DNA of 64,000 nucleotides, taken from assembly GCA_019448385.1 (NCBI GenBank), contig JAGTXO010000053.1:124001-188000 (forward strand), written 5' to 3'. Of this stretch, positions 1-64,000 are shown piece after piece; position 1 is the first letter of the stretch; every line of letters begins with the position of its first letter. Under the pieces are notes generated by a model that was not told the origin of the DNA, made no database searches, and saw only the letters and a program-made list of their open reading frames with translations. The stretch is from Diacronema lutheri (Eukaryota > Haptophyta > Pavlovophyceae > Pavlovales > Pavlovaceae). A program made the translations under genes and the position numbers.

Positions 1-2451
1 GCGGCCACCTGGCCACTCGTCGAGCTGCACGGCGGCGTGGGCGCGCTGGGCGGCAAGCACGCCGTGAGCGCCGCCGTGTCGCGCCAGCTCACGGCGCTGG
101 GGCTGCGCGGCCCGCCGCCGTTCGTCGTCGTGCACGCCGCACACGCGAGCACGCCGCTGCGCGACTTGCCCGAGCGGCTCGAGCTGAGCGTGGTGGCGGC
201 GAACGGCGCGAACGCGACCGGCGTCGCGTACGTACGGTGCGCGGCCGTGCTGCGCGACCCAAACCCCGAGCAGGCGCGGCTCGTCGGCTGCGCCGCCGTC
301 GCATCCGGCGCGCGCGCCTGGGCGCGGATCGCCGGCGAGAACGTGCGCGTGTGCACCGAGCAGGCTGTGCGTGCGGGCGAGCCGCTGCTCGTCGTGTACG
401 CGGCGCATCGGCGCGGCGCGCGCGCTGGCGGCCAGCCGAGCGCGCGTGCCGAGCCAACGGGCGCGTCGGCGGCCGGCGCGCCGCCGGCGGAGCCGGCCGG
501 CGAGCGGCCGCGTCTGCACGGCGCGCCGCACGTGCAGCCCCGCCCCGCGCCGTGCAATGCGGCGGCGTACGGAGCGCACGCGACCGACGTGGCGTGCGTG
601 CTGGCAGCAGGGCGCGCGCGCGCCACGAACGCGGCGGGGCGCCCCCGTACGCGCTCTACGGCACGAGCCTGTCGGCGTACAAGATGGGCGCGCTGCAGGG
701 CGCGTTGACCGAGGTGCCGCGGAAGATCGTCGGGCTGGAGCTGCGCGCGATTGCCAAAGCCGCGGCCGAGCAGGGGCGCCCGTGGACGACGGCGCCTCTC
801 GAGGTCGCGCGCGACGTGCTGGACGCCGCGTCGAGCGGCACGAGCAAGAAGCGCGCCGTCGACGCACGCGTGCGGTGCGCGTGGGCCGACAAAGGCCTCG
901 ACGAGAAGGCGCGCGTCGCGCTGCTCGTCATGCGCCCCGAGCGCACGATCGGCGCGGCGGTCGTGGCCGTTGTGCGCAGCACGCCAGAGGCGCGCGGGTG
1001 GGTGCAGCTCTTCAACCCGACGGGTAGGCCGAAAGCCGCATCCGAGGTGGCCGGCGTCGCGCAAAAAATCGTCGCGCCGCTCGCGAGCGCGCTCGACGTG
1101 GACGAGTTGCCGCCCGTCGGGGGGCAGGCGCGCGACGAGCCGCGCGCGGCCGAGCCCGGCGGCGGCGGCGGCTACCGCACCGAGCGCGCGGCGGACGCGC
1201 GCGCCGTGTGCCTCGTCGTCGTCTCCTGGCTCGCGCTCGTCGGAGGCGCGGATGCCGAGGCGGGCGCGGACGCCGGCGCGCGCGCCGGCGCCCGCGTCGT
1301 CGGGCGCGGCGAGACGAGCGAGCTCGCGCGCGCGGCGAGCACGCTCGCGCGCAGCCCGCTGCACACGGCTCGCCTCGCAACCTACCGTTGCGACGTGCAC
1401 GCCCTCGTCGTCGCCGAGACGGCGCGTGCGCTGCGAACGGCCGAGGCGGCGGCGCAGACGGCGGCGTCGGCGTCGGCGGCGCAGCCGTCGGCGGCGGCGG
1501 CCGCGGGTGCGGACGCGGACACGACGGCTGGCCACGCGGCCGCGCGCTGCCTGGACGAGCTCGTTGAGTCGAACGGCGCGCGCGCGGACGTGCCGGACGG
1601 CGCCTTCGACGCCGCGCTCGCCACGCTGCGCGACTCGGCGCGCGAGTGCCGCCGCTTCTTCGGCCTGCGCGAGACGCGCGCGCTGCTCGCGCAGAAAGGG
1701 GCCGAGTACAGCGCGGCACGCGCGAGGCTGCGCGCCGCGCTCGACGACGGCACGTGCGACGCGCTGCTGCTCGCGCATGCGCCAGCCGAAGGCGCCGACC
1801 CGGAGCTGCTGCTCGTGCTCACCCGCGCGAGCGGGGGGCTCAGCCTGCGCGTGCTCGAGCGCGAGCCGGCGTGCGCGGCGCGAGGCGCGGCGGCGCCGCC
1901 GCGCTGGGCGGAGCAGCTCGCCGAGCGCCACATCGCGCGCGGCCTGACCGTCGAGCGGCTGCAGCGGGCGGAGCGGTCGCGCGCGCACGTGCCGCCCGCC
2001 GGTCAGGCGCGCGTCTGGGCGCTCGCGCTTGCGCAGCACGTGCTGCGCGCGCCGCCGGGCAGTCTGCGCGGCAATGCCGGGTGCGCGTGGCCCAACGAGC
2101 GCGCCGTGTGCGCGGCCGGCGCTCGGCTTGCCGGGCAGCTTCGCGCCGAGCTCGAGCGCGCGCGCGCGGCCGCGCGCGCGACGCCGGCGGCCGGCGGATT
2201 GACCAGCGCCGCACCCGAGCCCGCGACCGCTGGGGCCGCAGCGCTCGCGCACGGCGCGCGCGCGCGCGGAAGTCCTGCCGCGCGGCAGGCGCCCGCCGCG
2301 CACGCGAGCGCGCCGACGGCGGCCGGCTCGGCCGTGGCCGCCGACGCGCAGCGCACGGCCGGACCGGCCGGACCGGCCGGCGCGCCCGTGCTCGTGTGCG
2401 GCGTGTGCGCCGAGCCGGCCGCCGCGCCGCCGGCCGCCGCGCCGCCAGTCG

Positions 2452-2485
<34 letters not shown>

Positions 2486-2585
2486 GCAGCCGGCCGCGCC
2501 CGCCGCCTACCTGCAGCGGCCAAAAGTGCTCGTCGCCAGGTACCCAAACCTTGCCCCTCCCAGCCGGCGCCTTTCACGCGCTTGA
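1..2585 (+). pseudogene. Polyprotein carboxyl half, copy 1 (frameshifted)
   Basis: The frame is open from base 1 to about 640 and then continues one frame back to a TGA at 2,583-2,585. The first part carries PPFVVVHAAHAST and ends LLVVYAAH, matching copy 2 at about 25,470-25,790. This looks like the C-terminal strands of a ubiquitin-specific protease (C19) fold, but the usual Gly-His is absent. The next parts, about 655-1,260 and 1,550-2,110, match copy 2 at 26,035-26,650 and 26,940-27,510 and resemble Ulp1 (C48) peptidase halves without clear catalytic His or Cys. A Pro/Ala repeat (AAPPAAAPP) fills 2,395-2,500. The frameshift lies at a different place from that of copy 2, so it is probably a separate lesion. 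The peptidase resemblance is inference only. Confidence 0.4.
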
Positions 2586-5500
2586 AAAGTACGGTGCGAC
2601 GCTCTCGCGCATTGCAGCCGAGGCCGACGAGGCCACGCACGTGGCGTACGCAGTGTTCACCGACCGCACTCCCCGAGTGCGGGCGGTGCGCGCACGGCGG
2701 GTGCCCGCCGCGCCGCGCCGACGCGGTGCCCGGCTACTCAACCAACGAGCGGGAGGTGGCCAACGTGATCCGGCAGCTCCAGCTGCCGTCGGGCGCGAAG
2801 CGCGGCCACGCGCCCACGGAGGCGCACGCGCGCGAGCGGCAGCGCAACCAGCAGCACATTGAGCGCGTCCTGCAGGGCGACGCGCCGCCGACGCGCTCGA
2901 GGCTCGCGCTCGGCGGCTCCATCGACCACGAGGCGGAGCAGATCTTCACCGCCTTTCAAGGCGTGCTCCGTGGGCCGCGCCGCGTCGCACGCAACAAGGC
3001 GAAGAGCCCCTCCTGACGGTGCATCCTGACGGTGCGCCTGCGCCGGCCGCGCGCGCGCGCGCGCCCCCCCGTGCGAGCGGGCGCGCGCGCAGAGGAGGGG
3101 GGGGGGGGCTGGGCAGGGTGGCGCGTCGCTCGCGCGGCCGCCGCACTCTGCCGCCGCGCCCGGCGCGACATGCGCGCGCGGACGCCCCATCGCCGTGGCG
3201 CGCACCGGGGTGGCGGGGCAGGGCGCCTTCGCACGTGCGGCCGTCCGGCCGTCCGGCCGCGCGTGCGCCGTGGCGGCTGCGGGCGCGGCGCGCGCGGCGC
3301 GCGCGAGGCTGACGGCAGCGCGCGCCGCGCGCGCCGCGCTCGCGCCGCATACGCGCGCGCGCGGGCGCAGCCGGACAGGGTGGAGATGGGCGTTGCGCTG
3401 GTCGCGCGGCTCGGCATGCTCTAGACGCACATCACCGGCGAGCCGCCGCCGCACGCGCTCTGCCCCCGGCGGAGCGCGATGCAGCAGCGCTACACCGCGC
3501 TGACCGTGCTCGACTTGTACCTGCTGCTCGACAAGGAGGACAAGGGCTTCGTCGACGACAAGGCGCGCCAGCTGCCGACGGCGGACGGCGGGCCGCACCC
3601 GTGCGCGCGCGCATCGACGAGCGACCCGCGCATCAAGGATGCGATCTTGGGCCGCATCTTCGACCTGGACGTGCCCGCGCTTCGCTGGTCGGGCGCGGAG
3701 CGGCCTGCCGACACCGTCACCAAGGAGCAGCGGCGCGGGTGGTCCAGCACCGCCGTGCCGCCCGCGATCGCGTCCGCCGGGCCGCAGCCGGTCGAGCTCG
3801 TGCTCATCAACGGCGGCGACATCAAAGTGGTCAAGCCGGTGTTCGAGCCGCGGCGGCTCGGCGAGGCGTCGTATCTCACGCGGTGGCGCGATCCGAACGG
3901 CCCGGTCGACGTCGCGACCCCCGCGCAGCTGGCCGACGCGCGCACGCGCCACGGCCTCTCGCTCGCCGCGATGGACCCGGGCACGGCCGGCGTCGTCTCG
4001 TACGCGGAGGGCGGCTGCGGGCAGAAGCCCGTCTCGGTCACGCTCGGGCAGCGCGAGCGCGCCGCGCGCGCGCGGCACGCGCCCGAGCGCGAGAAGGGCC
4101 GTCGCGCAGCGCACCGGCCGCTCGATGCCGCGGCGGCAGCCGCTTGCGCGCCGTGTGCGCCGGCGACGGCGGCCGCGCTCGAGGCGGCGCTCGGCGCGGA
4201 GCACCGCGGGCACACCGTGCTCGAGGCCAACGAGCAGGTCAGCTTCACGCGCGCGCACACGCGGGTGCGCACGCAGACGCGGCACGTGCACAACTCGCCC
4301 GCGCGGCTGAGCGCGCGCGGGCGGCGCGGCGGCCTCAACCGGCGCGCGTGCGCGCTTGCGGCGGCGCGGCTCGTGCGCGTGCATGCGACCGAGCGGGGGC
4401 TCCGGCCCGACCAGCTGCTCGCCGTGTGCGGCGACTAGCTGCTCCGGTCACGCGGCGGCGGCGGCCGCGTGCGCGGCAAGCCGCCCGCGCTCGGCGAGGG
4501 CCTGCTCCGCGCGCTGCGCCGGCTCGGCGTCGCGGCGACGCTCGTGCCCGAGCCGCTGAGCTCCACGTGCTGCTCGGAGCTGCGCGAGGTGAAGCGGGGC
4601 GCGCCCGCTCCGAGCGCGGCGCCTGCCGCGGACGCCGCCGGCGCGCCGGCGGCGGCGGCGGCGGCTGGCCCGGCCGCGGCTGGCGGGCCGCGGCCGGTGC
4701 AGCGCTGCGCCGGCACGCTGCAGCCGTACGCGCGCAAGGCGGCGGGCGGCCGCGGCGCGTGGCGGGCGGCGCGGTGCGAACGTGCGGCACGCTCTACCAC
4801 CGCGACTGGACGGCAGCGCGCAACATCTACCACGACGCGCTCGACATGGTCGCCGACCACCTCGGCATGCGTGAGCGCATCACGTCCGAGCGCGGCCGCT
4901 TCGAGCGCGTCAAGCAAGGCTGGGCGCGCGCGCTCCGCACGCACAAGGAACACAAGGAGGACGAATTGGGCGCCGACGAGGTCGGCACGGCAGGCGACGG
5001 CGGCAGCGGCGGCGACGGGCACGGCGCACGCGGCGGGCCCGGCGGGCGCGGCGGGCGCGGCGGGCGCAGCGGGCGCGGCGGTCGCGGCCGCGGCGCGCGC
5101 ACGGCCGGCGGCGCAGCAGCCGCCGCTGCCGCCACCGCCGGCACAGCCGCGCCCAGCGCCGGCGCTGGTGCTGGCGGCTCACGGCGCGATGGCCGTGGCG
5201 CGCGCCGCCATGGCGCCAGCCGCGGCGCTCCGGGCGGCGGCGCGAGCGGCTCGAGCTCGCCGACGCGCGGGGCCACGCCGACGGCCAAGCGCCTCCGTTG
5301 GGCCAGCGCCGCAGCCGCGAGTGGCGCAGCGCCCGGTCGGCCGGCTGCAGCCACACGGCGGGGCGGCTCGGCCAGCCCGAGCACGCGTGCCGCGCCGTCG
5401 GGCCCGAAGCGGGCCCGGCCGAGCCGCGGCCGCGCGCATGACGCCGCCGCCGCCGCGCGCACCCGCGCGGACACGCCCACCGACGAGGCGGCGCAGCTCG

Positions 5501-5601
5501 GCCGCAGTGCGGCAGCCGCGCGTCCGATGCCCGCGCAGCGCGCGGCAAGCAGCGCGACGGCGGTGGGCGGGCCGCCGCGCAGCCACAGCACGCACAGCTG
5601 A
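2551..5601 (+). pseudogene. Fanzor (TnpB-family) nuclease, copy 1, broken
   Basis: The N-terminal Fanzor-like segment starts near 2,551 (GAFHALEKYGATLSRI) and matches copy 2 near 27,900. After an intron (3,032-3,370) the frame carries DLYLLLDKEDKGF, then the RuvC-I motif AAMDPGTAGVVSY at about 3,967. The RuvC-II region LLAVCGD is followed directly by a TAG at 4,436-4,438 where the other copies have Trp. The zinc ribbon (STCCSEL, RCAGTL) and the RuvC-III motif YHRDWTAARNIY at about 4,795-4,830 follow, with a frame change near 4,785. The tail from 4,990 to the stop is Gly/Ala/Arg-rich low complexity. In the TnpB/Fanzor family the protein is an RNA-guided DNA endonuclease; this copy cannot make a full one. 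The domain call is firm because DPG, the zinc cysteines and RD are all visible. Confidence 0.7.
3032..3370 (+). other. Spliceosomal intron in Fanzor copy 1
   Basis: The donor context CCTGACG/GTGCGC and acceptor GGGCGCAG/CCGGA are the same as in copies 2 and 5. The donor context is partly duplicated (also at 3,019). The interior is (GC)n and G-rich and shows no coding similarity to copy 4, which reads through this position without an intron. Inferred from comparison, not from transcripts. Confidence 0.55.
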
Positions 5602-5965
5602 GCACGACGCTTTACAGGACCCGGTAGGCCTGCGTCATCATCGAGCGGCCTCTCGATGCAAGAGCGGACTCGTTGCCTACCATCCGCTCGTCGCCGTCGG
5701 GAGCAAGCGCAAGATGCGTCGCGCAGCTCAAGGAGGCTGCGGCAGCGCACGCGCGTGGCGCGGCGAAGGTTGCAAAACCTCGGTGAAGTCGCAAGGCCGT
5801 GCGCTGGTGTGCGGGCGGCGCTCGGAGGCGCTCGCGGTGCGGTGCGCCGGGGCTGTGTGCGCGCACGGCGAGAGAGGCGTCGCTGCTCGAGAACCTTGCC
5901 CTATATAGGGCGCGGTCCGGGGTGGTCCGGCCAGTATGGGGCTGAGAGTACGACCCGGGTCGTAC
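5602..5965. other. Spacer, nothing recognised
   Basis: 364 bases between the end of Fanzor copy 1 and dispersed repeat R1. I see no gene, no hairpin comparable to those after the other Fanzors, and no terminal repeat. A short TATA-like string (ctatatagggc) lies near 5,901. Confidence 0.4.
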
Positions 5966-6480
5966 AATCAAGGGTTAAAAGCCAGCCAATGAGCGCTCGA
6001 GGCGTCGGAGCGAGGCTTAGGACGAGTCCAGGACCGAGACCCCCCCCCACCCCCCGGACCAACCGAATTTGAGTAGAATTCGGGGTCGAGCGGGGGCGAC
6101 GGACGGAGGGCCCGAGCAGGGCCGACGGAGGGTCCGACCCCGGAATGCGGGCGACCGGAAGGGCTTGGGTGATTGACGCCCAGTCGAATTGAATGGCGGG
6201 TTCCGGGGGGGTCGCAACTGGCATCGCGCAAGCTGAGGCGCTCTGACTGACCGGACCGCGCCGAGTGCGCGTGCACCCCGTGAAGGGCGCGGCCACGGAC
6301 TGTGCTCGCGACTGAGCTCGCTTCGGTATACCATGCGCTGCGCCGGCGGGCTACTTGCCCTTGGCCGAGCTGCGGGTGTTGCGCACGGCCGTGTTGCGCA
6401 GCCAGCGGCTCGATGGGCCGGTGGCCGGAACCTTGGCGCGCTTGGACTTGGCGACCTCGGCCTGCGCAGACTCGAACGCG
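5966..6480 (+). repeat. Dispersed repeat R1, copy 1
   Basis: About 500 bp starting AATCAAGGGTT and shared, in the same orientation, with 34,480-34,950. A third partial copy lies inverted at 59,692-59,815. Landmarks common to all are GATTGACGCCCAG and CGCAACTGGCATCGCGCAAG. The right part overlaps the 3' end of the unrecognised minus-strand gene at 6,351-7,359, so R1 may have carried away the tail of that gene. Family unknown. Confidence 0.7.
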
Positions 6481-7359
6481 TGCGTGAACTCGAGGCGCTT
6501 GCAGGCGGCGAGCACGGTGAGTTCGTAGTAGGTCTTGTGCTCGGTGGCCTGGCTGTCGACCGACAAGAGCTTGGGCGAGTTCGGCGGCACGTTGGCGCAC
6601 TCGGGCTCGGTGCGCGGCTCTGCCGGCGCCGGCGCGGGCGCGGGCGCGGGCGCGACGCTTCGGACTCGCTGCCCGGCTCTGCCTGTGCGGGCGCGGTGCA
6701 CTTGGACTCGATGCCCGGCTCTGCCTTCGTGGGCGCGGTCGCGGGCACGGGCGCACCCTCGACCTCGTCGCGGTTGAAGACACCGATCTCGACGCACACG
6801 CCGCGGTCCTTGTAGTCGGTGGCCTCGCTGTCACTCGCGTAAACCTCGGGCGAACTCGCAACAAGCGTGGAGGCGCTCGCTGCACCACACCAGATAGCCA
6901 TCGAGCTTGTAAGCGTGCACGTGCGCCCGTGCGAGGTTCTTGGAGAGCGCATCAACGCGCGCGCACATGCCGTCGCGTGATTTGGCCGGTGCCCTGCGGT
7001 GCTTCAAAGGCCTGGCGCTCGGCGTTGAGCATGTCGTGATCCACGCGAACGAGCTGCAACCAGCTGCAGCACCCGCGCGAAGCCGCCGTCGCCGACGATG
7101 CGCTGGGGCACGTGGCCCATGAGGTGCGCGCGGCACGTGCCAAGCGCGACATTCTTGCGCAGCAGCGTGATGATCCGGGCGCCGCGCACGAGCCGGCCCA
7201 CGCACCTGAGCGCGTAGACCCGAGCATAACGTTGGCCTCGGCCGCATCGCGGCGGCGGGCGATGCGCCGCAGGATGCGCACGCGGTAGTGCCGGGCGACG
7301 AGCAGGTCGTCGCCGACGATCACGTCGGGAAGCAGCTCGGAGACGTTCTGGGGGTACAT
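6351..7359 (-). pseudogene. Unrecognised minus-strand protein, several frame changes
   Basis: Reading right to left, coherent segments appear in changing frames: MYPQNVSELLPDVIVGDDLL from 7,359, then DALSKNLARAHVHAYKLDGY near 6,940, a Pro/Glu/Ala-rich linker, and a basic tail ending NTRSSAKGK with a stop at 6,351. Two related short units are present (SPEVYASDSEAT and SPKLLSVDSQAT), which suggests an internal repeat. I do not recognise a family. The 3' part is duplicated in R1 at 34.5-34.95 kb. It may be a decayed transposon protein or a host gene broken by the repeat. Confidence 0.3.
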
Positions 7360-7595
7360 GTTGTGCGAGCGTGCCCGAGATCTCGGGCGTGCTGCCGGTT
7401 CAGAGCGCGTCGGACCGAGTTTCGGGCGATGCGCCTCGCGTACGAAGCCGCCTGTGCGCGCGGAGACGGCAAGCGCGACGAGGGGCGGTGCGGACCAGGA
7501 GGTCTACGTCGCGTACGCGCCCTCGCCCGGCGACTTCGACGCCGCGACGCTGACGATGCGCGCGGCGTACAGCACCAACCGTGCTGGGATAGAGT

Positions 7596-7710
7596 AGCCG
7601 ATTGCTGCCATGCTGTGCCCGAGGGAGAGAGCCAACTCCGTCACAAACTTGAAACTTCCCAATTCGGGTATAAACTTCCCAAATCGAACTCGGGATAAAG
7701 CAGATGAATA
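7596..7710 (+). repeat. tRNA-like dispersed repeat, copy 1
   Basis: GCTGTGCCCGAGGGAGAGAG followed by CCAACTCCGTCACAAACTT and ATCGAACTCGGG is shared with 20,995-21,050. The second copy has TGCCCGAGCGG, one base from the A-box of Leu/Ser-type tRNAs, and both have a weaker B-box-like ATCGAACTC. Both copies run on into GGGATAAAG. A tRNA-derived SINE fragment is the likely explanation; no cloverleaf can be folded, so it is not called a tRNA gene. Confidence 0.45.
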
Positions 7711-7750
7711 TACTAACGACGCTTTCCGACGGGTCAACAGATGGGGTCAG
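7711..7750 (+). repeat. Terminal repeat, TACTAAC family (T1)
   Basis: TACTAACGACGCTTTCC followed by GACGGGTCAACAG matches the end sequence found at 41,838-42,112, 43,886 and, in variant form, 56,513 and 60,783. Here only about 40 bp are conserved. The following 400 bases up to 8,167 hold no gene; they contain several short self-complementary strings around TCCGAA/TTCGGA. Confidence 0.5.
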
Positions 7751-8167
7751 GAAGTGCGCAGCAAAGCAGATGAATTGAAGTCCGAACTCCGGAACTTCGC
7801 TGCGTCCCGACATTCGGATCGCAAGACTGCGCAGTACTTGCGGTCCGAATTTCGGATCGCACGCACGCACACGCGCAGCGAGTCTTAAATTCCGGAGAGC
7901 AGAAGCGACGCCGTGATCCTCGCGAGTGAGCGCAATGGCGCGCGTGCCGCGCCCGCCACGCATGTCCTGAACACCCTCACAACCGCCCATGCCCGCGCGA
8001 CGCACGCCGAACACACGCGCAGGCCCTGGCCGTGCCGACGACCACGCGCGCGCGGCGGATCGTCGGCTAGGTTCTCAACGTACGAACAAACCTGAGGTCA
8101 CATGGGCAACCAGTAGGCTCTGCCGAGCGGCGCTCCCGCCGCCGATGAGGACCTAGCCGACGATGCA

Positions 8168-9004
8168 ATGCCTCCGGCATCACCGCTGCGGCAGGTGCAG
8201 CCGCAAATGACTCCGCCGCGACGCACGATGACGGGCGCGCTCTCGCGCACGCCTCGCACGCCGGTGGAAATTCCTTTCGAACCGGCACCTCTTTCGGATC
8301 GCGTTCTGCGCAGCAGGGAGCGCATTGGCGTCGGGCGCAACGGGCTCCAGCAGTTCGGCCGATTCAATTCGTTTCGCCCATTGGCGCTGCCCGACGCGCG
8401 AGAAGGCGCGCACGACAACCCGATCGACGTCGCTGGCGATGGTTCGAATTGCGGAGACGGGCTCTGCGATGAGCTCGAGTACGACGGCGGCGAGTTCGGG
8501 CGTGACGGCCTCTGCACCGACAACATGCTCGCCGGCGCAGGGCCCGGCGCGCGAGGCAGTGGCAACGGACTTGACGACGTGCTCGAAGGAGACGAGCTCT
8601 GCTGCGATGCGTCGGAGCACGCGCGTGACGAGTTCACACGTGGCGGCGGCGGACACGTCGACGGCGGGCTCGATGGGCAGGATGGCGAAGACGACGCGCC
8701 GCCGAGCAGGCTGCCGGGCAACTTTGGTTCCAAGTCAGGGGCGCAGCTCGGCCGTGCGGGCGGGGTTACGACCGGCTGCGTGGGAGGGGCCGAAGTGCCG
8801 CTGCGTCTCGTGCGCCTGCGGCAGGCGCCTCGGCGCGCGACTTTGGTGCGCCGGGCGTTTGGGCAGGCGCAGCGCCGCGGACGGCGCCCGCTGATTGCCC
8901 GCCGCGCGAGCAGGGCGACGCTAGCAGCTCGCTGGACACGCGCCGCACGCGCGAGGCGATCGCGCTCGACAACCGGCGGGCCAAGCGACATTGAACCTCC
9001 GTGA
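8168..9004 (+). CDS. Putative acidic N-terminal exon of the MULE protein
   Basis: An ATG-initiated frame of 278 codons whose third positions are strongly GC-biased, more so than in the other frames. It encodes an acidic, Asp/Gly-rich region (DNPIDVAGDGSNCGDGLCDE) and turns basic after about 8,740, where the true exon probably ends. It lies just upstream of the transposase frame, which lacks an ATG at 9,001, so splicing into that frame is likely; I could not fix the junction. No domain recognised. A minus-strand frame at 8,180-8,656 is also long but fits codon bias less well. Confidence 0.35.
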   Translation: MPPASPLRQVQPQMTPPRRTMTGALSRTPRTPVEIPFEPAPLSDRVLRSRERIGVGRNGLQQFGRFNSFRPLALPDAREGAHDNPIDVAGDGSNCGDGLCDELEYDGGEFGRDGLCTDNMLAGAGPGARGSGNGLDDVLEGDELCCDASEHARDEFTRGGGGHVDGGLDGQDGEDDAPPSRLPGNFGSKSGAQLGRAGGVTTGCVGGAEVPLRLVRLRQAPRRATLVRRAFGQAQRRGRRPLIARRASRATLAARWTRAARARRSRSTTGGPSDIEPP

Positions 9005-11945
9005 CAGATCCGCGGTGGAACGACGTGCCGCAGGGGCCGTGGCCTGCTCTCGCCGGCGCTACGGCCGCGCTCCGCACGTTTAACAGGCAGCAGGGCCACG
9101 ACACCTACCTGTCGAGCTCGCAAAAGCCGACCGAGGCGCGTGGCGCGCGCCAGGGCCTCTACCGCTCGTACAACGCCTCGGTGCGCGAGGCCAAGGGCAC
9201 AGGGCAGCGCGCGACGAGGAGGAAGTTCGAGATCACGTTTGAGACCAAGTGCGGCATGTTCTTGCTCCTGGAGGAGTCGACCGACGGCTGGGTGATCATC
9301 CACGGCGCGCTCGACCACAACCCGCGTCACCCGACGAAGGCGCTGCAGCAGGTGACGGACGCCGACAAGGAGTGCACGTTCACCAAGAACCGGAAAATCC
9401 CGGACCAGCTTCTCGACACGGTGACGCCGGCCATCCTCCGCATGGCCAAGGCGGTCACCGCCATCCACGCGCACCTCGAGCACGAGGCAAGGGTGCAGGG
9501 CATCACAGTGCGCTTCACCTACCAGGACACTGCCAACCACTTCGCCCACACGAGCGCCGAGCGTGCGTACGACTGCACCGGCCTGATGGAATTACTCAAC
9601 GTGCGCTTCGAAGAGAAGGAGCTCTTCAGGGCGCAGCTGATCGACGCGACCGGCGTTCTCCAGAACGTCTTCTTTGAGATGGTGTGCGCTGTCTGTAAGT
9701 CGGCGCGCGCTCAACTCCCCCCTTTCCCCGCGCCACCGCCGAGCGGCTGAAGTGCACAGCGCATGACCCCATGCCTTCGGCTGCAGGAGGGCGGCTTCGA
9801 GGCTTACGCGCGCAACGAGACCAAGAACGTGATCATGTTCGACACCACGTGGGGCACGAACCGGTACAACATGAAGCTCGGCTTCTTCACGACCGTCGGC
9901 CTGAACGGCGAGACACTCATCCTTGCTGCAGTCATCGCGATGCACGAGACGAGGTCCTCCTTCCAGTGGGCGTTCGAGCGCTTCAAGGAGTGCTTCAAGA
10001 TTCCGCCCGCTGTCATCATCACGGACGGGGACTCCGGCATCATCGGTGCGTGTGCGAGCCAGCTGCCGCACACCCTCCGCTTCGCGTGCACGTGGCACCT
10101 CAGCCTCAACTTCACGACTCACATTCGCCCCGTCCTCGCCTTCAATTGGCAAGTGTGGCACGCTGTCCTGAACGCGTGGTGGCGACTCGCCAAGCAAACG
10201 GACGTGAGCGCGAAGGCGACCTTTGACGACGACTTCCAGAAGATTGTCGATGTCGTGGCGGCCCTCAAGCCCAAGGGCACCGACACGCGCGCGACCGCAA
10301 AGCACGCGGCGGCGATCAAGTGGCTCGAGTGGCTGCGCAGCGTCAAGCACACGTGGGCGGCATGCTTCACGTGGGCGATATGCACGCTCGGTGTGCACTC
10401 GACCCAGGTCTGCGCGCGCGGAGTTCATGCCCGGCCGCGGCCGTTCGCACACTAACCATCTCGCGGCCGTTCGCGCGTCCGCCAGCCGCCGCTTCTGCTC
10501 CGCGCGCAGCGCTCCGAGTCGATCCATGCCGCCATCAAGAGGCTCATGCTTACCAACCTGCTCCTCACCGACCTCGTCAAGGCGCTCGACATGTACAAGA
10601 TGTGCCACATGGCGCAGGGAGAGTTGCGCAAGGAGAAGCAGCAGCTCACGCTTGTGTACTACTCCAAGGACGACATGCCAGCAGTGCGCGAGCTCATCAA
10701 GACCGGCCTCGTCTCGCCGCACGCAATCGAGCTCGTCCGCGCACAGGCGGCGCAGGCCCAGCAGTACGTCTGCGCGCCCGCCGGCCTTGACAGTGAGGGC
10801 AGGGATGTGTTCCGGGTGACGCGCGCGCTGACGGGCAGCGGTGCAGCTCGAGCGCACGCGCGCGCAAACTGCGCGACAGGCGGCACGGATGCGGCTGGCG
10901 GAGCCGGCGTTGCGCACCCTGCGCGCGCGGCTGGCGCGGCTGGCCTGTCCGGCATGGCGAGCGCAGCTGCAACAGCGGCCGACGCGGCGCACAGCGCGGC
11001 CGAGGCCGCAGTCGCGGCCGCGGCCGCGGGCGCGGCAGTCGGAGCGGGCGCGGCAAGGGCAGCCGGCGCGAGCAGCGCGGTGGGCGGAGCGGCTGGTGGC
11101 GCGGCGGGTGGCGCGGCGGGCGGAGCGGCGGGCGACGTGGCTGGCGGCGCTGCGGACGGCGCGGCGCGCGGCGCGCCTTGTCGCCGCGCGGCCGGCGGAG
11201 GCGCGGCCGGCGGCGCGACAAGCGGTGCGGCCGGCGACGCGGCAAGCGAAGCGCCGGATGGCGCGGCGCGCGCGGCGGGCTGTGCTGCGGGCGGCGCGAC
11301 GGGCGCGGCGGCGGGCGCGGCCGCGGAAGGCGCGGCGGGTGCGGCGCGCGGCACGGCGGGCGCTGCGGGCGGCATGGCGGGCGCGGCGGGCGGCGCGGCT
11401 GGCGCGGCGGGCGCTGCGGGCGGTGCGGTGGATGACACTGCCGCTCGCGTTCCCGGCCGCGCAGCCGGCGGCGACGCTGATGATGACGCACACGACACGG
11501 ACGGCGCAGACGAAGCTGACCTGCCGGCCGGGGACTTTGATGGCATTGATCTCGCCGAGCGCCTGGCGACGAGCCTCAAAGGTGAGGACGACGGCGCGTA
11601 CGTACGCTTTGAACCGGGCACCATCCGCTTGGCCGACCTGAACCTCTTGCCAGACGAGCCGCTCGTCTGCCGGCAAACGACGCTCGTGAGCTGCTCATGC
11701 CAATACTCCACCTCGCACGGGTGAGCAGCCGTGCGCAGCCGCGCGCAGGTGCGCAGGCGCAGCGCTGCAGCGTTCGCACTTCTGATCCACCGCCTGCCCG
11801 GCATCCGCGCGCGCCCGGCCGCTTCATGCGCAGGGCTCCGTGCAGGCACATGCTCGCCGTGCGCTTCAAGTACCAGCTCAACAACCGCAACGTCGACCCA
11901 CTCACGGCAGAGGACTTCGCTCGTGGCTGGCGTGTGCGCGAGTAG
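9001..11945 (+). CDS. MULE transposase, four exons, SWIM zinc finger
   Basis: Exon 1 (9,001 to about 9,681) holds a FAR1/FLYWCH-like DNA-binding region with the DHNPRHP motif. Exon 2 (9,787-10,407) holds the MULE DDE domain: first Asp in FDTTWGTNRY, second in TDGDSGI, and the family CxWH motif in FACTWHLSLN. Exon 3 (10,510-11,720) starts with RSESIHAAIK, which gives the catalytic Glu, then a roughly 210-residue Ala/Gly-rich insert (10,840-11,450), then the first half of a SWIM finger (CSCQYSTSHG). Exon 4 (11,834-11,945) completes it with APCRHM, giving C-x-C-x9-C-x-H. The TAG at 11,943-11,945 is followed by in-frame, coding-like sequence to about 12,230 (GWINGRVADLRFRLRQQ), so the stop may be premature. 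It would bind the element's ends and cut and rejoin DNA in the nucleus. All catalytic residues are present; start codon unresolved. Confidence 0.8.
9682..9786 (+). other. Intron 1 of the MULE transposase gene
   Basis: The acceptor GGCTGCAG/GAGGG is clear. GT donors at 9,682 and 9,691 both preserve the frame in phase 0. The better-looking GTAAGT at 9,695 would create a stop and is rejected. Confidence 0.55.
10408..10509 (+). other. Intron 2 of the MULE transposase gene
   Basis: 102 bp, phase 0: donor ACCCAG/GTCTGC, acceptor GCGCGCAG/CGCTCC, with a good branch-point match ACTAAC at 10,451-10,456. Splicing joins HSTQ to RSESIHA, as expected for the MULE domain. Confidence 0.75.
11721..11833 (+). 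other. Intron 3 of the MULE transposase gene
   Basis: 113 bp: donor CACGG/GTGAGC, acceptor ATGCGCAG/GGCTCC. Removing it restores the SWIM finger across the junction in the correct phase, which is strong support. Confidence 0.8.
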
Positions 11946-12282
11946 GGCTGGATCAACGGACGCGTCGCCGATCTGCGCTTCCGGCTTCGCCAGCAGGCGC
12001 CCGGCAGCGGCAGTTCGATCCCGCTCACCGCGGCTAAGCGCGAGCAGGCGATCATGAGCCAGCTGCGCCCATTGGCGCGGCTGTGCGCGAAGTTGGAGAA
12101 GCACACGACTGGCCTCATCACCGTCATCCGCAACCACGTCGAGCTTGCGACCGGCATCACTACGCTGAACCCGCGCAACCGGCCGGCCTCTGCAGCTGTG
12201 GAGGGCATCCCTCACATCGACGAGCTCGCTAAGCGCACCCCTGCACGCCCGGCCTGCGCGATCGTAGCGCGGCCCCGCGGGC

Positions 12283-13001
12283 ATGGCGGGGAGGCCGCCC
12301 GCCCTGATGCCTCCCACCGGCGCATTGCGGCCACTCGGAGCTCCGCCGCCCGGCCTCTTCTTCCTCGCCAGCCTCACGGCGTCCTACCGCCGGCTCTACG
12401 TGTACTTCTCGACGCGTGGGTCGGGGCCTCATCCTCTCGCTGGCGACACGACGGCCGCGCTCTTCGTCCTCGAGAGCCTCCCGGTCTCGTCGAACCCAGG
12501 GCTCGACGCTTCCGAGGCACGCCGCTTGGAGGCGGGCAGGCGGGCCTGGCTCGTCTCGCAGGCTCGCGGCGTGCAACCCGACAAGCTCTGGGACCACCCT
12601 GATGCGACCCTCTTGCACGAGTACATGGCGATGCGGGTACGCGAACTGGCGGAGCGTGCGCATGACGTCCTTTGCGGCCGCCGCCTGCCGTCCGCCGACG
12701 CTCTCGACCTCCCGCGCCCGGTCGCGACAGGCTGGGGCGATTTGGGCCCGCCTCCTGGCCACGCACCGCCCGCGGAGTCGCCCTCCGTCATCAAACTCCT
12801 CGCCTGCCGCTATGGCTCCGAGGCGTGCGCTCGGCTGCGCGCGGCGGGCCGTGGGCAGCCGCTGACCCCGCGCGGCAGGCGCGATCGTGCGCTCATCGAG
12901 GCGGCGCGCATCTTACCAGAGGCCACCAGCTTGTGCTCGCCCACGCCCGTCCCTCCGCTCGCCGCGCCGAGCGCTCGCCGTGTGGGGCGGGACGGGGGTC
13001 C

Positions 13002-13048
<47 letters not shown>

Positions 13049-13278
13049 ACACAGCGGACGCGCTCGGCCACCGGTGCGCAAAGCCAGCGCGCGCCTCCTC
13101 CGCCGCCAGGCCGTCCGCCTCAGTCCGGACGCCCCGCCCCTCGTTCCGCGCGCTGCCCGCCTTAGCGGCCAGCGCCACCGCCGGGCCCCCCGCCTCCGCC
13201 GCATTCGCCGCCGCCACCGCCGCCACCGCAGCCCGCGCGACCGCAACCGCTGCGCCGACGCTCCCTTGGCGACGATAA
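12283..13278 (+). CDS. Unrecognised protein with poly-Pro tract
   Basis: An ATG-initiated frame of 331 codons. The first 210 residues look like a globular helical protein (FVLESLPVSSNPGLDASEAR, ATLLHEYMAMRVRELAER). The 45-base C tract at 13,004-13,048 then encodes a run of Pro, and the rest is Pro/Ala/Arg-rich. I do not recognise a family. It lies between the MULE and the reverse-transcriptase remnant and could be an upstream ORF of the latter element or a separate host gene. The tail after the C tract may not be translated as shown, since homopolymer length is error-prone. Confidence 0.3.
13004..13048 (+). repeat. Poly-C tract (45 bases)
   Basis: Uninterrupted C run. Similar runs occur at 31,520-31,547 and 40,443-40,478, and G runs at 19,964-19,992 and 60,158-60,196. 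Exact lengths may be assembly-limited. Confidence 0.9.
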
Positions 13279-13610
13279 GGACGACGCGCCCGACGCCTCC
13301 GATGAGCACGGCCGGCGTCAGCGCGCGCGCGCAGGCGGACGCCCGGCCGCTCCTTCGGCCGATCCGCCCATGCCAGCGCCCAGTTTGGCCCGGGAACCGA
13401 CGGACGGGAGCTACGCGGCAGTCGACCATCTCACCGTCATGGAGTTCGCTGGGCTTCACGAATCGGCGGTGCTCGGCGCGGCCGCCGTCGTCGGCGACGG
13501 TGTCGAAGCCCAGCACCGTCGTCGACGACGATTCGTGAAGGTGTCGGCGACGACGAGATGGTATCGGCGGTGCTCTCAACGAGGACCAGCGAGGTGCTCG
13601 TCTTGCCGCC

Positions 13611-14390
13611 TTGCCGCCTCAACGAAGGCCGTCGGCAAAGCCAGGCGGCAAGGTGCTCGTCGCCTTGCCGCCTGGCTTTGCCGAGCGCTTCGCGACGGCC
13701 TTCGTTGAGGTGCTCCACGCCCTCCGTGACGCTGAGGCACTCGAGGGCGTCGGCGCGGTGGGCGTGCGTCAGCCGGCGACGGAGCGCGCGCTGAAGATGC
13801 TGCTCGTCCTCCCGGCACTGCTCCTACGCCGCACCCCCCGCTCGGACCCACGCCGCATGGGCGCCGCGCTCGCGCAGCGTTTCACGCTGTGGGAGACGCG
13901 CGCCTACGCCGAGCTGGTCACGGGTTGGGAGCGTGATTGTGCGGCGCATGCCGCGCGGCGCTGGCCCGCGCGTGAGGACGCCGCGGACCGCGCGCTCCGC
14001 AGTGCGCTCGCTCTCATTGCCAAGGGGAAGATCTCTGATGCGTCTCGCCTGCTTGACAGCCACGGCGTCGCTGAATCGCGCGCCCGGAGGTACTCGCGCA
14101 GATGGTGGCCAAGCACCCGGTGCGCGTCGCGAGCGTCGACGCCGTCATCGACGGTATGGATGACGCTCCTCACCATCGGGTCCTGTCCGCCGACATCGAG
14201 CCTGCTCTTCGCCACCTCGACACCGACAACGCTGCCGGCGCTTCGGCTTGGCGCTACGAATACCTCACGGCGCTGGTGCCGACCGTGCCCTTCCCCTCTC
14301 TCGTCGCGGCCGATGCGGCGGCCGCCGGTACGTACTTCGCGACGCGCTTAGGCGAGCCCCGGCAACCGCCAGTTTTGAGTTCGCCGCGCG
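13611..14390 (+). pseudogene. LINE-like reverse transcriptase, N-terminal part
   Basis: The segment just before the catalytic core of a non-LTR-type reverse transcriptase. A helical region (FTLWETRAYAELVTGWERDC, ALALIAKGKISDASRLLDSH) is followed, after a frame change near 14,085, by VLAQMVAKHPVRVASVDAVI and DIEPALRHLDTDNAAGASAW-RYEYL. The last motif corresponds to the conserved LINE RT segment in which a Gly-Pro/Ser-x-Trp follows a run of helical residues. The catalytic YxDD region is missing; a G tract at 14,398-14,419 marks where similarity stops. It is a truncated, frameshifted remnant. The family call rests on the motif pattern, without a database search. Confidence 0.45.
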
Positions 14391-14397
14391 CTTTGGG

Positions 14398-14419
14398 GGA
14401 GGGGGGGGGGGGGGGGGGG
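14398..14419 (+). repeat. Poly-G tract
   Basis: A run of about 20 G with one interruption, at the point where the reverse-transcriptase similarity ends. Confidence 0.85.
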
Positions 14420-14578
14420 TACCAAAGGAGATGGGCGGGGCGAGCGGGCGGCTTGGGGGCGTGCTCAGCGGCGCCGCGCGCGTGATGGCAACCGCCAAGC
14501 AGGCCGTGCCGGTCACCGTCGTCCCTACGGCACCGAGCCACCGCCGCTCGGCTGGCTCGGGCTCGGCGGCTCGGCCCG

Positions 14579-14709
14579 CGCTGCTGCCCGTCGTGCGACA
14601 TGATGCTCGTCGCGGGTCTGCCTACGCCCGACGAGAATGGCCACATCTGGTGCGACGGGTGCGGAGGCGCCCTCAGCGGCGAAAAGCTCGCGCCCGAGGC
14701 CGACAAGTG
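14579..14709 (+). CDS. Short C-terminal zinc-ribbon segment
   Basis: In one frame the DNA reads CCPSCDMMLVAGLPTPDENG, then HIWCDGCGGALSGEKLAPEA and a TGA at 14,707-14,709. The two CxxC knuckles about 20 residues apart form a typical zinc ribbon. The upstream part in this frame is Arg/Leu-rich and unconvincing, so this is probably the last exon or the tail of a larger protein. Function unknown. Confidence 0.4.
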
Positions 14710-15090
14710 ACCACCTCACGCGGGCACCTGCCGCCAGCCGCCTGCCTGCCGCTGAGTGCCGGCGGGCTGCGCATGGGCAGTTGCGCGGCATGCCCGAGGT
14801 CGAGTCGCCGCCCTTGAGCACTCTGCATGGAGCTGGGAAGAGGAGCGCGCTCAGCGCGCGCCACGCGCGCACTCGGTTAGAATTCGCCGAGAGGGGCTTT
14901 TTGGGGTCACCCTGAGTGCGCTGTCGCGGCGCGAGGTGAGCTCGTTGGCCAAGGTCGCCAGGGGCAAAGTCGGCGAGACGGACGTGCCCAGGCCGTTGCC
15001 GAAAGCGCGAGCACCCTTGCCAAGCCGGACGGGCACCGACCGGCGCTTGCTCTTCCGGTCGACGGTGGTGACCGGCCCGCTGCACGTGCG

Positions 15091-15500
15091 GGCCATCACA
15101 AGTTCGTATTTCTGCACGGCGTGAACCGCGACGCCGCCGTGAGCGAAGCTGTCCGAGAAGAGATGGAGGCTCACGGCGACGGCTTGATGACCACCGTCGT
15201 TGAGGGTGGCTTGCGCACCAAGTGGATGGATTTGCGCGCGCAAGACGCGCGAGTTCTTCGTGTGGGCAGCCCGCACGCATCCGCGCACGGCCTTTTTCGC
15301 CAAGATCGAGGACGACACGCGGCTCTTCCCGGCGCGGCTCGTGCAGGCGCTGCTGCCGCTCGTCGGCGTCAGGGGCTGCGAGAACGCGGGGGCCGCGCTC
15401 GGACCTATCGACGCGGGTCTCTTCGCACTGCGTGACCGAGCGCCGTTCGCGACCGGGCTAGTCAGCGCGGCCAGGCCGCGGCGCGGGCGTAGGCGGTCGG
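15091..15500 (+). pseudogene. Galactosyltransferase-like (GT31) fragment
   Basis: The frame starts GHHKFVFLHGVNRDAAVSEA followed by VREEMEAHGDGLM and TKWMDLRA. After a frame change near 15,250 it continues FFVWAARTHPRTAFFAKIED-D and a helix LFPARLVQALLPL. This matches the GT31 layout: a FVxG-like strand, an acidic helix ending in HGD, an L-K-W segment, and the nucleotide-sugar-binding K-x-(D/E)DD motif (here KIEDD). The family adds beta-1,3-linked galactose or GlcNAc in the Golgi. No N-terminal membrane anchor or C-terminal domain is visible, and the two halves are out of frame, so it is probably a broken gene. A long minus-strand frame over the same bases (16,449-14,851) is a shadow. Confidence 0.5.
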
Positions 15501-16079
15501 CTCGCTGCTCTGTCGCCGCGCCATCCGCACGCCAGCGTGCGCGCGAGCAACCGCTTCGAGCCGCTCTTCTTGCCCGAGGCGGACGTGTCCGCCGCCGAGG
15601 CGGCCATCGCGGAGGCGACTCGGCGCGCGAGGCGCGGGGCGCAGCCTCCTCTCGCTCGGGCGCAAGCGCAGGCGATGCGCGCGACGGGCGCGGGCCGTCG
15701 CCCAGGCGGCGCGACGGCGCGGCGATGCCGTGCAATGCGCGGCAGCGAGACGAAAAGCGGCCGGCCGGCCGTCCTTGGGCGAGCGGCACTCGGGCGCGCA
15801 GCGCGCAGCGAGGCACACGAGGCCGAGCCTGCCGCCGCGAGCTTGCCGCCGCCCGCCCGACCGCCGCCGTGGCCGCGCCGCAGCCTGCCACCCAACCGCC
15901 GGCCGCCGACCCACCCGCCGCCGCGCCAGCCGCCGCCGCGCCAGCCGCCACCGCGCCAGCCGCCGCCCAGCCCGCCGCGGCCGAGCCCGCCGTGGCGCAG
16001 CGCGGCGTCCAGCCCGCCGCCCCGCTCCTGCTCGGGCGGGCGGGCGACACGGCTGCGCTCCGGCGGGCCGACGCTGCCG

Positions 16080-16540
16080 CGCGCGCCGGCATCCCGCAGG
16101 CAGAGGTGGACTGCATCGCGGGCGGCGACATGCTCGCCTCCACCGTGGGCGCATGCTGCGAGGTCGTGCTGCGCGTGCATGGGCAGACCATCGGAGGGCG
16201 CGTCTGCCACGTGCCGCTTGGCGCTCGGCCCACGGTGTTCCAGGACGGCGCCGAGCGCGCCGCGCTGCTGCACCGCCTGAGAAGCGAGGCGACGACGCGT
16301 GTGGTGATCGGCATGTGGAGCCCGCTAGGCGGGCGCAGCGCGCCTCCGGCGACGTCACCGAGCTGTGCGTCGTGCGCGTCGCATGCGCGGTTTGGCATCG
16401 CTACGACGCGGTGCTCGTCGACACGCTCTCGTCGTTCTGCAGCAGGCAACCGCTTGAAGACGTGACAAACCCTGGAGACCCCTGCAGCTTTTTAAACAGA
16501 GCTGTGAGGTGGGAAGCGAGCCATGTGCATTGAGATGCTC
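16080..16540 (+). other. Coding-like segment, unrecognised
   Basis: Two adjacent frames look protein-like: CCEVVLRVHGQTIGGRVCHV up to VVIGMWSP, then VVRVACAVWHRYDAVLVDTL ending at a stop near 16,531. They may be the distal part of the broken galactosyltransferase gene or a different protein. I cannot assign a function. An AT-rich motif at 16,471-16,510 overlaps its end. Confidence 0.25.
16471..16510 (-). repeat. Short motif shared with 45,461-45,500
   Basis: CTGGAGACCCCTGCAGCTTT followed by TTAAACAGAGCTGTGAGGT is the inverted counterpart of the sequence at 45,461-45,500, which lies upstream of the beta-propeller gene. About 40 bp, slightly degenerate, centred on TTTAAAAAGC. Confidence 0.55.
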
Positions 16541-16701
16541 ATAATGCGTAATCGAGACGAGTTTCACCCACGGGTTCGTCACCGTTGAAACGGCCAACGG
16601 GAAAGCGAGCGGTGGTGGCGCGCACTTTTCGGTGGATGACCAGCCGCAACTGAGCGAGAGCCTCTCTTCCTCAGCCCGCTGGGCGGCCGCGCTCCTCCGA
16701 G

Positions 16702-17977
16702 ATGGCGCGCGGGTCATTGGTGGCATTCGTCGCCACCGAGTGCTGCGTGCTACCCTCGCCCGCTCCCCCGGACGATCCCTGCGTCTCGCCGCCGCCGTCG
16801 CCGTCGCTGCCGTCGCCGCCGCGCGCCGCCGCGCAGCGAGCGCTGGCGCGCGCCGCCACGACCGAGCCGCGGCGCGGTGGCGGTGGCAGACCGAGCGCGC
16901 ACTCGCCCTCCGGAGGCACCGGTGGCCGTGCCGCGCGCCCGCGCCTCGCGCCGACTGCCGCGCACGCGCACGCCTTCGGCGGCGTCCGCCCGCTCAGCGC
17001 CGCGCGCGACACGACCAACGGCGCTGCGCTCAATGCAGCACTGGCCGCCGCCGGCCTCGCTGCTCCGCCTGGACTTGCGCGTGCTGTGCGCCCGGCGGCC
17101 CACCCGATTGTCAACGCGCACGCCGGCGGCGGCCTGCACGCGCTCGGCGCCACGACCGACGGCGCGGCGCTCAACGCACCCGTGGCCGCCGCCGGCATCG
17201 GCCGCTCCGCGGCGAACGCTCCCGCCGCCTCCGCCGGCACGAGTGGCCGTGCCGTGCGCCAGCGCCTGGCACCGACTGGTGCGAACGTGGCTGCGCGCGG
17301 CGGCAGCGCGCGCGCTCTGGGCGCGGCAGGCGACGCGACAGACGCGACCGGCAGCGCCGCGCCTGGCACCACGCACGCCGGTGCCAGCACCTCCCGCACC
17401 GCAGGGCATGCTCTCGCCGCCGACGCCGCCGGTCGACTCGAGCGTGCCCTCGGCCGGGCGCGGTACGCGATTCTGCGCGCATGCCTTTCCAGCCTGCGCC
17501 ATGCGCACAACCAGACCGCCATGCGCCTGCACCTCCTGGACTTGCGCCTCGCGCACGGCGAGGGCATGGGCGACTTGCCTGCGGTGCGCTCGACCGTACG
17601 CAAGCTCGCTGCACACCGCGCGACGCGCAGTGCAGGCCGCGGTCGTGCGCGTGCGCGCCGCCGCCGCCGAAGGCTCCATTGGTGGTGCTCGCGAGCTCGA
17701 CGACGCGCTCACGCGCGCCTTCGCGCTCGCTGCGACGCCCGTTGCAGCCGCGGCGCCGCTCGTTCCCGACGGCCAGCCGCCGCCGCTGCTGCTCGGCGAG
17801 CTTGGCGCCCACGCGTTCGGACACCTCGCGCGCCTGCTCGCCACCATGCCCGATGCGCCCGCCGCAACTCGCACGCGGCTCGCGCTCCTCGAGCTGCGCT
17901 GCGCCTTCGGGCATCGGCTCGGCGGGCGCGTGGCCGTGCGCGCCGTCGACGGCCAACGCACCATCAGCAAGGCCTAA
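16702..17977 (+). CDS. Unrecognised Ala-rich protein, one frame change
   Basis: The frame from the ATG at 16,702 is Pro/Ala-rich and then repetitive (GAALNAALAAAGLA, GAALNAPVAAAGIG), followed by a helical segment RARYAILRACLSSLRHAHNQ to about 17,620. The sequence continues in another frame as GGARELDDALTRAFALAATP and LLELRCAFGHRLGGR to a stop at 17,975-17,977. The helical part has the composition of a real globular domain, but I recognise no family. One frameshift or an unseen small intron near 17,625 separates the halves. Position between two unrelated remnants gives no functional hint. Confidence 0.3.
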
Positions 17978-20552
17978 GGCGTCGTCAAAGGCGTGCTCGC
18001 CGTCGCCGCGGCGGACTCAGCGACATCGAGCCCGCCGCTGCCGACGTCGCGAACGCCGACGCCGCCGCCGGCCCGCTCGCCGGCCAGCTCGCGCTGCCAG
18101 AGGGCTTCTAGCCGACGCGCGCCCCCGACCGTCCGCGATCGCGCCGCCGCTCGCGCCGTCGGACCGCGGCGCGCACGTCGCGCGCGGCCACCACCGTCTG
18201 ACTCGCGCTCGGCCGAGCGCGCGGGCACGCCTGCGCCGCGGGCACGCCTGCGCCTGCGACTACGCCGCCGCCGTGCGCGCGCTCCCGCTCGGACCGCGAC
18301 TGCCTGCACGCCACGCTTGCCCGCCTCGCAGCACCTGGCCCTGCACCCGCCGCCGGTCCTCGCCTCGCACCCGGCCGGCCACGTGGACCCGGCCGTGCAT
18401 CGGCCGCGCCGGCCCTCGCCACTGCCACACGCCGAGACGGCCAGACGCCTCGGAGTAGCAGACCCGGCCGCCGCCGAGCCTCGGTCCCGAGCCCTCGACC
18501 CTCGAGATCGTGTCGGCGTGTCGAGTCCGTGTCGCGACGCGCCCTCGCCCTCCGCACCACGGCCCCCGCCCCCCGCCCCCCGACGGGGTCTCCAGCCCTA
18601 GGGCAGCGAGCGCCCCCTTATCGGAACGGCGGCCGCACTGATGAGACTGCGCATCGGGGGAAGCTGCGGCAGCGTGGATGTTGATGGCGCGAGGCACGCG
18701 GCAAATTGCCCTTCCGGGACGAGCTCGTGCCGCGCGCGCTGGCAATGGTCGACATCGTCGCCGCGCGCGCCGTCGCACCATACGGTCTCGACGACGCGGC
18801 GCTCTGCTCGACGTCGGCGGCGAAGCGCACCCGCCCGTCCACGCCGACGTGCACGGCGTAGCCGGCGGCGGCTTGCGCAGGCGGTGGCGATCGCCGGTGG
18901 CTGCGCGGCGCGCGTGCGACTCCGAGGAGTACAGTCACGCCCCGTCGCGCATCCACAAGGCCATCGCCACGTGCACCGTCCCTTGCCCCTGTCGGGCGCG
19001 GCGAGCGCACGTACGAGCCCGTGCTCGGCGAGGCCGGCGGCCTCAACTGCGTCCGCTTCGCGTCGCGCGTGCCGCACGAGTTGTGCACGGGCCCACCTCC
19101 CTGCTTTTGCAGTCATACTTCCAGTGCCGCTCCACGACGCACGCGCACGCGCGCCACTTCCGCGAGCCGCACTGGCGGACATTTCGCGGCCCCGTTGGCG
19201 ACACCGAACTCTCGCTCGTTCACGCCGTCACGCCGGCGCGGGCGCGTGGTGCGCGCGCGTTGGGTGAGTGTCTGTCTCGAGCAGCGTGCCCAGTCGCAGT
19301 GCGGGTGCGTGGCCGTCTGCCTCAAAACGCCACATGGAGGGGAATGCGCGGGGCGGGCTCGCCGAGGAGTTGCCGCCGCTCGCTGCCACCCGGCGCGGGC
19401 TCTGTGCAGCCGTCTTCGGGTGCCGCGCTCTTCGCGCCATGCACGAACGTTCCGCCGCGCTCGCAGGGCGCGAGCGCACACACAGAGCGCGCGGCGACCC
19501 CGGCGGGGGCAGTGCGTCCTAGTGGCACCCGCGGGCGCGCGCCTGGCCTGGGCGCAGCTATGCGCGCTGCCGTCCGCGCGCTTCGCCGCGCGCGTGCGCC
19601 CTGCGTGCACGCGCACAGCGCGCGGCGGCTCGGCGCAGTGCAGAGCAGAGCGTCCTGCAACGGTTGCGAGGGCGCGCACGCGCGGCGCGGCGCGCCCTTG
19701 TGCGGTCGCCTGCGCGCGGCGCGTGGTCCGGACGCAGCTGGCTGGCGTGTTGCCGTTCGTGCAGCACAGTGCGCGCGTGTGCCGCACGTGCACATCTGCA
19801 GTGCAATGCGGCTCTGCGCGCGTCGCGTGGGCGGAGCGCGGCCGGATGTGCTTCAGCTCGCGCAGCATGCCGCCCGCCGCGCGCTGTGCGGCGCAGCGAG
19901 TCGGCCATGCCCCTGGTCTTCATCTCGGGGGGGGAAAGGAGGGGGTGAGAGGTGTGTGTGTGTGGGGGGGGGGGGGGGGGGGGGGGGGGGGGAGGGGGGA
20001 AGGAGGGGGAACAGGAGGTGAGCGCCGTCCGACTCCTTGACCAGGATGCGTCCCGTTCTTCCTCGACACTCTCCGTCCAAGCCCGCCGCCGAGCCCGCCC
20101 CCAGCGCGCCGCTCAGCCTGCCGCCATACCCGCCGCCAACGCCGCCGCGCACGCATCCTCCGAGCCCACCGCCCAGAGGAAGCAGAACAGCGCAGGCCGG
20201 CGCGCGGCCGCGCGTGCGCGCTCACGTTGCGGCCGCGCGGCGAGCTTGCGCCCCGTCGCAGCCCCTCCAGGCAGCCACGATTCCCACCCCCGGGAGGACG
20301 TCGGCCGCGCTCGGAGGCCACGCTCGGGCACGCAAAGGGAGGCGGCGCGGCCAAACGAGAAGGCTCGACGCGCTGGCGGATCCTGGTTGCGCCCGCGAGC
20401 GTGAACAAGGTGAGTGGGAGAGCGGGGAATTCTTCAGGGTATCAGGTAATTCTCGAAAGTATCATCCGGGCCGAGTAAATGGGAGAGCGGGAAATTCTCC
20501 AGAGGATCATCTGGACACGCCATCCGGACACGGACGTGTCTACAGTTTGCAG
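17978..20552. other. No recognisable gene; low-complexity DNA
   Basis: Long frames exist here only because of high GC. Some stretches near 18,690-19,230 have protein-like patches (VPRALAMVDIVAARAVAPYG; RHFREPHWRTFRGPVGDTEL) in different frames, but none is sustained. A 29-base G run sits at 19,964-19,992. From about 20,400 the DNA becomes more AT-rich with partly duplicated strings (GGGAGAGCGG.AATTCT at 20,417 and 20,480). Confidence 0.4.
19964..19992 (+). repeat. Poly-G tract (29 bases)
   Basis: Uninterrupted G run inside a wider purine-rich stretch (about 19,926-20,015) with a GT-rich leader. Strong asymmetry; a candidate quadruplex-forming site. Confidence 0.85.
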
Positions 20553-20894
20553 ATGGAGGACTCCGTGGAGGACGCTTTGCGCGGCGGGCTGGGCAGCTCG
20601 GACAGTTTCTCGCTGGCCCTCCGCACCATTCTGCCGCCGGGTGTGCGCCACCCCCACGTGGTCCCATCCACTTGCCTCCTCGCCCTGCTGCATGGCGAGA
20701 ATCTCGGCCCGAGCGTGGATGAGGTGAGGATCAGGGCGTGCGACGTCGGAGTAGCTGACTCGTATAGTCTGCTACTTTATCCCAACATGGCGCGAGTTCG
20801 AATCTGGGTGAACGCATGTCTTTGGGATCAGTCCGGCGGGGCGGGACCGGTGCTTTCCCGGGAGATAGGAAAGCATGGCGTCTCACATTCTTAG
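20553..20894 (+). CDS. Small unrecognised protein or exon
   Basis: An ATG frame of 113 codons (MEDSVEDALRGGLGSSDSFS) directly preceded by a pyrimidine-rich, AG-ending string (GTTTGCAG), so it may begin an exon. Its second half is made by the tRNA-like repeat at 20,739-20,815 and is unlikely to be conserved protein. No family recognised. Confidence 0.25.
   Translation: MEDSVEDALRGGLGSSDSFSLALRTILPPGVRHPHVVPSTCLLALLHGENLGPSVDEVRIRACDVGVADSYSLLLYPNMARVRIWVNACLWDQSGGAGPVLSREIGKHGVSHS
20739..20815 (+). repeat. tRNA-like repeat with A and B boxes
   Basis: Contains TAGCTGACTCGTATAGTC, which fits the RNA polymerase III A-box, and 41 bases further GAGTTCGAATCT, close to the B-box consensus GGTTCGAATCC. 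The spacing suits a type 2 pol III promoter. The anticodon stem does not pair, so this is not a functional tRNA; a tRNA-derived SINE head is the best reading. The first 46 bases recur twice, inverted, in the palindrome at 21,058-21,141. Confidence 0.5.
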
Positions 20895-20994
20895 TGTGGG
20901 ACGCGTGGCCGCGCAGGTGACTGGTGCACACAGTACCTGGCGGTGACGAACGTGCCGAGTGCTAGGTAGCTCGGGCGTCTCGGGTGACATGCTA

Positions 20995-21055
20995 TCATGC
21001 TGTGCCCGAGCGGAGAGAGCCAACTCCGTCACAAACTTCCCAGATCGAACTCGGG
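20995..21055 (+). repeat. tRNA-like dispersed repeat, copy 2
   Basis: Second copy of the repeat at 7,596-7,710, with TGCCCGAGCGG matching a Leu/Ser-type A-box almost perfectly, followed by ATCGAACTCGGG. It runs directly into the palindrome. Confidence 0.5.
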
Positions 21056-21057
21056 TT

Positions 21058-21141
21058 ATGTTGGGATAAAGTAGCAGACTATACGAGTCAGCTACTCCGA
21101 CGTCGGAGTAGCTGACTCGTATAGTCTGCTACTTTATCCCA
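21058..21141. repeat. Perfect palindrome, arms about 40 bp
   Basis: GTTGGGATAAAGTAGCAGAC leads into CGACGTCG at the centre (about 21,100) and then the exact reverse complement ending TATCCCAAC. Each arm is the A-box half of the repeat at 20,739. The reading frame of polyprotein copy 2 remains open up to this palindrome, so the insertion probably displaced the true start of that gene. Confidence 0.85.
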
Positions 21142-21170
21142 ACAGGGCGTGCTCGCAGCGTGCGCTTAAC

Positions 21171-24100
21171 GTGGCGCTGCACAAACTGGGCGAAGCACGC
21201 GCGGATGCGGGCCGGCTTGGGCAGGTGCTCGTGGTCGTGCTACCGCTCTGCCTCTACGTGTCCGGCGGCCTCGCGCACTGGACGGCGGCGTGCCTGCTCC
21301 TCGCGCCGCCCGCGCAGGCCGGCGCGCCGCCCGGCGCCGCGCTCGCCCTGCACGCCGATTCGCTCAGCTTGGGCAACGGCCCGTCGGCGCACGCCACGGC
21401 GGCCAGCAAGCTCATCAAGGCGCTCGCGCAGCGCATCGGCATCGCAGCGCCAACCATCGATGCCTTGAAGGCGCCCGCGCAGAGTGGGACCGAGTGTTGC
21501 TTCGCCGCGGCAACACTCGCGGCCGAGGTCGCGGCGAGCGCAGCGACGACGGCGGGCCGCCGCGCGAATGTCCTTGTCGGGATCAAGAAGGCTTTGGACG
21601 CGCGCCTCACGCGCCTCACGACGGCCGCGTACGAGGAGACCAGCAAGCGCACGCTCCGCGCCGCCATCGGCGCTCTGCTCGACGACCCCGCCAGGCGCTT
21701 CGGCGCGTCGCGCGACGGGGCCGCGCGGCTCGCCGAGGCGTGCGGTGCCTGTGTCGGCGAATCCGCGCCCGACGGGCTGCTGCGGGCCGTCGACGCGGCG
21801 CTGCGCGCGCCCGACGACCGCATCGCGCGCACGGCCGCGCTCGACGCGCTCACGGGCGCTGCAGGCCGCGCGCTGTCGACGGCGGCCAGGCCGCGCGGCG
21901 CGGCGGCGCCAAGGCCGCCGTCGCGAGCGCCACCGCCCCGTGCGCCGCAGCGGCGCGCCGCCTCGGCGTGGGGGCACCGACCATTCAGCAGCCTCGGCGG
22001 GGGCGAGGGCGACGGGGACGATGGCGACGCCACCACCGCCGACGACGGGGAGGACGCGGAGGACGGGAACAACGACCTCGCCAACGACGGTGCGGGTCAC
22101 GACACCGACGACGACTCCGCCGACGGCGACGGAGGCGACGGCGGCGGCGGCGGCGGCGGCGACCAAGGCTCGCCTCCGGCAGCCCCCGAGGACTTCGCGC
22201 TGGCCAGCCCCGAGGCGGTGCTCGAGCTGCTCGCGGCCGCCGCGACTGTGCGCGAGCAGCTGGCGCTCGCCTTTGCGCCGTCCGGCGGCGCGCGCGGCGA
22301 CGCGCTGGACGCGAAGCGCGCGCCCTTTGAGGTGCTGCGCTCGCTGCTGGTGCGCGTCGCGCGGCCGTCGGACGTGCGCGCGCGACTGCGCCTCCGCCAG
22401 CTGCTGCTCGCGCTGCGAGACCCGCGCCGCGCTGCCGAGCGCTCGCGGCGGCGCACGGACGAGCTGCGCGACGCGCGCCGCGTCGCCGAGCGGCTCGTGG
22501 CCGAGCTGCACGTGGCCCTGCCCGACTTGCCGCTCTTCTCCGGCGTCTGCGCCGGCGAAGACGGCTCGGCCGCCGCGCCGTTCACGATGCTGCGCGTCGC
22601 GCCGCGGCCGGGGCAGCGCGGCGCGCCGGGCGTGCGCGGCGTCGCCCAGCTGCTCGGCGAAGTGCGGCTCGAGCGCGCGCCGCGTGCGCTGCTGGTCGCG
22701 ATCGACCGCCCGTCGGCCGACAAGGAGCCGGTCGAGCTCGGCGGGCCGGGCGGGGGCGGTGGCGGCGCGCTCGTGCTCCGCACCGTCGGCGGCTCCGACG
22801 CGACGTTCGCGCTGGCGAGCGTGCTCGTCCAGCGCCGCGGCCGCAAGCGCGATGCGTGCGCCGTGCTCGCGCCCGCGCCCGACGGCGGCTGGTGGCGCGT
22901 CGACGGCGGCGGCAAGCAGCGAGACAACGCCGGCAGCGCGGCGGCCGAGGCGCGCGAGCTCGCCGTGGTCGCGCTGTACGAGCGCGTCGAGCCGCACGCG
23001 CCGACGCGCCGAGTGGCCGACGCGGCCGACGAGGCGCGCCTGTGCGCCGTCGCGCGCGCGCTCGATGCGGGCGGCGAGCACGTTTGGCGGTGGGCGACGG
23101 ACACGGCGCCGCCGCTCCGCGACGCGCTCGCCGTGCTGCGCGGCGGGGCCGACGCGCCGTCGGCGTGCGCCGCGCTCGCGGCCGCCGAGCTCGCGCCGCT
23201 CTTCGCGCGCGCGCACGTCGACGGCGCGTGGGCGGCGCGCGACGGCGACGCTGCGCTTGCGGATGCGCGCAGCGCGGCCGCCGCCGACGGCGTCCGCAAA
23301 CGCACGCGCCGGTCGACGCCGTCACTCCCCTCCAGGCTCGTCGTCGCGCTGCGCGAGTGCACAGGCGGACGGGTCGTGGCGCTGCTCGTCGTGCCGCCGC
23401 CGCGCGCGGCGGGCGCCGTCGCGAAGCCGCTGCTCGTCGCGCCGCGCGTCGGCGGCGACGACGACTGGCGCATCGCGCGCGCGCACGTCAGCGAGCTGCG
23501 CCACGCGGAGCTGCTCAGCGCGGAGCCGACGGACGTCGCGATCGGCGGCGACGCGCGCGCGCAGCCGCACGTCCTTGCGCTCGAGCTCGCGCTGCTCGCG
23601 CGTGCGGTCGTGTGCCACGACCTCGGCGACTCGTGGGCGCGGTGCAAGAGCCCAGACGAGATGTGCCGCAGTGCGAATGCGCACATCGCCGGCCTGCCCG
23701 ACGCGCGCGACGGCGTCGAGCGCGCGGCCGTGGCCGTTGCGGCGCATCGCTGGCGGTGGGACGTGCCGCTCGCGGCGCGCTCCGCCGCCGCGTCAACGGC
23801 CGCGGCGCCAACCCCGCCGGCGGCGCCGGGCGGCGGTGGCTCGGCGCCGCTCGGCGCGCCGGTGGCGCACGTGGCGGCGAACGCGGCGGCGGGCGCGCTC
23901 GTCGTGGCGGCGGCGGCGGCCGTCACGGCACCGAGGGCGCCGTGCGCGCCACGCGCGGGCGCGGCGGCTGCGGCGGTGGTGGTGACGAGCACGGCGGCGA
24001 CGAACTCGGTGGCGGCGGGCGCGGCGCCAACCTCGCCGGCGGCGGCGGACGGCGGTGGCTCGGCGCCGCTCGAACGCCGCCGCGTTTACGCTGCGCTTGG

Positions 24101-25815
24101 ACAGGGCGACACCAACGCGCGCGTGTACGACGCCAAGAACCTCGAGCAGCTGGAAGCGGGCAGGGCGCGGCTTCAGGCGGGCGGCAAGCCCGCGCCCGCC
24201 GTGCTCGACACGCTCGACGCGCACGCGAATGGCACGATCGTCTCGCGGCAGCGCACGGAGGTCATGACCGGCGCGGACATGCACCGCCTCGCCGCCGCGG
24301 CGCAGGGCGACGCAAACGGCAACGCCGTGCTGGCCAAGCTGGGCAAGCCCGGCTTCGCGGGGACGACATGGCACATGACGTCGGGCGTGGAGAACCAGCC
24401 GCGCGCGGTACGAGCGGCCGCGCGCGCGCTCGCGCTCGACGGCTGGGGCGGCGTGTACAATGCGCACGAGGACTTCGCCGCCTTCGAGGGCTTGCCGCGG
24501 CTCGCCGCGCCCGAACCGCTCGCGGCCATCGCCGGCGGGTCGGCGGACGCGGTGTTCTGCTGGCCGTCCGGCCGGTCCGTCATCGGCGAGGTGAAGACGG
24601 TTCACTACAATGGCGACCGCGCCGCTGCCATCGACCACGCGCGGGCGCTGCGCGTCAAGCCCGAGTGGCGCTCGCAGCCCAGGATCTACGAGGCGGCGTG
24701 CGGCGCGGAGGACACGGTGCTGCTCGTGTGGGTCGTGCCCGACCGCCACAAGAACCCGCGGCTGGTCTGGGAGCCGATTCTCGTCGTGATCCACCTGCCC
24801 GCCGACCCCGACTGGCTCGCGCGCGCCGCGCCGGCGATCGTGAAGGCGTGGCGCGAGGTCGAGGACGGACGCGCGCTCGCGGAGGCGTGCGGCGTGCCGC
24901 AGCACCTCGCCTACACGCTAAGCCCACGCTTCCGAGGCACCGCGCCGCGCGGCGCCGCGCGCGTGCCGCCGCGCCTCGGCGTGAGCGACGCGCGCGAGGC
25001 GCGCGCGCTCGCGGCGCTCGTGTCGGCGCTCATGTTCGTGCCGGCCTGGCGGCGCGCGGTGCGCGCGGCGAGCCGCGCCCCCGGCAATGGCGACGCGGCC
25101 GTCGCGCGCGCGCTCGCGCGCCTGCACAACGCGCTTGAGCCCGATGACGAGAGCGCGCCCGAGTCGGCGCGCGTCGCGCCGCTCGCCGCCGCGCTCGAGC
25201 AGTCGGCAGGCTGGCCGGCGGGCACGGCGCGCGGCTTGTCGGCCGACGGCGCGCTGCGCGCGCTGCTCGACGTGCTGCGCGCGTGCGGCGCGAGCGACGA
25301 GCTCGAGCGCGCGCTGCGCGGCGGCGAGCCGCCGGCGCCGGGCGCGCCCTCGGCGCGCGGCGCGTCGGCCGCGTGGCCGCTTGTCGCGCTGCGCGCCGAC
25401 GACGCGCGCGGCGCGAGCGCCAGCGCCGCCGTGTCGCGCGCGCTCGGCGCGCACGGGGTGCGCAACCCGCCGCGGCTCGTCGTCGTGCACGTCGCGGACG
25501 CGACCGAGTCGCTGCTCGAGATGCCCGAGCGGCTCGCGCTGCGCGTCGCGCGCGGCGCCGAGCCGGCCGAGCCGACCGCGGACGCCGCCGGGGCCGACGC
25601 CAAGCCCGCTGCCGTGCTCAGGCTGGTCGCCGTCGTGCAGCGCGAAGCATGCGACGACAAGGAGCGGCTCGTCGCCTGCGCTGCCCTCGCGCCCGGCGAT
25701 CGCGACTGGATGCGCGTTGCCGCCGCGAGCAGGCGCGCGTGCACCGCGAGGGTCGCGCTCGAGGGCCGCGCGCCGCTGCTCGTGTACGCGGCCGAGCCGG
25801 ACGGCGCGCGCGCGC
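21171..25815 (+). CDS. Polyprotein, N-terminal part: YqaJ-like nuclease, USP-like folds
   Basis: About 1,550 codons in one frame. No ATG lies near the start and the frame stays open upstream, so the true N-terminus is not resolved. Residues about 100-600 resemble a ubiquitin-specific protease: a GTECCFAAATLAAEVAA helix, later WWRVDGGGKQRD and VVALYERVE, the typical final strand. An acidic low-complexity linker lies at 22,005-22,160. Residues about 1,000-1,200 (24,170-24,890) form a YqaJ/lambda-exonuclease-like PD-(D/E)XK domain: TWHMTSGVENQPRA, FCWPSGRSVIGEVKT with the E-x-K pair, then PRIYEAACGAEDTVLLVWVV. The usual PDG Asp is replaced by Ser. Residues 1,280-1,545 again look USP-like (LVSALMFVPAWRRAV; RLVVVHVADATESLLEMPER; LLVYAAEP) but lack the catalytic Cys and His. 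The frame loses sense after about 25,815 and continues in another frame. The YqaJ call is moderate, the USP calls weak. Confidence 0.5.
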
Positions 25816-26676
25816 GCCGTCCGGCGCGAGCGCGCGCGCGGCGGGCGCGCCGGCCGGCGCGCCCGGCGCGCCGAGCGCGGAGCCGGCCGGCGGGTCGCGC
25901 GGCCGCCGCGTCGCGCCGCACCTGCCGCCGCTGCCGCGCAAGCGCAAGCGCGATGCCGAGGCGCGCGCGCGGCTCGCGGCCGACACCGCGCGCGTCGACG
26001 CGGCGGCGCGACCCGGCGGTCCGCCGCTCACATACACGTGTGGCGAGCTGCCGCTGTCTACGAACGACGTGCGCGCGCTCCAGGGCAAGTACACCGAGGT
26101 GCCTTCGATCGTCGTCGAGGCGGAGCTCGGCGCGATCAACCGCGCCGCGGACAAAGCCGGCCGGCCGTGGAGGACGGCCGGCCCGGCCGTCGCGCGCGCG
26201 CTGCTCGCCGCCGTCGCCGACGGCGGTGAGCCCGATCGCGCGCACGCCGCGCTGGACGAGCACGGCCTCGGCGAGTGCACGCACCGCGCGCTGCTGTTCG
26301 CCAGCACCAATCGGCGGGTCGGCGCGGCCGTCGTGGTCGTCGTGCGCGGCGAGGGCGGCTGGGTGCAGCAGTACAACCCGACCGCCGCGCCGGAGCGCGC
26401 CAAGGAGGCCAAGCCGACCGCCGTGCGCGAGCGCGCCAAGGAGATCGAGCGCCAGGCGGAGCAGCTCGTCCGCGGGCTCGCGCGCGCGCTCCGCCTGCGC
26501 GCGCTTCCGCCCGTCGACGGCGCTGCGCCGGCGACCGCGCGGTCCGCGCAGTCAACGGCGCACGGGCGCGCGGTCGGCAGCCACTGGCGCGTCGAGCGCA
26601 AGGCGGATTCGCGCGCCGCCTGCGTCGTGGTCATGTCCTGGCTCGCGCTCGGCGCGCGTGACGCCGCCGCCGACGT

Positions 26677-26707
<31 letters not shown>

Positions 26708-28090
26708 GACGTCGGCGGCGGCGGCGGCGGCGGCGGCGGCGATGGCGGCGGCGACCAGAGCGCGCTCGCTGCCGCGGCGAGCGTGCTTGCGCTCAACGTG
26801 CACGCGACGGCGCAGCTCGCCGAGTACCGCGCGGGGGTGTTTGCGCTCATCCTGCGCGAGACGACAGCGCGGCTGCGAGCGCGCGACGCGGCGGTGACGC
26901 GGCAGCCGGCGTCCGCGCCGGCGTCGGCGGCGCTGACGCCGGAGAAGCCTCACGCGCGGTGCCTGAACGAGCTCAAGGCATCGGGCGGCAAGCATGCGGT
27001 CGTGGCGCCCGCCGCCATTGACGGCGTGCTCGCCCAGGTGCACGACCCGGCGCGCGGGTTCCGCGCCTTCTTCGGCCCGGGCGAGACGCGCGCGCTGCTC
27101 GACGCGCGCGACGCACGGCACGGGGCCGCGCAAAAGCGGCTGCGCGAGCGTCTCGACGATCCCGACTGCGACGCGCTGCTGCTCGTCCACTCGCCGAGCG
27201 ACGGCGCCGACCCGCAGCTCCTCCTCCTGCTCGCCGATGACGAGCACCGCGCAGGTCCGAGCGGCCGCTGGCGCCGGTTCCTCCTGCTCGAGCGCGAGCC
27301 GCGCGATGGCGCGGCGGGCGCGGCGGCGCCGAGCTGGGCGGGCAAGCTCGTCACGCGTGTGTTCGGCCTTGGCGCGACGCCTGAGCCGCTGCGCCGGTCG
27401 GAGCGCTCGCGTGCGTACGTGCCGCCCGCCGGCCGCGCGGGCGTGTGGGCGCTCGCGCTCGCGCTGTGCGTGCTGCGCGTGGAGCGCGGCGGCCTGCTCG
27501 GCAACGCCGGGCGCGTGTGGCCGCGCGAGCGCGACGCGCAGGCGGCCGGCTCGCTGCTCGAGGCGTGGCTGCGCGCGGAGGCCAAGCGCGAGGCCGCTGC
27601 CCTCAAGTCGCCGGTGAGCACCTCGCCGGCGTCCGGGCGCGGTGCGGCGGCGGCGCGGCCGCGCGCGGCCGGCGCGGTCGGCGGGGACGCGCTCGCGTGC
27701 GGCGCGTGCGCGGAGCCGGCCGCGACGCCGCGCCGCGCCGCGCGGACGGCCGCGCCGGCGGCCGGCGCGGCCAACGCGTCCGCCTGCGCGTGCTGCGCGA
27801 GCGCCGAGCCGCCGGCCGAGCCGCCGGACGCGACGGGCGAGCGCATCGCTTGCCTGCAGAAGCCGCGGGGCTGGCGCACGGAGTACCGGACCCTGGAGCT
27901 CAGCGACGGCGCCTTTCGCGGGCGGGAAAAGTACGGCGTCAAGCTGATGCACGTCGTGGACGAGGCGAACGCCAGCACGCGCATGACGTACAACGTGCTC
28001 AACGACCGCGCGCACACATCGCTGCCGAACGCCGGGCAGTGCTCGCCCGGCGACGAGCTACAGCGCCCAGACGACGAGCTCGAGGGCTAA
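25816..28090 (+). CDS. Polyprotein, C-terminal part: Ulp1-like segments
   Basis: Continues the previous frame after a -1 shift and ends with TAA at 28,088-28,090. It starts with a basic stretch PPLPRKRKRDAEARARLA, a plausible nuclear localisation signal. Next comes GELPLSTNDVRALQGKYTEV, ALLFASTNRRVGAAVVVVVR, and ACVVVMSWLALG (26,035-26,650), which has the order of strands expected of a Ulp1/C48 cysteine peptidase but Gly-Ala where HW should be. Gly-rich filler follows (26,676-26,755). A second similar unit runs 26,940-27,510 (DALLLVHSPSDGADPQLLLL; RAYVPPAGRAGVWALALALC). A Cys-rich patch (ACGACAEP, ACACCASAE) lies at 27,695-27,810. The last 60 residues belong to the Fanzor N-terminus (REKYGVKLMHVVDEANAST). 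After the TAA the same frame goes on into Fanzor, so polyprotein and Fanzor may once have been one chain. Confidence 0.45.
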
Positions 28091-28108
28091 CCCAAGGACG
28101 ATGACGAC

Positions 28109-30790
28109 GTGCGCAACCTGCTCCGCCAGATCGAGCTGCCGCCCGACGAGAAGCGCGGCCATCGGCTCGGCGAGGCCAACGCGGCGCAGCGGGCGCGCAA
28201 CCGGCGGCACATTGACCGGCTGTCACAGGGCGACGCGCCGGCGACGCGCTCGAACGTTTCGCTCGATGGCTGCGTCGCGACCGAGGCGGAGCAGATCTTC
28301 ACCGCGTACAAGATGCACCCGCGCCGCGTCGCGTACAAGCTGCTGCGCGCGCTGCTGCGCGCGGCGGTCGACGCGGACGAGGCCGCCAAGCCGCGCGGCA
28401 CGCGCACGTCGAATGAGCAGCGCGACGCGGACGTCGCGACGCTGCTCAAGCTGCTGTGGTCCGGCGACACGGCCGGCGCGGCGCCGCGGCTGCCGCCCGC
28501 GCTAGCGCAGCACGCCGACTGGCTCGTGCTCCCATGCGACTACAGCACGGATGACCCCAAGGTCAGGCGCACGACCAACTACTTCCTGACGGTGCGCGCG
28601 CGCGCGCGCGGCGCGCGCGGGGACGGAGGGGCTGCGCAAGGGCCGGCCGCGCGACGGTGGCCGCGTCGTCCGCGCGGCGCGCGCGCGTGCTGCGGTGCGC
28701 CCCGCTCGCGCGTGCTCCGCGGCGCGGCGCCGCGGCCAGGCATGGACGGGCGCGCGCCGTGCGGACGACGTGCCGCGCGCGCGCGCAGCAGGGCCACGGC
28801 GCGCGGAGCGCCCGACGACGCTGATGGCGTGCTCTCCGACCCCCCCCCCCCCCCCTCTCCTTCCCTCGCGTGCGCCGCGCAGCCGGATAAGGCGGCGATG
28901 GGCGCGTCGCTTCTCGCGCGCCTCGGCATGCTCTACACGCACGTCACCGGAGAGCCGCCGCCGTACGCGCTCTGCCCCCGGCGCGGGAGCATGCAGCAGC
29001 GCTTTGTCAACCTGTCCGCGTCAGGACCTGTACCTCTTGCTCGACGAGGACGACACGGCCTTCGTCCGCGAGTGGGTGTGCAAGCTTCCGACGGCCGACA
29101 ACGTGCCGCACGACGACCCGCGCACCTCGGTCAGCGACCCGCGCGTCAGGAACATGATCTTCGGCCACTTTATCAACCTCGACGAGCGGGCAATGCGGTG
29201 GACAGGCGAGGAGCTGCCCAGCAGCGACGTGACGGCGGAGCAGCGGCGCACGCATGTCGGCACCGCCGTCCCACCCGCGATCGCGTCCGCCGGACCGCAG
29301 CCGGCGGTGTACCTGCGCCACAACGGCCACGCCTGGCAGGCGGTCGTGCCGGTGTTCAAGCCGCCGCCGCCCGGCGGCAGCAAGTCCTTCCTCGACGATT
29401 GGCGCGATCCCAACGGCACGTTCGACGAGGCGACGCCCAAGCAGCTGGCCGAGGCGATTGAGGTGCACGGCCTCTAGACGGCCACGGTGGACCCCGGCTC
29501 CGACGGCTTCGTGACGCACGCGCCGAACGGCCGCGGGCTCGAGCCCACCTCGGTTCGCCTCACGCAGCGCGAGCGCGCCGCGCGCGCGGGGCACGCGCGC
29601 GAGCGCAGCAAGCTCGAGGGCGCGCGGCAACGGCCGCTCGTCGCGCCGGGCGCGCGCGCCGGCCCGTCGGGGCCGGGCGGCGCGCGGCCGCGCGCGCCGC
29701 GTGCTCCGCCGACGGCGGCCGCGCTCGAGGCGGAGCTCGGCGCGGCGCACGGCGGGCGCACCGCGCTCGGCGCGAACGACCAGGTCGCCTACGCGCGCGG
29801 GCACGAGCGCGTGCGACGGGCTACGCTGCCCGTGTACGGCACGCGCGCGCGGCTGCGCGCGCGCAAGCGGCGCGGCGGCGCGAACCGGCGCGAGTGCGCG
29901 CGCGCGGCGGCGCGGATCGTGCGCGTGCACGCGACCGACCGAGGGCTGCGGCCAGACCAGCTGCTCGTGCTCTTCGGCGATTGGCTCCACCGGTCGCGCG
30001 GCGGCGGCTGCGTGCGCGGCAAGGCGCCGGCGCTTGGCGTCGGCGTGCTCTACGCGCTGCGCCGGCGCGGCGTCGCGGCGACGCTCGTGCCCGAGCCGCT
30101 CAGCTCCAAGTGCTGTTCGGAGCTGCGCGAGGTGCGGAGCGCGCCCGCTGCGAGCGCGGCGCCGGCCGCCGACGCCGGCGCAGGCGCTCCCGCCGACGAT
30201 GGGTTGCCGACGACGGCGGACGAGGCGGCGGGGCAGCCGCGGCCGCTGCAGCGATGCGGAGGCACGCTGCACCCGTACGCGCGGAGCTCGCCGAGCGGGC
30301 GCGGCGCGTGGCGGGCGACGCGGTGCGACGCGTGCGGCATCATCTACCACCGCGACTGGACGGCGGCGCGCTGCATCTACCACGATGTGCTCGACATGAT
30401 CGCCGACCACCTCGGCAGGCATGAGCGCATCACGTCCGAGCCCGGCCGCTTCAAGCGCGTCAAGGCCTTTTGGCAGCGCGCCCTCGGGCGCGAGAGAGAG
30501 CACGACAAGGGCGAGCTGCAAGTGGACGAGGACGAGGCGGGCGGCGGCGGCGGTGCCGGCGGCGGCGGTGCCGGCGGCGGCGGTGCCGGCGGCGGCGCCA
30601 GCGGCAGCGGCAGCGGCGTCCTTGGCGGCGTCCTTGGCGGCGGACGCGGCGGCGGACGCGGCGGCGGACGCGGCGGCGGACGCTGCGGCGGAAACCGCGG
30701 CCGCGGCCGCGGCCGCGGCCGCGGCCGCGGCCGCAGCGGCAGTGCTGGTGCTGCCGGCGCCGCCGACTGTGCCGCAGCCGCTGCCGCACA

Positions 30791-30823
<33 letters not shown>

Positions 30824-31229
30824 TGCCGCTGCCGGCACCGGCACGACCGGTGGCAACGCGCGGGATTCGCTCGCGACCGCGCGCGGCGCGGCGCCGGAGG
30901 CGAAGCGCCCGCGTCGCGCCAACACGGCAGCCGCGAACGGCGCAACGCCCAGCCGGTCGGCAGCGACCTTGCGGCGGGGCGGCTCGGCCAGCCCGAGCAT
31001 GCGCGCCGCGCCCCCGGCCCCGAAGCGGGCACGGGCGAGCCGCAGTGGCGTACAGGACGCGACCGCTGCCGCGCGCGCGCCCGCGCGCGCGGCGACGCGC
31101 GCGGCGGCGCCGCGCGGCGGCGCAGCCGGTGGCGCGACCAAGCGCGCCTGCCACACCCTGCTGAGAACGACGCTTCATAGCGCTCTTCAGCCTCAGCACG
31201 AGCCGCTTGCGGCTTCGCACGACCCGTAA
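28109..31229 (+). pseudogene. Fanzor (TnpB-family) nuclease, copy 2
   Basis: An RNA-guided-nuclease family member. Its N-terminal helices begin before the TAA at 28,088 and continue NLLRQIELPPDEKRGHRLGE. An intron is predicted at 28,592-28,882. DKAAMGASLLARLGMLYTHV follows, then, after one extra T relative to copy 5 near 29,020, DLYLLLDEDDTAFVREW. A TAG at 29,475-29,477, present at the same place in copy 5, comes ten bases before the RuvC-I motif VDPGSDGFVTHA. RuvC-II is LLVLFGDWLHRSRGGG (about 29,965), the zinc ribbon SKCCSEL, RCGGTL and RCDACGI, and RuvC-III YHRDWTAARCIY (about 30,345). All catalytic Asp positions and zinc cysteines are present. The tail (30,530-31,160) is GGC-repeat-coded Gly/Ala/Arg. 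The stop TAA at 31,227-31,229 lies in a hairpin loop. Product likely nuclear; whether the TAG is read through is unknown. Confidence 0.75.
28592..28882 (+). other. Intron in Fanzor copy 2
   Basis: Donor CCTGACG/GTGCGC and acceptor GCCGCGCAG/CCGGAT, 291 bp, phase 0, with a C tract before the acceptor. Copy 4 reads straight through this point (YFLVQIRNRQHVAEGQALLC), showing the interval is not needed for the protein. Confidence 0.6.
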
Positions 31230-31236
31230 GGGTCGT
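31201..31236 (+). ncRNA. Two hairpins at the Fanzor 3' end: guide-RNA candidate
   Basis: AGCCGCTTGCGGCT folds as a short stem-loop, and 4 bases later ACGACCCGTAAGGGTCGT forms a perfect 7-bp stem with a GUAA tetraloop. The Fanzor stop codon TAA sits in that loop. In TnpB and Fanzor systems the guide (omega) RNA overlaps the 3' end of the nuclease gene, so this is the expected place for its scaffold. The function is inferred from position and structure only; a terminator-like or chance structure is possible. Confidence 0.35.
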
Positions 31237-31239
31237 ATA

Positions 31240-32034
31240 TACAAACTAGGCCCGCGCTTCGCCCCGGCCAGGCCGCCAGCGGTCGGGGGTCTAATCATCT
31301 CGAATGCCGCGATCGCTTGCGGCCTGGTCAGTATGCGCTGCACACGAGGCGCACGTCGTGTGTGTGGGTTGGACTGCCAGGCGTGTGTGCGCGCAGGACC
31401 GCATGACGTGTGTGTGCGCCGGCCTCTCCGTGACGAGCAAGATGCTTGGGCATCGAACCGCCCACGAGCACGCCAATGGCCACACGGAGGAGTGGACCTG
31501 CCCCGCCCGCTGGCGGCCTCCCCCCCCCCCCCCCCCCCCCCCCCCCCGCGCCTCGCCGTGCAGTCGGCATGCTAGACGTTGTCGACGACTCGGAGGGCGA
31601 AATCGACGATGCGCCAGTTCCGGATGGGGCGCTTCCCTGACGTGCGGCGGTCGCATCCCTGACGTGACGCCCGCCCTACCAGGCCATCTGGTCTCGTCGC
31701 AACCCCTTTCTTCCCGTCCGCCGACAATCGCATCCCTGATGTGACGCTCGCCCCTCCCCCCCCCCCCCCCCCGGGGCCCACCCACCACACCCCATCGCAC
31801 TTGTTCCCGGACGACCTGCGCCAGCCGGCCGGTCGCGAGGCGGCGTGCACGGCGAGCGGTGCAGGGGCGCGCCCCCGGGTGTACGGCCGAGCGGCAGATG
31901 CCGTTGCGACCGTGCGCCCCCCGATGCGTCCGTGCGACGTGCCAGCTTCATGCGCCGCGCGGCCCGTCCGCGACTGCGAGCGCGGCTCTGATTCTGATGA
32001 CGACGTGCCCGTTGACACTTGGCCGTTGTCCGGC
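31240..32034. repeat. Low-complexity spacer with C tracts and minisatellite units
   Basis: No gene seen. A 28-base C run lies at 31,520-31,547 and another C tract near 31,757-31,772. The unit (CGC)ATCCCTGA(C/T)GTGACG(C) occurs at about 31,634, 31,658 and 31,731, a degenerate minisatellite. The region lies between element copy 2 and the 3' end of the minus-strand methyltransferase gene. Confidence 0.6.
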
Positions 32035-33186
32035 TCAACAACGGCCAAATGTCTCGACGCCGTAGATTGCCTGGCCGATGCGAATGAACGGCCGCGGTCC
32101 CCGGTACTCCTCACCCACAAGGGGCGCGCTGAGCTGGATGCGGAGTTGCGCCCCCGCAAGTCTGGCCGCCGCATCTTTATCGAACAATGAAGCGAGTAAC
32201 GAACCTGGCCGTAGGCCAGCGCACGCGGTGGAGCGAGAGTTGATCCTCCCGCGGGCGATGGTCGCATTCAATGCGCTGTTGGCGACGCTCTCGCTGCCGG
32301 CTGCTGCGAAATTGAGCTGAAAACGAGGGTGCAGCTCGTACGGCAACGAGCCGACGTCCGACGAGCGCACGTGTCGCTCGCCTGGTCTTGGCTTGTAGCA
32401 CAGAACAAAGGATTCCGCTGAGCTCGCAGCGCGCCATTTCGCTGGATGCCTGTCGAGCACGTCCGCGTCACGCTTGCCGTCACAGTCAAAGCCACTCGCG
32501 TATTCGAATCCAGACGCCACCGGACTGAGACCACTTGCACTGCACAAGTGCTCCAGGCCTGCCGGGGACACGCGGAAAAAGTCCCCATACGTGTCTGTCG
32601 GGTGGTACCGCCATGTCCAAGGCACCATTGCGGCAAGAAGCCCACCGGCTTTCATGAGGGACGCCATCGCTTTGAATGCACGCATCGGATCCAGGAGGTG
32701 TTCAACGACATTGCGCGAGAACACGACGTCGTGCGTGCATTCTCCAACAGTGCAGTTGAACAGGTCACAAATGAGGGCATTCGCAGCGGCGCGACGTCGA
32801 TCCCGCTCGAGAACGGAGTACAACAGCGCCCGCCCCCGGGGTGACCTGTGTCCCTTTCGACTCACGCCAAATGTCGCGGGGAGCGCGCGTTGCACTTCCC
32901 CTTGCCGACCTCCGATGTCCAGGAACGAGGCATCGGCGTGCCACTCGCCGTACTTGGCGAACCATGCGTCAAGCAGTTGGTACACTCTTGAGAAACTTTC
33001 GTGCGGGTTGTACGGTCGAGAGATCCCTGCGAACGCAGGCCACACCCGAAAGCTGGACGCCTGGACAGCCGCTGGGGTGTGAAAAGCCGGCGTGCGCCGA
33101 ATGGACGGTGCGCACGTCGATGCGCTCGCGCAGACAAGCTGAAACAATGTCAGCATCCACCAGCAAATTCGCGGGAGGGCGACCAT
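32035..33186 (-). CDS. Secreted SAM-dependent methyltransferase
   Basis: 383 codons from an ATG at 33,184-33,186 to a TGA, unbroken. Residues 1-22 form a signal peptide (PRICWWMLTLFQLVCASAS). The class I methyltransferase core starts with motif I FLDIGG at residues 88-93. The acidic end of a second strand (ICDLFNCTVGE) follows, then HDVVFSRNVVEHLLDPMRAF at 152-171, the diagnostic strand and helix of the Methyltransf_11/23 type, and KAGGLLAAMVPWTWRYHPTD at 179-198. It should use S-adenosylmethionine to methylate an unknown acceptor in the secretory pathway, possibly a glycan, as in FkbM- or TylF-like families. Codon use is less extreme in GC than the surrounding elements, which fits a host gene. 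A family A repeat end lies 20-30 bases upstream and supplies an AT-rich TATATT string. Confidence 0.75.
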   Translation of the reverse strand: MVALPRICWWMLTLFQLVCASASTCAPSIRRTPAFHTPAAVQASSFRVWPAFAGISRPYNPHESFSRVYQLLDAWFAKYGEWHADASFLDIGGRQGEVQRALPATFGVSRKGHRSPRGRALLYSVLERDRRRAAANALICDLFNCTVGECTHDVVFSRNVVEHLLDPMRAFKAMASLMKAGGLLAAMVPWTWRYHPTDTYGDFFRVSPAGLEHLCSASGLSPVASGFEYASGFDCDGKRDADVLDRHPAKWRAASSAESFVLCYKPRPGERHVRSSDVGSLPYELHPRFQLNFAAAGSESVANSALNATIARGRINSRSTACAGLRPGSLLASLFDKDAAARLAGAQLRIQLSAPLVGEEYRGPRPFIRIGQAIYGVETFGRC

Positions 33187-33207
33187 TGTATTATGGGTTC
33201 AGAATGC

Positions 33208-33388
33208 ACGCTCCAATATATGTCCTCACGATCTCAGACTGCTGTTTATATATGTCCTCACGATCTCAGACTGCTGTTTATATATATATATAAACAGCAG
33301 TCTGAGATCGTGAGGACGGCAGGGTATCACGTGTCGCGCCACCGCCTGAAAGCCGCACGAGAGCCGAAACCCCCCTACGCCGCCACGA
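33208..33388. repeat. Family A repeat cluster with 32-bp hairpin arms
   Basis: Two inverted units reading TGTCCTCACGATCTCAGACT, at about 33,221 and 33,253, are followed by the forward unit (33,291-33,388: AGTCTGAGATCGTGAGGACG, then CGTGTCGCGCCACCGCCTGA). The middle forms a long hairpin around TATATATATATATA. A separate inverted end, CGCTCCAATATA, lies at 33,210-33,220, right in front of the methyltransferase gene. Other family A copies are at 42,112-42,545, 56,125-56,556 and 57,983-58,078. Confidence 0.75.
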
Positions 33389-33508
33389 AACACTGCTCGA
33401 GCGCGGCGCGCACGCCGACCATCGCCACACCGGCGTGGCGGTTAACGACATCCACCGCGTAGCTGGCCTCAATACATGCCATGAGCAGCGCGCACGCGGT
33501 CGCGGTCG

Positions 33509-33785
<277 letters not shown>

Positions 33786-33789
33786 CTCG

Positions 33790-34479
33790 CAGCCGCAGGC
33801 GGCTGCACGCATGGCATGGCGCGAAAATCGTGTCGCCAGGTAACGGCCAATCTCGCCCGGAAAGCATTTCTGCCCAGAATCGCGTTTTTGGACTGTCTCG
33901 CCCAGAAACCGGTTTGAGGGTGACATTAAACAAGGGCGCGCTGATTTTCCAAATCTCGCTTGGAAACGGCCACCCAGAAATCGGTTTCATAGTGCCTTTT
34001 TTTGTGGCCCAGAGGGTGAGCCCATGGTGTAGCAGAGTGCCGAAACTAGCGGGGGCGACGAAAGTTTTTTGAGGGTCAGGGGGTCGTAGGCCAATTGCTT
34101 TGCTGCGCGACATGACCGCAAAACGTCCTCAAGCCCTCGTCGCCGTTCCTGCCAAACTTCCCCTCCTGATCTCGCCGGGAGCTGTCCGTAACCCTTAATG
34201 CTCCTCTCCCTTTCGTCGCCTCCGCGCCCGTTCTCGCGCGATTGGCCGTCGCCCGGTCCGCGAGGACTGCGTTCTCGTCGACCGCGGCACGGAGGCAGAG
34301 CAAATCCCCTCACGGTTAGACTGCGGTACCTTGCCTTTTTGCATGCGGCGTTCACGCCGGCCGCCACCGCTGACGCGCCGACGGTCGGAACGCCCGCGGA
34401 CGCGCTCGCGCCAGGCGGCGCGGCGCAAACACGGCGCGCGGTCGGCCGCGGGCTTGCATTCTGCAATGCCGGGTCGCAA
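33790..34479. repeat. Dispersed repeat R2 region
   Basis: No intact gene. About 140 bp at 34,330-34,470 recur inverted at 54,655-54,800; translated, both give RPTAR(R/P)VCAAPPGAS and PTVGA(S/P)A(V/I)AAG on opposite strands, so a protein-coding piece of an unknown element is duplicated. The left part (33,850-34,010) has a degenerate tandem: CCAGAAATCGGTTT and CCAGAAACCGGTTT. Confidence 0.5.
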
Positions 34480-34950
34480 AATCAAGGGTTTAAGGCCAGC
34501 CAACGAGCGCTCGGATCGTCCAGGACCAAGACCCCCCTATGACCGGTCGTTTCGAGCAGAGCTCGGGGCTGAGCGAGCGCCGCGGACGGAGGGCCCGAGC
34601 CGGGCCGACGGAGGGTCCGACCCCGGAATGCGGGCGATCGGAAGGGCTTGGGTGATTGACGCCCAGTCGAATTGAATGGAGAAATTCCGCGGGGGGTCGC
34701 AACTGGCATCGCGCAAGCTGAGGCGCTCTGACTGGCCGGTACGCGCCGAGTGCGCGTGCACTCCGTGGAGGGCGCGGCCTCGGACAGTCTTCGCGACTAA
34801 GCTCGCCGCGGCACAACGTGCGCTGCGCCGGCGCGCTACTTGCCCTTGGCCTAGCTGCGGGTGTTGCGCACGAGTGTTGCGCACGGCTCTTGTCCATGCT
34901 CTTGGCGCGCGTTGACTTGGCGATCTCGGCCTGCGCAGACTCGAATGCAT
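34480..34950 (+). repeat. Dispersed repeat R1, copy 2
   Basis: Same sequence and orientation as 5,966-6,480. It ends abruptly where the copia remnant begins, after CTGCGCAGACTCGAATGCAT. Confidence 0.7.
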
Positions 34951-35860
34951 GCGCAACACTCGTGCTCTTGTCAAGCTGTCAGAGAGGCTCGACAAGTTCC
35001 TCGCCGCCATCTTTGAGACGTGGTCAGACGGCATTTACATGCACCTCGGACCGTACGTCACCGGGCTGCTCGAGCGCTTCGAGGCGACGACAGGACAACC
35101 GGCTCCAACGCCGGAGGTCGAGGCGCGATCGCTCGTGTTGTCAGACGACGACAACGACGAGCTGCTCTCGACGGAAGACAAGATCATGTACCAGTCCATC
35201 ACGGGAGGGCTGATGTTTGCGATGGTGACGTGCCGACCCGATCTTGCGCACGCGGTGAACATGCTGGCGCGGCGGATGTCGAGGCCGAGGGCCGTCGACC
35301 TGCGCGCCGCTCGGCGCGTGCTGCAGTACCTGCGCGGCACCGAGCAACTCGGCTTGCTCTTCAAGTACGGCGAGAACGCCGAGTGCGCGACGCTGCGCGC
35401 GTTCGCCGACGCGGACTGGGCCAACGACCCCGTGCAGCGCAAGTCCACGACCGGCTACATTGTGTTTTTCAACGGTGCGCCGATCTCGTGGCACAGCGGC
35501 TTGCAGAGCACCATCTCGCTCAGCAGCTGCGAGGCGGAGTATGTCGCATTGAGCGAGTGCTGCCGAGAGGTCGACTACCTCCGGAGCATCATCGACTTCC
35601 TCCACCAGCCGTCGGAGTCGCCGACGGAGATCTTTGAAGACAACCAGGGGACGATCGATCTCGTCAACAACCCGGTGCACCACCGGCGCACGAAGCACGT
35701 CGAGGTCAAGTACCACTACGTGCGCGACGCGCAGGAGAAGGGTCGGATCGTTGTGAGCAAGGTGCACACCTCGCTCAACCACGCCGACATCGTGACGAAG
35801 GCCACAGACAATGCCACTTTCGCTCGCCACGTTACGAGCTTCATGGTTGCCCGCCGCTGA
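34950..35860 (+). pseudogene. Copia pol fragment: RT tail and RNase H
   Basis: The frame carries the copia landmarks RPDLAHAVNMLARRMS, the RNase H start FADADWANDP, KSTTGYIVFFNGAPISW, SSCEAEYVALSECCREV, EDNQGTIDL and the closing HVEVKYHYVRD and LNHADIVTKA. These identify Ty1/copia-type RNase H without doubt. It is the distal remnant of a much longer polyprotein and is treated as a fossil. Confidence 0.85.
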
Positions 35861-35895
35861 GTGCGTTCTGCGTGCGGCGCGCGTCGAGGGGGGGG

Positions 35896-36060
35896 TGTTG
35901 GCATTGCGTCTGTGTTGCATGTGTTGCATGTGTGTGTGAGCGTCAGGCGCATGGCGGACGTCCGTCGGAGGACCCCGGCGATCAGGCGTTACCTAACGCT
36001 CGCCGGGGGTCTATTTTGGCGGGTGTTTAGTTTGGGTGCTTGTGCTTTTTTGTCTTAACA
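35896..36060 (+). repeat. Copia 3' LTR
   Basis: 165 bp directly after the polypurine tract, with terminal TG and CA. It contains a GC-rich inverted pair around GACCCCGGCGATCAGGCG and CGCTCGCCGGGGGTC. No partner LTR lies in the window. Confidence 0.65.
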
Positions 36061-36159
36061 ACGAAGACGTGAAGAAACGAAGACCGTGCTCGGCCAGGCC
36101 GAGCACTAGGTGGCGCTCGACTCGCCTGGTCCGCCCATCGGGGACAGGGAGTCGGAGTG

Positions 36160-36603
36160 AGCTACTGCGTCGACAAGTTGATCGGGAAGTCTAGCAGGCG
36201 GGCGGTGGGTTCGCGCCCGCCGTGGTCGACACGCTCGTCGCGCACGCGAAGGGCACGATCGTCCCGCAGCAGCGCAAGGAGGTCATGACCGGCGCGGACA
36301 TGCACCACCTCGCCGCCCCGACGCAGAGCGCAGGGTACGGTGGCGTCGTGCTGGCCAAGGCTGGCAAGCCCGGCTTCGCGGGGAAGTCGTGGCACATGAC
36401 GTCGGGCGTGGAGACCAGCCGCGCGCGGTACGAGCGGCCGCGCGCGCGCTCGCGCACGACGGCTGGGGCAACGTGTACAATGGGGGCGACGGCTTCGCCG
36501 CCCTCGAGGGCTTGCCGCGGCTCGCCGCGCCCGGATCGCTCGCAGCCATCGCCGGCGGGTCGGCGGACGCGGTGTTCTGCTGGCCGTCCGGCCGGTCCGT
36601 CAT
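36160..36603 (+). mobile_element. Fanzor-polyprotein element, copy 3 (nuclease fragment)
   Basis: About 410 bp matching copy 2 at 24,180-24,590 closely: GTIVPQQRKEVMTGADMHHL, GFAGKSWHMTSGVE and FCWPSGRSVIG, with frame changes. It stops exactly before the E-x-K of the nuclease motif and is followed by unrelated hairpin-rich DNA and the separate Fanzor gene. A truncated copy, not functional. Confidence 0.7.
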
Positions 36604-36643
36604 CGGCGTGCGCACGCACGCTCTCCACAGGGGCAGGGGCGCG

Positions 36644-36726
36644 CCTGGCCAGCACGGCCGGGGCCGCCCCTCTGGGGCCGCCGCATCCAGAAAGCGACGC
36701 GCCCCCGGCCAGCACGGCCGGGGGCC
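36644..36726 (-). ncRNA. Duplicated hairpin 3' of the stand-alone Fanzor: guide-RNA candidate
   Basis: A perfect 9-bp stem CCCCCGGCC-AGCAC-GGCCGGGGG lies at 36,702-36,724. A related weaker one (CCTGGCC-AGCAC-GGCCGGG) lies 60 bp away at 36,644-36,662. On the minus strand these follow the Fanzor stop codon by 76 and about 140 bases. Same logic as for 31,201-31,236: position and structure suggest a scaffold or an element end; not proven. Confidence 0.35.
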
Positions 36727-36799
36727 CACAGCTGGGCTCGTCCAAATTGCGGCTGACGATGTGATCTCGTTTGCGCTCGTCCGGCGGCAGCCCCGTCGC

Positions 36800-39109
36800 T
36801 CACGGCCCGCGCAGCTCGAGCGCCCTCTTGTAGATGTTGCGCGCGGCGTTGAAGTCTCGGTCAAAGATGGTTCGGCACCACGCGCAGCGCACGAGCGTCT
36901 TGACGTCGCGGTTGGTCATCGGACTCGACGGGTCGTGCTTGCGCACGCGGACCTGCCGGCGCGTCTTGGTGAAGAAGTCGCAGCAGCTCTTGCCGTCGCA
37001 CTTGCTGCAGTCCTGCGACGTGTAGCTCTCGTCGACGAAGCCGATCGTGTCGCCGCGCGCGCGGACGGCGTCGACGATGCCCATCGTCTGCGGCGGCATC
37101 TTGCCGCGCTCGTGCCACTTGCCAAACTTGGGGTAGTGCAGCTGCAGACTCCAGTCGCCGACCGCGACCACGACCTCGCCCGGCCCGCCGTACGTCGCCG
37201 CGAACGCGTCGACCATCCTGCTGTGCGCGCGCTGGTGGTTGGAGTAGGCGTGCATGCGGTGCGTGCGGAACCACTCGTGCCCGTACGTGCCTCGCAGCAG
37301 CTCGCGCGCCTCGCGGCGCTCGTCCTCGTTGAGCAGCGGCGCGCCGTGGCCGTCGACGCCCGCGAGCGCCTCCTCGAGCTGCGCGATCGAGCGTCGCTGC
37401 GGGTCGCCGCGCACGACCGTCATCTTCTTGCGCCGCAGCATCCGCTCCGACGCGCGGCGCTCGCCAACGAGCCGCCGGTGCCGCGCCGCCGACCAGCTTC
37501 GCGTGCGCGGACGCGTCGCGCCGAACAGCGCGCACGCCCACGCGAAGAACAGCTTGTTCTTGCCCGGGTCGAACACGACGATCTGCTCGGGCGTGTAGCG
37601 GCGCAGCGTCTCGCGGTCGAGGTAGTCGGTGCGCCCGAGCTCGTCGTCCCCGCCAAGGCGACTCGCGAGCGGCGCGTCGCACGTGCGCAGGATGGACGCG
37701 GCCTTGCCGTCCGTCTGGATCGACGAGACGTGGCCACCCGCGCGGTTGGCGCGCCGGAGCGCGCGCGACACGTCCATCTTAAACACCACGTTGAAGATGC
37801 GCGTGCGGTTGCTGCCTGCGGTGATCGGCAGCCCCGCGTGGCAGCCTCTGCCGATCGCCCGCTCAAAGTCCTCGGTGCAGCGCAGCCACTCCTGGAGGCA
37901 GGTGCGGAGGAAGTGGCCGACGACGAGGCTCTTCTTGCCCGGAAGGCGCTTCGGGCCGATCGGCTTGTCGCCGTTGGCCTGCCGCGCGGCGTCGAGCAGG
38001 TGGAGCATCGCCCTGTACCCGTCGCCCACGTTGTTGCTCTCGCCCGGCGGGCGGTTGAGGTACCAACCCATGTTGTGGTCGCCATCGTAGTCGGCGTCAA
38101 AGAGCTCCCAAGCGGGCAGCACTTCGCGCAGCAGGTCGTCGTCGTCGCGCAGCGCCGCGGGCAGCGACGCGTCGTCGATCTGGCCGCGCCACATAAGCCG
38201 CGTGCACCGGCGGCGCGCGTGCCGCATCGTCTGTGCGGGCAGCGCGCCGTTGCCGGCCTGCGGCGCGGCGAGCCCAGCCGCAGCAACCTGCTCGGCGCGT
38301 GTGGCCCTCGCGAGGTGCACCTTGACGAGCGCCTCGAGCGCGCCGTACAGGCCCGACGTGCGCACGTGGTTCACGTAGTTGGTCGTGAGCTGCGCGGCGA
38401 GGAAGCCAAGCGGCTCTAACATGTACGCGACCTCGATCGACCCGCCCGCCGCGAGCACGGCGTGGTGCGCGCCGGCAAAGTCCGCGAGGTCAGCGCCGAG
38501 CTGCGCGTGCGGCGGAGGCGCGCCTCCCGCGTTTGCCCTCCGAGTCACGGCCCAGATGACCGCCCTCCAGAAAGACTCCGTCCACACGGCGGGCAGCTCC
38601 TCGCCGGAGCGCAGCGCGCCTTCGAAAAAATCGACGCCGACCTCGATCGTGAGCGCGGCGATGCGGTCAAGTTTGACCGCAAAGTCCTGCAGGTGCGGTA
38701 GGTAGGCGGCGCGCACGATGGTCTTCAGCTACAGCTTGATGGACTGGGCGCGGTCCGCGTCGTCGAGCGCGTCCGTCCGCTGCGTGGCGCGCACGTGCCG
38801 CCGCCGCTTCCGCGGTGGCTCGCCATCGCCACGCCCGCCACCGCCGGCGCTGGCGCCGCCACCGCCGCCGCCGGCGCTGCGCCCGCCGCGTCCGCCGTCG
38901 GAGTCAGAGTCCGAGCCCACGTAGACGGATCCGCCTGAGAAGGAGGTGTCAGCGCAGCTGGCTGCACCGGTGGCTGCACGGCTCGCGCGCTCATCGCCGC
39001 CCGTGGCAGCGCAGCCGCGCGCGCAGCGCACACCGCACGCGCGGCGCGACGGCACGCGCGGCGCACGCGCGCCCGCCGTTGCGTGTGCGTCGGTAGCAGC
39101 GGCGGGCAA
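36800..39109 (-). CDS. Stand-alone Fanzor nuclease, one in-frame TAG
   Basis: An RNA-guided nuclease of the TnpB/Fanzor family. From an ATG at 39,109 the frame has an Ala/Gly-rich acidic N-terminus (GSVYVGSDSDSDGG) and a basic PPRKRRRH, likely a nuclear localisation signal. A TAG at 38,731-38,729 interrupts between QSIKL and LKTIVRAAYLP. It then runs unbroken for 638 codons: N-terminal helices, RuvC-I VVFDPGKNKLFFAW, RuvC-II VVAVGDWSLQLHYPKFG, a Ser/Thr-linked first zinc half DESYTSQDCSKCDGKSCCDF, second half VRCAWCRTIF and RuvC-III DRDFNAARNIY. All catalytic and zinc residues are present. It has no intron at the site used by copies 1, 2 and 5 and only motif-level similarity to them, so it is another Fanzor lineage. 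Downstream hairpins may be its guide RNA. Confidence 0.8.
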
Positions 39110-39540
39110 GAGCGGCGAGCGGTCGGCTCGAGCTGCGCCGGCGCGCGCCTCTGCCTCGCCGCCGTCGGCGCACGCTCACCGCGCACACAGCTCGCACTCG
39201 CGACACCCTTCGGCCCCGGTGTGCGGCGCGGGCTCGGCGGCAGGCGGCGCGGCGGCCGGCAGCGACGCAGCGAGCGCGGGCAGCGCGGTGGCGGCGCTGC
39301 GCGCAGCTTCGGGAGCGCGCGCAGTCGCCACTGCCGCGAGCTGCACGGCAGTGCATGGGTGGCAGACCAATCTCGTCGCAGTGTGGCGGCGGCCCTTGTC
39401 CTGGCCCAACCGGGACGCGTGGACTCTTTCAAACGAGTCTTCCGGTCCATCAAAATCGCGCCGTCCGTTTTTAGAAACTTTCAGGGCGGAGAGAAAACGG
39501 ACCTTTAGTTTTAACTTTTTTCCCTCCATCTGGGCAGGGT
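39110..39540. other. Spacer, nothing recognised
   Basis: Ala/Arg-coding GC-rich DNA up to about 39,400, probably the 5' flank of the stand-alone Fanzor gene, then a more AT-rich stretch with TTTAGTTTTAACTTTTTT near 39,505. No gene or terminal repeat identified. Confidence 0.35.
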
Positions 39541-40035
39541 GTGCACGCGTGCGCTCTCGCGATAAACGAGCTCGCCGCTCTCCTCGCGACGAACACGAGC
39601 GATGCTGAAGCGGTCACGCAATGCATTGCAGCTTTGCGGAAAACCGCATGGCGGCCGTCAACGCGGAGTACACGCCGGGGGCGACTACGCGCGGATGTAC
39701 AAGGCATGTCGGCGCCGGACCGCATCCACGGCGGCGAGGCAGGCGCTCGACCCGAGCGTGGAGGCCAATGCATCGGTAGCCGTCGTGCGCCTCCGTCCCT
39801 TCCGTCATCGTTTCCGCCGACAACACGCCGCGTCTCAGGGCCGACGCTTCAAGCCAAGCTTACTAGCTCGGCGCGCGCGCGCCGCGCGCCGCGCGCCGAC
39901 GAGGACGAGCAGGACGCCGACCCGGCGCACGTAGCCGGCGGCAAAGGCAACGAGGGCGACGAGGGCGACGAGAGCGTGAACCAGGCCAAACGGCCGCGCA
40001 TGCACGTCGGCGCGCACGGCCAGCTCTACGACTAG
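39541..40035 (+). CDS. Unrecognised protein tail with acidic patch
   Basis: 164 codons ending at a TAG. The first 35 residues look helical (LAINELAALLATNTSDAEAV), the middle is basic, and the end is acidic then basic (GNEGDEGDESVNQAKRPRMH) with a possible nuclear signal. No family recognised. The N-terminus may be encoded further upstream. Confidence 0.25.
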   Translation: MHACALAINELAALLATNTSDAEAVTQCIAALRKTAWRPSTRSTRRGRLRADVQGMSAPDRIHGGEAGARPERGGQCIGSRRAPPSLPSSFPPTTRRVSGPTLQAKLTSSARARRAPRADEDEQDADPAHVAGGKGNEGDEGDESVNQAKRPRMHVGAHGQLYD

Positions 40036-40139
40036 CAGCTCGCCGCACGTGGCGGCGCGGCGGCGCGGCGCAGCGGGAACAAACGCAGCGAGCTCCGAAC
40101 GGATCACCTCGGCGCCTCGAGACGGGTTAGGGCCGTGCG

Positions 40140-40441
40140 GGATCCTCGTCCAAAGGCGCGATGCACCCCCCCCCCCCCCCCCCCCGCCCCCCCTCCCCCT
40201 GTGAAGAGATTCGGACGGCGCTTACGGGCGGGCAGAGGGATGAACGGAGCGAGCAAAAGAGTGCACGCAGCGTCGATGGGGGCCGAAGTCAGGGCGACGA
40301 TCCTGTGCACGCCGGCAGCGGGGACGGCCGGGACGGCAAAGACGCGGCATGACGCGGCATGGGCGGACACGCATACAGACAAACGTCTCGCCCCCCCGCC
40401 GCCGCCAGGTGAAGAGACAGGGAACGGCTTTCATCCCCCCC

Positions 40442-40478
<37 letters not shown>

Positions 40479-40487
40479 ACCCCCCGC
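40140..40487 (+). repeat. C tracts and TACTAAC-family interior (T2)
   Basis: C runs at about 40,168-40,184 and 40,443-40,478 enclose about 150 bp (40,212-40,372) that match 43,896-44,035: GGCGCTTACGGGCGGGCAGA, then GTGCACGCCGGCAGCGGGGA. The terminal TACTAAC itself is lost here. Non-coding. Confidence 0.6.
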
Positions 40488-41800
40488 CCCGGGCAGCAAT
40501 TATTTTCGGCCTCGTCCTGCTAGCGCAGGCCGCCGTGCGTCGCGGGCCACCAAAAGATGTTTGGGCAACCAACCCAGTGGGTTTCTACAGCACTTCGTGC
40601 GCAACGGACGCAACCTCGTCGATCAGCTCGCGCACGTCCGCGTGGACGGCCCGCGCGTCGCCACGCCCAAAGATTTTCGTCGAATTTAGCGCGCCCGTCG
40701 AATGAGGGGGCGTGGGGACCGCGCCCGCGGCAACGCGCCGCACGCGCAACGGCGGCGTATGCGGCGGCAATTACGGGCCGGCTGGCGACGATGGTCAAGC
40801 GCCGTCTGAACCGGCCGCGTCAATCGGCACGTAGCCGAGCGCAGACCAAACGGGGACACCTGCCATGGCCGCGACAGCCTCGGCCCCAGATGCGCGCGCA
40901 GCAGCCTCGGCGAAGGCCGGCTTGCCCGCCGCGTGGTCGATGGGCTCGTGCAACCTGCCTGCCGGAACATCAAGGCGCACAGGCGCCGTCGGTGCCGTTT
41001 GGAGACCAGATGGTGCGCAAATAGGGCTCGCGTGGCGGCCACCCGCCCTACTGGTGCCTCCAGCGCCACCGTGCGCGGCCGGCGCGGGCGCGCTGTGCGC
41101 GCTTGCCGCTGGGGGAGCCAAATCGCCGCCGCCTCGCCCGCGCCCGCGCCGAGCGCCGCGCCCGCCATGTCGTCCATCCCGCACGCCGCGCCTAGCGCTG
41201 CGCCGAGCACCGCGACCGCCGCGCACGCCAGCCACCGCCGCCGCCCTCCGCTCGCGCGCCGCCCCCATTCATCGCGACGTCGTCGCGCGCCACTGCCGCC
41301 ACCTCCTCCTCGGCGGCATAGCCCAGCACCTGGGGGGGGGGGGGGGGGGGGGAGGGGCGGCGCGCCGCACGCAGTTGAGCAGCCGTCTGCCTACGCGCAC
41401 CCGGCGTACGATCAGCCACGTGCCGTTGCACAGCCCGTCACGTGGCGCAAGATTGCGCAGGAGCAGAGCAGCCGTCTGCCTACGCGCACCCGGCGTACGA
41501 TCAGCCACGTGCCGTTGCACAGCCCGTCACGTGGCGCAAGATTGCGCAGGAGCACCACGACCATCCCCGGCTCGAGCGAGTTGAGAAAGTCGTGTGCGTG
41601 TGCTGTGCCATCGTGATAGGGTCACGGATCCATCCAGCATCGTCGCGCAGCAAGCCGCGGGTCGCGCAGGCCGCCATGGACATCGATTGAATCTACGTGC
41701 GTAGAGCGGCGTGGCAAGTCGCTCCGCGCACATGGTGCAGCAGCAGCACGCGCAGACAGGAGCGCTCGCCGTTGCTCCGGAATTTCACATTCCCCACCAG
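40488..41800 (-). mobile_element. Helitron fragment a
   Basis: Reading right to left: helicase C-terminal pieces (41,800-41,370), a G tract, then a segment (41,320-40,488) that recurs after helicase remnants at 44.8-45.3, 53.7-53.9 and 57.4-57.6 kb and separately at 56.6-57.4 kb. The segment carries a conserved phrase RGDARAVHADVRELIDEV near its 3' side and ends with a small hairpin CCTGCGCTAGCAGG. Helitrons are rolling-circle DNA transposons with a Rep-helicase protein; no Rep domain is seen in this window. Confidence 0.55.
41370..41800 (-). pseudogene. Helitron-type Pif1 helicase fragment, with tandem duplication
   Basis: Pieces include FRSNGERSCLRVLLLHHVRG followed by AT and a later LRT, the Helitron signature before the Pif1 core, then GLLRDDAGW, and LLRNLAPRDGLCNGTWLIVR from the helicase C-terminus. 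The last motif is present twice (41,380-41,455 and 41,465-41,540) because about 80 bp is duplicated in tandem. Frames change several times; not functional. Confidence 0.6.
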
Positions 41801-41837
41801 CCGTCTGTCGGCTCTTTTACGACGTACCGGAGATAGC

Positions 41838-42112
41838 ACGCCCTGATTTCGGCCTGATGTTGCGTGCGCCCTTTCGCTCGCTCCGTTTGTCCAGCCTCGG
41901 CCCCGTGCGCGCCCCTCCTGCTGACCCATCTGTAAGCGTCGTTAGTATATATTTATACTAACGACGCTTACAGGCGGGTCAGCAGGAGGGGCGCGCACGG
42001 GGCCATATATACTAACGACGCTTACAGGCGGGTCAGCAGGAGGGGCGCGCACGGGGCCGAGGCTGGACAAACGGAGCGAGCGAAAGGGCGCACGCAACAT
42101 CAGGCCGTAAAT
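41838..42112. repeat. TACTAAC-family ends T3, T4, T5 (nested)
   Basis: T3 is inverted and ends GTTAGTA at 41,947. After 8 bases (TATATTTA) T4 starts TACTAACGACGCTTACAGGC at 41,956 but is cut at 42,004, and T5 starts again at 42,010 and runs about 100 bp. T3 and T5 match over at least 100 bp including GGACAAACGGAGCGAGCGAA. The arrangement looks like two elements end to end, or one inserted into the terminus of another. Confidence 0.75.
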
Positions 42113-42545
42113 ACATATTGGAACGTGCAGTTTGAGATCGTGAGGACGGCAGGGTATCCCGTGTCGCGCCATCGCCTGATATTGGAACGTGCAGTCTGAG
42201 ATCGTGAATATTGGAACGTGCAGTCTGAGATCGTGAGGACGGCACGGTGTATAAATATATTGGAACATGCAGTCTGAGATCTGTCGCGCCACCGCCTGAA
42301 AGCCGCACGAGAGCCGAAACCACCCGACGCCGCCACCGCACCACCAAAACAGCGCCCGCCGGCCCCCTGCGCCATACATACGGCCCCCTGCCGTATGGAC
42401 ACGTGATAGCATGCCGTCTTCACGATCTTAGACTGCACATTCCAATATTTTATTGAAATATATATTGGAACGTGCAGCGTGCAGACTGAGATCGTGAGGA
42501 CGGCCCCTATCGCCATATTGGAACGTGCAGTCTAAATATATATGG
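42112..42545. repeat. Family A repeat cluster, nested copies
   Basis: At least four forward fragments beginning ATATTGGAACGTGCAGT (42,116; 42,180; 42,209; 42,463), one longer unit to about 42,380 (CGTGTCGCGCCACCGCCTGA, then CACCAAAACAGCGCC), and an inverted end at 42,415-42,447. The last fragment ends at about 42,533 and runs into TAAATATATATGGG, some 45 bases upstream of the next gene. Confidence 0.75.
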
Positions 42546-42588
42546 GAACTGACTATAATGTAAGAGCGGCACCGCGCAAGCTTGCGCG

Positions 42589-43848
42589 ATGCCAATCTTC
42601 TCATCCCTGGTCCTGTCGCTGCTGCTCTCGTCGCCGCCAGAGCCTGGGATTTGGAACACGCGCATTGATGCGCGCGTACGTTGCGACGATGGCGTCCTCA
42701 CGCGCCTCGAACTCCTGGGCCCTGCACGCACGCCATTTTACCTTGCGACGGAGTACTGGAATAGGACCGCGGAGTGGTCGCACGTGACTTTCCCCAGCAC
42801 GCAGGGATGGCAAATGGTGACGAACGTCGAAGGCAGCGCGTTACCGCCCAACCTTGTACTCCACACGACGCTTGTCGTGAATGGTGCGCACGTGCGCCAC
42901 ACGTGCGAGCGAGCATGCAGGTTGCTCAGCGAAGACCTGAACGTCCCTCGCTTCTGCACAGGCAACGGCGCAGAGCCGTTCAAAGCTCGCTCGTATGCGT
43001 ACTGGCCGCGAAATATGCCAAAGGCCGGTCTCGCTCGCAACGTTGGTGTCGAACGCAAGCTTTCAGATGTGCTGAAGGCCTTTGGTCGCGACATGACAAT
43101 CCTACAGCGCTGGCTCGGGGCTGGCGCATCGCAAGTCAACGGGATGCAGCATGTGCAGCTTGCAAAGACTTTCGCGCGAGCCGTGGCGCGCCTGCCGCTT
43201 CCATTTTCAATTGTCGAGAGCGGCAACTTTTGTGGGGGGATAACGCTCTTGCTCGCACGACTGAAAGAGGCCTTCTGCAAGGAGTGCCCGTTGATTACTG
43301 TTGACCCTACGTTGCAGTCGCAGCAAGTCACATATTCGCGGCGGTTTGACAGCTGCACGGCCGCGAAGACTCTCGCGCACTTCAACGTCAGTCACCTTGT
43401 ACGCGTCGTCGTCGGCTTTGGAGCTGACCTGTCCATCGACGCACCGGTCGGATTTGCGTACTTCGACGACGGCAAGATTCGCGAGGCGATGTTGCCCCAG
43501 ATCGCGCTGCTCGAGCCGTACTTGATGGACGGGGCACTTCTGGGGTTCGACGATTACCTGCAGCTTCACCCCATCAAAGGACCCCGCGGCAACGTTAAAG
43601 TGGCGGACCACAAGGAGCTCATGGACGAGCTCGTCTCAACCGGGGACTACAAAGCAGAAGAACGCCACCTCAGGCACGAGGGCAATTATGGCGTGCTCGC
43701 TCGCGTCCGCGGGGGCTCGAATGGCAACTATGGGGACGTTCGGCACACGGTTTTCGTCGAAGCGAATGTCCCCGATGCCTTGGCGAGCCAAGGGAGAACG
43801 GTAGGCCGCTGCAGAGCGGACTTCGACGCGGTGCCCCAGATTTATTAA
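42589..43848 (+). CDS. Secreted methyltransferase-like protein
   Basis: 419 codons, ATG to TAA, unbroken, with moderate GC. Residues 1-15 are a short signal peptide (MPIFSSLVLSLLLSS). Residues 20-110 are an extracellular-type domain of unknown family with an N-glycosylation site (YWNRT) and cysteines. From about 150 a class I SAM-methyltransferase-like fold is visible: motif I IVESGNFCGGITLLLA (208-223), acidic strand end LITVDP (235-240), VGFAYFDDGK (287-296) and GALLGFDDY (315-323), the layout of Methyltransf_24/TylF-type O-methyltransferases. Role: methylation of an unknown acceptor in the secretory route. It is flanked by family A repeats upstream and a TACTAAC terminus (43,886) 38 bases downstream, so it may be element cargo or a host gene between insertions. 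Confidence 0.65.
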   Translation: MPIFSSLVLSLLLSSPPEPGIWNTRIDARVRCDDGVLTRLELLGPARTPFYLATEYWNRTAEWSHVTFPSTQGWQMVTNVEGSALPPNLVLHTTLVVNGAHVRHTCERACRLLSEDLNVPRFCTGNGAEPFKARSYAYWPRNMPKAGLARNVGVERKLSDVLKAFGRDMTILQRWLGAGASQVNGMQHVQLAKTFARAVARLPLPFSIVESGNFCGGITLLLARLKEAFCKECPLITVDPTLQSQQVTYSRRFDSCTAAKTLAHFNVSHLVRVVVGFGADLSIDAPVGFAYFDDGKIREAMLPQIALLEPYLMDGALLGFDDYLQLHPIKGPRGNVKVADHKELMDELVSTGDYKAEERHLRHEGNYGVLARVRGGSNGNYGDVRHTVFVEANVPDALASQGRTVGRCRADFDAVPQIY

Positions 43849-43885
43849 ACCGCCAAAAGAAAAGATCAATAATAAACCTCACCTA

Positions 43886-44035
43886 TACTAACGACGCTTA
43901 CAGGCGGGTCAGCAGGGGGGGACAAATGGAGCGAGCGAAAAAGAGCGCGCAACGTCGGGCCGAAGTCAGGGCGTCGACTCTGTGCACGCCGGCAGCGGGG
44001 ACGGCCGGGACGGCAAGGACGCGGCGGGGGCGTGC
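43886..44035 (+). repeat. TACTAAC-family end T6
   Basis: Begins TACTAACGACGCTTACAGGC and continues GGGACAAATGGAGCGAGCGA. It matches T5 for about 100 bp and T2 for 140 bp. It marks the left end of an element pointing right. Confidence 0.7.
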
Positions 44036-44469
44036 CAACCCCCGCCGCGCCTATCCACCCCACGCCAGAAGGCGCACGTCGAGGTCGCGAAGCGACGGAC
44101 GCCGGATGCCGCCCAGCAGCCAGTCGTCGCCGTCGGGTGCACCGCCGCCCTTAGCCAGCACGGCGCGGCCCGCGACGCCACCGCGCGGCCCGACGCCACC
44201 GCCCGGCCCGGCGCCTCTGGGCGCCACGCCAACGAGCGTGCCCGACCAAAGGGGCGGAGCGCGGCGCCCACCCACCGATGGGCACCGCGGCGCGTGCGGC
44301 GCGTGCGGAGCAATGCGCATCGCGGCCGCCCCCCGCAGAGCCCACCGATCCGCTTGCAAAGGCAGGGGCGGGAGCAGACAAAGGAGAGGTAGCCTGAAGC
44401 GCGAGACTGCTGGGGACAATTGAGGGCATACAATACAAATCGTGGTCTGACTGGAAAGGGACAGGCTGG
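44036..44469. other. Spacer, probably element interior
   Basis: GC-rich DNA after terminus T6 with no sustained coding similarity. Frames here are Ala/Pro/Arg-rich and differ between strands. Nothing recognised. Confidence 0.35.
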
Positions 44470-45340
44470 CACCCACTTGACGCGGACGGACAGGAGCGCT
44501 CGCCGTTGCTCCGAATTTTAATTGTTTCCGCCAGCCGGCATGTTCCCGCTCGCACGGTGCTCATCCCGCGCGCGGGCCACGTCTCGCCTGGCAACGCCGA
44601 GCACGGGGCAGTCTAGCCCAACAAGGCGCTCGAGTGCGCAAAGGCGTGGCTCGCCGATCCGTGCTTTACGCACGGCCAGCTGTACGTCGCCGCCTCGCGC
44701 GTGGACCATCCGTCGCCAATCCGCTCTGCACTCACCCCGGACAGCATGGCGCGCAACGTCGAGTCCCGCGAGTGCAGAACGTCGGGCCCCGCGAGTGCAG
44801 AGCGGGCGCGGCGCTCGGCGCGGGCGCGGGCGAGGCGGCGGCGATTTGGCTCCCCCATCGGCAAGCGCGCACAAGGCGCCCGCGCCGGCCGCGCACGGTG
44901 GCGCTGGAGGCACCAGTAGGGCGGTTGGCCGCCACGCGAGCCCTACCTGCGCAACATCTGGTCTCCAAACGGCACCGACGGCGCCTGTGCGCCTGATGTT
45001 CCGGCAGGCAGATTGCACGAGCCTATCGACCACGCGGCGGGCAAGCCGGCCCTCGCCGAGGCTGCTGCGCGCGCATCTGGGGCCGAGGCTACTGCGGCCA
45101 TGGCAGGTGTCCCCGTTTGGTCTGCGCTCGGCTACGTGCCGATTGACGCGGCCGGTTCAGGCGGCGCTCGACCATCGTCGCCAGCCGGCCCGTAATTGCC
45201 GCCGCATACGCCGCCGTTGCGCGTGCGGTGCGCACGTTACGCACGACGTGCTGTACAGCCCACATCTTCTCGTGGCCCGCGACGCACGGCGGCCTGCGCC
45301 AGCAGGACGAGGCCGAAAACAATTGCTGCCCCGAGGCGAC
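44470..45340 (+). mobile_element. Helitron fragment b
   Basis: A minus-strand scrap of the helicase (RSNGERSC, near 44,480-44,515) meets a plus-strand helicase end, VLIPRAGHVS, then AKAWLADPCFTHGQLYVAAS at 44,640-44,700, the typical Pif1 C-terminal motif. This is followed by the same segment as in fragment a (44,790-45,340), including PIDHAAGKPALAEAAARASG. The strand switch shows internal rearrangement. Not functional. Confidence 0.55.
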
Positions 45341-45460
45341 GTCGTCCCCAAATGCGGAGGTGGGGTGTGCCCCGAACATAGAATAGTGAACACGATCGTT
45401 GTCGCGAAGGCAAGAATGATTGCATTCGCGAAATCATAGCATCTCAGGGCTCGGTGTCCA

Positions 45461-45500
45461 CCTCAGCTCTGTTTTAAAAAGCTGAGGGGTCTCCAGGATT
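45461..45500 (+). promoter_or_regulatory. Short inverted motif upstream of the beta-propeller gene
   Basis: CCTCAGCTCTGTTTTAAAAA followed by GCTGAGG forms an 8-bp stem around TTTTAAAAA, and the motif recurs inverted at 16,471-16,510. TCTTTTAAAAAGA also lies 25-35 bases before the glycosyltransferase start at 58,116. It may be a core-promoter-like element or just a small repeat; distance to the gene here is about 270 bases. Confidence 0.25.
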
Positions 45501-45768
45501 TAGAATATGTGTTTCTCCACTCTCCGAGCGTGACGACGTGTTCGCCCGAGTGGCTCTCGACCCGGGCAACTTCGACCTGCTTGCCGACTAGGTCACCGCC
45601 AATGACAGCGCAAAGCGCCTCGAAGTAGCGGCGGTGGCCGACGCGGAGCTGACTGCTGCCGGCGCCGAGCTGACCGCCGCGATCGCGTCGGGCGACCTGA
45701 TCCGACTCCGCCGCGTCCGCCGTTTTATTTTTTCAACCCATAGTTCGTGGGGGATCCCCACAATAGGC

Positions 45769-47676
45769 ATGGGGGACGCGGGTCGACGTCTATCTTTCCT
45801 TCTCGCCTGGGTTGTTTGCGTGGGTCGGTCTCAGCGTGAGCTGGACGCGCGGCAGCCTTTGGAGGAGTGCCCCGCGCGCGCTTGGCTTCCTGGTATCTAT
45901 CGGGAAGACGCGTCGTTGAGGCGCGTCTTGCGAAACCTCACGTTGCCAGCCGAGCACCGCTCGCGAGTGGCCCTCCTTCGTGAGAAACGGCGGTTCGCGT
46001 CATGGGGAGCGGGCCTCAAGTACGCACCGGCTCTGCAATCGGTTCGCGTCATGAAACGCGCGGCACCCGGCATGGACGAGCGGCACCGCCGTGACGCCGT
46101 GCTTGCACGCCAATTGCGGCGTTTTGAGCTGAATGGCATGCGCCCAGATCCGAACGGGTTTTGCTCGCCTCTCGCACGCCCGGTCAAGGATGTCTGCGCA
46201 TCCCAAGCGTGTACAGCGTGCATCCGCGCGGTCCGTCGCGACGAATTGGTACCCGTGCAGCCCGACTTGAACGCGTGGCAGTTGTTCGCGGACGACTGGC
46301 TCGTTGCCGAGGCGCACAATCTGCAGCTCGTGCTTCAGCCTCCCGAGGACGTGAAGCGCGTGATCAGCACGCGCTTCGCCTTCCGCGACCGCCGTAAGGC
46401 GTACCAAGCAGGCATGTATGCTTCCGTTGAGTTGGCGGATGGAGCGTGGGCGCTCCGCATGAAGACGGGCAAAACTACTGTCGGCACCTTCGGGTCGAAC
46501 AATGGCATGAACTGGACTCTCAAGACGGACGTGCAACTTGGTGTATCGTCGACGGCAGCCTTGATCTCAAGGGTCGGCGCAAACGCATCCTACGTCGCAG
46601 TATATCAATGCAACGCGCATGCACACGGCCCATGGGTGGGTGCGTTCAGCTCGCTCGAGCGGGAGCGATGTTTGATTTACCACGGCCTCTGCATGAAGCA
46701 GTCGCTTGACGGCACTGTCTGGCACACTGTCAACGAGGGCGCGCCTGTCATCGTCGGGACGAGCGAAATGCCCATCAACTCGGACACGGCGCATCAGCTG
46801 CTGTGGACAGGAGACGAGTTCCTGCTGTACACCCGTGTGTCGTTCGCGACCGACCTGTCTTGGCGCGGCATCCGAGGTGTCGGTGTCCTGCGATCGACGA
46901 CCAAGTCGCGCGACTGCCTTACGATGGCCGGCGCGCTTGCGTGGAACGAGTGCATGCTGGCTTCTGGTCCTTGGCGTCCCGTGAAGGCGTGGAAACTCGA
47001 CGCGGAGGGCACGGCGGAGTACCTGTTGCGGCAGGCGTACTGTCTCGGTGTTCAAGCGATCGCAGGTGTCCACTACGGGTTTCTCTCGGTGATCAACAAA
47101 CCAAAGGACACGTCGCGTGCCCGGGATGCCGCATCGGATACGGTGAACACATTCCTGATCACGTCGAGGGATGGCATCGACTGGGACCTAGGGTGGGTCT
47201 ATGCTCGCACGCCGCTCCTGGCCAACGCCGACTGGTACAGCGGCCTCGCGATCTCCGCCAGCAACGTCGTCACCCATGGCGGCCGGCATTGGCTGTACTT
47301 TGAAGGCAGCTCCGCGAAGCACGACCAGCGCCACGGCACGTACAGCGACATCGGCGTGGCTGTGTTTGGCGAAAATCGATTCGTCGGACTGCAACCTCGC
47401 CGCACGGCAAACGCCTCCAGCCTGCGAACCCGGCCGTTCGTCCTCCCCCGTGGAGTGCTGCATTGCGACCTGAACGCCATCGGGAGCATCGAGGTCGCCT
47501 TGAAGCTGTACCCGTGCCGCACCAGCCCCTGCGTCGTTCGCACCGGGAATTTTAGGGGTGGGCCGTCTGTCACGTGGCGGTTCGGCGCAAGCCTGCAAGG
47601 GCTTGACCTGGCAAACGTGGTCATCGAATTTCAGATGCAGGCAGGCGCGACGTTGTTTGGCTTACGGTTCCGCTGA
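45769..47676 (+). CDS. Secreted beta-propeller glycosidase-like protein
   Basis: 635 codons from the ATG at 45,769, chosen because it begins a signal peptide (RLSFLLAWVVCVGRSQ); the frame is open 45 codons further upstream but that part is not signal-like. The body has repeated propeller blades of the GH43/GH32-like five-bladed type: NLQLVLQPPEDVKRVISTRF, LSWRGIRGVGVLRST, FLITSRDGIDWDLGWVYA and GGRHWLYFEGSSAKHD, where DG-x-W and W-x-Y-(F/Y)-EG-S are typical. A C-terminal beta-sandwich (from about 47,400) ends FQMQAGATLFGLRFR and may bind carbohydrate. It would act outside the cell or in the secretory pathway on an unknown glycan; catalytic acids cannot be assigned by eye. Intact, with a TGA at 47,674-47,676. 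Element copy 4 abuts its 3' end 17 bases later. Confidence 0.6.
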   Translation: MGDAGRRLSFLLAWVVCVGRSQRELDARQPLEECPARAWLPGIYREDASLRRVLRNLTLPAEHRSRVALLREKRRFASWGAGLKYAPALQSVRVMKRAAPGMDERHRRDAVLARQLRRFELNGMRPDPNGFCSPLARPVKDVCASQACTACIRAVRRDELVPVQPDLNAWQLFADDWLVAEAHNLQLVLQPPEDVKRVISTRFAFRDRRKAYQAGMYASVELADGAWALRMKTGKTTVGTFGSNNGMNWTLKTDVQLGVSSTAALISRVGANASYVAVYQCNAHAHGPWVGAFSSLERERCLIYHGLCMKQSLDGTVWHTVNEGAPVIVGTSEMPINSDTAHQLLWTGDEFLLYTRVSFATDLSWRGIRGVGVLRSTTKSRDCLTMAGALAWNECMLASGPWRPVKAWKLDAEGTAEYLLRQAYCLGVQAIAGVHYGFLSVINKPKDTSRARDAASDTVNTFLITSRDGIDWDLGWVYARTPLLANADWYSGLAISASNVVTHGGRHWLYFEGSSAKHDQRHGTYSDIGVAVFGENRFVGLQPRRTANASSLRTRPFVLPRGVLHCDLNAIGSIEVALKLYPCRTSPCVVRTGNFRGGPSVTWRFGASLQGLDLANVVIEFQMQAGATLFGLRFR

Positions 47677-47692
47677 CGCAGATCCCCATCCG

Positions 47693-48901
47693 TCACCGGC
47701 AGTCGAAGACGCGGTTGGAGATGTCGAAGCGCGTCGCAAAGACCGCGTACCTGACGCGCACGTCCGACATCGGCGGGGTGTTGCCGTTTGTGCCTCCCCA
47801 CTTGATCGGCTCGCCATGGTGGTCGCGCAGGTCCAGCGCCTTGAGTTGCGCGCGCAGCTCCTTGCGCTCGTCGTCCGTGAGCGTGTTCCAGATGGCGCCC
47901 GTGCGCACCTGCACGCAGCGCGCGGCGCGCGAGCGCGCGGGCGCGTGAGCAACCTCGCCGCGCGGCGGCGCGCACGGCGGGGCGCGCGCGCTCGGGCGTA
48001 CGGTGACGGCAGCGGCAGCAGCGCGCCGCGCGCACATTGTGCGTTCGCAGCGGCGCCACGTTGTACCGCGGCGGCCGGCCGGTGAGCTGCGTGTACAGGC
48101 GCGCGAGCCGGCAGAGCAGCGCCTGCCCCTCGGCCACGTGCTGCCGGTTGCGGATCTGCACGAGGAAGTAGCGCGTCGTGTGCCTCTCGCTCGGCGTGGG
48201 CGCGCACTCGTAGTTGATGGCGTGGAGGACCATGTCAGGCAGGTGGCGGTCAGGCGCGGCGGGGCAGCCGGCGCGCGCGCCAGCCACGTTGCCGCGCAGC
48301 AGCAGCTCGCACAGCTCGCTCGCGCACGCGCGCGTTTCGCTGCATCTCGGGCAGCGCGACGGGCGCCTCGTCGCGCTCGACTGCCGCGCGGGCGACGTCG
48401 CGGAGCAGCCCGTTCACGACGCGCGATGGGTGCATCAGGCACGCGGCGGACACCTGCGCCGCCTCCTCCGCGAGGATCTGCGTGAGGCCCACCGCGCAGA
48501 CCGGCTGGACGCCCTCGGCCATCTCGCCGACGGCGCGCCGTCGCCGCCTTGGTCTGCGCGGCGGCTTGCTCGGCGGGCTTGCCTTGGGGCGCTGCACCGT
48601 ACCTGCTCTCGTCACTGTGCCAGCCGATGGCCGAGAAGATCGCACGGACGGCTCCCTTGTCCATCGTGGTCGACGTGTGCACGCTCGTCGACGGGCCGCC
48701 CGACGCCGCGCCGGCGGCCTGCGCGCTCGTCACCGCAGCCTCGTCGCGCACGACCTTGTTGATGACGCGGTACGCTTGTGTCGTGAGCCTGTGCACGGCC
48801 GTCACGAGGCGCCGCAGCTTTTTCCGCGCACCGGGCTGCGCCGTCACCGCCTGCGGCCCCGCGTTGAGCGTCGAGCGGTTGACCACGAAGCCCGGGAGCA
48901 C
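47693..48901 (-). pseudogene. Fanzor N-terminal half, copy 4
   Basis: Starts with GARKKLRRLVTAVHRLTTQA followed by YRVINKVVRDE, a basic helical N-terminus typical of Fanzor and TnpB proteins. It continues (with a frame change) into RYFLVQIRNRQHVAEGQALL and YTQLTGRPPRYNVAPL, which align with copy 2 across its intron site without any intron, and then DVRVRYAVFATRFDISNRVF. The RuvC and zinc parts are missing. Upstream frames are separated by stops. Not functional. Confidence 0.5.
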
Positions 48902-49065
48902 GCTGCCGCGCGTGCGCGCCGTCGCGCCATCGGCGGCGCGCGTGCTCGCTCGTACGTGCCCACCTCATCGTCGACGCTCGCGCCCGCCGCGCGCAAGCGC
49001 GTCTTCGATCACCCAGCAACCGTGCCGCCCAGCCGCTCGGCGACCGCGCGCAGCTGCCGCTCGCG

Positions 49066-51270
49066 CTAAGTGGCCGCGGCACCTTGCGCAACCAGCGCGA
49101 GCAGCACGCCCGCGCCGCCTGCGAGGCCGTGCGCGCCGACACTGGCGGTCATCAGCGCGTCGAGGCACGCGAACGTTGCGAGCGCCCGCGCGCCATCGTC
49201 GCCGCCGCGCGGCTGCGAGCGCACGACGGGCGATGGCTGCGGCTCCCCCTTGGCCGCGAGCGGCGGCCAGATCACACCGGCCAGCGCGACGGCATGCGCG
49301 CCGACCGCGACGGGCACGTCCGCGTCGAGCGGCGCAAAGTCGTAGCGCACGAGCGCGGCCGGGCGCGAGTCGTCCGTCGGCCGGTCGGCGACAAGCAGCC
49401 CGACCGGGCGCGGCGACTGAACGGACGGCGCCGCGACGGGCGCGCAGAGGAGCACGACGAGCAGGTGCGGCGTGCCGCCGAGCAGCGCGCGCGCGGCATC
49501 CGCCCCGTCGGCTCTGCCGCGCGCGGCCGCGGCGAGCAGCTCGGCCGCGCGCGTCGGGCCCAGCGCCGTGCGCGCGTCCTTGCGCGCGCGTGCGCGCGCC
49601 GTGTACGCGGCGCAGGCGTCATCGAGCACCGCCGCGCTGGGCGCGGTGCCAGTCGTCGCCCACGCGCGCAGCGCGTCGCGCACCCGCGTGACGATCGCCT
49701 GGTCGACTGCCGCCTCGCCGGCAGCGTGCGCCGGCGCACACGCCGGCGGTGCGGCGGCAGGCGCGAGCGCGGGCGCGCCGCTAGCGCCGTCGGCGCCGAC
49801 GGCGCCGTCGGCGCGCCGCCACGCGAGCTTCGCCTCGATCTGCTGCCGCACGGCGTGGCAAAGCCGGTCGATGCCGCGCGCGTCGTCAAGCGCGGCCAGC
49901 GCGTCCTCAGCGGCGGGGCGGTCGCTCGCGTCCGCGACGGCCTGCACGGAGAGCAGCGCGGCCGCACGCGCGTTGCACGCGCTCTGCGGCTCGGGCGCGA
50001 GCGCGAGCTCGAGCTCGAGCGGCGACGCGCCTCGCGCCGCGGCGATCGCAACCATCCGCACGTCCAACCGCTGCGCCAGCGCCATGTGTGCGTCGCGCGG
50101 CGCGCCCGACGACGGCGCGCGCGAGCGCATCGCCACGAGCCCGAGCGCGCGCGCCGGCGTTTTGCCGGCGTGTGCAGCACGAGCAGCGCCGCGCCCGCCA
50201 AGCTCGCGTTGCGCGTGACGAGCGCACAGATGCGCGTCGTCTTGTGCGCGTCCACTGCCACCCAGACCGCAGCGCGATCGGCGTCCACCTGCGCGTCGCA
50301 CAGGTCGCGCACGTCGTCCGGCGCGAGCCGTGCGACGCCGCCGGCGGAGCGCGCGTGGATCGCCCGCGCCTCCGCCGCGAGCACGGCCTGCGGGAGGTCG
50401 GCGTGGCGCGCGTCGACGATACCGCGCGTTGCGTGCACGCCGAGCTTCACGCCGCGGTAGAAGGCGCGCGCGTTGGCCGCGCGCGCGTGCGCCGGCCGTC
50501 CGTCCGCGTTGCGCCTCGCGCGCGCCTGCTTGCGCGCGCGCGCGAGGCCGTCGCGTGGCGGTGGCGGCAGCGTGGCGAGGAAGCGCGCGGCGGGCGGCGG
50601 TGCGCGCACGCCGCGCTCCCGCCGTGCGACGGCCGCGAGCCGCCGGCCCGCCGCGCTGTCGCCCGCGCCGACGTGCTGCCGGCGGCCGAGCGCCGCCGGT
50701 GGCGGCGGCGGCGGCACGGCGGCGGGCGGCGGCGCGGCGGCGGGCGGCGCGGCGGCGACGGCAGCACCACTCGGCTTGTCCGCCCACGCACCCGAGACGC
50801 TGTCCCAGGCCTTGCCCGGTGGCGCGCGCCCACGCGGCCGCGGGTGGCGGGCTCGAGCGGCAGGGGGCGGGCGGCCGGCGCGCCAGTCGAAGACAGGTGC
50901 AACCGTGGCGGCAGGCGCCGAGTGCTGCGCCTCGGTCACAGAGCGCGTGATGCGCGCGGCGACCGTGGCACGCCTGGCGGGCGGACGGTGAGCAGCGCCC
51001 GCCGGCGCGCCGGCGGGCGCGGCCGCCTCGAGCCCGGCGGAGGCGCCGCGCTTGCGCTTGCGCGCGCCGCCGCGCGTGCGCCTGCGCGCGCGCCCGCCGC
51101 GCGCCTGCGCGATCCGCGCGTCGCCAGCCGCGTCGCCGGTCGCCGCACCGCGCCGCACGTAGACAAGCGCGAACGCCTCCTCGCCGGTCCCGTCGACGCC
51201 GCCGCGCGCGCGGCGCAGGACCGACCGCCACTGCAGCCGCCGCGCGCGGCCGAACTCGCACGCGAATCAG
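49066..51270 (-). pseudogene. Polyprotein middle and C-terminal parts, copy 4
   Basis: Two overlapping frames carry coherent pieces: a basic region with GGARKRKRGAS, a Pro-rich linker, AFYRGVKLGVHATRGIVDAR and VAVDAHKTTRICALVTRNAS, then in the next frame LDVRMVAIAAARGASPLELE, HLLVVLLCAPVAAP and ACLDALMTASVGAHGLAGGA. Their order and spacing parallel the Ulp1-like units of copy 2. No catalytic triad can be recognised. The frame ends in TAG at 49,066-49,068. Confidence 0.35.
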
Positions 51271-51893
51271 CGCCCACCGCGCATGCCGACGGCCACAGAG
51301 TCGTCGTCGCGCCACCCGCGCCGGCGCGCGCGCAGCAGCACGCACTGCACGTCGAGCCAGCCCTCGTGCCATTCGGCCGTGCTGGGGGCGGCGCGAATCG
51401 ATTTTGAGAGATCGACGCCGAAGCCGCAAAGCCGCACGACGCACACCACGTTGTCGACGCGCACGTGCTCGCACAGCAGCGCGCAGATGTTGGCGTTGAC
51501 CGTCCTCTCCTTCTCGGCCGCCTCGGCCGTGCCGAGGGCGGCGGCGTCGCCTGCCGACTGCCCAAGGTACTCGACCACCCGCTCGACGGCCGCGCCCTCC
51601 GCACGCGCTGCGCTGGTGATCGCCGCATCGCCGACGGGCTCGCGCAGCGCCGCGATCGCGCCTTGCAACGCCGTCGCGTCGCCCGTCGCCGCCGTCGCTG
51701 CCACCGCCGCCGCGCTCGCGGTGCCGTGCGCGACGGCGTGCAGCGCGGCGGCGCGCGCGGCGGGGATGCGCTCGTCCAGCGCGAGCACGAGCGGCGGCCC
51801 GGCCGGCGTCTGCTGCCGCCGGTGCCGCCGGCTCGCAGCCGGGTGGTCGGCGCGCGCGCGCTCGAGCCGCGCGCGTAGCTCGATGACACGCGA
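51267..51893 (-). pseudogene. USP-like segment, copy 4
   Basis: Follows the YqaJ-like frame after a TAG. DERIPAARAAALHAVAHGTA could be the remnant of a C19 Cys-box helix with the Cys lost. VNANICALLCEHVRVDNVVC, VVRLCGFGVDLSKSI and EGWLDVQCVLLRARR have the strand order of the C19 core, and AFALVYVRR downstream fits the last strand. A TGA ends the frame at 51,267. Non-catalytic if the assignment is right; inference. Confidence 0.3.
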
Positions 51894-52721
51894 CTAGGAG
51901 GCCTGCACCCTCGGCTGCGCAAACTTGAGTTCTCCAGCGCCACGCGTCACGGCGTGCACGACGATCCGGTCCTCGTGCCGAAGGTACTGCACGTAGAGCG
52001 CTTTGCTCAAGCCGAGGACGTGCATGCCGAGCTGCAGCTGATCGCGCTGCGGCTGCGGCGGCCCGTCATCGCGCGCCTTGGCGTCCGCCTTGGTGAGCGT
52101 CTCCACCTCGAAAAGGACCTGCTCGTTGTCGCCGGCGAGGATGGCGAGCCCGTCCGGCGAGAAGGCGAACGGCGCGCTCTTGTCGTGCGGGTCCGCACGC
52201 ACCATCAGCAGGTTGCTCACAACGGTGATGCCGTACGCGGCCGCCAGCTTGCGCAGCGCGACGGCCTCGCCGAGGATGCTGGTCCGCACCTCGCGCCGCA
52301 GCCGGTGCATGTACTCGTCAATGCGCGTGTCGTGCGCGACGCCGGCGTTGTCGTTCACCCCCCCGACGTCGCCAACCTTGCTGCCCGTGACCTTTTCCCA
52401 TCGCTCGTCGTGCCAGCGCAAGCTGCGCTGCGCCTGCGCGCCCGCGCCGACGGCGTCGAGCACGCGGCGCAGCGCTGTGCCGTCGAGCGCGGGCACGGGC
52501 GCGCGGCCAGCCGCATAGACCTCGTCCGCTCGGCTGGCCGCTGCGTCGGCCGTCCGCTTGGCCATTCCGAGCACGTCCTCGACCGCAAGCTTGGCTGGCG
52601 CCGCCGAGCTCCCGTGGCGATTCTCCCAAAGCGCGAGGAGCCTGCCAAGGGAGGGCGTGCCCGTCAGGCGGTCCTCGACCACGTGCTTCAGGCTCGCATC
52701 GTCGCCCAGCGCGGCCGCCAC
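51894..52721 (-). CDS. YqaJ-like PD-(D/E)XK nuclease, copy 4
   Basis: 275 codons in one open frame, the clearest version of this domain in the window. Residues 102-122 (RWHDERWEKVTGSKVGDVGG) match the YqaJ N-terminal segment, whose usual form is R-x-x-x-(I/V)-T-(A/G)-S-K. SPDG at 188-191 supplies the metal-binding Asp, FEVET at 204-208 is the E-x-K position with Glu instead of Lys, and QLQLGMHVLGLSKALYVQYL at 228-247 is the Gln-bearing helix and strand typical of YqaJ/lambda exonuclease. The family digests double-stranded DNA ends and is common in viruses and mobile elements. The Lys loss may make it inactive. It ends in TAG with related sequence continuing in frame. Confidence 0.6.
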   Translation of the reverse strand: MAAALGDDASLKHVVEDRLTGTPSLGRLLALWENRHGSSAAPAKLAVEDVLGMAKRTADAAASRADEVYAAGRAPVPALDGTALRRVLDAVGAGAQAQRSLRWHDERWEKVTGSKVGDVGGVNDNAGVAHDTRIDEYMHRLRREVRTSILGEAVALRKLAAAYGITVVSNLLMVRADPHDKSAPFAFSPDGLAILAGDNEQVLFEVETLTKADAKARDDGPPQPQRDQLQLGMHVLGLSKALYVQYLRHEDRIVVHAVTRGAGELKFAQPRVQAS

Positions 52722-53690
52722 AGCTCAGAACACGCGCGCGTGGCGCGCTTTCCGCTCGGCACGCGCGCCGCCGTCGTCCGCCGCGCGGCGGATGGCGTCG
52801 CTCACACGCGCAACGCGGAGCGAGACGACGGCGTGCGCCGGCGCGTCGGCGGCCACATCGAGCGTGTGCCGCCGGATGGCCAGCTGCCCATCGCCCATGC
52901 GCGGCGGCAGCGACGCGCACGCCGCGACGGTCGTCGTGCCGGCCACGCTGTCGCACAGCCAGCTCGCCTCGCCGCCGCCCGCAAACTCGAAGGTCGCAAA
53001 ACCCTCGCGGCCGAAAGCGCGACGAAGTGGTCGAGCACCGCCTCGTTGATCGCGCGCGCCGCCGGCCACGTCGATGCGCCGCCAGCAGCGCCAGCCGTCG
53101 TGCCGCGCGTAGCGCTGCACCTCGCAGGGCAGGTGCAGCCGGACGCGCGCACGCCGTCCGTCCGCGTCCGCGGCAGCTCGAGCTCGCGCACCTTGGGGCA
53201 GAACCAGAGCGGATTGGACGCCTCGAGGCACAGCACGACGAGCCGCCCGTCCGTGCCGACCAGCGCGCGCGCGTCGCGCAGCAGCTCGACGGCGAGCTCG
53301 GACGTTGCCGTGCGCAAGGTCGGCTGACCCTTCGAGCGGTCGGGCGGGAAGAGGCCGCCGCCGACGAGTCGGCGGCGAGCATAACGAGCAGCGGCGGCGG
53401 CGGCGTCCGCGGCACCTCCCGCCCGCAGCTGCCATCAACCCATCTAGGTCGGAGCTCGTGCAGAGGGCCTTGAGCTCGACGCGCGCGCCGGCGCCCGTCT
53501 GCTTGGAAAACGTGGCGAGCATGGCGCACGTGCTCGCCCTCGCGCCGCACTGCCAGCTGACGCGCGCGAGGAGCCCTTCGAGCGTGTCCGTTTAGCGCGG
53601 CCGCGTGACCGCATCGAGCACAGCCGGGCGGAGCTGGAGGCTGCCGAGCGTGACGCACAGCACCGCCTCGTGGTGGACGCGTAGCAGCTC
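52722..53690 (-). pseudogene. Polyprotein N-terminal remnants, copy 4
   Basis: Coherent pieces in changing frames: ELLRVHHEAVLCVTLGSLQL, MLATFSKQTGAGARVELKAL, GRLVVLCLEASNPLWFCPKV, and FEFAGGGEASWLCDSVAGTT. They precede the YqaJ-like frame as the corresponding region does in copy 2 (23,300-24,000). Cys-containing strands suggest a USP-like finger, but this is weak. Multiple frame changes; not functional. Confidence 0.3.
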
Positions 53691-53694
53691 CTTA

Positions 53695-54180
53695 ATGCAC
53701 AGGCGCCGTCGGCGCCATTTCTGCGCCGCTCGCGTGACGGCCGCCCACCTCCGTTGGCGCCGCCAACGCCGCCGTGCGCGGCCGGCGCGGTCGCTCTGAG
53801 CGCGCTTGCTTCTGCGGCCGCCATATCGCCGTCGCCTCGCCCATGCCCGCGCCCCGCGCCGCCCCCTTCATCGCGGCCTCGTCGCGCGCCACGGCCACTG
53901 TACTCTCCCCGCCGACGTAGCCTCAGCTTTTCTCGGTACACGAGGTGCGCGGGCATGGGCGAGTAGCTTTCACCAGCCCGCCACAGACCCCCCCCCCCCC
54001 CCCCCTTCCCTTTTGCCGCCTTACCGGATTGGCGCAAAGCGGATGCGTGACTGATGGGCCACGCGCGAGGCGGCGACGTACAAGTTGTGTTTGAAGCACG
54101 GATCGGCGAGCTACACACCCGCGCACTCGAGCACTTACCCCTACGCCTTGTCGGTCGTCATCGCACATCCTCTGTGAAGG
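53695..54180 (-). mobile_element. Helitron fragment e
   Basis: Right to left: LADPCFKHNLYVAASRVAHQ (Pif1 C-terminus, about 54,115-54,055), a C tract, then 220 bp of the downstream Helitron segment (53,915-53,695) as in fragment a. Small and broken. Confidence 0.55.
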
Positions 54181-54924
54181 CAAAGTGGGGGGGGAGGGAA
54201 GTGTGCCTGGAGGACGGCGTTTATGCTAGCCAAACTCCTTGACCTCGAGAAGCCGACACAAAACGATGGCTCTCAGCAGCCGTCGTCGCAAGGCGAGAGA
54301 CCGGAACGGCTCTTCTCTTAGGCGCACTGGTTCGAACTGTCGCCGTTCAAGCCGTCGCTCAATCCGGCGCCGGCGTGGAGGCTCCTTTGACCGAAGAAAA
54401 GCTCCGTCGCAGAATTGGCCGAATGGGGATATGAGAGGTATGGAAACGATATCGTGGTCGAATTTGTTCCATGTGCGCGATCATAGGCCAAAAACCATTT
54501 TCCTCATCAATTTCGTCGCTCCGCATATCCTCGCTCGGATGCGCGCAAGTAGGTCTCGAGGAGCATCGCACCGATGGGAAATGCTCATGCCAACGGTCCG
54601 GACAGGTTCTGCCGCAGCTTGTTGACCAGCGTCGTTGTGCAAGGCCAACGGATCGCGCCACCAGAATTGCAGACTGCGCGCTTGCGGCCGACCGCGCGCC
54701 CTGTATGCGCCGCGCCGCCGGGCGCGAGCACGCCCGCGGGCGCGCCGACCGTCGGCGCGCCAGCGATTGCGGCCGGCGCGCACGCCTCACTAAAGACGGA
54801 AAGGTGCCGCAGACCCGCCACCGATGTGCTCAGCCTCCTTGCCGCAGTCGACACGAACGCAGCCTTGCCGGCGTGCTCTGCGTCCTCGCCGGCGTCGTTG
54901 TGCACGTACATTCAGCGGGGAATT
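54181..54924. other. Gene-poor stretch with repeat R2
   Basis: The part 54,655-54,800 is the inverted partner of R2 at 34,330-34,470. The rest (54,240-54,640) has Arg/Ser-rich frames without recognisable domains; one piece, TEEKLRRRIGRMGI, near 54,390, looks protein-like but is short. Confidence 0.4.
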
Positions 54925-55575
54925 CTAAAATTTCGGAGCAACGGCGAGCGCTCCTGTCTGCGCGTGCTGCTGCTGCACCATGTGCGCGGAGCGACGCGCC
55001 TCGCGGCTGTTCGCACGTACAATTGCATCGTTCAATCAATGTCCATGGCAGCCTGCGCGACCCGCGGCCTGCTGCGCGACGATGATGGGAGGGCAAGCTC
55101 TTGACGGCAAGCCGGGGATGGTCGTGGTGCTCCTACGCAACCTTGCGCCACGCGACGGGCTGTGCAACGGCACGTGGCTGATCTTGCGCCGGGTGCGCGC
55201 AGGCAGACGGCTGCTCATCTGCGTGCGGCGCGGCGCGGCGTTATCGCGGCGAGGATCGATCGCACGGTGCTCATCCCGCGCGTGGACCACGTCTCGCGGA
55301 TAGACAACACGTTTGCTTTCATGTGGACGCGCCGCCAGTTAGCCGTCCGGCCTGCGCTCGCGATGACGACCAACAAGGCGCAGAGGCAGGCGAGCGAGTG
55401 CGCGGGCATGCGGCTCGCCGATCCGTGCTTCGCGTACGGCTAGCTTTCCGTCGGCGCCTTGCCCGTGAGCCATCCGTCGCGCATCCGCCCTGCGCTCAAC
55501 CTGGACGGCGTCACGCGAGGTGCTTCGCTACGTCGCTGAGTAGTAGGGCGGTAGCGCGCGACGAGGCCGCTATGC
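54925..55575 (+). pseudogene. Helitron Pif1 helicase fragment c (longest)
   Basis: FRSNGERSCLRVLLLHHVRG-AT, then CATRGLLRDDDG, then LDGKPGMVVVLLRNLAPRDG followed by LCNGTWLILRRV, then VLIPRVDHVSRIDNTFAFMW, TRRQLAVRPALAMTTNKAQR and GMRLADPCFAYG. These are in order the linker and motifs V-VI end of Helitron helicases (the family form is AMTINKAQGQ). Frames change at least twice and the Walker motifs are absent, so it is a remnant. It continues into the first bases of the downstream Helitron segment (CGCGCGACGAGGCCGCTATG at 55,555) and stops there. Confidence 0.65.
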
Positions 55576-56124
55576 TGGGATATATCAGCATTTCGCGCCG
55601 GCGCAGCACTCCTACGGCCTTCAGCTCCGGGGTTCCCCACTGCGGTGGCAGTGGGGTTTACCCGGGTGGCCGGCGCGCCGTGCGTGAGCCGTCGTCGCGC
55701 TCATTCGTTCTTTCGCCACCTGGTTTTCCCGGCGCAGGCCTGCTGGCGCTCGCCGGCGCGCTGGTGGGCTGGTGCCCTGGTTCTCTTTCCCCGCGACTCG
55801 GCTTTGTTTTGTGCTGCGCGGTGCGCCGGGTGTGGGCGGGCGTCTGGGCGGTGTGACGCCGGGGTGGCGGGGTGTTGTCGGGCGCTGCGAGACTGCATAA
55901 GTCGGTGCGGGGGGGGGGGAACTTATCTTCCTTCTCTCTCCTGGCCTTCTCCCCATGTCAATCCTCCACACCGACACACTCCTCCCGCTCTTGCGCTCGC
56001 CTTCTGGCTGCCCGTCTACGTCGGGTGGGTTCGCGCACGCGCTTGGCCCGCGTCCCGCGCCCGTCCCTCTCCCCTTCTTGTTGCATCTCTCTTTCCAGTG
56101 ATCTCGCCCCGCCAGTTCCCGTAT
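55576..56124. other. Spacer, nothing recognised; one hairpin
   Basis: A perfect 9-bp stem CCCCACTGC-GGTG-GCAGTGGGG sits at 55,636-55,657, 60 bases after Helitron fragment c. Helitrons end in a hairpin followed by CTRR, but no CTRR follows at the right distance. No gene seen in the rest. Confidence 0.35.
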
Positions 56125-56556
56125 ATATATTGGAACGTGCAGTGTGAGATCACGCCTGAAAGCCGCACGAGAGCCGAAACCCCCCTACGCCGCCACCGCA
56201 CCACCAAAACAGCGCCCGCCGGCCCCCTGCGCCACGAGCGCCACCTCAAGCGAGCGCATGGAGAAGACACTGCGCGCGGGCGTATAATCGGTATATCGTG
56301 CGGTGGCTTGGACGGCGTGTATCGCCTGCACGCGGTCGGCGGCACGCGACCGGCAGTGCGCGGCGGTTAGGCACGTGCGGGCCCTTTGGGCCCGTCGGGC
56401 CTCGCTGCTAGCTCGCTGGTGACCGGGATGCACGGGGATCGACGACATTGGTGGCTACTCGATCCCCCGCAGCTGGTGCTGACCCCGCTGTCCTGACGTA
56501 AGCGCCGTTAGTATCATCGGAATACGATCTCAGGCTGCACGCTCCAATATATTTAT
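56125..56556. mobile_element. Family A element with inverted ends, carrying a Fanzor-element terminus
   Basis: The left end ATATATTGGAACGTGCAGTG (56,127) and the inverted right end CGCTCCAATATAT (to 56,556) suggest a 430-bp non-autonomous terminal-repeat element. Its interior holds, at 56,297-56,513, a 217-bp copy of the terminal sequence of Fanzor-polyprotein copy 5 (60,783-60,984), inverted, ending GCGCCGTTAGTA. Either the two families are nested or the small element captured the end of the large one. Confidence 0.55.
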
Positions 56557-56629
56557 CCCAACACGCGATAAAAAGGGGGCGGCGCGCGAGTGGAGGTCTG
56601 CCGCGTTGGCTGGCGTGCGCGATGTTTGC

Positions 56630-57390
56630 GGTGCTGGGCGCGTCTCTGGGCGCGGGGTGAGGACAGGACAAAATGGCGAGCGCGGAGCTCGGCGCGGGCG
56701 CGGGCGAAGGGGCGGCGATACGGCTGCCCCAGCAGCAAGCGCGCCCAGCTCGCCCGCGCCGGCCGCGCACGGTGGCGCTGGCGGCACCAATCCCCTCAGG
56801 GCGGGTGGCCGCCATACGAGCGTCGTGGAACAGGCGCCTACCTGCGCAACGTCTGGTCTTCGAATGGCGCCGACGGCGACTGTGCGCCTGAGGTGCCGGC
56901 GGGCCTGGGGGGCGAATTGCACGAGCCCGTCGACCACGCTCTGGGGCAAGCCGGCCTTCGCCGAGGCTGCTGCGTGCGCATCTGGGACCGAGGCTGCTGC
57001 GGCCATGGCAGGTGTCCCCCCCCTCGGCCTGCGCTCGGCTACGCGCCGATTGACGCGGCCGGTTCAGGCGGCGCTTGACCAGCGTCGCCAGCCGGCCCGC
57101 GCCGTCGTTGCGCGCACTATTCGAGGACTTGGTGGCCAAAGACCAGCAGGGCACCGAGCGACGCGTGCGCGTTGGACGGGCGTGCTGACTTTGAACAAGA
57201 TCCGCGGGCGTGGCGACGCGCGGGCCGTCCACACGGACATGCGCGAGCTGATCGACGAGGTTGTGTCCGTCGCGCACGACGTTCCGTAAAATTGGCTGGG
57301 ATGCTTGCCCGACATTGTCTGGTGAAATTTGACGCACGGCGGCCTGCACTAGCAAGACAACGCCGACAAGAATTGCTGCCCCGAGTCGAT
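56630..57390 (+). mobile_element. Helitron fragment f (downstream segment only)
   Basis: Plus-strand copy of the segment following the helicase in fragments a and b: GGAGCTCGGCGCGGGCGCGG at 56,680, the phrase ALGYAPIDAAGSGG near 57,050, then LNKIRGRGDARAVHTDMREL ending in a TAA at 57,287-57,289. The last phrase is conserved with fragment a at protein level while the DNA differs, so it was probably coding once. Confidence 0.5.
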
Positions 57391-57419
57391 CGTCCACGCC
57401 CGCTCCTCGCTCCTTCGAG

Positions 57420-57960
57420 GACGCAACGTGTCTGCTCGCCGCTGCGGCAGCCAGATCGCCACCGCTCCGAACGCGCCTGCGCTCAGTGCCGCGCACACGC
57501 TTTCGTCCACCCCTCACGCCACGTCATGCGCCACGACCACTGCGCACGCTGACCAACGTTGCCACCTTTCGCTCGCGCGCCGCTCCCTCTCATCGCGGCC
57601 TCGTCGCGCGCCACGGTCACCATAATCTCCCCACCATCGAGGTTGCGCGTAACGCTAGTGCGCGTATCGCTGTCCGGTAAAGCGCAAAGCGGATGCGCGA
57701 CGGATGGCCCACGCGCGAGGCGGCGACGTACAAGCCGTTCATGAAGCACGGATCAGCGAACCAAAAGCCCGCGCATTCATGCGTTGGCCGTGCGCCTTGC
57801 TGATCGCCATCGCAAACGCAGGCCGGACAGGATGCTGGCGGCGAGGTCCACGCGCGAGATGAGCACTGTACAGTCCTCGCCCGCGTCCGTGCCGGGCCGC
57901 GAGCACCCGAGCAGCCGTCCGCCCGCACGTTCTCAGCGTTGCAGACTGGCGCACTATATC
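57420..57960 (-). mobile_element. Helitron fragment d
   Basis: Right to left: helicase end with SSPASCPACVCDGDQQGA and FWFADPCFMNGLYVAASRVG (57,850-57,700), then the ARDEAAM start of the downstream segment (57,640-57,420). It lies tail to tail with fragment f. Broken. Confidence 0.5.
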
Positions 57961-57982
57961 CGTTAGCAGGTTAGCACCCGAG

Positions 57983-58078
57983 ATCGTGAGGACGTGCAGT
58001 CTGAGATCGTGAGGACGGCATGGCATCACGTGTCGCGCCACCGCCTGAGAGCCGCACGAGAGCCGAAACCCCCCCACC
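57983..58078 (+). repeat. Family A repeat, directly upstream of the glycosyltransferase
   Basis: GAGATCGTGAGGACGTGCAG followed by TCTGAGATCGTGAGGACGGC and CGTGTCGCGCCACCGCCTGA. The in-frame ATG at 58,020 lies inside this repeat and is therefore not taken as the start of the next gene. Confidence 0.75.
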
Positions 58079-58115
58079 TCTTTTAAAAAGACACGCCGTA
58101 TTATGCGCTCACCCA

Positions 58116-59435
58116 ATGCCCATGCGCCCACTCTCGTTGCGAGAGTGGGCGGCGTGCGTGATCATTGCTTGCCTGCTGTGGTACGCGTCGCACGCGGCTC
58201 TATTTCGTCTCAGGCCGTCCGAGCGCATGCCGCAGTCTGCCGGTCAACCGCCGGCAGTGGGCGCCAAAATTGTCCTCCTCACGCTCGATCCGCGCGGCGC
58301 AATCGGGTGGATAGGCGATAGTAGCTGGCGTCGCGAGTCGCCGCGTGACTTGGTCGGCTGGCCTGGTCGCTTGCGCGACATGCATAGGCAATACGAGGTC
58401 AACTGGAGGTGCTACGCTCAGCTGCACAACTACACGCTGGTGATCGAGCGCGACGACGACGCTGCTCGCTGGCGCTTTGAGCGCAACGGCGACCTGGGTG
58501 ATGCGGAAGTTTGGAAAGGGAGCGACGAGGGTCACGTCGACCTGCGCTCCCTGCCGGCGCCATACTCACCGTTTTGGGTCAAAGTGGACCTGCTCGAGCG
58601 ATTCCTTCCAGGCGCAGATTGGGCCGTGTATTTCGATGCGGATGCCCTGTTTGTCGCGCTGCCAACGCGGTTCGAAGAGGTGGTTTCTCAGGTGGCCAGC
58701 CCGTCGACAGACCTGTTCGTCGTGGGCAGCGCGCAGCTTCTCGACAGCGCGGACATCGTGGAGCACACGCTGTGCGCCGGTCTGTTCGCGGTGCGCAACT
58801 CCCCCGGCGGCTGGTGGTTCGTACGTCGTTGGTTTGCACTTCGCCATCAGGACAATTTGTGGGGCGACCAGGGTGCGTTCCACCACGCGGTGCTTGAAAT
58901 GCACCTGCGGCACAATGCGACTCGGTCTTCTGGGGCAAAGGCTCCGCCTTGGTACGCGAAGGCCTACGACAGCGTTGCGTCCCCCTGCCTGCGCGCGCAC
59001 TGGAGCCTCAGCAGGCAACCCGCCGATATTCGCTGCGTGGGCAACGCGATGCGCTCCCTTCGCGATCGCCCGTTCGTGGACATGCGCACGGAATGGCCGG
59101 TGGCGTGGTCGAGCCAATTCGGCCTCGATTTGAATGGCATGTTCATGCGCGGGCCGTGGTCACAGATGATCTCCGATTTACACGGCAATTTCACCCGCAG
59201 ACGCTCCCCCCCCTTGCTCGCGCACACAAAGACGGGGCGCAAATTCCCGCTCAGCGCCCTGTACTATCGCAATGCCATCCATGGGCTTGCCATGTCCTGC
59301 CCGCCCGCAATCGCTCGCGCGGATCCCGCAGATTTTGTCCGTGGTGCTGTCTTTGGCGAGCGCACGTCTGAGTGGAGCCGTTCGTTCAAGACGACCACGC
59401 CGCAAACCCCGCATGCCTTTGCGCAACGCGCGTAG
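58116..59435 (+). CDS. Type II membrane glycosyltransferase (GT34-like)
   Basis: 439 codons from the ATG at 58,116 (58,122 is equally possible) to TAG. Residues 11-30 (WAACVIIACLLWYASHAALF) form a single N-terminal anchor after a short basic tail, the Golgi type II layout. The catalytic domain has YAQLHNYTLVIE (100-111), then PFWVKVDLLERFLPGADWAV-YFDADALF (152-179) with the DxD metal and sugar-nucleotide motif, as in GT34 (GMA12/MNN10) and similar alpha-glycosyltransferases, then a later LWGDQGAFHHAVLE. It likely transfers galactose, mannose or xylose to glycoproteins or polysaccharides in the Golgi; the sugar cannot be told. TCTTTTAAAAAGA at 58,082-58,094 may act as a TATA-like element. Intact and flanked by repeats on both sides. 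Confidence 0.7.
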   Translation: MPMRPLSLREWAACVIIACLLWYASHAALFRLRPSERMPQSAGQPPAVGAKIVLLTLDPRGAIGWIGDSSWRRESPRDLVGWPGRLRDMHRQYEVNWRCYAQLHNYTLVIERDDDAARWRFERNGDLGDAEVWKGSDEGHVDLRSLPAPYSPFWVKVDLLERFLPGADWAVYFDADALFVALPTRFEEVVSQVASPSTDLFVVGSAQLLDSADIVEHTLCAGLFAVRNSPGGWWFVRRWFALRHQDNLWGDQGAFHHAVLEMHLRHNATRSSGAKAPPWYAKAYDSVASPCLRAHWSLSRQPADIRCVGNAMRSLRDRPFVDMRTEWPVAWSSQFGLDLNGMFMRGPWSQMISDLHGNFTRRRSPPLLAHTKTGRKFPLSALYYRNAIHGLAMSCPPAIARADPADFVRGAVFGERTSEWSRSFKTTTPQTPHAFAQRA

Positions 59436-60155
59436 CCGTATTCCGTACGCTTTGCACACGTTCAGACAAATACAGCCGCGCGCGCCGAGCGGTCCTGCGT
59501 CTCCCCTTCCTCCACCCGCCACGAGCGAGCCGCCACTCTCCACGCTGCCGCGCCTGCCGTGCTGCCTGACGCCACCGACGAGCGCGTCGCCACCGTCACC
59601 AGCGAGCTGCTGCCTTGCACGTCGCCCGAACACGCACTTCGACCCGCGCGTAGCAGCCCGCGTTGCGCGCGGCCGTCGTGAGCACGTCAACGTCCGGCAG
59701 CGCCTCAGCTTGCGCGATGCCAGTTGCGACTTGCGCCCCCCCCCGGATTCCGCCGTTCTATTCTGCTGGGCGTCAATCATGCGGGCCTTTCCGTCGCCTG
59801 CGTTCCGTGGTCGGACTTCTTTAGTCGAGTGAGGGGAGCGACGGTGGCGGCCTTCAGTATCGCCGCGTGCGTGGATGCGCCCGCATCCGCGTCTGCCCGA
59901 GCATTGTGCGTAGGGCGGCGCGTGGATGCGATCGGCGTTGTCGAGTGCGCGGCGGGTAGGGTATATACGGTTTGCCCGTCAGCGACGACGGCTCATTGAA
60001 AGCCGTCAGCAGCGCGCACTTGGGCCCAGGCGTGTGCCCGGGGGTGTGCGCGCTAGTCGGCGGGCCTGTGTCGCCCGCCGATCGGATGCCCCGTGGGTGC
60101 CCGTCGATACGCTCGAAGATCGAGTTGGCCTCGCGCTCTCGCCTGCGCGGCGTCG

Positions 60156-60197
<42 letters not shown>

Positions 60198-60782
60198 GGG
60201 GGCAGCAGCTCAGGTCGGGTCGCGCGACAGCGTCCGCCAACGCCGGCCGCGTGCGCACGAGCGCACGCCCCGGTACGCCCGGCCCAATGGCCTCCCGCGC
60301 AGCACACCGCTGCTGCCGGTGCGAGCGCCCGTCCGTGCGGCGCCTGAGCACGCCGAGCTCGCTTAGCGCCGCCCCTGATCGTCCGCGTGAGCGTGGGCGC
60401 GCGAGCCGAAGGGTTGAGCGCAGAGCGCGCAGGCCGAGCACGTGCGGCGCGCCGCGCCGCACGGAGCCGCGCGCGTTGCGCGCGGTGCGGCGTGGCGCGG
60501 CGCGGCGCACGGTGCAGCTCGCCACGGGCGCGCGCACTCGCACCTGCATCGGCGCGCTGGCGATCGTCCACGCACACGTCGCCGTCGGCCGTCGAGGCGC
60601 GTGCACCCCTCCCCCCCGTCAGTCCATGCCCATCCGTCCGCAACGGGGCTCAAAAGCAGCCTGATGACGTGACGTCCTCCGTCCGTCCTCCCAAAAAAGC
60701 ACACCCAATCACCCTCCCTATCATTCTTGGCTTTTGTCTGGTCGCCCTGACCTTGGACAGTGTCCACGTCTTTGTGTTTTAC
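59436..60782. other. Gene-poor stretch: R1 fragment and poly-G
   Basis: Contains an inverted partial copy of R1 at 59,692-59,815 (CTTGCGCGATGCCAGTTGCG), a 39-base G run at 60,158-60,196 and a GC-rich Arg/Ala-coding stretch. No gene recognised. AT content rises at 60,690-60,782 just before the Fanzor-element terminus. Confidence 0.45.
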
Positions 60783-60989
60783 TACTAACGGCGCGGGGTC
60801 AGCACCAGCTGCGGGGGATCGAGTAGCCACCAATGTCGTCGATCCCCGTGCATCCCGGTCACCAGCGAGCTAGCAGCGAGGCCCGACGGGCCCAAAGGGC
60901 CCGCCCGTGCCTAACCGCCGCGCGCTGCCGGTCGCGTGCCGCCGCCCGCGTGCAGGCGATACACGCCGTCCAAGCCACCGCACGCCTCA

Positions 60990-61420
60990 GCGCCCGCTTC
61001 CGCCGCCTGGTCGGCCGCACGACGCGGCGCCCGCGCGCACCATGCGCGCGCGCGCGAGCAGCAGCTGCGCGTGCCCGCGCACCACGCACGCGGCGAGCTG
61101 GTGGCGCATGACGCGCTCGAGCGACGCCTGGGCGGCACCGCGAGTCGGCGCGCGCATGCGCGCCATCACGCGTCCGCGCCCATGTGCGAGAGCGTCTTGA
61201 GGAGGGTAGCCAACCCGGCCGACCATCCGCCAAAACTGCCGACGACGACCGCCTGCAGCGGCGGGAACTCGTGGAGGCGCCGCTGCATCGGGCCCACGTG
61301 GCCCTCCGGCGCCGCGAAGACCTCCTGGTCGAGCGCGACGCACTCGCGCAGCCGCTCCCTCTGCACCTCGCGCGCGCGCAGCTCCACTGCCCCGCAGCAA
61401 GGGTCGCGGCTGCCGTGCTG
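60990..61420 (-). CDS. Unrecognised conserved-looking C-terminal segment
   Basis: In the frame ending at 61,166 the text reads ELRAREVQRERLRECVALDQ, then EFPPLQAVVVGSFGGWSAGL-ATLLKTLSHMGADA. A neighbouring frame has AAQASLERVMRHQLAACVVR and GHAQLLLARARMVRAG. This looks like the helical tail of a protein family often seen at the end of algal transposon ORFs, but I cannot name it. It follows the Fanzor zinc and RuvC-III part of copy 5 where copy 2 has only low complexity. Confidence 0.3.
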
Positions 61421-64000
61421 ACGCGACGCTGGCGCTTCGCCTCCGGCGCCGCGTCGCGTGCGGACGCGAGCGAATCCCGCGCGTTGCCGCCGGTCGTGCC
61501 GGTGCCGGCAGCGGCAGCGGCAGCGGCGGCGGCGGCGGCAGCACCAGCACTGCCGCTGCGGCCGCGGCCGCGGCCGCGGCCGCGGCCACCGCTGCGTCCG
61601 CCGCCGCGTCCGCCGCCGCGGCCGCCGCCGAGGACGCCAACGCCGCTGCCGCTGACGCCGGCGCCGCCGCCGCCGCCGGCGCCGCCGCCGCCGGCACCGC
61701 CGCCGCGGCTGCCGGCACCGCCGCCGCCACCGCCGCCGCCGGAACCGCCGCCGCCGCCGCCGCCGCCGCCGCCCGCCTCGTCTTCGTCCACCTGCAGCAC
61801 GCCCTCGTCGTGCTCTCTCTCGCGACCGAGGGCGCGCTGCCAAAAGGCCTTGACGCGCTTGAAGCGGCCGGGCTCGGACGTGATGCGCTCATGCCTGCCG
61901 AGGTGGTCGGCGACCATGTCGAGCACATCGTGGTAGATGCAGCGCGCCGCCGTCCAGTCGCGGTGGTAGATGATGCCGCACGCGTCGCACCGCGTCGCCC
62001 GCCACGCGCCGCGGCCGCTCGGCGAGCTGCGCGCGTACGGGTGCAGCGTGCCTCCGCATCGCTGCAGCGGCGGCGGCTGCCCCGCCGCCTCGTCCGCCGT
62101 CGTCGGCGCGCCGTCGTCGGCGGGAGCGCCTGCGCCGGCGTCGGCGGCCGGCGCCGCGCTCGCAGCGGGCGCGCCCCGCACCTCGCGCAGCTGCGAACAG
62201 CACTTGGAGCTGAGCGGCTCGGGCACGAGCGTCGCCGCGACGCCGCGCCGGCGCAGCGCGCAGAGCACGCCGACGCCGAGCGCCGGCGCCTTGCCGCGCA
62301 CGCAGCCGCCGCCGCGCGACCGGTGGAGCCAATCGCCGAAGAGCACGAGCAGCTGGTCTGGCCGCAGCCCTCGGTCGGTCGCGTGCGCGCGCACGATCCG
62401 CGCCGCCGCGCGCGCGCACTCGCGCCGGCTCGCGCCGCCGCGCCGCTTGCGCGCGCGCAGCCGCGCGCGCGCGCCGTACACGGGCAGCGTAGCCCGTCGC
62501 ACGCGCTCGTGCGCGCGCGCGTAGGCGGCCTGGTCGTTCGCGCCGAGCGCGGTGCGCCCGCCGTGCGCCGCGCCGAGCTCCGCCTCGAGCGCGGCCGCCG
62601 TCGGCGGAGCACGCGGCGCGCGCGGCCGCGCGCCGCCCGGCCCCGACGGGCCGGCGCGCGCGCCCGGCTCGACGAGCGGCCGTTGCCGCGCGCCCTCGAG
62701 CTTGCTGCGCTCGCGCGCGTGCCCCGCGCGCGCGGCGCGCTCGCGCTGCGTGAGGCGAACCGAGGTGGGCTCGAGCCCGTGGCCGTTCGGCGCGTACGTC
62801 ACGAAGCCGTCGGAGCCGGGGTCCACCGTGGCCGTCTAGAGGCCGTGCACCTCGATCGCCTCGGCCAGCTGCTTGGGCGTCGCCTCGTCGAACGTGCCGT
62901 TGGGATCGCGCCAATCGTCGAGGAAGGACTTGCTGCCGCCGGGCGGCGGCGGCTGAACACCGGCACGACCGCCTGCCAGGCGTGGCCGTTGTGGCGCAGG
63001 GACACCGCCGGCTGCGGTCCGGCGGACGCGATCGCGGGTGGGACGGCGGTGCCGACATACGTGGGCCGCTGCTCCGCCGTCACGTCGCTGCCGGGCAGCT
63101 GCTGGCCTGTCCACCGCATCGCCCGCTCGTCGAGGCTGACGAAGTGGCTGAAGATCATGTCCCGGACGCGCGGGTCGCTGGTCGCGCTGTGCGGGTCGTC
63201 GTGCGGCACGCCGTCGGCCGTCGGCAGCTCGCGCGCCCACTCGCGGACGAAGGCCGTGTCGTCCTCGTCGAGCAGGAGGTACAGGTCCTGCGCGGACAGG
63301 TCGACAAAGCGCTTCTGCATGCTCATGCGCCGGGGGCAGAGCGCGTACGGCGGCGGCTCGCCGGTGACGTGCGTGTAGAGCATCGCGAGGCGCGCGAGCA
63401 GCGACGCGCCCATCGCCGCCTTATCCGGCTGCGCGGCGCACGCAAGGGAAGGAAGGGGGGGAGGGGGGGGGTGGAGGTCGGGGAGCACGTCATCAGCGCC
63501 GTCGAGCGCTCCGCGCGCCGTGGCCCTGCTGCGCGCGCGCGCGGCACGTCGTCCGCGCGGCGCGCGCCCGTCCATGCCCGGCCGCGGCGCCGCGCCGCGG
63601 AGCGCGCGCGCGCGGGGCGCGCCGCGGCACGCGCGCGCGCCGCGCGGACGGCGCGGCCACCGTCGCGCGGCCGGCCCGTGCGTAGCCCCCTCCGTCCCCG
63701 CGCGCGCCGCGCGGCGCGCGCGCGCGCGCGCGCGCGCGCGCACCGTCAGGAAGTAGTTGGTCGTGTGCCTGACCTTGGGGCCATCCGTGCTGTAGTCGCA
63801 TGGGAGCACGAGCCAGTCGGCGTGCTGCGCGAGCGCGGGCGGCAGCCGCGGCGCCGCGCCGGCCGTGTCGCCGGACCACAGCTTCTTGAGCAGCGTCGCG
63901 ACGTCCGCGTCGCGCTGCTCATTCGACGTGCGCGCGCCGCGCGGCTTGGCGGCCTCGTCCGCGTCGACCGCCGCGCGCAGCAGCGCGCGCAGCAGCTTGT
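61421..64000 (-). pseudogene. Fanzor (TnpB-family) nuclease, copy 5
   Basis: Right to left from the window edge: N-terminal helices (HADWLVLPCDYSTDGPKV), the intron 63,743-63,429, DKAAMGASLLARLAMLYTHV, SAQDLYLLLDEDDTAFVREW, one missing base near 62,945, the TAG at 62,838-62,836 shared with copy 2, then RuvC-I VDPGSDGFVTYAPNG, RuvC-II LLVLFGDWLHRSRGGG, zinc ribbon SKCCSQL, RCGGTL and RCDACGI, and RuvC-III YHRDWTAARCIY (near 61,945). The Gly/Ala tail is encoded by a GGC-type repeat (61,640-61,790) of different length from copy 2. Catalytic and zinc residues intact; the reading frame is not. Confidence 0.7.
63429..63743 (-). other. Intron in Fanzor copy 5
   Basis: Minus strand donor CCTGACG/GTGCGC, acceptor GCCGCGCAG/CCGGAT, 315 bp, the same position as in copies 1 and 2. 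The length differs from copy 2 (291 bp) through the (GC)n and C tracts. Confidence 0.6.

Follow-up and report, generated by a model that had tools for sequence, protein, structure and literature searches.

Fanzor proteins and YqaJ-domain proteins have each already been found in transposons. The CRe-1, CRe-2 and CRe-3 elements of Chlamydomonas are Fanzor1-bearing Helitron2 elements for which 5′ truncation is reported (Bao and Jurka, 2013; PMC3627910). The element family of the haptophyte Diacronema lutheri described here resembles them in its apparently multi-exon Fanzor, in being a dispersed algal DNA transposon whose 3′ end is kept in nearly all copies, and in a terminal hairpin, found here in subfamily B. 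It differs from them in that their Fanzor is a protein of its own, the passages on these elements in that paper describing no fused nuclease, chromodomain or polyprotein; furthermore, the element from D. lutheri ends in TATAC, and no Rep was found downstream of its first ~3.5 kb. A mobile element that carries a Fanzor1 along with a further nuclease gene is also known, namely PGv-1, a Mariner of Phaeocystis globosa virus, where this other nuclease is of the GIY-YIG type and is encoded by a separate open reading frame that adjoins the Mariner transposase (section on PGv-1 in PMC3627910). ISL2EU, likewise a eukaryotic transposon with a YqaJ-domain protein, encodes it in a separate open reading frame that neighbours a DDE/THAP transposase, its autonomous elements measuring ~4.8 kb; no Fanzor is described in the relevant part of that report (PMC4482050), and the pieces of our element that were scanned contain no DDE domain. 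Helentrons, which are rolling-circle elements, are comparable in their large size and their helicase and ubiquitin-peptidase domains and also possess RPA, but the sections on them in PMC9741609 and PMC6431247 describe no Fanzor, YqaJ domain or chromodomain, and no RepHel was found in subfamily A of our element downstream of the 5′ ~3.5 kb. A literature search for a fusion of Fanzor and YqaJ with a chromodomain retrieved none.

Element copies in the window

The window, a stretch of 64,000 nucleotides, is part of a contig called C53; the genome searched comprises 43.5 Mb in 103 contigs. Scanning it for Rfam families and tRNAs gave no match. We lean towards regarding its five copies (Table 1) as broken or diverged members of a large DNA transposon family. 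That copies 1, 3 and 5 contain parts of the nuclease-Fanzor arrangement, as the first-pass annotation had it, is borne out by sequence comparison. Copy 1 shares 50% amino acid identity with copy 2 over the polyprotein and 52-75% over the Fanzor pieces, and its Fanzor contains an internal stop.

Table 1. Features of the element copies in the window.
Feature	Position	Strand	Remark
Copy 1, divergent subfamily	1..5901	+	Extends past the 5′ end of the window
Copy 2, subfamily B element	18161..31242	+	Sharp 3′ end at 31,242; 5′ limit uncertain
Copy 2, cysteine-protease-like (presumably Ulp1-like) N-terminal stretch	21171..21800	+	H/D/C pattern by eye, no Pfam match
Copy 2, domain 1, PD-(D/E)XK-like by motif only	24300..24890	+	E-V-K and Q matched in alignment by a diverged copy that lies upstream of the window
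Copy 2, coding-frame switch, frame 0 to frame 2	25700..25850	+	Codon-position composition
Copy 2, Fanzor N-terminal half, frame 2	27850..28560	+	By eye and position
Copy 2, probable intron(s) between Fanzor halves	28560..28950	+	Codon periodicity lost; length varies between copies
Copy 2, Fanzor RuvC/zinc half, frame 0	28950..30536	+	
Copy 2, 3′ tail without coding signal	30537..31242	+	Candidate place of a guide RNA
Copy 2, two terminal hairpins and terminal ATATAC	31199..31242	+	
Copy 3, piece of domain 1 alone, two frames	36195..36661	+	
Copy 4, decayed, related to subfamily A	47696..53691	-	84-91% DNA identity
Copy 4, YqaJ/RecE-type domain	51900..52505	-	PD present, stop just after
Copy 4, deletion point	48948..48949	-	Positions 1972-2353 of L068 without counterpart, nearly all of the chromodomain included
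Copy 4, Fanzor N-terminal half, pieces	48033..48531	-	
Copy 4, Fanzor second half, first part	47702..47962	-	Stops short of the RuvC Asp
Copy 5, Fanzor RuvC/zinc half	61777..62835	-	95% amino acid identity to copy 2

Homology of copy 2 begins at 18,161 with copy 1 and at 19,190 with subfamily A. The H/D/C pattern of its N-terminal stretch we take to be Ulp1-like. A long frame that includes a nuclease-like domain at 24.07-24.89 kb is indeed followed by a same-strand Fanzor, for which Cas12f1-like_TNB (PF07282) gives a weak match in this copy (21.9 bits, under the cut-off of 26.3), but the two do not, as had been proposed, share a frame apart from one TAA. Copy 2 is broken: by codon-position composition, domain 1 belongs to frame 0 and the sequence between ~25.8 kb and the end of the Fanzor N-terminal half to frame 2, and there are two stops, one at 28,088 and one at 29,475, just 5′ of the RuvC half. 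Comparison with sister copies shows both lesions to be local. Among the 24 loci aligned, out of 30 Fanzor loci listed, the stop at 28,088 occurs in copy 2 alone, with a sense codon in 21 (including L015, which is not homologous there) and gaps in two; the stop at 29,475 is found in three loci, all on contig C53, the other 21 having a sense codon.

Visual inspection of the listed matches yielded 13 B-type loci with domain 1, copy 2 included. In all 13 a same-strand Fanzor follows at a distance of 4.4-4.9 kb, and in ten of them domain 1 and the Fanzor N-terminal half lie in one frame. Subfamily B appears to be a different version of the element, in which domain 1 shares its frame with the Fanzor.

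In copy 4 the order YqaJ-Fanzor was only partly recovered. Its nuclease matches the RecE-like family PHROG_434 (3.5e-8) and Fanzor pieces are present at 47,702-48,531, whereas similarity ends at 47,696, 5′ of the RuvC Asp and the zinc residues. The catalytic Lys is lost, E-V-E replacing E-V-K. A single-sequence AlphaFold model of this nuclease was set aside (pLDDT 38).

The first-pass annotation had assigned the domains of copies 2 and 4 alike to the YqaJ-like nucleases. Profile searches upheld the assignment for copy 4, through PHROG_434, and not for domain 1 of copy 2, where the name YqaJ has partial motif support. Neither the copy 2 version of domain 1 nor those of subfamily A and copy 1 has a nuclease match in Pfam or PHROG, profile comparison of domain 1 with the YqaJ domain gave no match on very shallow alignments, and the Lys of domain 1 is replaced in one subfamily-A copy. 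If domain 1 is not a nuclease, the subfamily of copy 2 would pair the Fanzor with a domain of another kind and a real nuclease-Fanzor gene would exist in subfamily A only. To this reading, which is supported by the profile results, we assign slightly less than an even chance, given that E-V-K and Q of domain 1 have aligned counterparts in copy 1 (its domain 1 shares 39% identity with the subfamily-A version), that a stretch with Asp precedes these residues in both copies, though not aligned by the program, and that the Lys is kept in another A-like copy (L065).

Gene order and giant frame of subfamily A

Subfamily A, abundant and intact-looking, is the commonest form of the element. At least 138 YqaJ loci belong to it, a lower bound that leaves out two identical window-type rows on C53 and short N-terminal rows. 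One copy was read or spanned over 27.4 kb, and the size would be ~31 kb if contig ends mark the 5′ end. Gene order, frames, copy numbers and spacing, like the sharp 3′ end treated below, are direct observations.

By profile match the nuclease domain of subfamily A is a predicted YqaJ/RecE-type PD-(D/E)XK nuclease. PHROG_434 (RecE-like) matches it at 9e-14 and PF09588 at 28.2 bits at one locus (cut-off 22), with 17.2-21.8 bits, under the cut-off, in another copy; TIGR03033 reaches 27.3 bits, under its cut-off of 68, and a genome search with the Pfam YqaJ model retrieved only one locus among the matches listed. As in the RecE/YqaJ/lambda-exonuclease family that these profiles (PHROG_434, PF09588, TIGR03033) represent, the PD, E-V-K and Q residues are present; unlike there, the domain is part of a frame of ~4,500 codons together with a chromodomain and a Fanzor half. 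In a comparison with PDB sequences the YqaJ alignment found no firm match (a phage-type exonuclease reached E 0.4), and among database proteins of 0.55-1.75 times the query length there was no relative of the YqaJ region or of domain 1.

The giant frame is free of stops and encodes the nuclease, the chromodomain (PF00385, 44 bits, above cut-off) and the N-terminal half of the Fanzor. At 105 of the 138 loci counted the YqaJ frame is at least 4,000 amino acids long, and at 81 it measures 4,400-4,800; the Fanzor N-terminal half was read inside it in one copy (C69). In C69 the codon-position signal stays in a single frame from ~25.7 kb through chromodomain and Fanzor N-terminal half and switches at a stretch bounded by GT...AG, 5′ of the RuvC half; the latter lies 3′ of the N-terminal half in subfamily A, beyond this apparent intron. 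The YqaJ piece, for which a sister copy was read, carries the same coding signature as the giant frame of C69.

The RuvC/zinc half of subfamily A is matched by Cas12f1-like_TNB (PF07282) with 28.4 bits (cut-off 26.3). The Fanzor signature D ... [ST][ST] ... C4 ... RD of Bao and Jurka (2013; PMC3627910), as given in the part of that paper defining it, is present in the alignment of subfamilies B and D, copy 5 and part of A, the first Asp of A lying just outside the aligned piece and being seen in the translation; the subfamilies can be aligned with one another at the E, RD and Cys positions. Against PDB sequences this half of subfamily A retrieved no Fanzor and nothing firm (Cas12f1 at E 0.27).

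Upstream of the nuclease a Pif1 helicase is encoded (87.8 and 53.6 bits; 2B domain 51.3 bits), fused to a pre-helicase domain that is SSB-like by eye and has eight relatives in the protein database, one of them 100% identical. Pif1 was located at 116 loci. Among the matches listed, 87 of these have a YqaJ domain on the same strand within 40 kb downstream and 29 have none; the span between the two is fixed at 20.7-20.8 kb in 72 of the 87 (72 of all 116). Subfamily A also encodes a UCH-like peptidase stretch, for which PDB sequences gave nothing firm (USP7, with E 0.56-0.86 across the Cys box), and, 5′ of the giant gene, a cysteine-protease-like stretch with domain 1.

Mobility and alternative readings

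In subfamily A the 3′ ends are sharp in 38 of 40 copies listed. Of 29 other loci of subfamily B and its relatives, 23 end at the exact base of copy 2 and three more within 3 bp, while the flanks beyond the B ends differ between loci; the end alignment covers 15 of 27 ends listed, one of which (L014) is a wrong motif match. Because the copies share one sharp 3′ base, the family consists of mobile elements, possibly Helitron-like ones. Some contigs start at the element 3′ end. A telomere reading of these was dropped, since the one contig end read, that of C1, has no tandem repeat at its very end and assemblers break at repeat borders.

It is nearly, though not quite, an even proposition that we are dealing with a rolling-circle transposon of the Helitron-like kind which acquired a Fanzor in the manner of the Chlamydomonas Helitron2 elements, and that its further domains are ordinary cargo with no joint function. 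The Pif1 helicase with its 2B domain speaks for this, as do the UCH-like stretch, RPA and deubiquitinase/OTU domains being reported from Helitrons in the corresponding sections of PMC9741609 and PMC6431247, and the sharp 3′ end of subfamily B with its terminal hairpins (fold z-score -3.7). Moreover, of the 24 Fanzor loci with an identity of 94% or more, 12 are without domain 1 upstream among the matches listed, which recalls the 5′ truncation described for CRe-1/2/3 in PMC3627910. On the other hand, subfamilies D (-0.85) and A (-0.57) show no significant terminal fold, the end is TATAC and not the CTRR of Helitron1, and in place of Rep the Pif1 helicase is fused to another domain. The Helitron Rep model PF14214 has one match listed in the genome, on C63 and away from the listed element copies, and the pieces of subfamily A read, which begin after the first ~3.5 kb at the 5′ side, contained neither Rep nor another transposase.

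Less probable, and in our view doubtful, is an arrangement of two neighbouring genes in one transposon, polyprotein and Fanzor being separate and their shared frame an accident of a GC-rich, stop-poor genome. Long stop-free frames are common by chance at this GC content, 200 Markov sequences modelled on a 9 kb stretch giving a mean of 840 and a maximum of 1,822 amino acids, and the transposon Fanzors treated in the sections concerned of PMC3627910 are separate proteins. The observed frames of 2,519 (open to the stretch end), 1,147 and 1,940 amino acids are nevertheless longer than every one of the 200 controls made for each. The common frame of domain 1 and Fanzor in subfamily B and the long YqaJ frames of subfamily A, with the Fanzor half read inside in C69, argue against separate genes. 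So does codon periodicity, which crosses the junction with a dip near positions 2,100-2,400 of L068 and no change of frame; in addition, no in-frame methionine lies between the chromodomain and the Fanzor N-terminal helix, a helix assigned by eye. Substitutions between subfamilies show no third-position excess and so give no sign of selection on the protein; the GC content at third positions, 93-96% in most of these domains, weakens this test. Nei-Gojobori dN/dS values were also calculated; they are uninformative at such a GC3 and were not used.

It is very improbable that a large DNA virus supplied helicase, YqaJ domain, peptidases and Fanzor as a repeat then amplified in the genome, for although the gene set resembles that of large algal viruses, viral contigs hold no relative of the YqaJ, Fanzor or pre-helicase parts in searches covering close relatives or short conserved patterns, the pieces scanned contain no virus-specific domain, and a transposon would account for dispersed copies that share a single sharp 3′ end and for the chromodomain. 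Large algal viruses do also carry Fanzors, according to PMC3627910.

A proposed cut, resect and copy element

The first-pass annotation had suggested that nuclease and Fanzor are parts of one mobile system, perhaps one chain. The window's own copies are broken and their domain 1 has no profile match; it is intact-looking copies elsewhere in the genome, with YqaJ domain, chromodomain and Fanzor N-terminal half in the subfamily A frame, together with the B loci, that support one mobile system at the level of sequence. A single chain combining a predicted RNA-guided Fanzor nuclease, an end-resecting nuclease of RecE/YqaJ type and a chromodomain, and enabling a transposon of ~31 kb, a few per cent of the genome in all, to spread by "cut, resect and copy", is a tentative proposal that we hold to be rather unlikely as a whole.

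On the more general reading towards which we lean, subfamily A encodes, in order, the Pif1 helicase fused to the SSB-like domain, the UCH-like peptidase, the cysteine-protease-like stretch with domain 1 and the giant gene, to whose product the Fanzor RuvC/zinc half would be joined by splicing. The Fanzor, with a candidate guide RNA from the 3′ tail of the element, might cut the empty target or the sister locus, the attached nuclease would trim the broken ends, and repair would then copy the element in. The chromodomain could keep the complex on chromatin, the peptidases may free the pieces or shield them from degradation, and the helicase might act in replicative, perhaps rolling-circle, movement. 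Any reason for joining the two nucleases is pure conjecture on our part.

The anatomy of the element bears on the role of Fanzor in transposition. If cutter, end-processing nuclease and chromatin reader are one chain, this would point to break repair as the copying step. The family, with its many near-identical copies in an alga that can be cultured, would then lend itself to experimental tests and be a natural precedent for engineered Cas-exonuclease fusions.

Nuclease, chromodomain and Fanzor in subfamily A

Judged by its sequence, the domain found in subfamily A, the abundant and intact-looking genome-wide form of the element, is a RecE/YqaJ-type PD-(D/E)XK nuclease, with matches in three libraries. 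PF09588 exceeds its cut-off at a single locus (the sole one among the matches listed genome-wide) and falls just short of it in another copy, and the TIGR03033 match is below cut-off. In the genome searched (43,492,796 bases, 103 contigs), at least 138 subfamily A YqaJ loci are present among the matches listed, two identical window-type rows from contig C53 and short N-terminal fragments being excluded from this count. The window corresponds to bases 124,001-188,000 of C53. For at least 105 of the 138 loci the stop-free frame around the domain measures 4,000 aa or more, and for at least 81 it measures 4,400-4,800 aa. Pif1 helicase loci number 116; at 87 of these a same-strand YqaJ domain is found among the matches listed within 40 kb downstream, and at 29 none is listed over that distance. 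The span from Pif1 to YqaJ is 20.7-20.8 kb at 72 of the 87, and at 20.8 kb each these fixed-spacing copies make up about 1.5 Mb. For D. lutheri NIVA-4/92, a genome of 43,502,671 bp in 103 contigs with 73.25% GC and about 22.9% repeats has been reported; a word search of the main text of that paper returned no word beginning with 'transpos' (PMC8379373).

The copy on contig C69, read in pieces, starts with Pif1 and its N-terminal domain, followed by a UCH-like stretch, a cysteine-protease-like stretch (assigned by eye) with domain 1, and a long frame (15,442-28,944) that carries YqaJ, a chromodomain and the N-half of Fanzor. Its YqaJ piece was read in the sister copy L051, and the single frame was deduced from the 4,500 aa listed for C69 and from arithmetic. 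The domain ahead of Pif1 has seven stand-alone relatives of about 250 aa in the protein database (53-75% identity), themselves without significant Pfam match, and no relative was found in viral contigs. The UCH/USP-like stretch compares to USP7 with E 0.56-0.86. Ahead of the RuvC half of Fanzor the C69 frame changes at a place that is flanked by GT and AG and where periodicity is lost, from which we infer that the two halves are joined by splicing. We lean towards the view that nuclease, chromodomain and Fanzor are encoded by a single gene in subfamily A. The full length of the subfamily A element is our guess at about 31 kb, with several contigs stopping some 3.5-3.7 kb ahead of the helicase on its upstream side (coordinates by eye).

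Features of the element and of other repeats and reading frames in the window
Feature	Location	Strand	Evidence
Domain ahead of Pif1	L071:2-1216 = C69:3602-4816		fused to Pif1 helicase; SSB-like by eye
UCH/USP-like deubiquitinase stretch with Cys box	L071:4000-4266		PF00443 20.5 bits, below 23.9 cut-off
Dispersed repeat, different from the element	window 16550-18016, directly before copy 2		84-93% identity, >10 loci
Dispersed repeat	window 12239-14349, in repeat mosaic between copies 1 and 2		82-95% identity, >10 loci
ORF, weak methyltransferase match	window 42559-43848	+	PF13578 20.5 bits, cut-off 26.3
ORF, near-cut-off nucleotide-sugar transferase match	window 58005-59435	+	PF03407 21.2 bits, cut-off 22

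Copies 2 and 4 and the frames of subfamily B

Domain 1, the stretch at 24300..24890 of copy 2, had been called a YqaJ-like PD-(D/E)XK domain in the first-pass annotation. The E-V-K and Q residues do align with the diverged copy 1, but profile searches, including those with the copy 1 version, gave no support for a nuclease. An Asp stretch is present in both copies and was left unaligned by the program; the Lys is replaced in one subfamily A copy and retained in another A-like copy. The copy 1 and subfamily A versions share 39% identity. Substitutions between subfamilies show no excess at third positions. We put the odds against domain 1 being a nuclease at a little short of even.

The same annotation had the YqaJ-like frame of copy 2 and Fanzor in one frame apart from a single TAA, which does not hold. 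The coding signal, taken per frame as GC at the third codon position less GC at the second, lies in frame 0 at about 21.05-25.7 kb, in frame 2 at about 25.8-28.5 kb and, after a dip, again in frame 0 at about 28.95-30.5 kb; this places domain 1 in another frame than the Fanzor N-half, and stops occur at 28,088 and 29,475. Among 24 aligned loci the former stop occurs in copy 2 alone, with a sense codon in 21 (counting L015, a locus non-homologous at that spot) and a gap in two. The latter is found in three loci, all on C53, and is a sense codon in the other 21. In ten of the 13 loci having both parts, a single frame covers domain 1 and the N-half of Fanzor, the exceptions being copy 2, one copy on C1 and one on C74. 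Subfamily B frame lengths of 2,202-2,902 aa are, by arithmetic, consistent with one frame reaching the Fanzor-side stop.

Copy 4, a decayed relative of subfamily A, was thought to show YqaJ followed by Fanzor. The YqaJ domain is confirmed, with its catalytic Lys replaced and a stop after it; a deletion takes nearly all of the chromodomain, and the Fanzor similarity stops before the RuvC Asp and the zinc residues.

Element ends and mobility

At the 3' end of subfamily A similarity stops at query positions 333-339 in 38 of the 40 loci listed; the two in which it continues are the query and one further locus. Among 29 loci of subfamily B and related elements besides the reference, 23 stop at the identical base and three within 3 bases; two, both on C53, stop earlier and one is without match. 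The sequence flanking the B-type ends differs between loci. The B terminus forms two predicted hairpins (z -3.7); those of the related group D (z -0.85) and of A (z -0.57) do not stand out. Directly before the terminal hairpins, a 13-base block, TTCAGCCTCAGCA (window 31186-31198 and sister loci), is invariant in 15 aligned B and D termini. This contrasts with an identity of only about 68% between the B and D Fanzor halves, and makes the block a candidate for a recognition site or for the core of a guide RNA.

In nine contigs (C1, C5, C6, C12, C26, C29, C80, C90, C92) a minus-strand subfamily A YqaJ lies 6.71-6.79 kb from the first base. These contigs thus begin approximately at the element's 3' terminus, and exactly so in C1 (L069, C1:1-1300), the one that was read, most likely because assembly was interrupted at the edge of this near-identical repeat.

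The presence of a Pif1 helicase suggests that the element may be Helitron-like, subfamily A having been read from beyond its first 3.5 kb or so. The only Rep-family match among those listed for the genome lies away from the element copies listed.

Relation to known systems and a possible mechanism

An association of Fanzor with Helitrons is already known (PMC3627910; PMC10432273; PMC10711439), as is YqaJ in ISL2EU (PMC4482050). A fusion of Fanzor, YqaJ and chromodomain was not found in the literature searched, from which subscription papers are mostly absent.

Gene order, frame sharing, fixed spacing and sharp ends are observed. A joint mechanism is less likely than the single gene, and rather doubtful. 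In such a mechanism, a guide RNA would come from the 3' tail of the element and Fanzor would cut the empty or sister site, as has been discussed for TnpB and Fanzor (PMC10432273). The fused nuclease would trim the ends, the chromodomain would tether the machinery to chromatin, and the peptidases would act too.
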